A stretch of DNA of 40,962 nt from Actinomycetes bacterium (GTDB lineage: Bacteria > Actinomycetota > Acidimicrobiia > Acidimicrobiales > Ilumatobacteraceae): assembly GCA_014190095.1 (NCBI GenBank), contig BJFW01000009.1:1-40962 (forward strand). The letters run 5' to 3'. The notes under the pieces are model-generated. The model made no database searches, was not told the origin of the DNA, and was given only the letters and a program-made list of their open reading frames with translations. Below are positions 1-40,962 of this stretch, one piece after another; within the stretch, counting starts at the first letter, position 1; each line of letters begins with the position of its first letter. Both the position numbers and the translations under genes were made by a program.

Positions 1-2
1 GC

Positions 3-506
3 CATTTGTTCCTTGCAATTCACCACATGGATAAAGATCGAGTTATTGCCAACATTGCTGCAGCACATGGTCAAACCGTGGTGTTCTGCGACACGAAGCG
101 AGTGTGCGACAAAGTTGCTGAAGCATTGCAGAAGCTTGGTGCAAATGCATCGGCTCTGCACGGTGATATGCCGCAGAACGCACGTGAAAAAGCGTTAAGT
201 AAGTTTGAAAAGAACGAATTGAAAATTCTTGTGGCCACCGATGTTGCGGCACGCGGAATTGATATTGACGACGTTGCTGTAGTTATTCACTACGTGCCGC
301 CACTAGACGTGAAGACCTACTTGCATCGCTCTGGTCGCACCGCGCGTGCCGGACGTGACGGTTGGGCAGTAACGCTTGCCGAATACAACCAGCACACCAC
401 GTGTCGCATTATTCAGCGAGGCCTGCGGCTTGAGCCGCAAGCCCCGATTGAAGTGTTTTCGAACGACGCGCGACTGCGCGACTTGTTTACGTTTCTTACT
501 GCGTAA
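3..506 (+). CDS. DEAD/DEAH-box ATP-dependent RNA helicase, C-terminal part (5' cut by window)
   Basis: The frame is open from the first in-frame codon at base 3, so the true start lies upstream of the window. What remains is the second RecA-like (helicase C) domain. It shows the strand TVVFCDTK, motif V as ILVATDVAARGIDI, and motif VI as HRSGRTARAG, whose arginines contact ATP. These are standard for RNA helicases that remodel ribosomal or messenger RNA using ATP. The tail after motif VI is short (about 45 residues) with no basic extension, so this looks like a compact family member. The stop codon directly abuts the stop of leuD on the other strand (convergent, no gap). Family is secure; the precise RNA target cannot be read. 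Confidence 0.9.
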   Translation, partial: HLFLAIHHMDKDRVIANIAAAHGQTVVFCDTKRVCDKVAEALQKLGANASALHGDMPQNAREKALSKFEKNELKILVATDVAARGIDIDDVAVVIHYVPPLDVKTYLHRSGRTARAGRDGWAVTLAEYNQHTTCRIIQRGLRLEPQAPIEVFSNDARLRDLFTFLTA

Positions 507-1097
507 TTAGCGCTGGTTTAGCCAAGCAGGGCGGGACATCTCGAAACTTGAGATTGCATCACCCTTTGTCATGGTGATGCCAACATCATCAAGTCCGCGG
601 ATGAAGCGGTCTTGAGTTGAAGCATCCATGTCGAACTTCTCGGTGATTCCTGCACTTGGAATTTCAACAGTCAAGCGCTGAATGTCAATCGTGATTTCAG
701 CAGTCGGATCGGATTCGAGTACATCCCAAATTCGATTAACCGTTGGCTCTGACAACACCACAGGTACGAGTCCGTTCTTGGTGCAGTTGTTGCGGAAGAT
801 GTCGGAAAAACTTGGTGCAATGACTGCGTTGAATCCGCCTTGCAAAATTGCCCACACTGCGTGCTCACGTGATGAACCAACTCCAAAACTTGGACCGGCA
901 ACCAACACGGAAGCGCCTGCGTAGCGTTCGTCGTTCAGAACGAAATTGCGGTCATCGCGCCACGTGGAGAACAATCCTTTTTCAAAACCAGTGCGTTCAA
1001 CGCGCTTCAGCCATTCGGCTGGAATGATTTGGTCGGTATCGACATCGGAACGCTTCAGTGGAACGCCGCGTCCAGTAATGATGCTGACAGCTTTCAT
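507..1097 (-). CDS. leuD: 3-isopropylmalate dehydratase small subunit LeuD
   Basis: 196 residues, the usual length for LeuD. It forms the swivel domain that, with LeuC, converts 2-isopropylmalate to 3-isopropylmalate in leucine synthesis. In organisms using CimA the same complex also isomerises citramalate for isoleucine. Family signatures are visible: [14 protein letters not shown] near the N-terminus and [17 protein letters not shown]-like substrate loop ([13 protein letters not shown]) near residue 75. Its ATG overlaps the leuC stop by four bases (ATGA, 1094-1097), indicating translational coupling. It is convergent with the helicase gene. The cytoplasmic role and identity are not in doubt. 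Confidence 0.97.
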
Positions 1098-2509
1098 GCC
1101 AAGTCCCCTGGAGTAGCGAAGTGTCCAGCAACGGCAGTTGCAGCGGCAACTTCTGGCGAAACGAGATGAGTGCGACCGCCACGGCCCTGTCTGCCTTCAA
1201 AGTTGCGATTGCTGGTGCTTGCTGCGCGCTCACCAGGTGCAAGTTTGTCGGGATTCATGGCCAAGCACATTGAGCAACCAGGTTCACGCCAGTCGATTCC
1301 AGCAGCAATGAAAATCTTGTCGAGGCCTTCGGCTTCGGCTTGCTTTTTCACTTGGTGACTTCCAGGTACCACCATGACGCGTTTCACCGAAACGGTGCGA
1401 CCCTTCACCACGGCGGCTGCAGCGCGCAAGTCTTCAATGCGACTGTTAGTGCATGAACCGATAAACACGGTGTCTACTTTTACGTCGCGAATTGGAGTGC
1501 CAGCTGTGAGGCCCATGTATTCAAGCGCGCGTTCAACGGTGTTGCGTGCAGTTGCGTCTGCGTAATCGGCAGGGTTTGGAATTTTTCCGTCGATTCCAAT
1601 TCCTTGCGCAGGATTGGTTCCCCACGTAACGAATGGTGTCAGCGACGAAGCATCAATCACTACTTCGGTGTCCCACACAGCGCCGTCGTCGGTGCGCAGC
1701 GTTTTCCAATCGGCAACCGCTGCGTCCCATTCTGCGCCAGTTGGTGCATGTTCGCGGCCCTTCAAATATTCGAAGGTGACGTCGTCTGGGGCAACAAGAC
1801 CTGCGCGCGCTCCAGCTTCAATGGACATATTGCAGATAGTCATGCGACCTTCCATTGACATTGCGCGAATTGCAGAGCCGCGATATTCGATGACATGACC
1901 GATGCCGCCACCCGTACCAATTTTTGCAATGACAGCAAGAATGATGTCTTTGGCAGTTACGCCTGGTGCAAGAGTTCCGTCAACAGTGACGCTCATCCAC
2001 TTCGGACGCGACTGCGGAAGAGTTTGCGTTGCAAGAACATGTTCAACTTCGCTAGTGCCAATTCCGAATGCAAGTGCACCGAAAGCACCATGAGTTGCCG
2101 TGTGGCTGTCGCCGCAGACAATGGTCATACCTGGAAGCGTGCGACCTTGCTCTGGTCCGATGACGTGCACAATGCCTTGCTTGGCATGACCCATTGGGTA
2201 CAGCGTGACACCAAACTCTTTTGCGTTTGCTCGCAATACTTCAATTTGCTTTGAGGAAATCTCGTCGGCAATTGGCAAGTGAATGTTCTCCGTAGGCACG
2301 TTGTGGTCTTCGGTGGCCACGGTGAGATCGGGGCGTCGCACAGTGCGACCGTTAATACGTAGGCCGTCGAATGCCTGCGGGCTCGTCACTTCGTGAACGA
2401 GGTGGAGATCGATGTACAGCAGGTCTGGTTCGCCGGGTGAACTCTGCACCACGTGGCGGTCCCAGACTTTTTGAGGAAGCGTGATGGGCTTGCCGTTTGA
2501 ATTGGCCAT
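1094..2509 (-). CDS. leuC: 3-isopropylmalate dehydratase large subunit LeuC
   Basis: 471 residues, full length for LeuC of the aconitase superfamily. It carries the three [4Fe-4S] cysteines at C353 (IGSCTNSR), C412 and C415 ([13 protein letters not shown]), plus the substrate motifs [13 protein letters not shown] near residue 132 and [12 protein letters not shown] near the C-terminus. With LeuD it isomerises isopropylmalate and probably citramalate, linking this operon to leuB and cimA found 6-8 kb away. The start [11 protein letters not shown] was chosen for normal N-terminal length. Six bases before it lies CAGAAT (2516-2521 on the minus strand), a possible -10 box for a leaderless message. 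It is divergent from the gene at 2587 across 77 bases. Confidence 0.97.
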
Positions 2510-2586
2510 GCTTCCATTCTGCCGTGAATTGCCTGAATTGGCTCAATAGTGCGTCCGCATAAGGGATCCAAGCCACACATCGGGGC

Positions 2587-3117
2587 ATGACACAACACAC
2601 CATTAGTCCAGTCACACTCGCCACGTGCGTAGAACACAGCCTGCACATATCACTCGATGGGTTCGATCTTTCACGTGCTCGCCTATATGGCATCAGCATC
2701 GTGGATGAAGAAGCTGCAGCGCGAAACGAAGACGGAGCATTACGAATTACATTTCTTGCCGAACATGGCGATGTGTACGAATTGCTTGAAGCACAAACCA
2801 GTGCCATTGTGCGCATGTTTGACGCTGCGGTGGTGCTGACATGTGGTTGGGCGGCTCCAATTCGCGATGACGAAGACGAAGACGAAGAATTGTCAACTCC
2901 TCCGAGTCAGCATCCAGAGCGCAGGCGAGTTCGCTTAGTTGTAGTGGTGGGTGACTGCGGCGTTGGTTCTGTTTTGCGGTTTGCAGATACCCCAAATGAT
3001 GTGGTGACCGATGCGGGGGCTGCGCGCGGAAGCCTGGCCGATGCAGTGACAAATATGTGGTTTGATTGCCCAGTGAATGTTGCCCAAAACCCCGCAGATT
3101 CGGCAATGCAGGAGTAG
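2587..3117 (+). CDS. Conserved-looking protein of unknown function upstream of nadA
   Basis: 176 residues; I do not recognise the family. The frame has codon use like its neighbours and it sits 16 bases before nadA in the same direction, so it is probably a real gene. It has no signal peptide or membrane segment. Residues 1-85 look like a compact alpha/beta domain. An acidic run (RDDEDEDEELS) near residue 93 acts as a linker, followed by a hydrophobic strand (RLVVVVGDCGVGSVLRF). The start is the weakest point: no clear ribosome site or -10 box precedes the ATG at 2587. Position suggests, but does not prove, a link with NAD synthesis. Confidence 0.7.
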   Translation: MTQHTISPVTLATCVEHSLHISLDGFDLSRARLYGISIVDEEAAARNEDGALRITFLAEHGDVYELLEAQTSAIVRMFDAAVVLTCGWAAPIRDDEDEDEELSTPPSQHPERRRVRLVVVVGDCGVGSVLRFADTPNDVVTDAGAARGSLADAVTNMWFDCPVNVAQNPADSAMQE

Positions 3118-3121
3118 CCGA

Positions 3122-3127
3122 TAACTT
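3122..3127 (+). promoter_or_regulatory. -10 box (TAACTT) for leaderless nadA
   Basis: TAACTT lies six bases before the GTG of nadA, so transcription would begin at or within a base of the start codon. No Shine-Dalgarno sequence is present in the gap. It would allow nadABC to be transcribed separately from the gene at 2587. Confidence 0.6.
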
Positions 3128-3133
3128 GAATGT

Positions 3134-4135
3134 GTGAGTTCAAGCATCGCCAACAGCGTTGACTACGGTCTGAAGTCTGCATGGGCTGAAGAAGTTCGTG
3201 CGCTAGCCAAAGAGCGCGATGCGGTCATTCTTGCTCACAACTATCAAGTGCCTGAGATTCAGGAAATCGCACACCATGTTGGCGACTCGCTAGCGCTTTC
3301 TCGAATCGCAGCACAAGTTGATGCCAGCACCATCGTTTTCTGTGGGGTGCACTTCATGGCAGAAACCGCAAAGATTTTGAGCTACGACAAAACGGTGATC
3401 ATTCCCGATGCGGCCGCCGGATGTTCGCTTGCCGACACGATCAATGCCGATCAGCTTCGTGCGTGGAAGGCCGAGCACCCAGGCGCGGCAGTAGTGAGTT
3501 ATGTAAACACCACTGCAGCAGTAAAAGCAGAAACCGATATTTGCTGCACATCTTCGAACGCTGTTGAAGTGGTGCAATCAATTCCGCTAGATCAAGAAAT
3601 TTTGTTTTGCCCGGATCAGTTTCTTGGTGCTCATGCTCAGCGAGAAACTGGACGCACCAATATGCACATTTGGATGGGTGAGTGCCATGTGCACGCTGGT
3701 ATCAACGGACAAGATTTGAAAAACATGGTTGCTGCTGAACCCGAAGCAGAACTGTTCATTCACCCAGAATGTGGATGTGCAACTTCGGCAATGTATTTGG
3801 CTTCGAGTGGAGCAGTGCCGGCAGAGCGCACGCACATTCTTTCCACATCAGGAATGATCACCGCAGCGCAAAACACACATGCAAAGAAAGTGTTGGTTGC
3901 AACTGAAACTGGAATGTTGCATCAGTTGCGCAAGGCAAACCCGCTGGTCATTTTTGAGCCGGTAAATCGCGCAGCAGTGTGCAAGTACATGAAAATGATT
4001 ACTCCAGAGAAACTGCTTCGTTCATTGCGCGAAGGTACCGATGTGGTTGATGTTCCGCGTGACATTGCAGACAAAGCACGTGCTTCGGTAGAGCGCATGA
4101 TTGCTATTGGCACGCCGTCGCGTACGAAGGAATAA
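3134..4135 (+). CDS. nadA: Quinolinate synthase NadA
   Basis: 333 residues. NadA condenses iminoaspartate (from NadB) with dihydroxyacetone phosphate to give quinolinate in de novo NAD synthesis. The three cluster cysteines are C97 (AAAGCSLAD), C184 (WMGECHVH) and C283 (AVCKYMKM). Their spacing matches the known [4Fe-4S] ligands of the family. [10 protein letters not shown] near residue 34 is the usual first substrate-binding loop. The GTG at 3134 is preferred because a TAACTT box lies exactly six bases upstream and the N-terminal length is normal. nadB follows after five bases, so the two are cotranscribed. Confidence 0.97.
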
Positions 4136-4140
4136 TCACA

Positions 4141-5823
4141 GTGCCGACTAGTTCGCGCGTTCAACAGATATCTGTGAATTTGCCAACACAACTTTCCGCT
4201 CCAGCGGTTTCCTGGACTCGCGAAGTTGATGTTGTCGTGCTTGGCTCTGGGGCCGCAGGGCTTGCCGCGGCATTAGCGGCGCGACCAGTGCGTGATGTAT
4301 TGATCATTACGAAAGACACGCTTGATGCCGGAAGCACTGCGTGGGCACAAGGCGGATTGGCAGCGGTTCTCGACCCAGCCGATACCTTTGGCGAACATGT
4401 GCGCGACACGCTTGAGGCAGGCGCAGGTTTGTGCGATGAAGCGGCAGTTACTTCGCTGGTGCGAGACGCCCCAACTGCCATTCAGTACTTAGAAAAACTT
4501 GGTGCAGCATTCGACCCAGGCAGTGACGGCTTGCGTGCACTCACGCGCGAAGGGGGCCACTCTCGCTCACGCATTGTGCATGCGGGAGGCGATCAATCTG
4601 GCGCAGAAGTGCAGCGCACGCTCGACATGAATGCAATCAATGCGGGTGTCGAAGTAATGGACCATGCGTTTGCGTTGGACTTGGTGTTTGGCAAGTCCTC
4701 TGGCGGTCGCCGCCGTATTGCTGGCGTGCGCATTGCAAAACTCGACGCGCAAGGAAACGTTGAAAGCGTTGGGTTGGTGAAAGCACCGGCAGTTGTTGTT
4801 GCGACTGGTGGATACGGGCAAGTGTTTGCAAGCACTTCAAACCCTCCAGCAGTTACAGGAGATGGTCATGCGCTTGCATTGCGCGCGGGACTTACCTTGC
4901 GCGATCTCGAGTTTGTGCAGTTTCATCCAACGGTGTTGTGGCACTCTGCAAGTTCGACTCAACAGCAGATGCTGATTAGCGAGGCTGTGCGCGGAGAAGG
5001 AGCGATTCTCTTTGATGCTGCCGGCGATCGCATAATGCAAGGTGCACACCCGCAGGAAGACCTTGCACCACGAGATGTGGTTGCATCTGCGATCAGTGCT
5101 CGCATGGCACAAGCGCCAGCAGGTGTTGATGACCACGTGTATTTGGATGCCACCGGCATTGAGAATTTTGAAGAACGTTTCCCATTTATTACCAAGGCTT
5201 GTCGCGCAGCAGGCATAGACCCACTCACACAGCAAATTCCTGTTGCACCTGCAGCGCACTACACATGCGGCGGAATTGATTCGAATCTCGATGGCATTAC
5301 CGAGGTAGATGGGTTGTATGCCGTTGGCGAAGTGGCGTACACAGGTGTGCATGGAGCGAATCGTTTGGCATCGAACTCACTCACCGAAAGCTTGGTGGTG
5401 GGAACACGAGTAGGGCGAAACCTTGCATGGAAAATGCCTGAACGTGTAGATCCAGAGGAGACCGTTGAATCGGAAGTTGCAGGACTACTTGATGATTCGC
5501 TGCGCACTCACGTTCGAACACTGATGAGCAAGCACGTGGGCGTTCTTCGCAGGCCAGAAGGTTTGCAACATGCAATTGATGCCTTAGCAATTACTGCCGA
5601 GAAAGTTGATGCGAGCATGGTTCCTTCGCGCCGCAATTTTGAAGCAACCAACATTTTGACCGTTGCTACTGCAGTTGCGGCAAGCGCGCTTGCACGTACC
5701 GAGAGCCGCGGTTGTCACCGTCGCACAGACACAACAGAACAACGCGAAATTTGGGTTCGACATTTAGAGGTTTCTTTGCGCAATGGCTCGCTGTCAATTA
5801 GTGGAATTCCGAACGAAGCGTAA
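4141..5823 (+). CDS. nadB: L-aspartate oxidase NadB
   Basis: 560 residues. This FAD enzyme oxidises L-aspartate to iminoaspartate, which NadA uses. The dinucleotide-binding motif VVLGSGAAGLAAAL is near residue 32. The succinate-dehydrogenase/aspartate-oxidase signatures follow: STAWAQGGLAAVL, EGGHSRSRIVHAGGD, the active-site stretch HYTCGGI and GANRLASNSLTE. The C-terminal ESRGCHRRTD motif is also typical of the family. It starts with GTG five bases after nadA, and its TAA is two bases before the nadC ATG, so the three genes form one operon. The first ~25 residues before the FAD strand are poorly conserved in the family, leaving a small doubt about the start. Confidence 0.97.
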   Translation: MPTSSRVQQISVNLPTQLSAPAVSWTREVDVVVLGSGAAGLAAALAARPVRDVLIITKDTLDAGSTAWAQGGLAAVLDPADTFGEHVRDTLEAGAGLCDEAAVTSLVRDAPTAIQYLEKLGAAFDPGSDGLRALTREGGHSRSRIVHAGGDQSGAEVQRTLDMNAINAGVEVMDHAFALDLVFGKSSGGRRRIAGVRIAKLDAQGNVESVGLVKAPAVVVATGGYGQVFASTSNPPAVTGDGHALALRAGLTLRDLEFVQFHPTVLWHSASSTQQQMLISEAVRGEGAILFDAAGDRIMQGAHPQEDLAPRDVVASAISARMAQAPAGVDDHVYLDATGIENFEERFPFITKACRAAGIDPLTQQIPVAPAAHYTCGGIDSNLDGITEVDGLYAVGEVAYTGVHGANRLASNSLTESLVVGTRVGRNLAWKMPERVDPEETVESEVAGLLDDSLRTHVRTLMSKHVGVLRRPEGLQHAIDALAITAEKVDASMVPSRRNFEATNILTVATAVAASALARTESRGCHRRTDTTEQREIWVRHLEVSLRNGSLSISGIPNEA

Positions 5824-5825
5824 CC

Positions 5826-6749
5826 ATGTTGCACCACAAGCTTTCCGATGAGTCTGCTCAGCGCATCACTGCAGCGGGTTTAGAAGTTGATGCCGTGCGT
5901 CGGCTCATTTCGGTTGCGCTGGACGAAGACTTGCACAATGGTCCTGATGTCACCACAAATTCGACTGTGCCCGCGCATCAGCGAAGCGCTGGAGTGTTTG
6001 CATCTCGGCAAATAGGTTGCATCGCTGGTTTGGCAATTGCAGGCGCAGTGTTTGACATGGTGTGTGGTGCCGAGCAAGTGGTGTTCACACAGTTAGTTGC
6101 TGATGGAGCGCGCGTTGAACCCGGAACTCGTGTAGCGAACGTTGCGGGACCAACTCGAGGGTTACTTACAGCAGAGCGCACTGCGCTCAATTTGCTTGGA
6201 CATCTATCGGGAGTTGCAACTGCTACAAGCCAATGGGCCGACGCCATAGCTTCAACAAAGGCAAAGGTTCGCGACACTCGCAAAACTACCCCAGGAATGC
6301 GTGCGCTTGAAAAATACGCAGTGCGTTGTGGTGGTGGAGTGAATCACCGCATGTCGCTTTCGGACGCTGCTTTGGTGAAAGACAACCACATCGTGGCTGC
6401 GGGTGGAGTTGCTGAAGCATTTGCTGCGGTTCGCGCTGCTGCACCATCCATCGTGTTGGAAATTGAAGTAGACACCATTGATCAGCTGCGCACAGCACTT
6501 GCTGCAGGCGCCGACTTGGTGTTGCTCGACAACATGAAGCCAGAAGTTTTGCGCGAGGCAGTTGCTATTGCAGCACAGCATCTTGCATTAACTGGCCGCG
6601 CAGTTATTCTTGAGGCAAGTGGTGGGCTTACGTTGGAAAATGCCCAAAGCGTTGCCGCAACTGGCGTGAATTACATTTCAGTTGGTGCGCTTACGCACTC
6701 TGCAAAAGTGCTTGATATTGGGCTCGATCTAGAAACGATTGTCGCTTAA
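5826..6749 (+). CDS. nadC: Nicotinate-nucleotide pyrophosphorylase (carboxylating) NadC
   Basis: 307 residues, normal to slightly long for NadC. It transfers phosphoribosyl from PRPP to quinolinate and releases CO2, giving nicotinate mononucleotide. Recognisable blocks are ALNLLGHLSGVAT, VRDTRKTTPGMR, YAVRCGGGVNHRMSL with DAALVKDNH, and LLDNM in the barrel strand that binds the phosphate. It completes the nadA-nadB-nadC operon. The stop overlaps by four bases (6746-6749) with that of the convergent alpha/beta hydrolase gene, with no terminator hairpin between them. Confidence 0.97.
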   Translation: MLHHKLSDESAQRITAAGLEVDAVRRLISVALDEDLHNGPDVTTNSTVPAHQRSAGVFASRQIGCIAGLAIAGAVFDMVCGAEQVVFTQLVADGARVEPGTRVANVAGPTRGLLTAERTALNLLGHLSGVATATSQWADAIASTKAKVRDTRKTTPGMRALEKYAVRCGGGVNHRMSLSDAALVKDNHIVAAGGVAEAFAAVRAAAPSIVLEIEVDTIDQLRTALAAGADLVLLDNMKPEVLREAVAIAAQHLALTGRAVILEASGGLTLENAQSVAATGVNYISVGALTHSAKVLDIGLDLETIVA

Positions 6750-7582
6750 TTTTTTAGTGTACGTTGGTACACGCTGTTGCATGCGGCAACAAGTTTGGGA
6801 ACATATGTGCGTTGCTCGGCGTAAATTGCGTTGTGCCCGCCATCAACCAAGTGCACATCAACATCTTTCAATAAGTCCAATAAGCGCTGTTGTCGCTCGG
6901 GAGGAATGACCTGGTCTTGGGTGGTGATCACCACCGATGTAGGAACGTCTACTTCCGATAACCACTTCAATGAATTGAAACTTCCTATTTCTTTTCCGGC
7001 TTCCAGAATTTGTCGCCAGTCATGACCCGACATTTCTTCGAGTGCCCATTGGTCTAATCCTTCAGCCTTGCGCTGTAAGTACACCTGCTCGGTTATCCAG
7101 TCCACGGTTTGTGCTGGAGTGAACCGAGCAATCCTTGCAAGCCCAGTAAGCCCGAGAAATCCAAGTCGCTCTTCACGGGACTTTGCAAAGATTGGCGCAG
7201 TGCTGCACAGAACCAGTCCGTTCACGCGGTGCTCGTGTTGCTTCCAAATGAGTTGAGCAATGGTTCCGCCCATTGAGTATCCAACTGGGATGAATGTATT
7301 GATGCCGAGCGTGTCTGCAAGTGCAACTACATCGTCTGCGCAGTCTTCAAGTCGAAACGAACTGCGCGACCTGATTCCTTGACCGTGTCCACGGTGATCA
7401 AGTGCAACAACGTTGAAGTGTTTGCCAAGCTCCTCAAAACAAGTAAACCAATTCAGGTCAGCAGTTGCTGTCCAGCCGTGCAACAAGATAAGTGTTGGCG
7501 CATTGTCTGGCCCTTGAACTTCGCGAATGAAGGTTTGACCGCGATCTGGAATATCAATTAGTCGGCCGGGAGGAAGCGCCAT
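6746..7582 (-). CDS. Alpha/beta hydrolase, serine nucleophile type
   Basis: 278 residues with a full alpha/beta hydrolase fold and no signal peptide. The oxyanion-hole strand LILLHGWTAT is near residue 32, the nucleophile elbow is GYSMGG with S103, and the histidine sits in VDGGHNAIY near the C-terminus. LDHRGHGQG is typical of esterases, peroxidases and C-C hydrolases of this superfamily, so the substrate cannot be named. It lies 10 bases downstream of greA on the same strand and has a plausible ribosome site (GGAG) just before the ATG, so it is probably translated from the greA message. Confidence 0.85.
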   Translation of the reverse strand: MALPPGRLIDIPDRGQTFIREVQGPDNAPTLILLHGWTATADLNWFTCFEELGKHFNVVALDHRGHGQGIRSRSSFRLEDCADDVVALADTLGINTFIPVGYSMGGTIAQLIWKQHEHRVNGLVLCSTAPIFAKSREERLGFLGLTGLARIARFTPAQTVDWITEQVYLQRKAEGLDQWALEEMSGHDWRQILEAGKEIGSFNSLKWLSEVDVPTSVVITTQDQVIPPERQQRLLDLLKDVDVHLVDGGHNAIYAEQRTYVPKLVAACNSVYQRTLKN

Positions 7583-7592
7583 GATCTCCGAA

Positions 7593-8075
7593 TTATTTCT
7601 GAGACTTTGTGGACAACACTTTTACTTTGAGCATTCCATTTGGCGCTTCGTATGAAACTATGTCGCCTTCTTTTGCACCAAGCAACGCTGAACCGAGTGG
7701 GGAAGAAGGGCTCATCACGCTGACATCTTTAGTGTCTGGCTTTTCTTCAACATGTCCAATGAGATACGACTCTGCATCGCTGTCCGAATCGCCTTCGTAG
7801 ACAATGGCTACGACCGAGCCGAGTCCAACAACACCATTGGGTGCTGGAGAGACCACCTCGGCGTCTTCGAGGATGGACTCGATCTGGCGAATGCGGCCTT
7901 CCATATGGCCCTGTTCGTCCTTGGCGGCGTGATAATCGCCGTTTTCCTTGAGGTCGCCAAGTTCGCGTGCTCGCTCAATTTTGTTGGCTACATCGATACG
8001 TCCACGAGTGGTGAGGTCGTCAAACTCGGCCTTTAAACGGTCATAGGTGGACTTCGAAAGTTGGTGCTTAGCCAT
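7593..8075 (-). CDS. greA: Transcription elongation factor GreA
   Basis: 160 residues. GreA inserts a coiled coil into the RNA polymerase secondary channel and stimulates cleavage of backtracked RNA. The acidic tip residues D41 and E44 are present in [12 protein letters not shown]. The C-terminal domain ends with the usual [10 protein letters not shown] strand. The start [14 protein letters not shown] is chosen over an in-frame upstream ATG because it gives family length and because a TAGCCT box lies eight bases before it. It is divergent from leuB across 49 bases and is followed by the hydrolase gene. Confidence 0.96.
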
Positions 8076-8083
8076 ACGGACTA

Positions 8084-8089
8084 AGGCTA
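8084..8089 (-). promoter_or_regulatory. -10 box (TAGCCT) for leaderless greA
   Basis: On the minus strand TAGCCT stands eight bases before the greA ATG. The identical hexamer at nearly the same distance precedes gltX and also serves tRNA-Glu in this window, which supports a shared sigma factor. Confidence 0.6.
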
Positions 8090-8124
8090 TCTGCGCAAAA
8101 TCCACCCTACGATGGAGCATCACT

Positions 8125-9138
8125 ATGTCAGCGAAATCAACACATGCTCATCGCGTTGCAGTAATCGGTGGCGACGGAATTGGACCAGAGGTCACGGCTG
8201 AGGCGTTGAAGGTGGTGAGGGCCGCAGGAATTGAATTAGAGACCACAAGTTTTGACCTTGGCGGTGCTCGTTACTTGCGTGATGGCGAAGTGTTGTCAGA
8301 CGCAACGCTTGCAGAGCTTCGTAAGTTTGATGCGATCTTGCTTGGCGCAGTTGGTACACCTGCAGTACCACCGGGAGTAATTGAGCGCGGCTTACTTTTG
8401 AAGATGCGTTTCGAATTGGATTTATATATCAATCAGCGTCCATTCGCTGGTGTTGCACCGGGCCATACACAGTCACACGACTTCGTGGTGATTCGCGAGA
8501 ATACCGAAGGCCCGTATGTCGGCGAAGGCGGAGTGCTGCGCAAGGGCACGCCTTTTGAAGTGGCAACGCAGGGAAGCGTAAATACCGCGCACGGTGTAGA
8601 GCGCTGCGTCCGTTATGCATTCGAACTTGCCGCACAGCGCGAGCGCAAACACCTGACATTGGTGCACAAAACAAACGTGCTCACGTTTGCTGGTGACTTG
8701 TGGCAGCGCACGTTCAACAAAGTTGCTGAAGAGTTCCCACACGTTGGAACTGCGTACAACCACGTAGACGCAGCTTGCATCTACTTCGTTCAAGACCCGC
8801 AACGCTACGACGTCATTGTGACCGACAACTTGTTCGGCGATATTTTGACCGACCTTGGTGGAGCAGTGAGCGGTGGAATTGGTGTTGCATCATCAGCCAA
8901 CTTGAACCCAAAGCGCACCGGACCTTCCATGTTCGAACCTGTGCACGGATCTGCGCCAGACATTGTTGGCACAGGTAAGGCGAACCCAGTTGCGGCCATT
9001 TTGTCTGCAGCACACATGTTGGAGTTCTTAGGTGAAAATGTCGGGGCAGCGAAGTTGCGCGCAGCCTGTGAAAAGCCAAGTGCGGGCTCAACCTCGCAAG
9101 TTGGCGACGAAATTGCAGCCCGAGTTGCGGGCAAGTAA
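8125..9138 (+). CDS. leuB: 3-isopropylmalate dehydrogenase LeuB
   Basis: 337 residues starting at [16 protein letters not shown]. It oxidatively decarboxylates 3-isopropylmalate with NAD for leucine synthesis, and may act on 3-methylmalate for the citramalate route. Visible family features are GDGIGPEV at the N-terminus, the substrate-binding arginines in [31 protein letters not shown], the metal-binding aspartates in [16 protein letters not shown], and [18 protein letters not shown]. An in-frame upstream extension to 8047 is rejected because it would overlap greA and add 26 unrelated residues. GGAG seven bases before the ATG could serve as a ribosome site. ilvE follows after 38 bases. Confidence 0.96.
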
Positions 9139-9176
9139 CGCTAAGTTTTATCAACGTTTGTAACTAAGGGGACGTC

Positions 9177-10094
9177 ATGCCAATTACCACGACACCAAAA
9201 ATTTGGATGAACGGAAAGCTTGTCGATTGGGACAAGGCGCAAGTTCATGTACTTACTCATACCCTCCATTACGGCACTGGTGTGTTCGAGGGCATTCGCG
9301 CATACGAAACTGACAAGGGTCCAGCAGTGTTCCGCCTTACCGACCACATGCAGCGCTTCATCAACTCAGCAAAAATCTTGTCAATGCCAATGCCATACTC
9401 GCTTGAAGAACTTGTTCAGGCTGTGAAGGACACCGTTGCATCAACAGGATTGCCAGCTTGTTACATTCGTCCCCTCGCGTACTACGGGTACGGCGAAATG
9501 GGTCTGAACACCACGCCGTGTAAAACCGATGTTGCAATCGCATGCTGGCCGTGGGGTGCATATTTGGGTGATGACGCGGTTGAAAAGGGCGTGCGCATGA
9601 AGATTTCTTCATGGACGCGTCACGATCACAACACCATGCCTCCAGCAGCAAAAACAGTTGGTAATTACGTGAACTCGTCTCTTGCCAAAGTTGAAGCGCT
9701 GAAGGCTGGTTACGACGAAGCCATCATGCTTGCACCGAACGGTTTGATTGCAGAGTGCACAGGCGAGAACCTGTTCGTTGTGCGCAATGGAATCATTTTG
9801 ACCCCACCAACTTCGGCTGGAGCGCTTGAGGGCATTACGCAAAACAGCGTCACTCGCATTGCTCGTGACCTGGGTTACGAAGTGCGCGTAGACAACATTG
9901 CACGCAGCGATTTGTATATTGCTGAAGAAATCTTCGCCTGCGGAACTGCAGCCGAAGTCGGATCGGTAAGTTCAGTCGACGATCGTCCGGTGCCATGCCC
10001 GGGGCCGATCACGCGAGCAATTGCCTCCACCTATGCCAAGGCTGTCCGCGGCCAAGACCCGCGCTATGTCGACTGGCTCGAATACGCGAAATAA
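9177..10094 (+). CDS. ilvE: Branched-chain amino acid aminotransferase IlvE
   Basis: 305 residues, normal length for a fold-type IV transaminase. It transfers an amino group between glutamate and the keto acids of valine, leucine and isoleucine. The PLP lysine is K159 in the AAKTVGNYVNS block. HYGTGVFEGIRAY, RPLAYYGYGEMGL and the phosphate-binding ECTGENLFVV are family hallmarks. AAGGGG seven bases before the ATG is one of the better Shine-Dalgarno sequences in the window. It is cotranscribed with leuB. Downstream lies the repeat-rich regulatory region before cimA. Confidence 0.96.
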   Translation: MPITTTPKIWMNGKLVDWDKAQVHVLTHTLHYGTGVFEGIRAYETDKGPAVFRLTDHMQRFINSAKILSMPMPYSLEELVQAVKDTVASTGLPACYIRPLAYYGYGEMGLNTTPCKTDVAIACWPWGAYLGDDAVEKGVRMKISSWTRHDHNTMPPAAKTVGNYVNSSLAKVEALKAGYDEAIMLAPNGLIAECTGENLFVVRNGIILTPPTSAGALEGITQNSVTRIARDLGYEVRVDNIARSDLYIAEEIFACGTAAEVGSVSSVDDRPVPCPGPITRAIASTYAKAVRGQDPRYVDWLEYAK

Positions 10095-10224
10095 CAGGCC
10101 TCGTATTACACAGGGGTGACTTGGAGGGGGTTTCCCCCAGGTTTCTCCACAGGCGTTTCCACATGCGGAATACCGTCCGCAGGGCTTTATCCACAGGTAT
10201 CCCCACAGGTTTGCTCAGCACAGG
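10095..10224 (+). repeat. Cluster of CACAGG / DnaA-box-like repeats
   Basis: Five copies of CACAGG occur at 10109, 10148, 10192, 10204 and 10219, all on the plus strand. Several extend into DnaA-box-like nonamers: TTATCCACA (10187-10195, a perfect TTRTCCACA match), TTCTCCACA (10143-10151) and GTTTCCACA (10155-10163). Two small inverted repeats lie among them: GGGGG-TTT-CCCCC (10126-10138) and TGCGGA/TCCGCA (10164-10169/10176-10181). The stretch has no credible gene. It could be a DnaA-binding locus controlling ilvE or cimA, or a binding array for another regulator. No replication gene lies nearby. Confidence 0.5.
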
Positions 10225-10253
10225 TTGGCGAACGCCTTTTCGTGCGTCAGACT
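10225..10253 (+). promoter_or_regulatory. Promoter of the cimA leader: TTGGCG, 17 bases, CAGACT
   Basis: A -35 hexamer TTGGCG (10225-10230) is separated by 17 bases from CAGACT (10248-10253). The first base of the leader peptide GTG is seven bases after the -10, so the message should start at the leader start codon. CAGACT-TAGAG also appears before the M20 peptidase gene at 38627. Confidence 0.6.
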
Positions 10254-10259
10254 AGAGAC

Positions 10260-10313
10260 GTGAATCTTTTTGGAGCCTCCCAGTCCAGCATTGCGATCAT
10301 CATTATTCGATAG
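10260..10313 (+). CDS. Isoleucine-rich leader peptide of the cimA attenuator (17 aa)
   Basis: GTG at 10260 opens a 17-codon frame reading MNLFGASQSSIAIIIIR, ending with TAG at 10311-10313. It has five isoleucine codons, the last four consecutive (ATC ATC ATT ATT, 10296-10307). This is the pattern of a leader peptide that senses charged tRNA-Ile. The stop codon overlaps the base of a strong hairpin, and a rho-independent terminator follows 25 bases later, ahead of citramalate synthase, the first committed enzyme of isoleucine synthesis by the citramalate route. Translation would be leaderless. Role is inferred from codons and layout; I have not found a convincing antiterminator pairing. Confidence 0.75.
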   Translation: MNLFGASQSSIAIIIIR

Positions 10314-10338
10314 GCGTGCGTCACCCGACGTACGCCTA
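10311..10338 (+). promoter_or_regulatory. Leader hairpin of the cimA attenuator
   Basis: Bases 10311-10322 pair with 10327-10338 over 12 bp with a single G-U pair and an ACCC loop. It begins at the leader peptide stop codon, so a ribosome that reaches the stop would cover its 5' arm, whereas one stalled at the Ile codons would leave it free to form. Its last pair uses A10338, the first base of the terminator stem. Confidence 0.7.
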
Positions 10339-10363
10339 AGCCGCCCAAACGGGCGGCTTTTTT
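10338..10363 (+). terminator. Rho-independent terminator between leader peptide and cimA
   Basis: A nine-base stem (AAGCCGCCC / GGGCGGCTT) with an AAAC loop is followed by a run of six T residues (10358-10363). It lies 35 bases before the cimA ATG and downstream of the Ile leader peptide, so it is best read as the attenuator terminator; it would also stop any readthrough from ilvE. Confidence 0.85.
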
Positions 10364-10398
10364 AATCCCCAAATTTCGACAGAAGAGAAGAGCAACAG

Positions 10399-11973
10399 AT
10401 GACAAAGCAACAACTCGTAGAAGTATTCGACACCACATTGCGAGACGGCATGCAAGTGGAAGGCGTGTCGGCAAGCGTTGAAGACAAGCTACGCATTGCA
10501 GAACAACTGGACTACTTGGGCGTGCACTTCATTGAAGGTGGATGGCCTGGTGCGAACCCTAAAGACATTGAGTTCTTTGCCCGCGCAAAGCAAGAGCTGA
10601 CGTTTACCACTTCAGCATTAGTTGCTTTTGGTTCAACGCGTCGCCCGCTTGGCAAAGTTGACGACGATGCAACGCTACGAAACTTGATTGAGGCGCAAAC
10701 CTCTGCGGTGTGCATTGTTGCAAAAGCGTGGGACTATCACGTTGAACACGCATTGCAAACAACACTTGAAGAAGGCATCGCCATGGTGTCGGATTCGGTG
10801 AAGTATCTCACCGCAAATGATCGTCGCGTGCTCGTGGACATGGAGCATTTCTTCGATGGGTTCAAGTCAAACCCTGAGTTTTCGCTGCGCGTATTAGAGG
10901 CAGCAATCATCGGTGGCGCAACGCACTTGGTGTTATGTGACACCAATGGTGGATCACTTCCAAGCGATGTGCTGCACATTGTTGGGGAAGTGAAGAAGCA
11001 CATCGGCGACGATGCAACAATCGGAATTCACTGTCACGACGACACGGGTTGCGCAGTCGCTAACTCGCTTGCAGCAGTGCAAAGCGGTGCACGCCATGTT
11101 CAAGGAACGCTGAACGGTCTTGGTGAGCGAACGGGAAACACAAACCTGACAACAGTCATTCCAAACTTGCAATTGAAGATGGGCTATGAGTGTTTGCCAG
11201 AAGGCAGACTCGAGCGCCTTACTGCAGTAAGTAATTATGTTGCCGAAGTGCTGAACCGTCCATTGAATCCGCAAGCTCCATACGTTGGTAGTTCGGCATT
11301 CGCACATAAGGCCGGTCTTCACGTTTCAGCAATCTCACGTGCAAAAGATGCATATGAGCACATCGCTCCAGAACTTGTTGGTAACGGCACGCGATTCTTG
11401 GTGAGCGAAATGGCTGGTCGTGCAACCATCACCATGAAGGCTGATGAACTTGGCCTCACCATGGATGGTCCGGCGGTCAATCAGGTAATTGACGACCTGA
11501 AGCGACTTGAGCACGAGGGCTACCACTTTGAAGCAGCCGATGCGTCGCTCGAACTATTGATGCGTCGTGCATCTGGCTGGCAACAGAACTTCTTCAACGT
11601 TGAGTCAATGCGTGTGATCACTGATGAGTCATCGGCTGGAACATTTACAACTGAAGCAACAGTGAAGGTGTGGATCGGTGACCACCGCGAAGTACGCGTT
11701 GCTGAGGGCAATGGTCCTGTCAATGCAATTGACACTGCATTGCGTGCTGCTTTGTTGGAAAAGTTCCCGCAGCTTTCCCGCGTGCATTTGACTGACTACA
11801 AAGTGCGAATTCTGGATTCGGGTTCTGCAACTGGTGCGGTAACTCGCGTCTTGCTGGATGCTTCAGATGGCGAGCGCAACTGGACCACTATTGGCGTTTC
11901 GTCAAACATTATTGAAGCCTCGTGGCGTGCTCTCGAAGAGTCGCTCATCTTCGGGCTCTTGCATTCCAAGTAG
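10399..11973 (+). CDS. cimA: (R)-citramalate synthase CimA
   Basis: 524 residues. It condenses acetyl-CoA with pyruvate to citramalate, which LeuCD and LeuB can turn into 2-ketobutyrate for isoleucine. The N-terminal barrel has the DRE-TIM signature FDTTLRDGMQ near residue 9, then HFIEGGWPGANPKD, a block typical of the long citramalate synthase group rather than LeuA. GIHCHDDTGCAVAN and GTLNGLGERTGN provide metal ligands. The C-terminal ~150 residues form the regulatory domain seen in this group and in isopropylmalate synthase. GAAGAG precedes the ATG as a ribosome site. The Ile-codon leader upstream independently supports a role in isoleucine rather than leucine synthesis. Confidence 0.93.
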   Translation: MTKQQLVEVFDTTLRDGMQVEGVSASVEDKLRIAEQLDYLGVHFIEGGWPGANPKDIEFFARAKQELTFTTSALVAFGSTRRPLGKVDDDATLRNLIEAQTSAVCIVAKAWDYHVEHALQTTLEEGIAMVSDSVKYLTANDRRVLVDMEHFFDGFKSNPEFSLRVLEAAIIGGATHLVLCDTNGGSLPSDVLHIVGEVKKHIGDDATIGIHCHDDTGCAVANSLAAVQSGARHVQGTLNGLGERTGNTNLTTVIPNLQLKMGYECLPEGRLERLTAVSNYVAEVLNRPLNPQAPYVGSSAFAHKAGLHVSAISRAKDAYEHIAPELVGNGTRFLVSEMAGRATITMKADELGLTMDGPAVNQVIDDLKRLEHEGYHFEAADASLELLMRRASGWQQNFFNVESMRVITDESSAGTFTTEATVKVWIGDHREVRVAEGNGPVNAIDTALRAALLEKFPQLSRVHLTDYKVRILDSGSATGAVTRVLLDASDGERNWTTIGVSSNIIEASWRALEESLIFGLLHSK

Positions 11974-11985
11974 GCTCGCTGGGGT

Positions 11986-12510
11986 ATGGCTGCTCCAAAG
12001 TTTGCTCCGGTAAGTGCAACTCAGAAGCCGCGTTCGTATGAATCGCCGTTGCATGTTCCTGCGCCATGGTCGTCAGGTCGCCCCGGAGAAATTGACGGCA
12101 AGCAACCTCGTGGTGCGAGCTTGGGCAATCAAGGCCCCGATCAGGGTTACATCCTGACGCTTGCCCGTATTGCACGAAACAAGATCAAAGTCAAAGCAGG
12201 TGAGTCGGTGGACGACGCAATTCGCGGTTCGATCGGCATCGCGTTGCGCAGGGCTTCCATGTACGGACGTGCGCCAGTAATGCACGACCTCACGTTCGCA
12301 CTCACCATTTGGGGATGGCTTGTTGACACCGTGCCTGCAGACTTGTTGGCTCGTCGTAAAGAACTCTTTTCTGGAGTAGGCGATGCAGCACATTCGTATT
12401 ACGAGGTTCGCGAAATTACGGGACTCGTTCCGGAAACGACGTACCAGCTGTCAATTGACCAACTCACTGCAATCACGCCGATGTCGTGGCGCGCACTTAC
12501 TGGTGCGTAA
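11986..12510 (+). CDS. Unknown protein, 174 aa, downstream of cimA
   Basis: I do not recognise this family. The first ~55 residues are rich in proline and glycine (SPLHVPAPWSSGRPGE, QPRGASLGNQGPDQGY) and probably form an extended arm. The rest looks helical, with a hydrophobic stretch LTFALTIWGWLVDTVPADLL near residue 101 that is amphipathic rather than a clear membrane segment. No signal peptide is present. It begins 12 bases after cimA and is followed after three bases by a MOSC gene, so all three are probably one transcript. TAGGCT nine bases before the ATG, overlapping the cimA stop, could add an internal promoter. Confidence 0.75.
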   Translation: MAAPKFAPVSATQKPRSYESPLHVPAPWSSGRPGEIDGKQPRGASLGNQGPDQGYILTLARIARNKIKVKAGESVDDAIRGSIGIALRRASMYGRAPVMHDLTFALTIWGWLVDTVPADLLARRKELFSGVGDAAHSYYEVREITGLVPETTYQLSIDQLTAITPMSWRALTGA

Positions 12511-12513
12511 ATA

Positions 12514-13056
12514 ATGCCTTCACAAGTAGTGGGCGTTCACTCTTCGCCTGAACATACATTCACGAAACAAGCGCGAAGCTCAATCGAACTTGTTGCAGGT
12601 ATCGGCGTGCAGGGCGATGCGCACGCTGGCGCAACCGTGAAACATTCGTACCTGCTCCGCAAGAAGCCAGAAAAACCGAACCTACGCCAGGTTCACCTCA
12701 TTGCAAGCGAACTGATTGAAGAGTTACGCCTTGAGGGTTTCAATGTTGAGCGAGGCTCTATGGGCGAAAACATCACCACGAGCGGAGTGCAGCTCGCGTC
12801 GTTGCCGCACGCAACTCGGTTGGTATTTCCGAGTGGCGCTGTAATTGAACTCACGGGAATTCGTACGCCATGTAAGCAGCTGAATGCATTTCAAGATGGC
12901 TTGCTTGCTGCAGTGCGAGAGAAGAACGAAAGCGGTGCGTTTCGCCGGCCAGTTGGCGTGCTTGCAATCGTGGTAACAAGTGGTGTCGTTTCACCAAATG
13001 ACGCAATCGACGTACAACTTCCAACAGGCGCACATCGCGCTATGGAATTTATTTAA
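12514..13056 (+). CDS. MOSC-domain protein
   Basis: 180 residues, nearly all MOSC domain, the fold shared with the C-terminal domain of molybdenum cofactor sulfurase and with YiiM/mARC-type reductases. GIGVQGDAHAG near residue 29, the RGSMGENITTSG block near residue 80, and the conserved cysteine C120 in GIRTPCKQL are the family landmarks. Such proteins carry or transfer sulfur or molybdenum cofactor; the partner is not in this window. It starts three bases after the unknown gene upstream and ends convergent with the DUF2237 gene with no gap. Confidence 0.88.
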   Translation: MPSQVVGVHSSPEHTFTKQARSSIELVAGIGVQGDAHAGATVKHSYLLRKKPEKPNLRQVHLIASELIEELRLEGFNVERGSMGENITTSGVQLASLPHATRLVFPSGAVIELTGIRTPCKQLNAFQDGLLAAVREKNESGAFRRPVGVLAIVVTSGVVSPNDAIDVQLPTGAHRAMEFI

Positions 13057-13425
13057 CTACAGCGCAAACTTTTCCAGGTCTGCAAGGTTCACAAACTCAA
13101 GCGTGTGAACATGTGTTGCACGTAAGTTCACCTTTGGTGCCATTCCCGCTTCGAATGCTTCTTGCCAGCGCGATGCACAGAGGCACCAGTGATCTCCGGC
13201 CTTCAGTCCATCAAAACCGTATTGCGGCATTGGGGTAGACAAGTCGTTGCCGCGCGACTTAGAGAACGCAAGAAACTCATCGGTCATCACTGCACATACC
13301 GTGTGCACGCCGGTGTCATCTCCACCGGTTTCACAACATCCAGTGCGGTACCAACCCGTCATTGGAGAAGTGCAACATGTTTCGATTGGTTCGCCATACA
13401 CATTCACTTGAGTTCCAATTGTCAT
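13057..13425 (-). CDS. DUF2237 family protein
   Basis: 122 residues that match the DUF2237 pattern along the whole length: NVYGEPIETC, PMTGWYRTGCCETG, GVHTVCAVMTDEFLAFS, SRGNDLSTPMP, and the closing DHWCLCASRWQEAFEAG. Cys pairs (residues about 20-35 and in WCLCA) suggest metal or redox chemistry, but no function is established for the family. The ATG at 13425 is preferred over an in-frame TTG three codons upstream because a TAAGTT box stands seven bases before it. It is divergent from gltX and convergent with the MOSC gene. Confidence 0.9.
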   Translation of the reverse strand: MTIGTQVNVYGEPIETCCTSPMTGWYRTGCCETGGDDTGVHTVCAVMTDEFLAFSKSRGNDLSTPMPQYGFDGLKAGDHWCLCASRWQEAFEAGMAPKVNLRATHVHTLEFVNLADLEKFAL

Positions 13426-13432
13426 GTGCCAC

Positions 13433-13475
13433 AACTTAGTGTTCGCTCGAGGTGAGTGCTTTGCTCAGATAGCCT
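13433..13475. promoter_or_regulatory. Divergent -10 boxes for the DUF2237 gene and gltX
   Basis: On the minus strand TAAGTT (13433-13438) lies seven bases before the DUF2237 ATG. On the plus strand TAGCCT (13470-13475) lies eight bases before the gltX ATG. Both fit leaderless transcription. The two starts are 58 bases apart, so the promoters share one short region. Confidence 0.6.
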
Positions 13476-13483
13476 GAAAGCAC

Positions 13484-14896
13484 ATGTCCGCAACTCCTCG
13501 CTATCGTTTCGCGCCATCTCCAACTGGCTATTTCCACGTCGGTGGCGCACGCACCGCGCTGTATAACTGGCTTCTTGCGCTGAAGAACAACGGCACGTTT
13601 GTGCTGCGCATTGAAGACACCGACGAATCTCGAAACGAGCCACAGTGGACTCAGGGGATCATTGATGCACTTGCATGGATAGGTATTGACAGCAAAGACC
13701 CGCATTTTGAAGGGCCATACTTCCAGTCCACCTATGCGTCAGAACATGTTGCCGCTGCTCACAAGTTGTTTGAAGCTGGCAAGGCGTATTACTGCGACCA
13801 GACCACTGAACAAATTCAGGAGCGAGCAAAAGCTGCAGGCCTGAATGGCTATGACGGCTTTTCACGGGACCGAAAACTTGGCCCTGGTCCGGGCCATGTT
13901 TTGCGTTTCCGAGTTCCTGAGGGAAAGACCATCGTGAACGACACCGTTCGCGGAGCAGTGGAATTCGAAAACTCCACAATTGAAGACTTTGTGTTGTTAC
14001 GTGGCAACGGCACTCCAGTGTTTCTTATTGCCAATGTGGTTGATGACATCACCATGAACATCACCCATGTAGTGCGAGCGGAGGAGCATCTGCCAAACAC
14101 TCCCAAGCAGCAAATGCTGTGGGAGGCATTAGGCCACACGCCACCGGTATGGGCGCACGTTCCTGTGTTGGTAAATGAACAGCGCAAGAAGTTGTCAAAG
14201 CGTCGTGACAAAGTTGCTGTCGAGCAATATCGCGAAGAAGGAATTCTGCCTGAAGCAATGGTGAATTACCTCATGACACTGGGTTGGGCGCCAAGTGGTG
14301 ATACCGAAATCGTTCCGTTGCAGAAGATTCAAGACGAATTCCGTTTGGAAGACGTCAATCATTCACCGGCGTTTTTTGACATTAAGAAATTGCAGTCATT
14401 CAATGGTGAATACATTCGCCTCATGACGCACGATGCTTTTGTCGCTGCAGCAAATGAAGTGCTTACGAGTTCGGCAGCAACGTGGCCAGCAGATCGTTAT
14501 AAGCCAGAAGTGTTTGCTGCAATGGCACCACTTGTGCAAACGCGAGTAGCGGTGATGGCCGAAGTGGTGGCAATGGTGGACTTTCTGTTTTTGGCCGAGC
14601 CGCCAATTGATGAAGCTGCATTCACGAAAGCCTTTGGCGCAGATTTCGCCGTGCCTACGCTGACTGAAATTTCGAAAGCATTTGAAACGATTGAGTGGAA
14701 TGCAGAAAGCATCAAGGTTGCTGTTGAAACAGTTGGCACTCAGCACGACGTAAAGCTTGGAAAATTGCAAGGGCCTCTGCGCATTGCAATCACGGGTCGA
14801 ACAGTTGGTCCGCCACTGTTTGAGCCGATTGAATTACTTGGTCGTGAAGAGTCGCAGCGCCGTATTCGTGCAGCACTCGTTCGGGCTGCTGGTTAA
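13484..14896 (+). CDS. gltX: Glutamyl-tRNA synthetase GltX
   Basis: 470 residues, class I synthetase that charges tRNA-Glu. The HIGH-type motif is HVGG at 18-21 ([17 protein letters not shown]), the KMSKS-type motif is KLSKR at 236-240, and RIEDTDESR at 42-50 contacts glutamate. The anticodon-binding half follows, complete to the final [12 protein letters not shown]. If the organism lacks GlnRS this enzyme would also misacylate tRNA-Gln for GatCAB; nothing here decides that. A tRNA-Gln and a tRNA-Glu gene lie within 2 kb downstream. The next gene starts nine bases after its stop. Confidence 0.97.
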
Positions 14897-14905
14897 CTCA
14901 CCGTC

Positions 14906-15508
14906 ATGAAACGCGCAGGCACTGCGATAGTGCTTGTGCTGGCTGGATTCATGTATGTCGGTCTGAACATAGTTCAAGTGTGGTCTGTCGGTCGTAGCGA
15001 CGGTAGGAGAGAAGTCGATGCAATTGTGGTGATGGGCGTTGCTCAATACGACGGAAGACCATCACCGCAGCTGCAGGCTCGCCTTGATCATGTGCTCACA
15101 CTGTGGAAGCAAGGTGTGGCCGAGTTGGTGGTGACAACGGGTGGTAATCAACCTGGCGATCGCTTCACGGAAGCAAGGGCATCTGCCGACTATCTGATTG
15201 CAGGTGGCATTCCTGAATCGTCAATTTCCATGGAAGATATTGGCTCAACAACACTTCAGTCGCTGCAGGGAGTTGCCGAGATATTGAATAGCCGAGGGCT
15301 TGCTTCGGTCAACATCGTGACTGACCCCTATCACGCGCTCCGGTCGCGATTGATTGCTCAAGACCTTGGATTAACTGCCTATATTTCTCCAGCCGAAAAT
15401 TCTGCGGTGACGGGTTGGGCAGAAAAGAGGCGAATGATCAATGAAGGCCTAGGAATTTCACTTGCCCATGTCATTGGATTTAGGTCCCTCGACAGATTGA
15501 CGAATTGA
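14906..15508 (+). CDS. YdcF/SanA-like DUF218 protein, membrane anchored
   Basis: 200 residues. Residues 4-25 (AGTAIVLVLAGFMYVGLNIV) form one N-terminal membrane anchor. The rest is a DUF218 domain: VDAIVVMGVAQYDGRPSP, a strand-loop ELVVTTGGNQPGDRFTEA, the SISMEDIGSTTLQSL block, and VNIVTDPYHALRS. Proteins of this family (SanA, ElyC, YdcF) affect envelope integrity; their chemistry is not settled. It begins nine bases after gltX and is probably cotranscribed with it. Confidence 0.85.
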   Translation: MKRAGTAIVLVLAGFMYVGLNIVQVWSVGRSDGRREVDAIVVMGVAQYDGRPSPQLQARLDHVLTLWKQGVAELVVTTGGNQPGDRFTEARASADYLIAGGIPESSISMEDIGSTTLQSLQGVAEILNSRGLASVNIVTDPYHALRSRLIAQDLGLTAYISPAENSAVTGWAEKRRMINEGLGISLAHVIGFRSLDRLTN

Positions 15509-15519
15509 TCAGGGCGGTA

Positions 15520-15549
15520 TTGCGGTCGATTTAGGGTTGCCGATATCCT
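15520..15549 (+). promoter_or_regulatory. Promoter of tRNA-Gln: TTGCGG, 18 bases, TATCCT
   Basis: TTGCGG (15520-15525) and TATCCT (15544-15549) are 18 bases apart and end 13 bases before the mature tRNA-Gln. This is a good housekeeping promoter and a useful standard for the other -10 boxes in the window. Confidence 0.6.
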
Positions 15550-15562
15550 TCAGTCGTCACTC

Positions 15563-15637
15563 TGGGGAGTGGTGTAACTGGCAACACAGCAGATTCTGGT
15601 TCTGTTATTCAGGGTTCGATTCCTTGCTCCCCAACCA
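15563..15637 (+). tRNA. tRNA-Gln (CTG), CCA encoded
   Basis: A full cloverleaf can be drawn. The acceptor TGGGGAG pairs with CTCCCCA, the D arm is closed by GTGT/ACAC, the anticodon stem GCAGA/TCTGT holds loop TTCTGGT with anticodon CTG, and the T arm CAGGG/CCTTG holds TTCGATT. The discriminator A is followed by genomic CCA at 15635-15637. The other two tRNA genes in the window lack an encoded CCA. Confidence 0.95.
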
Positions 15638-15642
15638 ATTGT

Positions 15643-16650
15643 CTACTCTTCGTGCTGGGGAATGAGCACGAATTTTCCAACGTGCTTCTTTTCTAAGAAT
15701 TCCTGTTGTGCGCGAGCAATGTCTGCGAGCGGAAAAGTCTTGGCAACCAGCGGCTTGATGCGATTCGACTCAATATATGAAACAAGTCGAGGGAACACTG
15801 GTTCGTCCCACGCTGTGCAACCAATCAGTGTGAGGTCCTTGAGGTACATAGTACGCAAGTCCAGATCGACGAGTGGGCCACCAATTGCCCCAGATGTTGC
15901 ATACCGACCACCGCGCTTCAACGTGTTGAGTTCTCCAGCAAAATGAGGACCACCGACATTGTCAATGACGACATCAAAAGATTCCTCGCCGAGTTCATTC
16001 ACGAGGTCAGAATCTCGATCAACGACAAAGTCGGCACCGATACGAATCACTTCTTCCATTTTTGATTTTCCAACTATTGCGGTAACGGTTGCTCCACGAA
16101 TTTTTGCAAGTTGCACTACAGCAGATCCAACGCCGCCAGATGCGCCGGCAACAAGTACATGCTCGCCAGAAGTAACGCGCGAACGTTGCACCATGTTTTC
16201 GGCAGATCCGTAACTGCAAGGAATGGATCCAAGTTCGGCATCTGTCCACGATGACTCGATAGGGAAGACCTCGTTTGCGGGCACTTTTACGTATTGCGCG
16301 AATGCACCATCGAAGTCCGAACCCATCCAGATATTGAGCATCGAATCAAAACCATTTGGTCGCATACATGGGCGAACCAACACGCGTTTACCAACAAATC
16401 CTGCATCGTCAGAATCGAATGTTTGTGTGACGATGCCACAGCAATCAGTTCCTTGAATGAAAGGAAACGGGGTGGGGATGTGCCAACCACCGCCTGAATA
16501 CCAGCCGAGGCGTGTGTTGATCTCGGTGTTGTTTACACCAGCGGCGAGCACCTTGATGAGAATTTCACCAGCGCCAAGTTCGGGCAGTGGTACTTCGCAA
16601 TACTGCAGTTTGTCGAACCCGCCATTTCCCGTAGTAACAACAGCCTTCAC
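15643..16650 (-). CDS. NADPH:quinone reductase-like zinc-family alcohol dehydrogenase
   Basis: 335 residues of the medium-chain dehydrogenase/reductase fold. The GroES-like half has AAGVNNTEINTRLG in place of the catalytic zinc region. The coenzyme half has the glycine motif VAGASGGVGSAVVQLAK near residue 162. The absence of the usual zinc ligands points to the quinone oxidoreductase or crotonyl-CoA reductase-like branch; the substrate is unknown. The GTG at 16650 (MKAVVTTGNGG) is chosen over a TTG 11 codons upstream because TAGTGT lies seven bases before it. It is convergent with tRNA-Gln (five bases apart) and divergent from tRNA-Glu. Confidence 0.85.
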   Translation of the reverse strand: MKAVVTTGNGGFDKLQYCEVPLPELGAGEILIKVLAAGVNNTEINTRLGWYSGGGWHIPTPFPFIQGTDCCGIVTQTFDSDDAGFVGKRVLVRPCMRPNGFDSMLNIWMGSDFDGAFAQYVKVPANEVFPIESSWTDAELGSIPCSYGSAENMVQRSRVTSGEHVLVAGASGGVGSAVVQLAKIRGATVTAIVGKSKMEEVIRIGADFVVDRDSDLVNELGEESFDVVIDNVGGPHFAGELNTLKRGGRYATSGAIGGPLVDLDLRTMYLKDLTLIGCTAWDEPVFPRLVSYIESNRIKPLVAKTFPLADIARAQQEFLEKKHVGKFVLIPQHEE

Positions 16651-16657
16651 GGGATTA

Positions 16658-16663
16658 ACACTA
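16658..16663 (-). promoter_or_regulatory. -10 box (TAGTGT) for the quinone-reductase-like gene
   Basis: TAGTGT on the minus strand is seven bases before the GTG chosen as start, which decides this start over the upstream TTG. The TTG at 16683 would lie upstream of the predicted transcript. Confidence 0.55.
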
Positions 16664-16687
16664 GAGACAATTGAGAAAGACAATCGG

Positions 16688-16693
16688 TAGCCT
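16688..16693 (+). promoter_or_regulatory. -10 box (TAGCCT) of tRNA-Glu
   Basis: TAGCCT lies 13 bases before the mature tRNA-Glu, the same distance as the -10 box of tRNA-Gln. A weak GAGACA is 18 bases further upstream. The same hexamer precedes greA and gltX. Confidence 0.5.
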
Positions 16694-16706
16694 TGAATCG
16701 CTACTT

Positions 16707-16779
16707 GGCCCCATCGTCTAGTGGCCTAGGACACTACCCTCTCAAGGTAGCGGCACGGGTTCGAATCCCGTTGGGGCTG
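16707..16779 (+). tRNA. tRNA-Glu (CTC)
   Basis: The cloverleaf has acceptor GGCCCCA/TGGGGCT (first pair G-U), D arm GTC...GAC, anticodon stem CTACC/GGTAG with loop CTCTCAA and anticodon CTC, and T arm ACGGG/CCCGT with TTCGAAT. The discriminator is G and no CCA is encoded. The ATG of a lipoprotein gene follows only 10 bases after the discriminator. Confidence 0.95.
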
Positions 16780-16789
16780 CAATTCACTT

Positions 16790-17101
16790 ATGAAACGTTT
16801 CGTAGTTGTTGCGCTTGCATCTTTTTTGCTCATCTCGTGCTCGTCCTCTGAACAAAATTCAGCGGCAGTTGTTTGTCCTCCAGTAGATGCTGCCGATGCA
16901 ACAGCAATTACGCCGGAGCGCGCAGAAATGCTCGTTGGTTTACTGGAATCCGATGCAGAGAAGTGCGCAGCTGATCTTGGTTGGGCGTATCGAGTTGGTT
17001 CGCGCGATGGCGAAGACTTCGCGCTCACTGCTGATTATTCTCAGCAACGTGTAACGGTGACCATCACGCTTGGTGTTGTTACTGCTATTTCAGTTGGCTA
17101 G
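16790..17101 (+). CDS. Small lipoprotein, C-terminal part resembling I78-type inhibitors
   Basis: 103 residues. A lipoprotein signal peptide ends in LLIS-C with the modified cysteine at 17, so the protein should be anchored on the outer face of the membrane. The last ~45 residues (CAADLGWAYRVGSRDG, then ALTADYSQQRVTV and a final GVVTAISVG) follow the order seen in the I78 (potato-type) peptidase inhibitor family: variable loop, DYR-like strand, closing Val/Ile-Gly. That match is by eye and tentative. It begins 10 bases after tRNA-Glu and has no promoter of its own. The 3' end overlaps the amidase gene on the other strand by 17 bases. Confidence 0.75.
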   Translation: MKRFVVVALASFLLISCSSSEQNSAAVVCPPVDAADATAITPERAEMLVGLLESDAEKCAADLGWAYRVGSRDGEDFALTADYSQQRVTVTITLGVVTAISVG

Positions 17102-18539
17102 CAGCGGGTCGCCTGTGCGCCCACGGCATTGCAACTTCTAATTGTGATGCAAGTCGAAGAAGCAAGTCTTCGCGTCCATACGCGGCAACTAATTGCATAC
17201 CCACAGGAACGCCATCAGCGGTCCAATGCAGCGGGAGGCTGATTGCGGGTTGACCACTGGTGTTGAATGCAGGTGTAAACGGCACAAAGTCTGCAGCAAC
17301 TTTCATTGGCTTCATTGGGTCACTCGGATCGTTATCGAATGAACCTATCGTCAGTGGAACTCGCGCGGCAGTCGGCGTTAACAGAATGTCCCAACCATCT
17401 GCCCACCATTGCTGTACTGCGCGCCGATAGTGCGATGTAGAGAGAATTGCATTTGCATAGTCTGTTGCTGAAGCACGTTTTGAATACTCGGCCATGGTCC
17501 AGTTGACGAGTTCGAAATCATTTTTCGTTACTTCTCGTCCAAGTAATGCAGCGACACCTTCGCGCGCAACCGACATGTTGGTGCTCCATAACGAAGTGAA
17601 CTTTGGTGCAAACGTGTGGTCTTCAAGTGCTTGTGGCCACGCCGCATCTACGTGATGTCCGAGTTGCTCCAGCACCTTTGCCACCAAGCGCACCCCTTCG
17701 GCGCACTCTGGGTCAATGTCTCCAGGTACTGGTCGATGATCGAGAAAACCAATTTTTAGTTGTCCTGTTGGCGCACCAATTTCTTGGAGGTACGGGCGCG
17801 TAGGTGGTGGTGCGATGACGCGATCACCAACTCCTGGACCCTCCACGATGTCAAGAAGTAGTGCGGTGTCGCGCACAGTGCGACTGACGACGTGCTCAAC
17901 GCCCAAATTTGTTTCATCTCGAAGTGGCGCTCCGGTAATGCGACCTTGACTTACTTTGAGACCGACAAGACCACAGCAAGCCGCAGGAATACGAACAGAA
18001 CCACCACCATCGGTTGCGTGTGCTGCTGGAACAATTCCGGAAGCAACTGCTGCGGCACTGCCACCACTTGACCCTCCGGCCATGCGGTTGGTGTCCCATG
18101 GATTGCGTGTTGGACCCCATGCTTCCGGTTCGGTGGTAGGAACGCTTCCGAATTCGGGAGAATTTCCGCGTCCAAAGATAACGAGCCCGGCATTGATAAA
18201 GCGCTGCACAATTTCTGCCGTGTAGTTGGAGTTCAGTGCTGCTGCCTTCATGGCTTTGTTGCCATTTGAAAGCGGAAAACCTTTCATTGCAGCGTGAAGA
18301 TCCTTCAAGATGAACGGAACACCTCGCAGTGGCATCGCAGAATTCGTTGGCAGATTGCGGGCGATTTCTCGTGCTCTATCGAACCAGGTGAAGGTGAGTG
18401 AATTGATTGCTGGATTGAGCTGCTCTGCTCGCTCAATAGCGGCATCAAGAAGTTCGACTGGTGTTACTTTTCCAGAGCGGACAAGTTCGGCTTGGTCAAT
18501 GGCATCAACCCATTGTGTGTCGTGTGCAAGTGATGACAT
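17085..18539 (-). CDS. Amidase signature family enzyme
   Basis: 484 residues with the complete Ser-cisSer-Lys triad: K79 ([12 protein letters not shown]), S157 ([12 protein letters not shown]) and S181 ([14 protein letters not shown]). The family hydrolyses carboxamides. Members include GatA, but GatA is normally next to gatB/gatC, which are absent, so this is more likely a catabolic or 6-aminohexanoate-type amidase. No signal peptide. A run of six G residues seven bases before the ATG is its likely ribosome site, making this one of the leadered genes. It is divergent from the MFS gene across 35 bases. Confidence 0.9.
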
Positions 18540-18574
18540 TGCATTTCCCCCCGATTGGTTAGGGTTTACAACCT

Positions 18575-19855
18575 GTGAGCAGTTCTGAACCCACCCTGCA
18601 ACTTACTGCGCGAGACGTACTCAAATCTTCATCGGTTCGCCGCATGCTCACATCGAGTTTTGCTTTTTATGTAGGTGTGATGTTGCAAGCAGCAACGCTT
18701 GGCAAACACATTTTTGATATCACTGGCAGAGCGATTGACATTGGCTGGCTTGGTTTAGCCGAATTTGCCCCAATCGCAGTGCTCGTGTTCGTTAGCGGAA
18801 GCGTTGCCGACCGCTACAACCGCAAACACGTGGCCGCTATTGCTCTCACTGGCGAGTTGCTGTGTGCACTTTCTCTAGTTTGGTACTCAATTTCAATCCA
18901 AGGCAACGAGAATCCCGCTGTGTGGCCGTTCTTTCTGATTGGCATTGTTTTTGGTTCCTGTCGTGCGTTTCTCTCACCGGCGGTTCGTTCCATTTATCCC
19001 ATGGTTGCCCCAGATGGTGGCTTGCCACCGATCATTGCGATGAGTTCTGCAGTTTGGACATCTGCGATGATCATTGGGCCAGCCGCCTCGGGGTTGCTCT
19101 ACAGCATCGAACCATGGATTCCCTATGCAACAACTGCAGCGTTAACACTGATTGGCATTCTGGGAATCCTGCGTGTGCAGTTCTTGCGAGAGCCTCCTCC
19201 GCGCGATCCGAACGAGAAAGTAACGCTGCGCTCGGCGATGGAAGGACTGCACTTCATTAAGCGCACACCAATTTTATTGGCAGCAATTTCACTCGACCTG
19301 TTTGCAGTGCTGTTCGGTGGTGCTGTGGCACTATTGCCGGTGATTGCCGAAGAACAACTCGGTGTCGGCAATGTTGCGTACGGATGGCTACGTGCAGCAG
19401 GTGGCATTGGTGCAGCAGCAATGGCAGCGTTCTTAGCAATTCGACCACTCCGAAGAAACGTCGGGCGATCGTTGTTGATCGCAGTAGGGGTGTTTGGTTT
19501 AGCAACCATCGTGTTGGGGGACACGTCGAGTTACGTCGTTGCGTTCATCGCGGTATTGGTGTTAAGTGCCGCCGACATGGTGAGCGTGTTTATTCGCGGA
19601 TCAATTGTTCCGTTGGTTACACCAGATGAAAAACGCGGTCGAGTATCGGCTGTTGAAAATGTGTTCATCGGTGCAACTAATGAATTGGGAGCATTCGAAT
19701 CAGGAGTTGCCTCGCAAGCCTTTGGCACTCCGGCAACGGTGATAGGTGGCGGGATTGCCACGGTTGCCATTGTTGGAGTCTGGTGGATTGGGTTTCCGTC
19801 ACTCCGCAAAATTGACCGATTCAGCGACTTAGATACGAGCGAGAACCCCGCATAG
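18575..19855 (+). CDS. MFS transporter (drug/enterobactin-exporter-like)
   Basis: 426 residues with 11-12 predicted membrane helices. The loop between helices 2 and 3 is SGSVADRYNRKHV, the MFS motif A. The gene resembles the single-component exporters of the EntS/MFS_3 group, including IGWLGLAEFAPIAVLVFVSG at the N-terminus. Substrate unknown. It starts with GTG; TAGGGT nine bases upstream is a possible -10 box. A lone divergent amidase gene lies upstream, and mscL starts 29 bases after it. Confidence 0.85.
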   Translation: MSSSEPTLQLTARDVLKSSSVRRMLTSSFAFYVGVMLQAATLGKHIFDITGRAIDIGWLGLAEFAPIAVLVFVSGSVADRYNRKHVAAIALTGELLCALSLVWYSISIQGNENPAVWPFFLIGIVFGSCRAFLSPAVRSIYPMVAPDGGLPPIIAMSSAVWTSAMIIGPAASGLLYSIEPWIPYATTAALTLIGILGILRVQFLREPPPRDPNEKVTLRSAMEGLHFIKRTPILLAAISLDLFAVLFGGAVALLPVIAEEQLGVGNVAYGWLRAAGGIGAAAMAAFLAIRPLRRNVGRSLLIAVGVFGLATIVLGDTSSYVVAFIAVLVLSAADMVSVFIRGSIVPLVTPDEKRGRVSAVENVFIGATNELGAFESGVASQAFGTPATVIGGGIATVAIVGVWWIGFPSLRKIDRFSDLDTSENPA

Positions 19856-19871
19856 ATATTGGTTTGACAAC

Positions 19872-19877
19872 TACTGT
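19872..19877 (+). promoter_or_regulatory. -10 box (TACTGT) for leaderless mscL
   Basis: TACTGT is seven bases before the ATG at 19885. This favours that start over an in-frame TTG at 19864, which would lie upstream of the predicted transcript. Confidence 0.55.
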
Positions 19878-19884
19878 GAAAGAC

Positions 19885-20295
19885 ATGTCTAAACCCCTCA
19901 AGACAAGCGGAATTGTGCACGAATTCAAAGCTTTTGTGAATCGTGGAAGCGTGGTTGATGTCGCCGTCGCCTTCATCATGGGTGCCACCTTCAAAACGGT
20001 GATTGATGCAGTCGCCGGAGACGGCAAAGACAACCAAGGAATTCTCGGTGGCTTGGTTGGCGCAGTGTTTGGTGGAAATCGACCGAACTTCAACGACAAG
20101 GGAGTGACCCTGAACGGAAGTTTCATTCCTGTTGGTGGTCTCTTGACGGCAGTGTTGAATTTCTTGATGGTGAGCACGGTGATGTTCTTCGTGATCAAGG
20201 CATATGGTCGTTTTCGTAATTCAAAAACTGAAGAAACGACGAATGAACTTTTGGCATCTATTCGCGACGAACTTCGAAAACAGAACAAAAGCTAG
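19885..20295 (+). CDS. mscL: Large-conductance mechanosensitive channel MscL
   Basis: 136 residues, the same length as E. coli MscL. The pore-lining first helix is recognisable in EFKAFVNRGSVVDVAVAFIM near residue 14. A periplasmic loop contains GGNRPNFNDKGVTLNG. The second helix follows, then a charged helical bundle ending IRDELRKQN. The channel opens under membrane tension to release solutes during osmotic down-shock. The loop is somewhat longer in its GILGGLVGAVFGG section than in E. coli. The SGNH hydrolase gene starts on the very next base after its stop. Confidence 0.95.
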   Translation: MSKPLKTSGIVHEFKAFVNRGSVVDVAVAFIMGATFKTVIDAVAGDGKDNQGILGGLVGAVFGGNRPNFNDKGVTLNGSFIPVGGLLTAVLNFLMVSTVMFFVIKAYGRFRNSKTEETTNELLASIRDELRKQNKS

Positions 20296-21144
20296 ATGCG
20301 TCGCAAAGGTTTTATCACTGGTTTAATTGCGACTCTGCTCGCGATAGTTATTTCGTTCGGTGCATATCGCTTTGTAGTGAACCGCAGTGAATTCTTAAGT
20401 GGTGTTGGCAGAATTCCTGGTGGCGATTTCAACTCTCTCATCACACTCCCAGACGGAGTTGATCTCACGTTTCCAGAGTTAATCGGAAAGATGATTGGCC
20501 CACAAATTGAAGGCAATCGCGTGTTAATGATTGGCGATTCAATTTTGGCATCCACATCAAGCCGTTATGGAAATGAAATGTGTAACACGCTCACAAAACT
20601 TGGCTGGCAGGTGGCGGTCGAGGCGCAAGCAGGAGAGTTCATTGACTTTGGTGCAAAAGTGCTTGGTCGACGATGGGAAGAAGGTTGGGACACAGCAGTT
20701 GTTTTTCTTGGCACTAACAATGACAACAACATGGTTGCCTATGAAGAAAAGTTGCGTGAAATGTTTGATGTACTTTCTCAGAATCCATTCGTCGTGTTGA
20801 CCACTGCTGAGTTTCGACCAAAGCAATTGCAGATTAATGAAATCATTAAACGTGTAGCAGACGAATACGGCAATGTGACCGTGCTCGATTGGGCTGCAGT
20901 GGCGAGGAATAACGGCTTGATCGGAACCGATGGGGTACACCTAACAGCAGATGGTCGAGCCGTTTTTGCAACTGCAATTGCGCGTTCACTGGAGTTCGCG
21001 CGTGATCGAAGTAATGGTCAGTGTCTGCCTTCGATATTTAAGAACGATTCAAAAGTTCTTGATGCGATGCCAACAACCGTTCCTGCTGAATCGGTGACCA
21101 CAGACGTTGATGGGGGTCCAGTAGCAACTACGGTTGTCCCATGA
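20296..21144 (+). CDS. SGNH/GDSL hydrolase, membrane anchored
   Basis: 282 residues. A single N-terminal membrane segment (about 6-26) puts the enzyme outside the cytoplasmic membrane. Catalytic blocks are visible: block I MIGDSILAS with S82, block III LGTNND with N141, and block V GTDGVHLTADG with D211 and H214. This arrangement resembles the SGNH domains that accompany surface-glycan acyltransferases, so O-acetyl transfer or removal is a reasonable guess. The C-terminal 40 residues are Thr/Val-rich and probably disordered. It begins directly after mscL and overlaps the LLM gene by four bases (ATGA). Confidence 0.85.
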   Translation: MRRKGFITGLIATLLAIVISFGAYRFVVNRSEFLSGVGRIPGGDFNSLITLPDGVDLTFPELIGKMIGPQIEGNRVLMIGDSILASTSSRYGNEMCNTLTKLGWQVAVEAQAGEFIDFGAKVLGRRWEEGWDTAVVFLGTNNDNNMVAYEEKLREMFDVLSQNPFVVLTTAEFRPKQLQINEIIKRVADEYGNVTVLDWAAVARNNGLIGTDGVHLTADGRAVFATAIARSLEFARDRSNGQCLPSIFKNDSKVLDAMPTTVPAESVTTDVDGGPVATTVVP

Positions 21145-22061
21145 CAAACAGCATGAAAATTGGAATTTTTGGCTCAAATAACGACAGCACCGTTGACGGA
21201 GTACTCGCAGAAGTTAGAGCAGCAGAGCTAGATGGCTTCGCCTCGTATTGGCAGTCACAAATTTTTGGTCTTGATGCACTGAGCACGCTCTCGGTTGTAG
21301 GTCACCAGGTCCCACGTATTGAACTTGGTACCAGCGTCATTCCCACGTATCCACGCCATCCAATGATGTTGGCACAACAAGCGCTTACGGCAAATCAAGC
21401 AAGCGGTGGTCGCTTGTGTTTGGGGATTGGTCTCAGTCACCAAGTGGTGATTGAAGGAATGTTGAATCTTTCATTTGATAAGCCGTTGCGTCACATGAAG
21501 GAATATCTTTCAATACTGATGCCATTGATTCACGATCAAAAGGTTTCATTCGCTGGTGAAACACTTACCACGCATGCCCAACTCACTATCGGAAAGCCAC
21601 AAAGATGCGACGTTGTCGTTGCGGCACTTGGGCCACAAATGCTGAGGCTTGCTGCAGCAATGACCCAAGGAACACTTACATGGTGCACCGGTCCAGAAAC
21701 GTTGCGAACACTTACCGTGCCAACAATTAACGAGGCTGCAGACAAACTGGGAAGACCAAAGCCTCGCGTTATTGCCGCACTTCCAGTGTGTGTCACGAAA
21801 GATGTTGACGGTGCACGCGCTCGAGCCGCGCAGGTGTTTGCGGTGTATGGACAATTACCAAGTTATCGAGCAATGTTGGACCACGAAGGCGCGGCTGGTC
21901 CAGCAGACGTTGCCATCATCGGTTCAGCGAGCGAAGTGTTCGACAAGGTTGCTGCATTGCAAGAAGTTGGAGTCACCGATTTCGGTGGAGTGGAGTTTGG
22001 TGCAACACCAGACGAACAACACGACACACGGGAAATGTTGAAGTCGCTGTTAAAGCGCTAG
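21141..22061 (+). CDS. LLM class F420-dependent oxidoreductase
   Basis: 306 residues with the luciferase-like monooxygenase barrel. ELGTSVIPTYPRHPMMLAQQALTA near residue 62 and GGRLCLGIGLSHQVVIEGMLN near residue 89 are characteristic of F420-dependent members common in actinobacteria. The coenzyme could be F420 or FMN; the pattern favours F420. Its substrate is unknown. It is translationally coupled to the SGNH hydrolase and convergent with the fumarase gene, four bases away. Confidence 0.88.
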   Translation: MTNSMKIGIFGSNNDSTVDGVLAEVRAAELDGFASYWQSQIFGLDALSTLSVVGHQVPRIELGTSVIPTYPRHPMMLAQQALTANQASGGRLCLGIGLSHQVVIEGMLNLSFDKPLRHMKEYLSILMPLIHDQKVSFAGETLTTHAQLTIGKPQRCDVVVAALGPQMLRLAAAMTQGTLTWCTGPETLRTLTVPTINEAADKLGRPKPRVIAALPVCVTKDVDGARARAAQVFAVYGQLPSYRAMLDHEGAAGPADVAIIGSASEVFDKVAALQEVGVTDFGGVEFGATPDEQHDTREMLKSLLKR

Positions 22062-22065
22062 TTCA

Positions 22066-23727
22066 TTATTTGCGAACAGTTAACTTCACACCTGAATTGG
22101 CGTTGATTGCATCAAAGAAGTCATTGCCTTTATCGTCTACCACGATGAATGCGGGGAAGTCTTTGACTTCAATTTTCCACACGGCTTCCATACCGAGTTC
22201 TGCGTATTCGAGCACTTCAACTTTGGTGATGCAGTCTTGGGCTAAACGAGCCGCTGGACCGCCAATTGAGCCAAGGTAAAACCCGCCATACGTATTGCAT
22301 GCGTCCGTGACCTGCTTAGAACGATTGCCCTTTGCCAACATGACAAAACTTCCACCTGCAGCCTGGAAGTCGGCAACATAGCTATCCATGCGACCTGCTG
22401 TAGTTGGTCCAAATGAGCCAGACGCAAAACCTTCAGGCGTTTTGGCAGGACCCGCGTAATAGACACAGTGGTCTTTCATATATTGCGGAAGCCCATTGCC
22501 AGCATCGAGACGTTCTTTGATTTTGGCGTGCGCAATATCCCGAGCGACCACCATGGGACCGGTGAGCATGACCCGCGTTTTAACTGGGTACTTCGACAAC
22601 GTGTCGCGAATTTCCGACATTGGCAAATTGAGATCAATTGCTACCACTTCAGTTGCTAAATGCTCTTCGGTAACTTCCGGAAGGAAGCGTGCAGGATCGG
22701 TTTCAAGTTGTTCAAGGAAGATGCCCTTGCTGTTGATCTTGCCAAGCGCTTGGCGGTCGGCGCTACAACTCACGGCCATGGCAACTGGACAACTTGCACC
22801 GTGGCGAGGAAGGCGAATAACGCGTACGTCGTGGCAGAAATACTTACCGCCAAACTGCGCACCGATTCCTGTTTGCTGCGACAGATCAAGCATCTTGCGC
22901 TCAAGATCAAGATCACGGAATGCATGGCCGAGTTTGCTGCCCGAAGTTGGTAACGAATCGAGGTAACGAGCGCTTGCCAATTTGGCAACTTCGACTGCGT
23001 ATTCCGCAGAAGTTCCACCAATGACAATTGCAAGGTGATAGGGGGGACATGCTGCAGTGCCAAGCGTCTTCATTTTTTCAAACGCCCAAGGTAACAATGA
23101 CTTTTCATTGAGCAGTGCCTTGGTCTCTTGGAACAAGTAACTCTTGTTTGCTGAACCACCACCTTTAGCCATGAACAAGAACTTGTATTCATCGCCGTCA
23201 ACAGATGAAATTTTGATTTCCGCAGGAAGGTTGGTGTTGGTGTTCACCTCTTCGTACATCGAAAGCGGAGCAAGTTGGCTGTAGCGAAGGTTGCTGGTGA
23301 GATACGTGTTGTAGATGCCGCGTGAAATTGCTTCTTCGTCGCCGCCGCCCGTAAACACGAACTGGCCTTTCTTGCCTTTCACAATTGCTGTTCCCGTGTC
23401 TTGGCACATCGGCAGTACGCCACCTGCAGAGATGCTGGCGTTCTTTAGTAAATCAAGAGCTACAAATCGATCGTTGTCGCTTGCTTCGGGGTCAACCATG
23501 ATGTTGGCAAGCTGTTGTAAGTGGCTTGCACGCAACAGGTGAGCAATATCGCGCATGGCGTGCTCGGTGAGCATAACAATTGCTGACGGATCTATTTTGA
23601 GAAACGTTCCCTCGCTGGTTTCAAAAGTGGAAACACCTTCGTTTCCTAGGAAACGGTATTGCGTGTCATCTGCGCCAAGAGGAAGCAGCTCCGAGAATTC
23701 AAATGGTGCTGGCGTTGGCTTTGCCAT
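22066..23727 (-). CDS. Fumarate hydratase class I
   Basis: 553 residues, the one-chain FumA/FumB form. The three [4Fe-4S] ligands are C108 ([10 protein letters not shown]), C227 ([11 protein letters not shown]) and C321 (AVSCSADR), with spacing matching E. coli FumA. The N-terminal alpha domain is followed by the beta domain (from about residue 380), with [14 protein letters not shown] and [14 protein letters not shown]. It interconverts fumarate and malate; some members hydrate mesaconate. The start [11 protein letters not shown] is chosen because its ATG overlaps by one base the stop of the upstream gene (TAATG), which indicates coupling; a 23-residue upstream extension inside that gene is rejected. 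Confidence 0.95.
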
Positions 23728-24215
23728 TACACGAGTGCCGGTGTGCCCTTGTAGGTACCTGGGTCGCCAGCAGCGGGAATCAATGGACGCGACCACTTCA
23801 CGGTGTCGGCAATGTAGTCAGAAACTTCGCGCCACGACTTCGGGCTCCATCCTTGAGCGCACTGTGGCACGGTTCCGTCTGACTGAATAAACACGAATGC
23901 AGGAAGTTCAGTGAGTCCGAGTTGCTTTACCAACACACGGTCTGGATCGGTGAAGGTGAGGTAGGTATCGGCTAGCGGACCAAGGAACTTTTTGGCGTCG
24001 GCTTCAGAAGATGTGACAACGAAGTTGACTCGTGTCGCTGCACCAGAGAACTCATGCAGGATTCGTCCGGCGGTCTTCAAGATCCATGAACTTTCGTTGG
24101 TGTAGGGATCGATGACAATGGATGTGAGGTGGAAAGTGGTCAGCCATTCGCGCAATGGGCGCGCCTCGCCGTTGAGGGGTTTGAGTGAGGTGTCGAGAGA
24201 AGGTGCGTTTGCCAC
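23727..24215 (-). CDS. Thioredoxin-fold protein without a CxxC motif
   Basis: 162 residues from GTG at 24215. The order of elements suggests a thioredoxin fold: a strand [14 protein letters not shown] where CxxC would normally follow, a helix [12 protein letters not shown], a strand RVNFVVTSS, then [15 protein letters not shown], which contains the cis-proline loop. Only one cysteine is present (about residue 127), so a normal disulfide reductase role is unlikely. The GTG is preferred over a TTG six codons upstream because TACCGT lies eight bases before it. Its stop overlaps the fumarase start, so the two are cotranscribed; a role in protecting or assembling the fumarase cluster is speculation. 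Confidence 0.7.
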
Positions 24216-24223
24216 AGGATGAG

Positions 24224-24249
24224 ACGGTAGCAAGTTAGAGCACTAGCGT
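24224..24249. promoter_or_regulatory. Divergent -10 boxes between the thioredoxin-fold and eIF-2B-like genes
   Basis: TACCGT on the minus strand (24224-24229) is eight bases before the GTG at 24215. TAGCGT on the plus strand (24244-24249) is seven bases before the ATG at 24257. The start codons are 41 bases apart, so both promoters are packed into one short gap. Confidence 0.6.
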
Positions 24250-24256
24250 CTCAACA

Positions 24257-25057
24257 ATGCACCCGATTGAGCATCTGCGGTATGTGGCGCGTGCCACTGG
24301 AGCCGACCCGGTGGCACTGGTGAGCGAGACAGCACAGGCGCTTTTTGGCTTGCATATGGAGCCCGCGGGCTTGGTTTTGGCCGCACGGAGAATTGTGGAG
24401 CGACACCCAACATGTGCGCCGTTGTGGTGGCTATGCGCTCAGGCACTATCTGCTCTTGACCCGTTTGAACGTCTGTATGAACTGGAATCCGAGATTGACA
24501 AAGATGCAACGACTGATCATCTGCTTGCGCAGTTGTTAGAAGCGCAAACAGTGTGCATTGTTGGCTGGAGTCCAACTGCACTTGAAGCGTTGGTGCAACG
24601 TGGCGATTGTAAAGCTTTCGTGATTGATTCATTCGGATCGGCCGATAGTGCAGTGAATGCGCTTGAGCGCGTTCAGGTGGAAGCAGAAAGTGTGTCAATC
24701 GAACACGCAGCACGAGCAATTGATATGTGCGACATGGTTGTGCTCGATGCACTGGGTTGTGGACCGGACGAATTCTTAATGACTTCTGGTTCGCATGGTG
24801 TTGCCGCGCTTGCATACGTAGCGCAAAAACCAGCGGTCGTTACTGCACGACGTGGAACGCGACTGCCAGCAGAATTGTGGGAGTCCATGAAGTCGCGCAA
24901 TTTCGATGCGCAACGACCGTGGCGCACTGAGGTGGACGTTGTTCCGCGCGATCTACTTCGCGCAGTGATTGGTCCACAGGGAATAGTGAATGCCTCGCTG
25001 TCAGTAGTGGCCGAATGTGCCCCCACAACCGAGATGCTCGTGCGCAGTGCGATGTAA
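24257..25057 (+). CDS. Divergent eIF-2B/IF-2B-like (ISOCOT-fold) protein
   Basis: 266 residues, cytoplasmic. The first 80 residues are helical. A Rossmann-like half follows, starting VCIVGWSPTALEALVQRG near residue 97. The block CDMVVLDALGCGPDEFLMTSGSHGVAALA (two parts: strand VVLDALG, then the Gly-rich turn) and QKPAVVTARRGTRLP occupy the positions of the DAI-NGxVxNKxGT and P-V regions of the eIF-2B alpha/beta/delta and methylthioribose-1-phosphate isomerase family. Catalytic residues of the isomerases are not obvious. A sugar- or nucleotide-binding role is therefore only a suggestion. It is followed after 10 bases by the CitE-like gene, which has its own -10 box. Confidence 0.5.
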   Translation: MHPIEHLRYVARATGADPVALVSETAQALFGLHMEPAGLVLAARRIVERHPTCAPLWWLCAQALSALDPFERLYELESEIDKDATTDHLLAQLLEAQTVCIVGWSPTALEALVQRGDCKAFVIDSFGSADSAVNALERVQVEAESVSIEHAARAIDMCDMVVLDALGCGPDEFLMTSGSHGVAALAYVAQKPAVVTARRGTRLPAELWESMKSRNFDAQRPWRTEVDVVPRDLLRAVIGPQGIVNASLSVVAECAPTTEMLVRSAM

Positions 25058-25060
25058 CCT
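25055..25060 (+). promoter_or_regulatory. -10 box (TAACCT) for the CitE-like gene
   Basis: TAACCT overlaps the stop codon of the preceding gene and lies seven bases before the ATG at 25068. The same hexamer precedes tRNA-Leu at 38484. Confidence 0.6.
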
Positions 25061-25067
25061 GTAAACC

Positions 25068-26009
25068 ATGTCAGCACGATCCCGTAACCTTCCTCGCCGT
25101 TCATGCCTGTCTATTCCAGGCTCGTCAGAAAAAATGCTGGGCAAGGGTCCAGGAATTCCTGCCGACATGGTGTTCCTCGATCTAGAAGACGCGGTAGCTC
25201 CAAAGGAAAAAGAAGCTTCACGTGCAAAGATTGCCGCTGCTATTCGTGGCAATGACTGGGGTGACAAGGTGTTGTGCGTCCGCGTAAACGACTGGAGCAC
25301 CAAGTGGACTGCATACGACATCATCGAAGTGGTTGGCACCGCAGGTGAGCGCCTCGATGAAATCATGCTGCCAAAGGTTGAATCTGCAGCTCAGATCGTG
25401 GCAACCGACATGTTGCTTCGCCAAGTAGAAATCTCGGCTGGTTTGCCAATCGGCCACATCGGCATCGAAGCGCAAATCGAAACTGCGCGCGGACTCATCA
25501 ACGTTGAAGAAATCTGTGCAGCAAGCCCACGACTTGAAACCATTATCTTTGGACCAGCCGACTTCGCTGCAAGCATGGAAATGCCAGTGCTTACAGGTGG
25601 CGTGAAGATTGACGAATACCCAGGTGACCACTTCCACTACGTCTACAACAAAATCTTGATGGCAGGACGCGCAAATGGTCTGCAAGTAATTGATGGCCCG
25701 TTCTTGCATGTGCGCGATAGCGATGCACTTCGCGAATACAGCATGCGTTCACGCATTCTTGGATATGACGGTAAATGGGCATTGCACCCAGACCAAGTAA
25801 CGGTGTTGAACGACGTGTTCTCGCCAACACAAGAGCAATTCGACAAGGCCTGGTCCATTCTTGATGCCTACAAAGAAGCCACTGAAGGCGAAGGTAAAGG
25901 CGCGGTCATGTTTGGAAACGAAATGATTGATGAAGCCAGTCGCAAGATGGCATTGAAGTTTATTTCACGTGGCGAGCGTGCAGGTCGCAAGCGTTCACCA
26001 CAAGCGTGA
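25068..26009 (+). CDS. CitE/Mcl-type CoA-ester lyase (malyl-CoA / beta-methylmalyl-CoA lyase family)
   Basis: 313 residues of the HpcH/HpaI-CitE superfamily. Signatures are RRSCLSIPGSSEKMLGKG at the N-terminus for CoA binding, MVFLDLEDAVAPKEKE, the metal-site glutamate in IGIEAQIETARG, and FGPADFAASM with the second metal-binding aspartate. GYDGKWALHPDQV is a further conserved block. Such enzymes cleave or form malyl-, methylmalyl- or citramalyl-CoA, or hydrolyse malyl-CoA. Because a methylsuccinyl-CoA-dehydrogenase-like gene and a MaoC gene lie close by, beta-methylmalyl-CoA cleavage to glyoxylate and propionyl-CoA is the favoured role. No citDF genes are near, so it is not citrate lyase. 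The HAD gene overlaps its stop by four bases. Confidence 0.88.
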   Translation: MSARSRNLPRRSCLSIPGSSEKMLGKGPGIPADMVFLDLEDAVAPKEKEASRAKIAAAIRGNDWGDKVLCVRVNDWSTKWTAYDIIEVVGTAGERLDEIMLPKVESAAQIVATDMLLRQVEISAGLPIGHIGIEAQIETARGLINVEEICAASPRLETIIFGPADFAASMEMPVLTGGVKIDEYPGDHFHYVYNKILMAGRANGLQVIDGPFLHVRDSDALREYSMRSRILGYDGKWALHPDQVTVLNDVFSPTQEQFDKAWSILDAYKEATEGEGKGAVMFGNEMIDEASRKMALKFISRGERAGRKRSPQA

Positions 26010-26719
26010 CCAATCGTTTTGAAGCAATTCTGTTTGATGCCGGTGGCATCTTTTTATTGCCTGACCCCATTTCGCTAGGTGCAGTTGTTCGCGCACATGG
26101 TGGAGATGGTTCTATTGAACGTTTAATGCGTGCGCATTATGCAGGCATGGAGCGTTTGGACACTGTTGCACGCGAAACCGCGAAGGAAACAATAGATGGC
26201 TTCAGTTGGGATCCGTATCGCGACGCCTATGTAGAGGCTGCAGGAATAACAGGTTCTGCTGCAGTGGCTGCAAGCGAGCAATTGCGCAAAATGTTCTCTC
26301 CCTTTTTGTGGCGCTATCCAATCCTTGAATCCACTGCAGCATTGTGGCAAATGCACTTGAAGGGTTTGCCTATTGGCATCGTCTCCAATGCCAGTGGGCA
26401 AGTAGAAGCAACGCTTGCCAACCAGTGCATCTGCCAGGTGGGAACAGGTGCCGGTGTTCCGGTACTCATCGTTACTGATTCGCATGTCATTGGATCGGCC
26501 AAACCACACCCAGGAATCTTTCGCGATGCAATTGCGGTCATGAATGGCATTGGAATTGGAAACGACCGAATTGCCTACGTTGGTGATTCGTATGTCAATG
26601 ACGTTGTCGGTGCACGCAACGCAGGACTGCACCCAATTTTGCTAGACCCATACAACGATCATGCAAGCTATGACTGCGAGCGAATTGGCTCGCTACATGA
26701 CTTAATCGCGTTTATTTAG
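26006..26719 (+). CDS. HAD-superfamily hydrolase with altered motif I
   Basis: 237 residues with a HAD core. Motif I reads LFDAGGIFL: the nucleophile aspartate is present but the usual second aspartate (general acid in phosphatases) is glycine. Motif II is IVSNASG, motif III lysine is in SAKPHPGIF, and motif IV is YVGDSYVNDVVGA. DAGG-type HAD proteins exist, so this need not mean inactivity, but phosphatase activity is uncertain. It starts with GTG overlapping the CitE-like stop (GTGA) and is therefore coupled to it. Repair of a damaged CoA metabolite would fit the context but is speculation. Confidence 0.85.
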   Translation: MTNRFEAILFDAGGIFLLPDPISLGAVVRAHGGDGSIERLMRAHYAGMERLDTVARETAKETIDGFSWDPYRDAYVEAAGITGSAAVAASEQLRKMFSPFLWRYPILESTAALWQMHLKGLPIGIVSNASGQVEATLANQCICQVGTGAGVPVLIVTDSHVIGSAKPHPGIFRDAIAVMNGIGIGNDRIAYVGDSYVNDVVGARNAGLHPILLDPYNDHASYDCERIGSLHDLIAFI

Positions 26720-28331
26720 CGGCTGATTCTTCAACCAAACGGCGAGCAATCACTTTCAAACACAGCGTCTCGTCTGCGCCTTCAAAGATTGACAACACAC
26801 GAGCATCGACGAAGAGTCGGCTTACTGAATATTCCTCGGCATAACCAAAGCCGCCGTGTATTTGCATTGCTTCGCGCGACACCCATTCGGCTGCCTTGCA
26901 AACATATGCCTTCACCATGCTGGCTTCCATCTGGCCTTCGCCTTTACCCATCAACTTGGCAACGGTGTAAGAGAACTGTCGTGAAGCTTGGGTAATTACT
27001 GCCATTCGACCAAGTTTCACTTGAGTAAGTTGATATTCGGCAATGTTGTGGCCAAATGCTTTGCGGTTGTTGGCGTATTCAACTGCAGATTCGTATGCAG
27101 CCTGCATCACACCAACTGCACGTGCTGCAGTTTGTAAACGTCCGTTTTCGAAACCGCTCATTTGATAATAAAAGCCTTTACCCAAACCAGACTCTTCGCC
27201 AATCAAATGGTCTGCAGGAACAAACCAGTTCTCGATTGCAATTTCGTAGCTATGCATGCCGCGATAGCCGATGGTGTCAATTGGACGGCCTTCCATTTTC
27301 CCGCCACCAGGTTGCTTGAACATGAAGCCATGAGCATCACCGAGTGGTTTTGGAACGATGAACAAGCTAAGACCACGGTGTGTTTTGCTGCGATCTGGAT
27401 CGGTTCGTGCAAGCAACATCAAGACGTTGGCGCGGGCGGCAAACGTGCACCATGTTTTCACACCGTTGATGGTGTAACCCTCAACGCCATCTTCGCTCGT
27501 GCTTTTTACTGCCATGGTGGTGAGGTTGGCCACATCGCTGCCGTAATCAGGTTCGGTAACTGCAACTGCAGCCATCACTTCTGCGGATGCAAGCTTCGGC
27601 AACCACTTTTGTTTCTGTGCCTCGGTTCCACCGTTGACCAATGCGCGCGTGAGAATTTCTGGCCGAGTGATGAGTGAACCGCCGATGCCAAGCGATGCGC
27701 GTGACAGTTCTTCGGTGGCAATGCAGTTCGCCATGTATTCGCCGTCGCCACCTTCACTGAAACCGCCGTATTCAGATGGAACGGAAAGCCCGAACGCACC
27801 AAGTTCAGCAAGACCAGAAATAATTTCTTCTGGAACGTCTGCGTTATGGCGGTGCACATGTTCTGCACGTGGCGCAATCACTTTTGTAGCAAAGCTGCGG
27901 AAGGTGTCTTGCACCATTTCGAATTCGTCTTCAAGATGGCGGGGGCCAGCAACCGAAGCGAGCGACGCTAAAAACTCTGGTTCGCGAAAAGCGGTCATGA
28001 AGTCATGTGCTGACGCAAGTGGGTTGTGCTCAACTCCCCACATTGCTTCACGGCCAAGCAAGCGAGTGCTGACTTCGTGCAACATGTCGGCAACGAATGC
28101 ACAGGTGATGAGTGCTTCTGAGTTTCCTTTGCCCCCGTAGTCAATGAGTGAGCGAGCGGTTTCAACTGCTGCAGCAGAATGCGCAAGATCGTATGCAAGC
28201 ACTTGATGAACATCGGGACCGCCCTGAGCTGCGAGCGTGCGCACACCTTTTCCGACCACGCGACGCGCCAAATCAATAACCTCCGCAGCACGCGTGAGAT
28301 CTGGGGTTGGAGATGATGTTGGGGTTGCCAT
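26712..28331 (-). CDS. Acyl-CoA dehydrogenase, (2S)-methylsuccinyl-CoA dehydrogenase type
   Basis: 539 residues, longer than ordinary acyl-CoA dehydrogenases (~390) by an N-terminal extension of about 130 helical residues, including MLHEVSTRLLGREAMWG. The catalytic core begins near FEMVQDTFRSFA. It has the FAD/substrate motifs AVAVTEPDYGSDVANLTT and GVKTWCTFA, GRLQTAARAVGVMQAAYE, QIHGGFGYAEEY, and the presumed catalytic glutamate near 517 in SIFEGADE. The extension and the FYYQMSGFENGRLQTAARA region recall methylsuccinyl-CoA dehydrogenase (Mcd) of the ethylmalonyl-CoA pathway. The ATG at 28331 is chosen because TAGCGT lies seven bases before it, rejecting a 19-residue extension. Confidence 0.8.
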   Translation of the reverse strand: MATPTSSPTPDLTRAAEVIDLARRVVGKGVRTLAAQGGPDVHQVLAYDLAHSAAAVETARSLIDYGGKGNSEALITCAFVADMLHEVSTRLLGREAMWGVEHNPLASAHDFMTAFREPEFLASLASVAGPRHLEDEFEMVQDTFRSFATKVIAPRAEHVHRHNADVPEEIISGLAELGAFGLSVPSEYGGFSEGGDGEYMANCIATEELSRASLGIGGSLITRPEILTRALVNGGTEAQKQKWLPKLASAEVMAAVAVTEPDYGSDVANLTTMAVKSTSEDGVEGYTINGVKTWCTFAARANVLMLLARTDPDRSKTHRGLSLFIVPKPLGDAHGFMFKQPGGGKMEGRPIDTIGYRGMHSYEIAIENWFVPADHLIGEESGLGKGFYYQMSGFENGRLQTAARAVGVMQAAYESAVEYANNRKAFGHNIAEYQLTQVKLGRMAVITQASRQFSYTVAKLMGKGEGQMEASMVKAYVCKAAEWVSREAMQIHGGFGYAEEYSVSRLFVDARVLSIFEGADETLCLKVIARRLVEESAAK

Positions 28332-28338
28332 TGCGTAA

Positions 28339-28395
28339 ACGCTAGTGAGCACTGGACCACAGGGACTAACCCTGCAGGGTGTTGTCACCTACGAT
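28339..28395. promoter_or_regulatory. Divergent -10 boxes between the acyl-CoA dehydrogenase and the membrane protein gene
   Basis: TAGCGT on the minus strand (28339-28344) lies seven bases before the dehydrogenase ATG. TACGAT on the plus strand (28390-28395) lies seven bases before the ATG at 28403. No other structure is evident in the 71-base gap. Confidence 0.6.
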
Positions 28396-28402
28396 TTAGG
28401 GC

Positions 28403-29569
28403 ATGTCGCGGCTGAGTGGGTTGAAATCTGCTTTCACCACAGCCAAGTGGGTGCTGTTCGCGGCGATTCTGTATTTCTTTGTCCTCCCGCTCATCCCTGG
28501 CTTCCGAAAGGCGGTTTCAGATCTCACGCAAATCAAGCCATCGCTGCTGGTGCTGGGTCTTGGCCTCGAGTTCGCTGCGCTGTTTAGTTATTCGCTGCTG
28601 ACCAAAGCGGCTCTTGCCGAACACGGTAATGAAATCTCGGTGCTTCGACTGTTTCGAATTCAATTAAGCACCAAAGCGGTGGGCAACGTGCTGCCAGGAG
28701 GCAGTGCTGCAAGTACTGCGCTCGGATATCGCATGCTTACACTTTCTGGAGTAGCCGGCCCAGACGCTGGGTTTGCCTTAGCAACCGCTGGTCTTGGATC
28801 TGCGGTCATGCTCAATGTGATTTTGTGGTTTGGGCTCATCGTTTCAGCAGGCCGCGGTGTAAACGCCGCATACGGAACCGCCGCAATTATTGGAATCATT
28901 TTGATGCTCATTGCCGCAGCATTGATTTTTGGGCTCATCGATGGACAAGGAAGAGCAGAACGATTCATTCGATTGTGTGCCCGAAAACTTCGTATGGACG
29001 AAGATCATGCAGCAGAAGTTCTGGAGCACCTTGGTAATCGACTTCAGGGACTGGCCTCTGAGCCAAAACTGTTGACACGCGTGTTGGTGTGGGCGCTCGT
29101 GAACTGGTTGCTCGACATGCTTGCGCTGTATGTATTCATTCGCGCTTTCGGTGGCGAGGTCGCTCCGGACGCACTAATTGTGTCGTTTGGACTCGCCAAC
29201 ATTTTGTCGGTCGTGCCAATAACTCCCGGTGGACTTGGCATTGTGGAAGGTATCTACATTCCAACTCTTGTTGGTTTTGGGCTCACTCGAAACGTCGCAA
29301 CCGTTGGAGTGTTGTCGTACCGCATTGCCCAGTACTGGTTGCCGATTCTTGTCGGGGGATTCACCTACCTGTCGCTGCGAGTTGGGCCGTTCGCCATTGA
29401 ACGGAAAGAAAAACTGCGGTCGCTTCGCAATGTCACCAAACTTGCAACCGAGCATCCGACAACAAAGTACGAGTTTCTTGAGCAGTACGCACCACGCGAT
29501 CGCACCGGCCAGTTTCCATTACCTGAATCAAAGAATAGGTTTTTACTTGATGATGAGGATGAGGAGTAG
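28403..29569 (+). CDS. Lysylphosphatidylglycerol synthase TM-region-like protein (UPF0104/AglD family)
   Basis: 388 residues with about eight membrane helices. The family motif PITPGGLGIVEG lies near residue 273, and the conserved LSTKAVGNVLPGGSAAS near residue 87. This is the membrane part of MprF-type flippases without the aminoacyltransferase domain. Such stand-alone proteins are proposed lipid-linked substrate transporters or glycosyl-lipid factors. The C-terminal 50 residues are polar and end in an acidic tail (LLDDEDEE), probably cytoplasmic. It is followed by the MaoC gene, whose -10 box overlaps its stop codon. Confidence 0.85.
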   Translation: MSRLSGLKSAFTTAKWVLFAAILYFFVLPLIPGFRKAVSDLTQIKPSLLVLGLGLEFAALFSYSLLTKAALAEHGNEISVLRLFRIQLSTKAVGNVLPGGSAASTALGYRMLTLSGVAGPDAGFALATAGLGSAVMLNVILWFGLIVSAGRGVNAAYGTAAIIGIILMLIAAALIFGLIDGQGRAERFIRLCARKLRMDEDHAAEVLEHLGNRLQGLASEPKLLTRVLVWALVNWLLDMLALYVFIRAFGGEVAPDALIVSFGLANILSVVPITPGGLGIVEGIYIPTLVGFGLTRNVATVGVLSYRIAQYWLPILVGGFTYLSLRVGPFAIERKEKLRSLRNVTKLATEHPTTKYEFLEQYAPRDRTGQFPLPESKNRFLLDDEDEE

Positions 29570-29572
29570 TTT
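29567..29572 (+). promoter_or_regulatory. -10 box (TAGTTT) for the MaoC gene
   Basis: The TAG stop codon of the preceding gene forms the first half of TAGTTT, which lies six bases before the ATG at 29579. No ribosome site is present in between. Confidence 0.5.
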
Positions 29573-29578
29573 GTTGTT

Positions 29579-30094
29579 ATGACAGTTCATGAGCGCCCAT
29601 TTGGAAGAGCACTAGAAGACTTCACTGTTGGTGATGTATATCGCCACTGGCCTGGAAAAACCATTACCGAAGCAGACGATCATTTGTTCTGCATGATCAC
29701 CATGAATCATCATCCTCTGCATACCAATGACTGGTTTGCATCGCAAAGTGTTCAAGGACGAAATGTCGTTGTGGGCAACCTGGTGTATTCGTTGGTGTTG
29801 GGAATGAGCGTTCCCGATGTGAGTGGCGCTGCAATTGCCAACCTTGAAGTGGAAACGTTGCAACACAAGTTCCCAACGTTCCATGGCGACACCATCCACG
29901 CCGAGACGCGAGTGCTCGATGTGCAGGAGTCGAAGTCAAAAAATGATCGAGGAGTGGTGACGGTAGAAACAAAAGGTTTCAACCAAGACGGCAAAGAAGT
30001 GTGCTATTTCCGCAGGCGAGTAATGGTGTGGAAGCGCGAATTCATGCCGAAGCGTGCGCGTCCGTACGACGGTCAAGACGTCTGGACAAGCTAA
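29579..30094 (+). CDS. MaoC-family hydratase (single hotdog domain)
   Basis: 171 residues. The sequence starts FGRALEDFTVGDVYRHWPGKTITEADDHLFC, with the catalytic-region order of MaoC (R)-specific hydratases: the D...N/H pair is provided by the stretch following TEADDHLFCMITMNHHPLHTN. VQGRNVVVGNLVYSLVLG is the next conserved helix. In mycobacteria a similar protein is adjacent to citE and an acyl-CoA dehydrogenase. Here a mesaconyl-CoA hydration role would connect the Mcd-like and Mcl-like enzymes encoded 1-4 kb upstream. This assignment is inference. The mutY reading frame overlaps its 3' end. Confidence 0.85.
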   Translation: MTVHERPFGRALEDFTVGDVYRHWPGKTITEADDHLFCMITMNHHPLHTNDWFASQSVQGRNVVVGNLVYSLVLGMSVPDVSGAAIANLEVETLQHKFPTFHGDTIHAETRVLDVQESKSKNDRGVVTVETKGFNQDGKEVCYFRRRVMVWKREFMPKRARPYDGQDVWTS

Positions 30095-30948
30095 ACATCA
30101 TTGTTGACCCACTGCTGCAGTGGGGGTTGCCACAGCTGAGAGATTTCCCGTGGCGCGCCACGAGGAATCGATGGCATGTGTTGGTGAGCGAAGTGATGTC
30201 GCAGCAAACCCAAATTGATCGGGTTGTGCCGAAGTTTCAACTCTTCATTCACAACTTTCCTTCGCCGCGCGAATGTGCAGATGCTCCTCTTTCTGAGCTA
30301 CTCACCATTTGGCAAGGCCTTGGCTATCCGCGACGGTGTCGCAATTTGCATGAAGCCGCAAAGGTGATGGTGCGCGATCACGATGCGCAAGTGCCAGCAG
30401 ATTTAGAGCAGCTGCTTGCGCTTCCTGGAATTGGTGAATACACGGCACGTGCAGTGTTGGCATTCGCAGAACATGTTGATGTCGGAGTTGTTGACACCAA
30501 TGTCACACGAGTGTTTGCGCGCGTGTTGAATAAGCCACTTGGCAAACGCGAAACTCAAACAATTGCAGACTCACTAGTTCCGATTGGTTTGTCGTGGGAA
30601 TGGAATCAGGTGCTTATGGATTTCGGGGCGACGTGTTGTGCAGCCCGTTCTCCACAATGCGAAGGATGCCCAGTAGTTGAATCGTGTGGTTGGCGACTTC
30701 ATGGCGGTGACGACCCTGCTCCAGCATCGGCAGGAACGAGTAAGCCTCAGGCGCGTTTTGAAGGTTCAAATCGACAGGCGCGGGGAAAACTCATGAAAGC
30801 ACTCGTTGCAGGTGGGGTAATGCGAAACAAAGCCGAACAAGCCATGGGTTTTGCGAATCAATCTGATCGTGCGGAAATGATTATTGAATCGTTACTTGCC
30901 GACCAACTGATCGTTGAATCAAATGGCGTTTTGCACTTGCCGTTATGA
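30028..30948 (+). CDS. mutY: A/G-specific adenine glycosylase MutY (start uncertain)
   Basis: Removes adenine mispaired with 8-oxoguanine. The catalytic glutamate is in SEVMSQQTQ (about residue 55), the helix-hairpin-helix is LPGIGEYTARAV, the catalytic aspartate is in VVDTNVTRV (about 156), and the [4Fe-4S] cysteines follow C-x6-C-x2-C-x5-C at about 204-220. With ~306 residues it lacks the full NUDIX-like C-terminal domain of E. coli MutY, as is common in actinobacteria. The start is unresolved. In-frame GTG codons at 30001 and 30028 lie inside maoC, and the next standard start (TTG at 30130) cuts into the conserved N-terminus. I chose 30028. The stop overlaps the convergent hydrolase gene by six bases. 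Confidence 0.88.
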   Translation: MEARIHAEACASVRRSRRLDKLNIIVDPLLQWGLPQLRDFPWRATRNRWHVLVSEVMSQQTQIDRVVPKFQLFIHNFPSPRECADAPLSELLTIWQGLGYPRRCRNLHEAAKVMVRDHDAQVPADLEQLLALPGIGEYTARAVLAFAEHVDVGVVDTNVTRVFARVLNKPLGKRETQTIADSLVPIGLSWEWNQVLMDFGATCCAARSPQCEGCPVVESCGWRLHGGDDPAPASAGTSKPQARFEGSNRQARGKLMKALVAGGVMRNKAEQAMGFANQSDRAEMIIESLLADQLIVESNGVLHLPL

Positions 30949-31839
30949 AGCGTTGCTTGTAATCCAATTCACGATCAGTTTGTTTACTTTTGCAGGTTGC
31001 TCTAACTGCATGAAGTGTCCAGCACCTTCAACAATTTCAACCCGCGCGTTTGACGGAGCACGTGTTGCGGCGTCGTGCGCAACTTCTGCGCCGATACAGC
31101 CATCCTTTTCTCCATGGAGATAAAGCACGGGCTGCGGTGGGTTTTCTCCCTGCACCAAATTCTGCGCATCTGTCAGTGCCGGGTCTCTAAATCCGGTACC
31201 AAGTGTTGCGCGGTAGTAGCCAAGTGCTGCCTCTAAATGTTCTGGTGTGGCAATCGTGGCTTTTGCATTTGCAATGTCTTCAATTGCTGAAAACCCTGGC
31301 GACCATTGGTCCCACAACATGTCAATGAATGCAAGATTGTTTGCGCCGACGACAAAATCGGAAAGACCATGTTGGAAAAAGAACATGTACCAACTGCGTT
31401 GCACTTGATTGAGATTAGAAATGAACGCATTTCCCATCGCACCCCACGGTGGAACAGACATTCCCACAACGGTTTTCCAACGACCAGGTTCAAGAATCGC
31501 CGCACCATAGACCGCAGGCGCACCCCAGTCGTGACCAATGATGACAGCATCTGAATTGCCACCAAGTTTTTCGTGCAATGCGTTTGCATCAGTTGCTAGC
31601 GCTGCAGTTTGATACGCGCCGTTTGCAGGAACTGATGTTGGGGCGTATCCGCGCATGAAAGGCGCAACTGCGCGATAACCAGCAGATGCGAGTTCGGGAA
31701 GTAAGTGTCTCCATGAATGTGCAGAGTCGGGAAAGCCGTGCAGGCACAGTGCAAGTGGTCCTGCTCCACATTCGAGATAGGTGAACGATAAGTCGTTTGC
31801 AGAAACTTCATGCGTTGCAATGTTGTGCTGAGCGGTCAT
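30943..31839 (-). CDS. Epoxide hydrolase-like alpha/beta hydrolase
   Basis: 298 residues. The nucleophile elbow is GHDWGAP with D104, so the nucleophile is aspartate as in epoxide hydrolases and haloalkane dehalogenases. The oxyanion motif is LCLHGFPDSAHSWRH near residue 31. The acid lies in YLHGEKDGCIG and the histidine is about residue 275 in EGAGHFMQLEQP. Cytoplasmic, substrate unknown. The ATG at 31839 is preferred over much longer in-frame extensions because TATGGT lies six bases before it and the domain begins right after it. The next gene on the plus strand starts only 31 bases away. Confidence 0.88.
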   Translation of the reverse strand: MTAQHNIATHEVSANDLSFTYLECGAGPLALCLHGFPDSAHSWRHLLPELASAGYRAVAPFMRGYAPTSVPANGAYQTAALATDANALHEKLGGNSDAVIIGHDWGAPAVYGAAILEPGRWKTVVGMSVPPWGAMGNAFISNLNQVQRSWYMFFFQHGLSDFVVGANNLAFIDMLWDQWSPGFSAIEDIANAKATIATPEHLEAALGYYRATLGTGFRDPALTDAQNLVQGENPPQPVLYLHGEKDGCIGAEVAHDAATRAPSNARVEIVEGAGHFMQLEQPAKVNKLIVNWITSNAS

Positions 31840-31845
31840 GCCCAA

Positions 31846-31863
31846 ACCATAGTTGGGTAACAT
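31846..31863. promoter_or_regulatory. Back-to-back -10 boxes, hydrolase and flavin reductase
   Basis: TATGGT on the minus strand (31846-31851) and TAACAT on the plus strand (31858-31863) are separated by six bases. They lie 6 and 7 bases from their respective start codons. Each promoter's -35 region would have to fall inside the opposite gene, so the two polymerases would compete for the same site. Confidence 0.6.
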
Positions 31864-31870
31864 TGAACCG

Positions 31871-32374
31871 ATGGAAGCCAACTTCGACAGCGCCAGGTTT
31901 CGACAGGTTCTTAGCCATCTGCCAACTGGAGTAGTTGTCGTTACTGGCGTTGATGCAACAGGCGCACCATCAGGAATCACCATTGGCAGTTTTGTTTCGG
32001 TATCACTAAACCCACCTTTAGTTGGCTTTTTCCCCGGTAATGCTTCTCGCAGTTGGTCGCACATAGCTGAAGGCAAGGGCTTTTGCGCCAATGTGTTAAC
32101 GAGTGATCAGGAAGAGTTGTGTTGGCGATTTGCACGAGAACCTGAAGGGGGAATGTCAGCCCGTTTTGATGGTCTTGAATGGACGAAGTCCCCAACAGGA
32201 ATGCCAGTGTTGCCAGGTGCACTTGCAACCATTGACTGCAGTATCGAGTCCGTAACTCCTGCCGGTGATCACAGTTTTGTGCTTGGAAGAGTGCAACACC
32301 TATCCACAAACGAAACTATTAGTGAAGCAATGGTGTTTTATCGTGGCAAAGTAACTGGCGCTATGCCCGCGTAA
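31871..32374 (+). CDS. Flavin reductase-like FMN-binding protein
   Basis: 167 residues of the flavin reductase (HpaC/RutF-type) split-barrel family. FRQVLSHLPTGVVVVTG near the N-terminus, GITIGSFVSVSLNPPLVGFF and SRSWSHIAEGKGFCANVLT are the standard blocks. It reduces FMN or FAD with NAD(P)H, often to feed a partner monooxygenase, or holds FMN as a stand-alone enzyme. ATG at 31871 is chosen because TAACAT lies seven bases upstream. The stop overlaps the next start by one base (TAATG), so it is coupled to the MauE-like gene. Confidence 0.88.
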   Translation: MEANFDSARFRQVLSHLPTGVVVVTGVDATGAPSGITIGSFVSVSLNPPLVGFFPGNASRSWSHIAEGKGFCANVLTSDQEELCWRFAREPEGGMSARFDGLEWTKSPTGMPVLPGALATIDCSIESVTPAGDHSFVLGRVQHLSTNETISEAMVFYRGKVTGAMPA

Positions 32375-32766
32375 TGAACGAACAGATTTTTTCGCTGAAT
32401 TGGTGGATGTCGGCGCTTGTTGGAGTGATTTTTATTTTTGCTGGAGTGCAGAAATTTATTGCACGCGAATTATGGCCAGCACAAGCAAAGCGACTGGGAG
32501 CACCATCGTTTGCAATTCCAACGGTTCCTTATGTTGAAGTCGTTCTAGGTTCGTTGTTGATCGCGGGGTTGGCCGCAAACGCCGTACTCATCGCTTCGAT
32601 AGTCGCGTTATCAAGTTTCACCGTATTGCTGGCTATTCGACTGGCTGCAGGGGACAGACCGCCCTGTGCGTGCTTAAGTTTTCGCTCCACAAAGCCAATT
32701 GGCTGGAGCAATATTGTGCGAAATTTGTTGATGCTCGTCCTCTTAGTTTCCGCGCTCATTCGTTAG
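32374..32766 (+). CDS. MauE/DoxX-like membrane protein
   Basis: 130 residues with four predicted membrane helices. The pattern ALVGVIFIFAGVQKF in helix 1, and PPCACLSF followed by GWSNIVRNLLML in the last third, matches MauE-type proteins, which resemble the membrane part of DsbD/VKOR-like electron relays and are linked to disulfide formation. The CAC pair (about residues 98-100) is likely functional. It is coupled to flavin reductase upstream and followed by ferredoxin, so an electron-transfer function is plausible. Confidence 0.75.
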   Translation: MNEQIFSLNWWMSALVGVIFIFAGVQKFIARELWPAQAKRLGAPSFAIPTVPYVEVVLGSLLIAGLAANAVLIASIVALSSFTVLLAIRLAAGDRPPCACLSFRSTKPIGWSNIVRNLLMLVLLVSALIR

Positions 32767-32769
32767 CGT
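32764..32769 (+). promoter_or_regulatory. -10 box (TAGCGT) for the ferredoxin gene
   Basis: TAGCGT reuses the TAG stop codon of the MauE-like gene and lies six bases before the GTG of the ferredoxin gene. Confidence 0.6.
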
Positions 32770-32775
32770 GCAACC

Positions 32776-33030
32776 GTGCGTGTTTGGATTGACCAGGACT
32801 TGTGTACGGGCGACGGCCTGTGCGTTGACCATTGTCCTGATGTCTTTGTGCAACTCGAAGACGGAATTGCTTATGTAGTGCAAGGTGGCGTGACGTTAAA
32901 TGATCCAGGAAGTTCTGGAAGCCTCGCAACTGTTGAAGCAAAGAATCAAGTTGACGTAGTGAAGGCTGCAGAAGTGTGTCCAGGCGAATGCATATTCATC
33001 GAGATGGATGTACCACTGATTTCTCAATAG
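32776..33030 (+). CDS. Ferredoxin with Asp in place of the second cluster cysteine
   Basis: 84 residues, single-cluster ferredoxin. Ligand positions read C10-x2-D13-x2-C16-x3-C20-P, with C68-P later; a further cysteine, C72, follows. The Asp at the second position is the arrangement of Pyrococcus ferredoxin and of many actinobacterial 3Fe-4S ferredoxins that serve cytochromes P450, so the cluster is [3Fe-4S] or an Asp-ligated [4Fe-4S]. There is no P450 or oxygenase gene nearby. It follows the flavin reductase and MauE-like genes and has its own -10 box. GTG start. Confidence 0.9.
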   Translation: MRVWIDQDLCTGDGLCVDHCPDVFVQLEDGIAYVVQGGVTLNDPGSSGSLATVEAKNQVDVVKAAEVCPGECIFIEMDVPLISQ

Positions 33031-33031
33031 G

Positions 33032-33037
33032 TAGGGT
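33032..33037 (+). promoter_or_regulatory. -10 box (TAGGGT) for the DUF1524 protein gene
   Basis: TAGGGT lies six bases before the ATG at 33044 and directly after the ferredoxin stop codon. Confidence 0.55.
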
Positions 33038-33043
33038 GAATCT

Positions 33044-34453
33044 ATGAAGTGGCGCCTTTCAGTTCATGGCGCAATTGTCGTTGTGGCAATCAGCGTTTCC
33101 TCTGGGGCTGTTGCCCAGTCCCGCTCTAATGATTCAGCGACGCTTGGTCAATTGAACAATATAAAAGTTGTAATCGAAAGAACTGGGGGTTTCAGGCAGT
33201 CATTTTTTACGGGTTCAGCAAATAGATCTATACCTGTCATGAGTGTGGCAAACGTTGTGACGGCACGCGAAGCTTGGGAGTCAGGTGCGTGGGCGTGGAG
33301 TGCATCGAAGAGGCGAAGTTTCATCAACGACCGAGCAGATGTCTCGGTATTGGCATTAGTGCTTGCAGTAAGTGCGCAGCAACGCGGCGACAAAGACCCT
33401 GCAGATTGGATGCCGAATACAGGTGCGAATACCTGCACCTACTTAAGAAATTGGGTATCGGTGAAAACGAAATGGGGACTCGCAATGGATCAGCGCGAGT
33501 TCACTGCAGTGAAATCTGTGTTCCAAAGCAAGTGCAGTGCACCGGCAACAAGTTCCAGCATTTCTTCACCAACTGCGAGCACTAATGCAATGACTACTAC
33601 AACAACGAATACGACAGCAAAACCGGTGGTAGTTGGAAGTGCTCTTGCATTGTTGCAAACGATACGTGTTGAGAATGAATACCAAGTTGGCTACGACCGC
33701 GCGTTGTTTGAACATTGGCGTGATATTGACGGAGACGGATGCGACTCTCGCGACCAGGTGCTGAAGCGCGACAGCATTTCGTTGCCCCAAGTAGACCCAG
33801 TCAATTGCGACGTAATTGCAGGGGACTGGGTATCTCCGTATGACGGAGCGAGGTGGAGCAATCCATCGGATATTGATATCGACCACGTCGTTGCACTAAA
33901 GGAAGCGTGGGACTCTGGCGCGTGGGCATGGAGTGCTGCACAACGAAAAGCTTTTGCAAATGATACGTCCGACAGTCGAACGCTGTTGGCAGTGACCGAC
34001 TCGGTGAATCAGTCAAAGAGCGATAAAGATCCTTCGAATTGGTTGCCACCACTGCAGTCATACACATGCACATATTTAGGTAACTGGATTGCCGTGAAAG
34101 TTCGTTGGAACTTGTCAATGGATTCAAGCGAGTACGGCCGCATCAAAAATCTGTTGCAATCGACTTGCATTTCGTTGAATATCGCACCAATTCCAAACTT
34201 GCCAAATATTTCGGGTGGGACGACGGTGGTAACGAACCCAGCGTCGCCAATCACCAATTCAACTGTGACACCGAATACGACATCGACTGGCACAGCGGCA
34301 CAAATAAACCCTGGCTCATATTGCTCACCGGAAGGTGCAATTGGCTACTACACATTAAGTGGGAACACCTCGCCGACCACCTATGTGTGCTCCAAGACTG
34401 ATGCATCGGGTGTGCCGTATTCAGGTGGAAGGGCCCGCTGGCGAAGGGCGTAG
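33044..34453 (+). CDS. Secreted protein with two DUF1524 (HNH-type nuclease) domains, first copy degenerate
   Basis: 469 residues with a signal peptide (about 1-25, ending AVAQ). Domain 1 spans about 33-164, then comes a Ser/Thr-rich linker (165-195), domain 2 (198-375), another Thr/Asn-rich linker (376-420), and a Cys-containing tail (425-469) ending GRARWRRA. Domain 2 keeps the nuclease motif DIDHVVALKEAW (D280, H281), the DGDGCDSRDQVL start, and the SVNQSKSDKDP block with N322. Domain 1 aligns with it (NVVTAREAWESGAWAWS, GDKDPADWMPN, CTYLRNWVSVK) but has A69-N70 in place of D-H, lacks the DGDGCD segment and the asparagine. It probably binds rather than cuts. Extracellular nucleic-acid degradation is the likely task. 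Confidence 0.85.
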   Translation: MKWRLSVHGAIVVVAISVSSGAVAQSRSNDSATLGQLNNIKVVIERTGGFRQSFFTGSANRSIPVMSVANVVTAREAWESGAWAWSASKRRSFINDRADVSVLALVLAVSAQQRGDKDPADWMPNTGANTCTYLRNWVSVKTKWGLAMDQREFTAVKSVFQSKCSAPATSSSISSPTASTNAMTTTTTNTTAKPVVVGSALALLQTIRVENEYQVGYDRALFEHWRDIDGDGCDSRDQVLKRDSISLPQVDPVNCDVIAGDWVSPYDGARWSNPSDIDIDHVVALKEAWDSGAWAWSAAQRKAFANDTSDSRTLLAVTDSVNQSKSDKDPSNWLPPLQSYTCTYLGNWIAVKVRWNLSMDSSEYGRIKNLLQSTCISLNIAPIPNLPNISGGTTVVTNPASPITNSTVTPNTTSTGTAAQINPGSYCSPEGAIGYYTLSGNTSPTTYVCSKTDASGVPYSGGRARWRRA

Positions 34454-34494
34454 CCATCGGAAATGGTGAGAATGCCCGTTAGCATGGCGGAACT

Positions 34495-34581
34495 ATGTCG
34501 AAGAAGACCAAGAAGAAAAAAGCCAAGATGCGTCGCTCGAAGGCCAACCACGGTAAGCGTCCAAACATGGGGCGTGGCTGA
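34495..34581 (+). CDS. Small ribosomal protein bL37-like (28 aa)
   Basis: ATG at 34495 opens a 28-codon frame ending TGA at 34579-34581. The protein is extremely basic: MSKKTKKKKAKMRRSK followed by ANHGKRPNMGRG. The segment SKANHGKRPN is the signature end of bL37, the tiny extra protein of the large ribosomal subunit first seen in mycobacterial ribosome structures. GC content and codon use are like the neighbours. TAGCAT nine bases before the ATG (34480-34485) is a possible -10 box. It is below usual gene-finder length limits and easily missed. The VOC gene follows after 14 bases. Confidence 0.85.
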   Translation: MSKKTKKKKAKMRRSKANHGKRPNMGRG

Positions 34582-34595
34582 GCAATAGCGCTGGC

Positions 34596-35231
34596 GTGCC
34601 TGAAAAGAGTTCGGCACGAATAGGTGAATTGGTAATCGGTGGTTCCCGCGCCAACTGGGCGCAGGTAGGAATCAACTTTTCTCAAGACGGCGTATTTGCT
34701 ATCGGCGAACTCGTGTTGCGTATCGATGAATCATTGTCGCCCGGGCTGCACTCTTGGGCGCTGAGCAATGTCAATTCCATCAGTTCATCTATTGATGGAA
34801 TTCCTACAACTGAGGTGTTGGTCAATACTCGATCAGGTGAAATTGAATCCCGTGAGTTTGTGTTGCAGCCACTTGGCGTTGATCATGTTGTAGTGAACAC
34901 CCCCGACTTAGAGCGCACGTCTCGCGCATTGCATGAAGCAACCGGCGCAGAGTTGAAACGAATTCGTGATGCAGGAAACGGAATGCGCCAGGGTTTCCAC
35001 AGACTTGGCGATGTAATCGTTGAAATTGTGTCTGCACCGTCAATTCCGGCAGGCAGCGCAACCTTGTGGGGTTTTGTCTTGAACGTTGCAGACGTGAACG
35101 AAGTTGCTGCTTACCTTGGCCCCGATGTTCTCAGCCCACCAAAACCAGCGGTGCAGAAAAACAGATTGATCGCAACGTTCCGTGGCGCAGTAGGGCTAGG
35201 TGTTCCCGTAGCGCTGATGAGCGATATCTAA
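34596..35231 (+). CDS. VOC/glyoxalase-like protein
   Basis: 211 residues, GTG start. The first 90 residues (SQDGVFAIGELVLRID and so on) form one beta-rich half. The clearer second half begins LGVDHVVVNTPDLERTSRALHE near residue 93, a vicinal-oxygen-chelate domain of the glyoxalase-like type, with LGDVIVEIVSAP and a C-terminal GLGVPVALM strand. Histidine in DHVVV is a potential metal ligand. The reaction is unknown. It starts 14 bases after bL37 and overlaps by four bases with the convergent nuclease gene at 35228. Confidence 0.75.
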   Translation: MPEKSSARIGELVIGGSRANWAQVGINFSQDGVFAIGELVLRIDESLSPGLHSWALSNVNSISSSIDGIPTTEVLVNTRSGEIESREFVLQPLGVDHVVVNTPDLERTSRALHEATGAELKRIRDAGNGMRQGFHRLGDVIVEIVSAPSIPAGSATLWGFVLNVADVNEVAAYLGPDVLSPPKPAVQKNRLIATFRGAVGLGVPVALMSDI

Positions 35232-36166
35232 AAGTCGTCAGTTGCGTCGGGGTCGTCGCGACGCGCAATGAATTTTGTTCCTTCAGCGCAGGAGTCGAGC
35301 AGTGGACACCATGAACAGAAAAACCCGCTACGAATCACCGGTTCACGTCCATCGCGTTGCAGCTCGACCATTTTGCGGACGCCATCTACGGTTTTGCGAA
35401 CTGCGGCTTGCAACACACCTTCGGTTACGTCTTCAACGTCGGCGCGAGCAGTAACGAGTGAGTAACTGGCTAAACGACGCGGTGCAGCACCAGTGCGCAT
35501 GGCTTCAACCAATGCATAAAAACGCAGTTCTTCTCGGTGATTGGGCTGAACGCGTCCGGATTTCAAGTCAATAATGACTTTGGAGCCGACTGCACCAAGT
35601 GTGAGGTCTGCGCGAGTGCTGAGGTTGATGCGCTGGTCAAACATTTCGTATCGCGCCGAGCTTTCAAGTACAGGACGCCATGTTGCTTTCAGCGGTGGAA
35701 AACACTCGTCAAACTTGGTGTACAGATCAATTGCAGAACTGCGGAGTTGCGCGCGATCTCCTGCGGGCAAGTTGTCAATGAATGGTCCGGCACTTTGGCG
35801 TTCGTCATCGGCAAGCTGAGCAAGTGCCTCATCCACCACATCGGCTGGAACGATGACGCCACGCCAATTGAGACCAAGCTCAACGGCTTTGTGCAACACG
35901 GTTCCTTTCACATTGCCAAGAGTCCATTCAAAACCCGTTAGCCCGGCGAGGTGATTGGCTTCGCAACCGTGCACCGTTGTGAGTTTGTGTTTGCTGACCC
36001 ACAGTGCGTTTTCAGGGGTGAGTCGTGGGGCAATGTCGGCAAGACCTTCATGGAGTTGTGTGCGGACACCCTCGATGACTTCACGCGGGATAGGTACCCA
36101 GTCGGGTTCTTTGCCTAATGCTTCAAGAACAGCCTGTTGCATGGCATTGAGTTCGGTTTCAGACAT
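35228..36166 (-). CDS. RecB-family PD-(D/E)XK nuclease with Fe-S cluster cysteines
   Basis: 312 residues from MSETELNAM. Nuclease core residues are H92 (GTVLHKAVE), D187 (RADLTLG) and D200-L-K202 (IIDLKSGRV), followed by REELRFYALVEA. One cysteine in the N-terminal part (C68, VHGCEANHL) and three at the C-terminus (C284, C287, C293 in FFCSWCPLLDSC) form the Fe-S staple known from AddB, Cas4 and related exonucleases. No cas genes or helicase partner lie nearby, so it is a stand-alone DNA repair-type nuclease. CAGAGT seven bases before the chosen ATG supports that start; longer in-frame extensions are rejected. It is divergent from the gene at 36206. Confidence 0.85.
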   Translation of the reverse strand: MSETELNAMQQAVLEALGKEPDWVPIPREVIEGVRTQLHEGLADIAPRLTPENALWVSKHKLTTVHGCEANHLAGLTGFEWTLGNVKGTVLHKAVELGLNWRGVIVPADVVDEALAQLADDERQSAGPFIDNLPAGDRAQLRSSAIDLYTKFDECFPPLKATWRPVLESSARYEMFDQRINLSTRADLTLGAVGSKVIIDLKSGRVQPNHREELRFYALVEAMRTGAAPRRLASYSLVTARADVEDVTEGVLQAAVRKTVDGVRKMVELQRDGREPVIRSGFFCSWCPLLDSCAEGTKFIARRDDPDATDDF

Positions 36167-36173
36167 CACGGTC

Positions 36174-36199
36174 ACTCTGTCACATGGGTGTGTCATGCT
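36174..36199. promoter_or_regulatory. Possible divergent -10 boxes, nuclease and 117-aa gene
   Basis: CAGAGT (minus, 36174-36179) lies seven bases before the nuclease ATG and CATGCT (plus, 36194-36199) six bases before the ATG at 36206. Both fit NANNNT rather than TANNNT, so confidence is lower than for other pairs. Confidence 0.4.
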
Positions 36200-36205
36200 G
36201 TGGCC

Positions 36206-36559
36206 ATGAGCACCTCGACCACCATGCAATTTGCGGCTGTTGCGCGCTTAATTGCTCGTGAAACTCAACGATTTGGGTTGCTTGCTCCAAGTTTTCGTAG
36301 TCCGCCACGGGTTATTGGTGTGAATCGCACTGTCCGACGTCGTGAAGGTGGTGGAGTGGTGGCGGTTGCGCTTCGCGATCGACCGTTTGTGGCAATTCTC
36401 GGCGACATGATCGAAGGTGTAGTGGTGGTCAATCAACTCAACGCACCGGATTCAGATCATGTGCGCACAGCGTTGTGGTCCATACTTTCTATTCACGGAT
36501 ATGTTGCAACGCAAGAAGTAGACGTGAATGTTCCAGTTGTTCAGCCGCGCGTTGCGTAA
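36206..36559 (+). CDS. Unknown protein, 117 aa
   Basis: I do not recognise this protein. It is soluble, with a helix (FAAVARLIARETQRFGLL), a basic segment (RSPPRVIGVNRTVRRREGG), and two strands (GVVAVALRDRPFVAILGDM, then EGVVVVNQL). Its closing part resembles an alpha/beta sandwich. RVIGVNRTVRRR could bind nucleic acid. It shares a 39-base divergent promoter region with the Fe-S nuclease gene, hinting at shared regulation. The start at 36206 is preferred over an upstream in-frame ATG at 36137, which would overlap the nuclease gene. Confidence 0.7.
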   Translation: MSTSTTMQFAAVARLIARETQRFGLLAPSFRSPPRVIGVNRTVRRREGGGVVAVALRDRPFVAILGDMIEGVVVVNQLNAPDSDHVRTALWSILSIHGYVATQEVDVNVPVVQPRVA

Positions 36560-36572
36560 CTAACTGCTCAAC

Positions 36573-36578
36573 TACGCT
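36573..36578 (+). promoter_or_regulatory. -10 box (TACGCT) for the acyltransferase gene
   Basis: TACGCT lies six bases before the GTG at 36585, supporting this start and leaderless transcription. Confidence 0.6.
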
Positions 36579-36584
36579 GGAGCG

Positions 36585-38459
36585 GTGACTTCAGCGCATC
36601 GCATACGCAAGGAAATTCAGTTCTTGCGCGCTGTCGCGGTGATATTGGTGGTGCTGAGCCATTTGGGCATTGGGATGTTCAGCGGCGGTTTTGTTGGCGT
36701 GGACATGTTCTTTGTGGTTTCGGGCTTCGTCATTGGATTGACCACTGTGACCGAACAGGTCACTACGGGGAAAGTCTCATTTCGCAGATTCTTTGAGCGG
36801 AGGTTCTTCCGCATTTTCCCGCCACTTTCGTTCATGGTTGCGGTTATGACGGTGTATGCGTATTTCATTGTTCCGTTTACAAAAGCACAAGACTTTTTCA
36901 TTCAGCAAGCACGTGCCGCCTTGTTCAGCTACGGCAACTTTTTTTTCATGTTTCGCGAATTGAACTATTTTGTTCAATCTGGTGATATCACGTTTTTCCT
37001 TCACACGTGGTCGCTAGGCGTCGAGGAACAGTTCTACATTGCGCTACCGATTGTGCTTGGAGTGTTGGCATTAATCGGCAGACGATTTGATGCCACACAA
37101 CGCATTCGAATCTGGTCAGTGGGGTTTGTCGTTCTTGGTTTGGCATCAGCATTTACGATGTACGGGGCAAGTAGTGAAAGATTTGGTTGGTTTACTCCGC
37201 AGTTTCGCCAGGAGTTTCTGTTTTACTCTCCGTTCACGAGAGCATGGGAATTCTTCTTGGGATTGCTCGTTGCCATTGCAGTTTTGCGATACGAGCAGGG
37301 TAGGAAGTACCTCGGTTCCGCGATGCGAACCTCGATGTCAGTTTTTTCCATTGTGGTCATCCTCTTTGTCTTGGTGACCAGAGTTGATGGCAACGCATCT
37401 CAGATAGGTGCTTGTGCATTGACAGCGTTGGCAACTGGGCTGCTGATTTTTTCGCTTCCAGGTTCAAAGCTTGATGTGCAGAAATTCTTCGGAATTGGAA
37501 TTTTTCAGGCGATTGGAAATAGTTCGTACTCCATTTACCTATGGCATTGGATCGGTGTATCGGTTTCGTTAGACCTCATGAGACAAGATTCCTCACTAGA
37601 TAAGTCTCTTTTAGTTGTGGCTTCAATACTTCCCGCAATAATTTCCTATCGCTTCATTGAGCAACCATTTCGCAAGATGCGAACTGGAAGTACCAAGAAA
37701 AAAGTTTTCTCTGGTCTTGCACTCGTGCTGATCCCAACGCTCATGCTGTTTGGTCTCGATTTCACAAAAACACAGGCCCGCGTAAGTTATGGAAACGTGT
37801 ATGCCAGTACTGTTCTTAGTGGTTGCGACTTCTTGTTTGATGTGTGTGTGGTGGGTGAAGATACAGCGGCAAAGAAAGTCTTGCTATACGGCGATTCTCA
37901 CATCCATCAATTGATTCCGATTTTCGTTGACTACACGAAAACTCATGATGTCCAGATCACGACCTGTGCGTTGTACTGCAATCGAGATAATTACCCATCT
38001 ATCAAGGACGGAACTTTTGCCCCAGGAAACTTTGACCTCGTCATTAACTCCTTCAAAACAAATAGCGAGGAGATAAGTAGGGTAAAAAGGCGTGATCTTG
38101 CTACCACGTTCAGCAAATTCGCATCAGATCGCGGAGCCAGGCACCTCATCGTGCTCGACAATCCGTTTTATTCAGAAAGTGTTGCACCACGGCGAATTCG
38201 TAAACCCGAATTGAAACCGCTCTCTCGCGCCGAACAAGATGCAGTTGCAGACCCAATTACTCAGAACTGGAAAGACGACGCCGGCGAAGGAACCTTTTTC
38301 TATGATCCGTTCGCAGTGTTGTGCAATGCAACCGAATGTCCACTTGAAAAAGACGGAAAAGTGCTGTACCTCGATAACAACCATTTGTCCATGCCGGGAG
38401 TGAAACTGCTTGAACCAAGTTTGATCAACCTGGTCAACCAAATTCTCGCTCGGCAATAA
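36585..38459 (+). CDS. OafA-type acyltransferase 3 with fused C-terminal SGNH domain
   Basis: 624 residues. Residues 1-390 form the acyltransferase-3 membrane domain with about ten helices, including the conserved histidine in VVLSHLG near residue 26, GGFVGVDMFFVVSGF, RRFFERRFFRIFPP and HTWSLGVEEQFY. Residues ~400-624 are an extracytoplasmic SGNH domain with block I LLYGDSHIHQ and a final DNNHLSMPG containing the catalytic histidine. Such fusions add O-acetyl groups to surface polysaccharide or peptidoglycan. The gene stands alone between the 117-aa gene and tRNA-Leu. A separate anchored SGNH protein is encoded at 20296. Confidence 0.9.
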   Translation: MTSAHRIRKEIQFLRAVAVILVVLSHLGIGMFSGGFVGVDMFFVVSGFVIGLTTVTEQVTTGKVSFRRFFERRFFRIFPPLSFMVAVMTVYAYFIVPFTKAQDFFIQQARAALFSYGNFFFMFRELNYFVQSGDITFFLHTWSLGVEEQFYIALPIVLGVLALIGRRFDATQRIRIWSVGFVVLGLASAFTMYGASSERFGWFTPQFRQEFLFYSPFTRAWEFFLGLLVAIAVLRYEQGRKYLGSAMRTSMSVFSIVVILFVLVTRVDGNASQIGACALTALATGLLIFSLPGSKLDVQKFFGIGIFQAIGNSSYSIYLWHWIGVSVSLDLMRQDSSLDKSLLVVASILPAIISYRFIEQPFRKMRTGSTKKKVFSGLALVLIPTLMLFGLDFTKTQARVSYGNVYASTVLSGCDFLFDVCVVGEDTAAKKVLLYGDSHIHQLIPIFVDYTKTHDVQITTCALYCNRDNYPSIKDGTFAPGNFDLVINSFKTNSEEISRVKRRDLATTFSKFASDRGARHLIVLDNPFYSESVAPRRIRKPELKPLSRAEQDAVADPITQNWKDDAGEGTFFYDPFAVLCNATECPLEKDGKVLYLDNNHLSMPGVKLLEPSLINLVNQILARQ

Positions 38460-38483
38460 AGCAAAAGAGCGATGAAACACGCC

Positions 38484-38489
38484 TAACCT
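38484..38489 (+). promoter_or_regulatory. -10 box (TAACCT) of tRNA-Leu
   Basis: TAACCT ends 10 bases before the mature tRNA-Leu. No good -35 hexamer is visible 16-18 bases upstream. Confidence 0.5.
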
Positions 38490-38499
38490 ACACACCTAA

Positions 38500-38584
38500 G
38501 CCCAGGTGGCGGAATGGTAGACGCGGGGGGCTTAAACCCCCCTGGCTAGAAATAGCCGTATGAGTTCGAGTCTCATCCCGGGCA
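38500..38584 (+). tRNA. tRNA-Leu (TAA)
   Basis: An 85-base class II tRNA. The acceptor is GCCCAGG/CCCGGGC with an A-C mismatch at the fifth pair. The D arm contains GGAATGGTAGAC, the anticodon stem GGGGG/CCCCC holds loop CTTAAAC with anticodon TAA, a long variable arm is present (GGCT/AGCC), and the T arm is ATGAG/CTCAT with TTCGAGT. Discriminator A; CCA is not encoded. Confidence 0.95.
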
Positions 38585-38638
38585 CAAAGAGTGGTAATCG
38601 GTATCTCTTCAGTCCATGTTGTCGGGCAGACTAGAGGC

Positions 38639-39784
38639 ATGCCAATGCCAACCGGGACACCAACGAATGCCCAGTTGCGCTCGGCACTCGATGCTCGAAC
38701 TGCACAGATGCTTGATCACGTGCAGCAGTTCGTTGATCTTGAGTCGCCGTCAAATGAGCCCGACCTTTTGCAGCGCAGCGCAGAGTTTCTCGCTGGCGTC
38801 ATGGCACAGGTACTGGGCAAAGCCCCAGAGATTATTCCTGGTGCAAAAGGCCCACATGTGCATTGGAAGGGTGGCGACAACGCCAAAGTGTTGTTCGTTG
38901 GTCATCACGACACTGTGTTTCCAAAAGGCACTGTTGTAAACCGCGGATTTAGTGTGGAAGGTGACATCGCACGCGGGCCAGGCATTTTCGATATGAAAGC
39001 TGGAATCATTCAAGCCATTTACGGACTGAGCGAAATTCGCGAGTGCGAACATGTTGAAATCTTGATTTCATCCGATGAAGAAATTGGCTCGTACACGTCA
39101 CGCGAACTTATAGAGGCACGCGCGTTGGCAACAGGGAATGTTTTGGTGCTCGAGCCAAGCGGAAGTGATGACGCTTTAAAAATTGCACGCAAAGGAGTGG
39201 GAACGTTCACTGTTGACATCGTTGGTCGTGCAAGCCATGCCGGCTTGGAGCCGGAAAAGGGAATCAACGCACTCATGGAGCTTGCTGCCCAGGTGCAGGC
39301 CATTGCTGCAATTGCAAAACCAGAAGTTGGCACAACAGTGACACCGACAGTTGCAACTGCTGGCACAACCGAAAACGTAGTGCCAGCAAGCGCACAAATC
39401 ACGGTTGACACTCGCGTGAACCTTCCGGTAGAAAAGCAACGTGTCGAGCAAGCGTTCGCCGCATTGAAGCCAACTGTTCCCGGCGCAACCTTGACTGTAA
39501 GTGGAACGATTAATCGACCACCGATGCACGAGTCTGCGGCTACTGCGTTATATGAAATCGCAAAGCGTGTAGCACCCGAGGTCGGAATTCACGACTTGCA
39601 AGGAATTGCTGTTGGTGGTGGGTCTGACGGAAACTTCACTGCAGCGATTGGGGTTCCAACACTCGACGGACTTGGTGCCTGTGGTGGTGGCGCGCACGCC
39701 GACTCCGAATACATCAAGGTGTCAAAAATGGGTGAGCGCGCTGCACTCGTTGCTGCAATTGCGCGCGAATTAGTTAACCGCTAA
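38639..39784 (+). CDS. M20-family metallopeptidase (carboxypeptidase G2-like)
   Basis: 381 residues. Two-zinc peptidase fold: metal ligands in VGHHDTVFPKG (H and D) and GPGIFDMKAG (bridging D), the catalytic ISSDEEIGS (general base E and metal E), and a final histidine in GGGAHADSEYI. The dimerisation lid lies in the middle, around GRASHAGLEPEKGINALMEL. It is similar to glutamate carboxypeptidase and other M20A members; the substrate is probably an N-acyl amino acid or peptide. The ATG at 38639 is preferred because the preceding 16 codons run back toward tRNA-Leu and CAGACT lies six bases before it. It is convergent with argG. Confidence 0.9.
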   Translation: MPMPTGTPTNAQLRSALDARTAQMLDHVQQFVDLESPSNEPDLLQRSAEFLAGVMAQVLGKAPEIIPGAKGPHVHWKGGDNAKVLFVGHHDTVFPKGTVVNRGFSVEGDIARGPGIFDMKAGIIQAIYGLSEIRECEHVEILISSDEEIGSYTSRELIEARALATGNVLVLEPSGSDDALKIARKGVGTFTVDIVGRASHAGLEPEKGINALMELAAQVQAIAAIAKPEVGTTVTPTVATAGTTENVVPASAQITVDTRVNLPVEKQRVEQAFAALKPTVPGATLTVSGTINRPPMHESAATALYEIAKRVAPEVGIHDLQGIAVGGGSDGNFTAAIGVPTLDGLGACGGGAHADSEYIKVSKMGERAALVAAIARELVNR

Positions 39785-39790
39785 CACCAA

Positions 39791-40962
<1,172 letters not shown>

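Follow-up and report, generated by a model that had tools for sequence, protein, structure and literature searches.

A predicted isoleucine-specific transcription attenuator ahead of the citramalate synthase gene cimA in Ilumatobacteraceae, with related elements at other branched-chain amino acid genes of Acidimicrobiia

The DNA analyzed here, a stretch of 40,962 nucleotides (the window), derives from a 1.77-Mb assembly whose near relatives are metagenome assemblies of Ilumatobacteraceae and Acidimicrobiaceae. The genes leuB, ilvE and cimA occur in this order, and the gap between ilvE and cimA contains a promoter, a short frame with a run of Ile codons, a hairpin (P1) that starts at the stop codon of this frame and a GC-rich intrinsic terminator (T) located 244 bp downstream of ilvE (Table 1). 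The naming of the downstream gene as cimA in the original prediction was upheld by a score of 697.6 bits with TIGR00977, for which the cut-off is 450. A role for cimA as the sole route to 2-ketobutyrate was unsupported, an ilvA-type protein scoring just above its cut-off. The GTG start codon lies 6 nt downstream of the end of the −10 box, and an additional single Ile codon is present at codon 11 of the leader frame, outside the four-codon run.

Table 1. Positions of the leader features and of the downstream gene in the window
Feature	Position	Strand	Details
Promoter	10225..10253	+	−35 TTGGCG 10225-10230, 17-nt spacer, −10 CAGACT 10248-10253
Predicted leaderless leader-peptide frame	10260..10313	+	GTG start, 17 codons, MNLFGASQSSIAIIIIR and stop
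Regulatory codon run	10296..10307	+	ATC ATC ATT ATT, codons −5 to −2 from stop
Stop codon	10311..10313	+	UAG (TAG), doubling as base of P1
P1 hairpin	10311..10338	+	arms 10311-10322/10327-10338, 12 bp, one G-U
Intrinsic terminator T	10338..10363	+	stem 10338-10359, six T at 10358-10363
cimA, (R)-citramalate synthase	10399..11973	+	downstream gene, ATG 10399, TIGR00977

The Ile-codon leader, P1 and terminator that had been proposed ahead of cimA proved to be real features, being confirmed on the sequence, conserved in relatives (see below) and located in a region (10225-10380) whose RNA had a predicted folding energy of −55.2 kcal/mol as compared to −38.6 kcal/mol in shuffles (z −4.6), with none of 200 shuffles being equally low. 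T ranked as the strongest of the terminator-like sites within positions 1-20000 of the window. Two further observations were made on the DNA around the promoter. Just 5′ of it, at 10143-10205, there is a cluster of DnaA-box-like repeats, all on the + strand (TTCTCCACA, GTTTCCACA, TTATCCACA and GTATCCCCA), and nowhere else in the window are such repeats as dense. DnaA-like boxes with up to 2 mismatches had a frequency of 1.39 per 100 bp in 119 relatives as compared to 0.17 in shuffles and were found 371 times on the + strand and 41 times on the − strand. A replication origin was ruled out, as dnaA is more than 1 Mb away in two complete genomes (G124 and G131). In addition, the −35 box carries a short palindrome both at cimA (TTGGCGAACGCC, 10225-10236) and at ilvB of this genome (TTGCCGAACGGC, L002/L239), and these palindromes may possibly represent the site of a shared regulator.

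In order to assess conservation, cimA neighbourhoods were collected from 221 genomes of the genus and family, mostly metagenome assemblies, from 80 loci of named genomes and from further stretches. The element was present in 119 of 163 distinct upstream regions, these being ilvE-cimA gaps of Ilumatobacteraceae, a conservation that excludes a chance origin. Isoleucine occupied 83% to 100% of the codons from −5 to −2 relative to the stop (99/119 at −5, 116/119 at −4, 111/119 at −3 and 119/119 at −2, the last count being partly due to selection because the locus filter required at least 2 Ile codons and Ile or Leu at −2) and was never found at −6 (0/119). Loss of this run in relatives had been named in the original prediction as a refuting outcome; the run was instead retained in all 119 distinct regions, together with a covarying P1 and the terminator. 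A cultured relative, Desertimonas flava (L105), is among those with the element. The stop codon was UAG in all 119 cimA leaders, even with other stops permitted in the search, and the N-terminal part of the leader varied freely in sequence and in length (11 to 25 codons). The order ATC ATC ATT ATT was nearly fixed despite both codons encoding isoleucine, 118 of the 119 leaders having ATT at −2 and none using ATA. Absence of the element followed lineage: the genera g2 and g9 had no leader, as was also the case for some Ilumatobacter and outgroups, and in the g2 loci that were read, cimA directly followed ilvE.

Covariation was examined in an alignment of 20 diverse sequences restricted to a single register of P1. 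Seven of the ten P1 pairs had changed on both sides, 97% to 98.2% of the P1 cells were paired, and the covariation score for the whole structure was 0.261, as compared to 0.081 for shuffled alignments and no more than 0.077 for slid versions. The T stem (GCCGCCC/GGGCGGC) is nearly invariant in the family and hence provides no covariation evidence. In 127 of the 178 loci, P1 starts on the third stop-codon base; P1 and T are spaced by −1 to +7 nt across all 178 loci, such that P1 abuts T without sharing it.

The original prediction had placed the transcription start on the GTG codon, and the geometry of the promoters in the relatives lends support to such a leaderless start. The spacing between the −35 and −10 elements was 17 in 90 of 119 relatives, and the −10 element ended 6 to 10 nt upstream of an in-frame start codon in 116 of them. 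When the best in-frame candidate was chosen for each leader, with the best out-of-frame candidate as a control, promoter scores were 6.84 and 4.61, respectively (p 5.6e-39, a value that is indicative only because related sequences are not independent). Shine-Dalgarno-like motifs were rarer than in shuffles (4 of 119 relatives versus an expectation of 9.4). The geometry of these promoters and the lack of a Shine-Dalgarno motif thus support the view that the predicted leader transcript is leaderless.

A covariance model was then applied to other genes and genomes. This model starts at the stop codon, spans the stretch downstream of the frame and contains no leader codons; its E-values are rough, and the order, class and phylum samples were drawn samples rather than complete sets. 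Two strong sites were detected in the host genome, one at cimA and one at ilvB, where the leader ends in CEVVVVVM and is followed by TAG, P1 and T. Other genomes of the family had Val-rich ilvB leaders (VVVVV, VVVVLV) and, in one case, a leuA leader ending in APTLLLLM. Matches were obtained for 135 of 248 genomes of the order; those that were read stand before ilvB and leuB, and in 11 of the 13 loci examined leuB is followed by ilvE. Two matches from the rest of the class, outside the order, were likewise leuB leaders (AIIVIP and RIIVIV). Most of the matches read outside the class were plain terminators; one of them (L376), however, has a leader ending in RVLLIT, a TAG and a matching P1, and looks real, a possible sign of wider spread.

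The codons of these leaders depended on the target gene, being Ile at cimA, Val/Leu/Ile but Val-rich at ilvB, mixes of Ile and Val at leuB-ilvE and, in the single case, LLLL at leuA. In 59 order-level matches, Ile, Val and Leu together accounted for 95%, 83%, 73% and 89% of the codons at −2, −3, −4 and −5, respectively, and for far less further upstream. As the model never saw codons −2 to −5, these results put the leader-peptide reading to the test independently, and the tracking of the pathway product by codons that the model does not contain strongly supports ribosome-mediated attenuation. GTA was the commonest codon of the run in the order-level ilvB and leuB leaders. The 59 order-level matches outside the cimA set had 52 UAG, 5 UGA and 2 UAA stops. 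A conserved UAG acting as a decoding signal was rejected, as UGA and UAA occurred with an intact P1 base; the stop is retained for structure and position, because UGA or UAA is possible when this base is kept. The element seems to have moved, since it heads leuB-ilvE elsewhere in the class, whereas in Ilumatobacteraceae it separates ilvE from cimA and its run consists of Ile codons only. In L283, L285, L289, L294, L298, L341 and others, terminator stems were constant for each operon (GCCGCCC at cimA, CCTCCC at ilvB and CCGTCCAC at leuB, the latter with a mostly retained U-G pair), while P1 drifted with compensation. A further group of matches (L307, L351 and L362) had a UGA stop, leaders ending in ISVVH, ISVLH and VSVPH, and the terminator GACCGCCC.

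Comparison of the sequences indicates that the element is a predicted leaderless frame ending in an Ile run at −5 to −2, with P1 at the stop and T directly behind. We consider it likely, with a probability of about 0.8, that this element would attenuate transcription of cimA through the ribosome in specific response to isoleucine. When the RNA was folded with a ribosome footprint that ended 13 nt beyond the A-site codon's first base, predicted P1 pairing was 0.99, 0.98, 0.72 and 0.26 with the ribosome at −5, −4, −3 and −2, respectively, and 0.00 at the stop; by these values, the Ile run is placed precisely so that a ribosome stalled on it only just leaves P1 free. With ample Ile-tRNA, the ribosome would reach UAG and its front edge (∼+13 nt) would cover the 5′ arm of P1; with P1 masked, T would fold and transcription would stop ahead of cimA. 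With scarce Ile-tRNA, the ribosome would wait at the first Ile codons with its front edge just short of UAG, P1 would form and RNA polymerase would read through into cimA, which is the sign of control that a biosynthetic gene demands. The link between P1 and T is the most speculative step: P1, lying against the terminator base, would probably crowd this base at the RNA exit channel and so hinder closing of the lowest terminator pairs at or in the channel. Extended to the class, a tentative proposal is that Acidimicrobiia possess a type of attenuator in which a ribosome-gated hairpin may serve as a steric antiterminator that adjoins the base of T and shares none of its bases.

The original prediction had itself questioned the switching logic for want of a strong antiterminator, and this doubt was well founded. 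When leader and P1 segments were compared with both arms of T in 119 loci, no conserved base-paired antiterminator was detected, complementarity being without excess over shuffles for either the 3′ arm (z −0.24) or the 5′ arm (z +0.41). A weak pairing of GCCTCCC with GGGCGGC, put forward as an alternative in that prediction, was not sustained, as the first segment varies within the genus (GCCACCC in L004 and different again in L006-L010) and the 119 loci had no excess complementarity. At equilibrium, T folding was ∼0.91 to 0.97 for every ribosome position, but such folding is uninformative on switching because the terminator of the E. coli trp control likewise stayed folded in all states. Switching was therefore analyzed with a truncated transcript, folded before the 3′ arm of T is made, for which the E. 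coli trp control behaved as expected (0.62 pairing of the corresponding arm in the stalled state and 0.01 at the stop). The order was reversed for the cimA leader, with 0.08 to 0.13 of the T 5′ arm paired in the stalled state, 0.51 at the stop and 0.46 in shuffled sequences; hence, no sequestration of this arm in the stalled state was detected by this test.

These values bear on an opposite switch, in which P1 would be an anti-antiterminator: without P1, its 3′ arm would pair with the 5′ arm of T, resulting in readthrough, and plentiful isoleucine would switch the gene on. The higher pairing of the T 5′ arm at the stop than in the stalled state is what such a switch predicts, but the level is close to that of shuffled sequences, the energy (−3.5) is weaker than that of shuffles (−4.9) and the sign would be senseless for a biosynthetic gene. 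The pairing between these two arms with the ribosome at the stop was consequently rejected, and we regard this switch as very unlikely. As a rule, trp and his attenuators include a pause hairpin. A possible, though doubtful, alternative retains the sign of regulation proposed above but makes P1 chiefly a pause hairpin for RNA polymerase that keeps ribosome and polymerase in step, with the true antiterminating contact being a weak, species-variable or protein-assisted structure that escapes folding. With the polymerase inside T, the base of P1 would trail its active site by ∼11 nt, the operons resemble one another in the sequence at the foot of P1 (UAGCGCACG) and a pausing hairpin forms part of the C. 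glutamicum model (PMC11857589). However, a pause by itself yields no readthrough, no conserved alternative pairing was found and the short, fixed distance between P1 and T in 178 loci is not needed for a pause.

Two further explanations would dispense with attenuation. The view of T as an ordinary terminator of leuB-ilvE accompanied by a fortuitous small frame is favoured by its position downstream of ilvE, where it would stop upstream transcripts too; a conserved promoter 5′ of T, a position-locked Ile run, a covarying P1 at the stop and the same layout before ilvB and leuB make this explanation extremely unlikely. The remaining explanation, that the small hydrophobic peptide is itself the product (a membrane peptide or toxin), could draw on the proximity of IIII to the C terminus, but has a probability close to nil given that the N-terminal part varies freely in length and sequence and that the residues swap to Val or Leu according to the downstream gene.

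With isoleucine-specific attenuation as the preferred reading for cimA, an entire class of actinobacteria from fresh water, the sea and soil, for the most part uncultured, gains a predicted Ile/Val/Leu control system whose codons and targets can be named, and cimA joins the genes under predicted leader-peptide control. The 178 loci also constitute a large natural series without a textbook antiterminator, so that control of intrinsic termination by hairpin proximity alone becomes directly testable in vitro.

Searches of Rfam detected no family at gathering score for the leader, with tRNAs only in one search and Phe_leader as the best match in another (33.1 bits versus a gathering score of 55); there was no T-box among the matches listed. 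A close comparison is with the ilvB1NC attenuator of M. tuberculosis (PMC13236596), which likewise has a run of branched-chain codons before the stop, a ribosome at the stop that masks the upstream hairpin and a terminator behind. The position logic of ilvB1 is that of the cimA leader, and this attenuator has been tested by experiment, a change of LVVI to AAAA abolishing the response. The two differ in that ilvB1 is the gene controlled there and its anti-terminator and terminator are presented as folds that exclude each other, whereas P1 and T at cimA share no bases and the codons are Ile only. The C. glutamicum ilvBNC leader (the ilvB-II motif; PMC11857589, PMC10272879) also has a short branched-chain frame, abutting hairpin bases and a terminator, and provides a precedent for abutting hairpins with an overlap of one GCC (PMC11857589). 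In that leader, however, the antiterminator and terminator overlap at this trinucleotide, a third hairpin is present and the frame spans P1. The motif is limited to ilvB of Corynebacterium (PMC11857589, PMC10272879); at cimA, the frame stops where P1 starts and there is no pairing of the P1 loop with a terminator arm.

For ilvB of actinobacteria, predictions of leader peptides with terminators date back to 2005, and some parts were recorded as absent (PMC1262725). In S. coelicolor ilvB, as cited in that paper, altered leader codons were without effect, a result that counts against the attenuator reading of cimA. The list for S. lividans includes leaderless ilvL and leuL (PMC8079986), and the Streptomyces ilvL, leuL1, leuL2 and trpL leaders share with the cimA leader a leaderless start, a codon run and, for several, hairpins behind; they differ in having other genes and peptides, in a run that is not locked to −5 to −2 before a stop-anchored hairpin and in the absence of cimA. 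Mycobacterial polycysteine short ORFs (Canestrari 2020, as cited in PMC13236596; PMC1262725) are also leaderless with a run near the stop, but the citation presents them as translation attenuation of cysteine genes, and no conserved terminator was found for them in PMC1262725. The LEU element of actinobacterial leuA is a pseudoknot in which the Leu codons are paired to the leuA Shine-Dalgarno box; by layout, the cimA leader differs in having a terminator between the frame and the gene.

Searches of open-access full texts found none that dealt with attenuation of citramalate synthase, and the top literature matches among open-access papers included none on leader peptides or attenuators in Acidimicrobiia. 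As in trp and ilv attenuators, a short frame, predicted to be translated, carries repeated codons for the amino acid that the pathway makes, an intrinsic terminator separates this frame from a biosynthetic gene and hairpin formation is predicted to depend on the position of the stalled ribosome; an antiterminator sharing bases with the terminator is lacking. The element may thus work like a trp or ilv attenuator minus the shared-base antiterminator that defines the type. The novelty suggested by the original prediction holds in part: leaderless branched-chain leaders before ilvB, leuA and leuS had already been described in Streptomyces (PMC8079986), and such leader peptides are known in Actinobacteria, whereas the targeting of cimA, a set that spans the class and the absence of an antiterminator are new.

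Follow-up and report, generated by a model that had tools for sequence, protein, structure and literature searches.

A tandem DUF1524 protein pairing a predicted intact nuclease domain with a catalytically dead copy

We analyzed a stretch of 40,962 nucleotides (hereafter called the “window”) from an Ilumatobacteraceae genome (assembly GCA_014190095.1, contig BJFW01000009.1), and found a gene whose product joins two copies of a DUF1524 nuclease domain. The comparison of the copies confirms that, as judged from their catalytic residues, one is intact and the other is dead. The observation is stronger than the first-pass annotation of the window had put it: the dead copy is a conserved and selected pseudo-nuclease, specific to certain lineages and joined to its active twin in a single protein. 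As the best explanation of the whole, we propose that the dead copy may be a DNA-capturing domain tethered to an acidic, active DNase, and that the pair would have arisen by tandem duplication within the gene. We give this explanation, which draws partly on analogy, a probability of about 0.42.

Results

Layout of the gene

The nuclease gene and its parts are as follows.

33044-34453, + strand: nuclease open reading frame, 469 amino acids, from the ATG at 33044 to the stop codon at 34451-34453.
33044..33118, + strand: signal-peptide-like segment, residues 1-25, read by eye from the translation.
33140..33535, + strand: copy 1, the predicted pseudo-nuclease domain, residues 33-164 (132 amino acids), delimited by hhalign to copy 2 and matched by an HMM over exactly the same bases.
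33536..33637, + strand: linker 1, Thr/Ser/Pro-rich, residues 165-198, predicted to be disordered (pLDDT below 50 at residues 169-193).
33638..34168, + strand: copy 2, the predicted intact DUF1524/GmrSD_C HNH nuclease domain, residues 199-375 (177 amino acids), assigned by Pfam PF07510 and the AF2 model.
34169..34309, + strand: linker 2, residues 376-422 (pLDDT below 50 at residues 394-417).
34310..34450, + strand: C-terminal tail of 47 residues, predicted to form a small beta fold (AF2 block means 76-90).

Residues 1-25 comprise, as judged by eye, a basic start followed by a hydrophobic stretch and AVAQ, and this signal-peptide-like N-terminus suggests that the protein is secreted. The C-terminal tail has the pattern PGxxCxPxGAxG...YVC...GRxRWR (GRARWR here), and is about 35-49 residues long in relatives. 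It was found in 19 of 41 relatives, always inside open reading frames of the same nuclease family, and occurs both with and without copy 1; family scans gave no family name for it. In three relatives (L022, L023 and L076), the usual tail is replaced by a DRDxDGxACE-type C-terminus, as read by eye, which we take to be an Excalibur-like calcium-binding motif.

Two homologous copies, one of which has lost its catalytic residues

The homology of the two copies is far beyond chance: the profile-profile alignment by hhalign covers all 132 columns of copy 1, with 40% identity and an E-value of 7.9e-31, in agreement with the roughly 130 residues of the first-pass annotation. Copy 2 matches Pfam PF07510 (GmrSD_C) over residues 237-358 with 45.4 bits, against a cut-off of 23. 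Copy 1 alone (bases 33044-33574) matches no Pfam family at E-values up to 1, and its family assignment comes from the homology to copy 2 detected by hhalign, not from a Pfam score. A BCS1_N Pfam match (E 0.0037, under its cut-off) was taken as spurious.

Which catalytic residues does each copy retain? According to the report on GmrD (PMC4619093), the proposed active site consists of D113, H114, N169 (structural) and N178, and the Eco94GmrSD mutants D507A, H508A and N522A have no activity. The corresponding features of the present protein are listed below.

33728..33745, + strand: DGDGCD, residues 229-234 of copy 2, within the segment absent from copy 1.
33881..33886, + strand: predicted catalytic D280-H281 of copy 2, equivalent to D113-H114 of GmrD (PMC4619093).
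33959..33961, + strand: N306, structural Asn of copy 2, corresponding to N95 in copy 1 and, by motif order, to N169 of GmrD.
34007..34009, + strand: N322, metal-ligand-type Asn of copy 2, equivalent by motif order to N178 of GmrD.
33248..33253, + strand: A69-N70 of copy 1, replacing D280-H281 in the alignment to copy 2.
33374..33376, + strand: A111 of copy 1, replacing N322 in the alignment to copy 2.
33383..33385, + strand: R114 of copy 1, replacing K325; Arg in 13/13 dead copies.

Copy 2 holds the complete D-H-N-N set (D280, H281, N306 and N322), and copy 1 has A69, N70, N95 and A111 in its place. The annotation had placed A69, N70, D280, H281, N322 and DGDGCD correctly. Because A111 stands opposite N322, three catalytic positions are lost in copy 1, and not two. 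Copy 1 also lacks a 44-residue segment around DGDGCD, where the hhalign alignment has a large gap; dead copies from the genera labeled g1 and g2 are short of about 44-49 residues.

In genus g1, all nine copy-2 domains have D280, H281, N306 and N322. The nine copy-1 domains have Ala at the Asp position in 9/9, Asn (eight) or Lys (one) at the His position, and Ala, Val or Ser at the N322 position in 9/9. Single-copy relatives (n=77) have the Asp in 76, the His in 76 and the Asn in 77 at the catalytic positions. Over the copy-2 and single-copy columns of an alignment of 51 sequences (A6), D280, H281, N322 and K325 are invariant, and all four are missing from copy 1 of g1. The catalytic Asp and His are lost in all 13 dead copies of g1 and g2. 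Among the four dead copies of g2, two have also lost the structural Asn and three have retained the Asn at the N322 position, and the path to inactivity therefore differs between the lineages. Neither the alignments nor the predicted structures revealed a complete alternative active site in copy 1.

Copy 1 keeps the cysteine pair C131-C164, presumably a disulfide. In ten aligned proteins (those of g1 and that of G023), 30 of its 132 columns are invariant, mainly EAW-SGA--W, R--F, DPA-W-P, C-Y---W---K--W-L--D--E and the last Cys.

Selection on copy 1

We calculated dN/dS by the Nei-Gojobori method for nine g1 orthologs, and kept the 11 of 36 pairs with copy-1 dS of 0.6-1.3. The pairs with copy-1 dS above 1.3 or undefined were dropped, as was the pair L005-L006 (ratio 0.62, from one or two changes). 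In the 11 usable pairs, copy 1 has a dN/dS of 0.09-0.20; nine of these pairs also gave an estimate for copy 2, at 0.009-0.032. Copy 1 is under purifying selection, as had been supposed for the dead copy, and is less constrained than copy 2. This constraint is real but loose, because copy 1 outpaces copy 2 in non-synonymous change by a factor of ~3.5 to 11 in the same 11 pairs. None of the 13 dead-copy genes contains a frameshift or stop.

Predicted structures of the two copies

The full-length AF2 model spans residues 26-469 (model numbers plus 25 give the protein numbers) and was built with 51 aligned sequences. Its mean pLDDT is 82.4, and the relative placement of the copies is not fixed by the model, because the pTM is only 0.53. 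Copy 2 has a pLDDT of about 90-98 over most of the domain, and its predicted beta-beta-alpha metal core consists of strands 277-281 and 314-318 and helix 319-325. The model of copy 1 alone (141 residues, 59 sequences) has a mean pLDDT of 84.3 and a pTM of 0.82, and comprises helices only.

Four predicted helices of copy 1, starting at residues 49, 62, 102 and 125, sit 211 residues before their copy-2 partners (260, 273, 313 and 336). In contrast, the two catalytic strands of copy 2 have no counterpart in copy 1 in the full-length model, where block means of 51-73 and 56-69 show low confidence at the missing strands. In both models, copy 1 has no strand of at least three residues, with block-mean pLDDT of only 51-82 in the stretches concerned. 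On this point the predictions depart from the annotation, which held that the fold had been kept: copy 1 has likely lost the beta hairpin bearing the catalytic residues, leaving mainly the outer helices. We regard this loss as likely rather than certain, because the model confidence is low in those parts of copy 1.

Among solved structures, copy 2 best matches the Vibrio endonuclease I (2g7e/2vnd; Z 9.3, rmsd 3.0, 130 residues, 14% identity), followed by Cas9 HNH domains (Z about 4-5). No solved structure was listed as a match for copy 1. A sequence search of the solved structures gave nothing at E-values up to 1, and Foldseek gave nothing for either model at E-values up to 0.001.

A fixed locus

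Two small genes are the conserved neighbors of the nuclease gene.

32776..33030, + strand: ferredoxin gene, 84 amino acids, upstream (Pfam Fer4_15, E 8.6e-18).
34495..34581, + strand: bL37-like ribosomal peptide, 28 amino acids, downstream (NCBIfam NF047428, 22.6 bits against a required 30).

The small size of the bL37-like gene may make annotation miss it. We compared the loci of 127 open reading frame rows with enough flank; rows repeat in this set, as some loci were fetched twice or more. In the two-copy rows, the bL37-like peptide lies downstream in 47/47 and the ferredoxin upstream in 45/47, and the 80 single-copy rows have both neighbors in 49 and neither in 28. Because they occupy the same locus, the one-copy and two-copy forms of near relatives are alternative states of one orthologous gene.

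Family scans found no DUF262/GmrS in the nuclease protein, its six larger neighbors, the ferredoxin or the bL37-like peptide, and a GmrSD type IV restriction system was ruled out on this ground. A mobile-element origin was also rejected: coverage of the query stays below 80% in every phage or plasmid record, and the matches are to a single domain with less than 60% identity. Where a row gives the impression of covering both copies, it is again a single domain, because its two pieces match one and the same stretch of ~510-570 bases. Further downstream in the window, 36585-38456 encodes an acyltransferase 3 fused to an SGNH domain, of the surface polysaccharide acetylation type.

Distribution among relatives

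A search with the whole protein matched 32 of 61 genomes (its own and 60 relatives), and a family search with the copy-1 alignment gave matches in 144 of 221; one genome, G088, has two matches to this alignment, one of them among the matches listed. The six-frame reading of 160 loci yielded 107 distinct open reading frames with the domain, 22 of which have two copies. Twenty of the 23 g1 genomes searched have a match. Nine of these carry the active/dead pair, at least nine have a single-copy gene whose N-terminus can be read, and in G003 and G017 the gene is cut by contig ends. In genus g2, all 12 genomes with a match carry two copies: the active/dead pair in four (G023, G129, G131 and G133), and two copies that both keep Asp, His and Asn in eight (G130, G132, G134, G135, G137, G138, G139 and G140; loci L062, L064 and L066-L071). 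The duplication is consequently not confined to one strain, the pair being present in nine g1 and four g2 genomes. A third genus, g48, is represented by one genome (G190, locus L072) with two copies and both catalytic sets intact. In wider samples, 103 of 395 genomes of the class matched, with two-hit open reading frames in three (G000, G023 and G139), all of the same family; 67 of 396 genomes of the phylum matched, with two hits in one open reading frame in G000 only.

Several further observations were made in these searches. In L079 (G176) and L029 (G054), the domain is interrupted or cut short by an in-frame TAG, either because the gene is broken or through an error of assembly. Elsewhere in its genome, G019 carries another single-copy paralogue that has diverged (G019:C124:8352-9113, 42% identity), and one distant actinobacterial genome has four separate adjoining open reading frames with DUF1524-like matches (G635:C1:764169-768254). 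The Ilumatobacteraceae-type gene also appears in public MAG records (L088, L095, L133 and others) titled as Bifidobacterium breve, Ferrithrix thermotolerans, Acidimicrobium ferrooxidans and Acidobacteria; these titles look wrong.

Opposite net charges of the two copies

The charges of the copies are an addition to the first-pass annotation. Net charge is positive in copy 1 and negative in copy 2 in all 22 two-copy proteins, which are related rows rather than independent trials; this direction is seen in three genera. As the deletion in copy 1 removes acidic residues, we recounted the charge on only the 133 columns retained by the dead copies. On these columns, the dead copies (n=13) carry +5 to +12, the copy 1 of the both-intact proteins +1 to +4 (the eight of g2) or +9 (G190), and the copy-2 partners (n=22) -11 to -1. 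Single-copy relatives range from -13 to +6 with a mean of -2.2, and at least +5 is reached in two of 77. Since the charge split is also seen on the retained columns, it goes beyond the effect of the deletion.

Origin of the pair

In a first quick tree, which came with a long-branch warning, the dead copies of g1 and g2 group together. When, starting from 92 of the 121 rows, the dead copies of either genus were left out, those of the other were not firmly placed. We then performed AU tests on 66 of the 121 rows, with long-branch and redundant rows removed by hand, and these tests reject no grouping that was tried: g1 copy 1 with the dead copy 1 of g2 (p 0.598), g1 copy 1 with its own copy 2 (p 0.756), the dead copy 1 of g2 with its own copy 2 (p 0.395), and the intact pair of g2 (p 0.743).

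The both-intact proteins of g2 and g48 possibly represent an earlier stage or an independent duplication, and the gene of G190, in its third genus, may be an independent duplication. Because the both-intact g2 proteins already show the charge split, we suggest that binding was separated from catalysis before catalysis was lost; the tree does not tell one origin of the pairs from several. A broader account would hold that active/pseudo tandems had repeated origins at a single fixed locus in freshwater Acidimicrobiia, each time turning copy 1 into a basic DNA-capture domain and leaving copy 2 as an acidic cutter. These secreted bacterial proteins would then parallel tRNase Z(L), and the both-intact g2 proteins would record the charge split before the catalytic loss. 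We consider this account, taken as a whole, doubtful.

Discussion

How might the two copies work together? The charge pattern favors the binding of a polyanion, such as DNA, by copy 1, and the retained features of copy 1 point the same way: its scaffold, cysteines and basic position are kept, its positive charge is raised and its cutting residues are gone, which would make it fit for binding. From the sequence and the models we infer both the DNase activity of copy 2 and the DNA binding by copy 1. On the grounds of charge and analogy, capture is the most likely mechanism, and would proceed as follows.

Duplication and divergence: A tandem duplication within one gene, at a fixed locus, would have produced the two copies. 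Copy 1 would have lost the catalytic Asp, His and Asn together with the segment and hairpin bearing them, while keeping the helical scaffold, C131-C164 and the basic position beside the catalytic Asn (Lys to Arg). It would have turned net basic, with copy 2 remaining acidic.

DNA capture: On its disordered Thr/Ser-rich tether, copy 1 would bind DNA without cutting it and hold the substrate near copy 2.

Cleavage: Copy 2, a putative secreted endonuclease-I-like HNH DNase, would do the cutting. Substrate capture would let the enzyme act on dilute extracellular DNA. These freshwater bacteria may obtain phosphorus from dissolved DNA, and if so, the pair bears on how they do it.

The opposite net charges in 22/22 pairs, and the predicted disorder of both linkers, would also suit a built-in inhibitor, with the positively charged dead copy bound to the acidic copy 2 and blocking it. 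Release would come from DNA, from secretion or from proteolytic cleavage of a linker, and disordered linkers are often protease-prone. We consider such a role unlikely. AF2 shows no confident docking (pTM 0.53), and single-copy relatives at the same locus manage without an inhibitor. Moreover, in nine of the two-copy proteins copy 1 is basic and still has its catalytic residues, so the charge change needs no inhibitory role.

Ranked next, and improbable as well, is a surface anchor: the basic copy 1 would bind acidic polymers of the cell wall or envelope, and the DNase would stay near the cell. The Excalibur-like C-terminus seen by eye in L022 and L023 suggests that envelope association may be common. 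However, the C-terminal tail is found whether or not a protein has copy 1, implying that an anchor may already exist, and we identified no motif for wall binding in copy 1.

We place below both of these the idea that copy 1 is a decaying relic, a duplicate being lost and tolerated as harmless to the folding of copy 2. The higher dN of copy 1, the loss of about 44-49 residues and the at least nine g1 genomes without copy 1 are what decay would leave, but the copy-1 dN/dS of 0.09-0.20 argues against it, as do the 30/132 invariant columns across two genera, the shift of charge in the same direction in three genera, and the 13/13 dead-copy genes free of frameshift or stop. Finally, it is very improbable that copy 1 remains an enzyme whose active site has moved: three of the four g2 dead copies keep the Asn at the N322 position, but the Asp and His are gone in 13/13, apparently with the strand bearing them.

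With DNA capture as the preferred reading, the one-copy, two-intact and active-plus-dead states found in close relatives would form a natural series from a nuclease to a binding domain.

Comparison with known systems

The active domain and the secreted single-copy forms are already known, and the active/dead pair appears to be a new form of them. Our literature search, of limited coverage and thus weak evidence of absence, found no description of tandem active/inactive DUF1524 proteins, which fits the annotation's remark that few such pairs are described, and found nothing on nucleases of the host's bacterial group.

Copy 2 resembles the GmrD part of GmrSD (PF07510) in its D-H-N-N set (PMC4619093). 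Unlike GmrSD, the present protein is of the secreted type, has no DUF262/GmrS in the scanned proteins, and carries two copies, the first of which is predicted to be inactive. Copy 2 is also like endonuclease I (Vvn and the Vibrio cholerae EndoI; Z 9.1-9.3, rmsd about 3, 130-132 residues), a His-Me finger enzyme that is an exported DNase, extracellular or periplasmic. In contrast, the identity is 12-14%, and the matched chains (207-213 residues, one stretch) are without a tandem pseudo-copy.

The single-copy secreted DUF1524 nucleases of Acidimicrobiia and other Actinomycetota have the same active domain, and the nearest of them share the locus and the tail. They differ in having one domain only, with a mostly negative or neutral net charge. 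The both-intact two-copy relatives (eight of g2, one of g48) have the same order, the same downstream neighbor, and a basic copy 1 with an acidic copy 2, but their copy 1 retains Asp, His and Asn.

Pseudoenzyme domains fused to active twins are a known kind of protein, and tRNase Z(L) is the worked-out case among nucleases. According to its description (PMC3714273), the N-domain of tRNase Z(L) no longer has the metal site but still recognizes the substrate, and the C-domain cuts. tRNase Z(L)/ELAC2 thereby shares with the present protein a tandem nuclease duplication, an inactive N-domain, an active C-domain and a flexible tether (PMC3714273). It has a metallo-beta-lactamase fold, is eukaryotic and acts on tRNA, and is therefore a parallel in the way of working rather than a relative.
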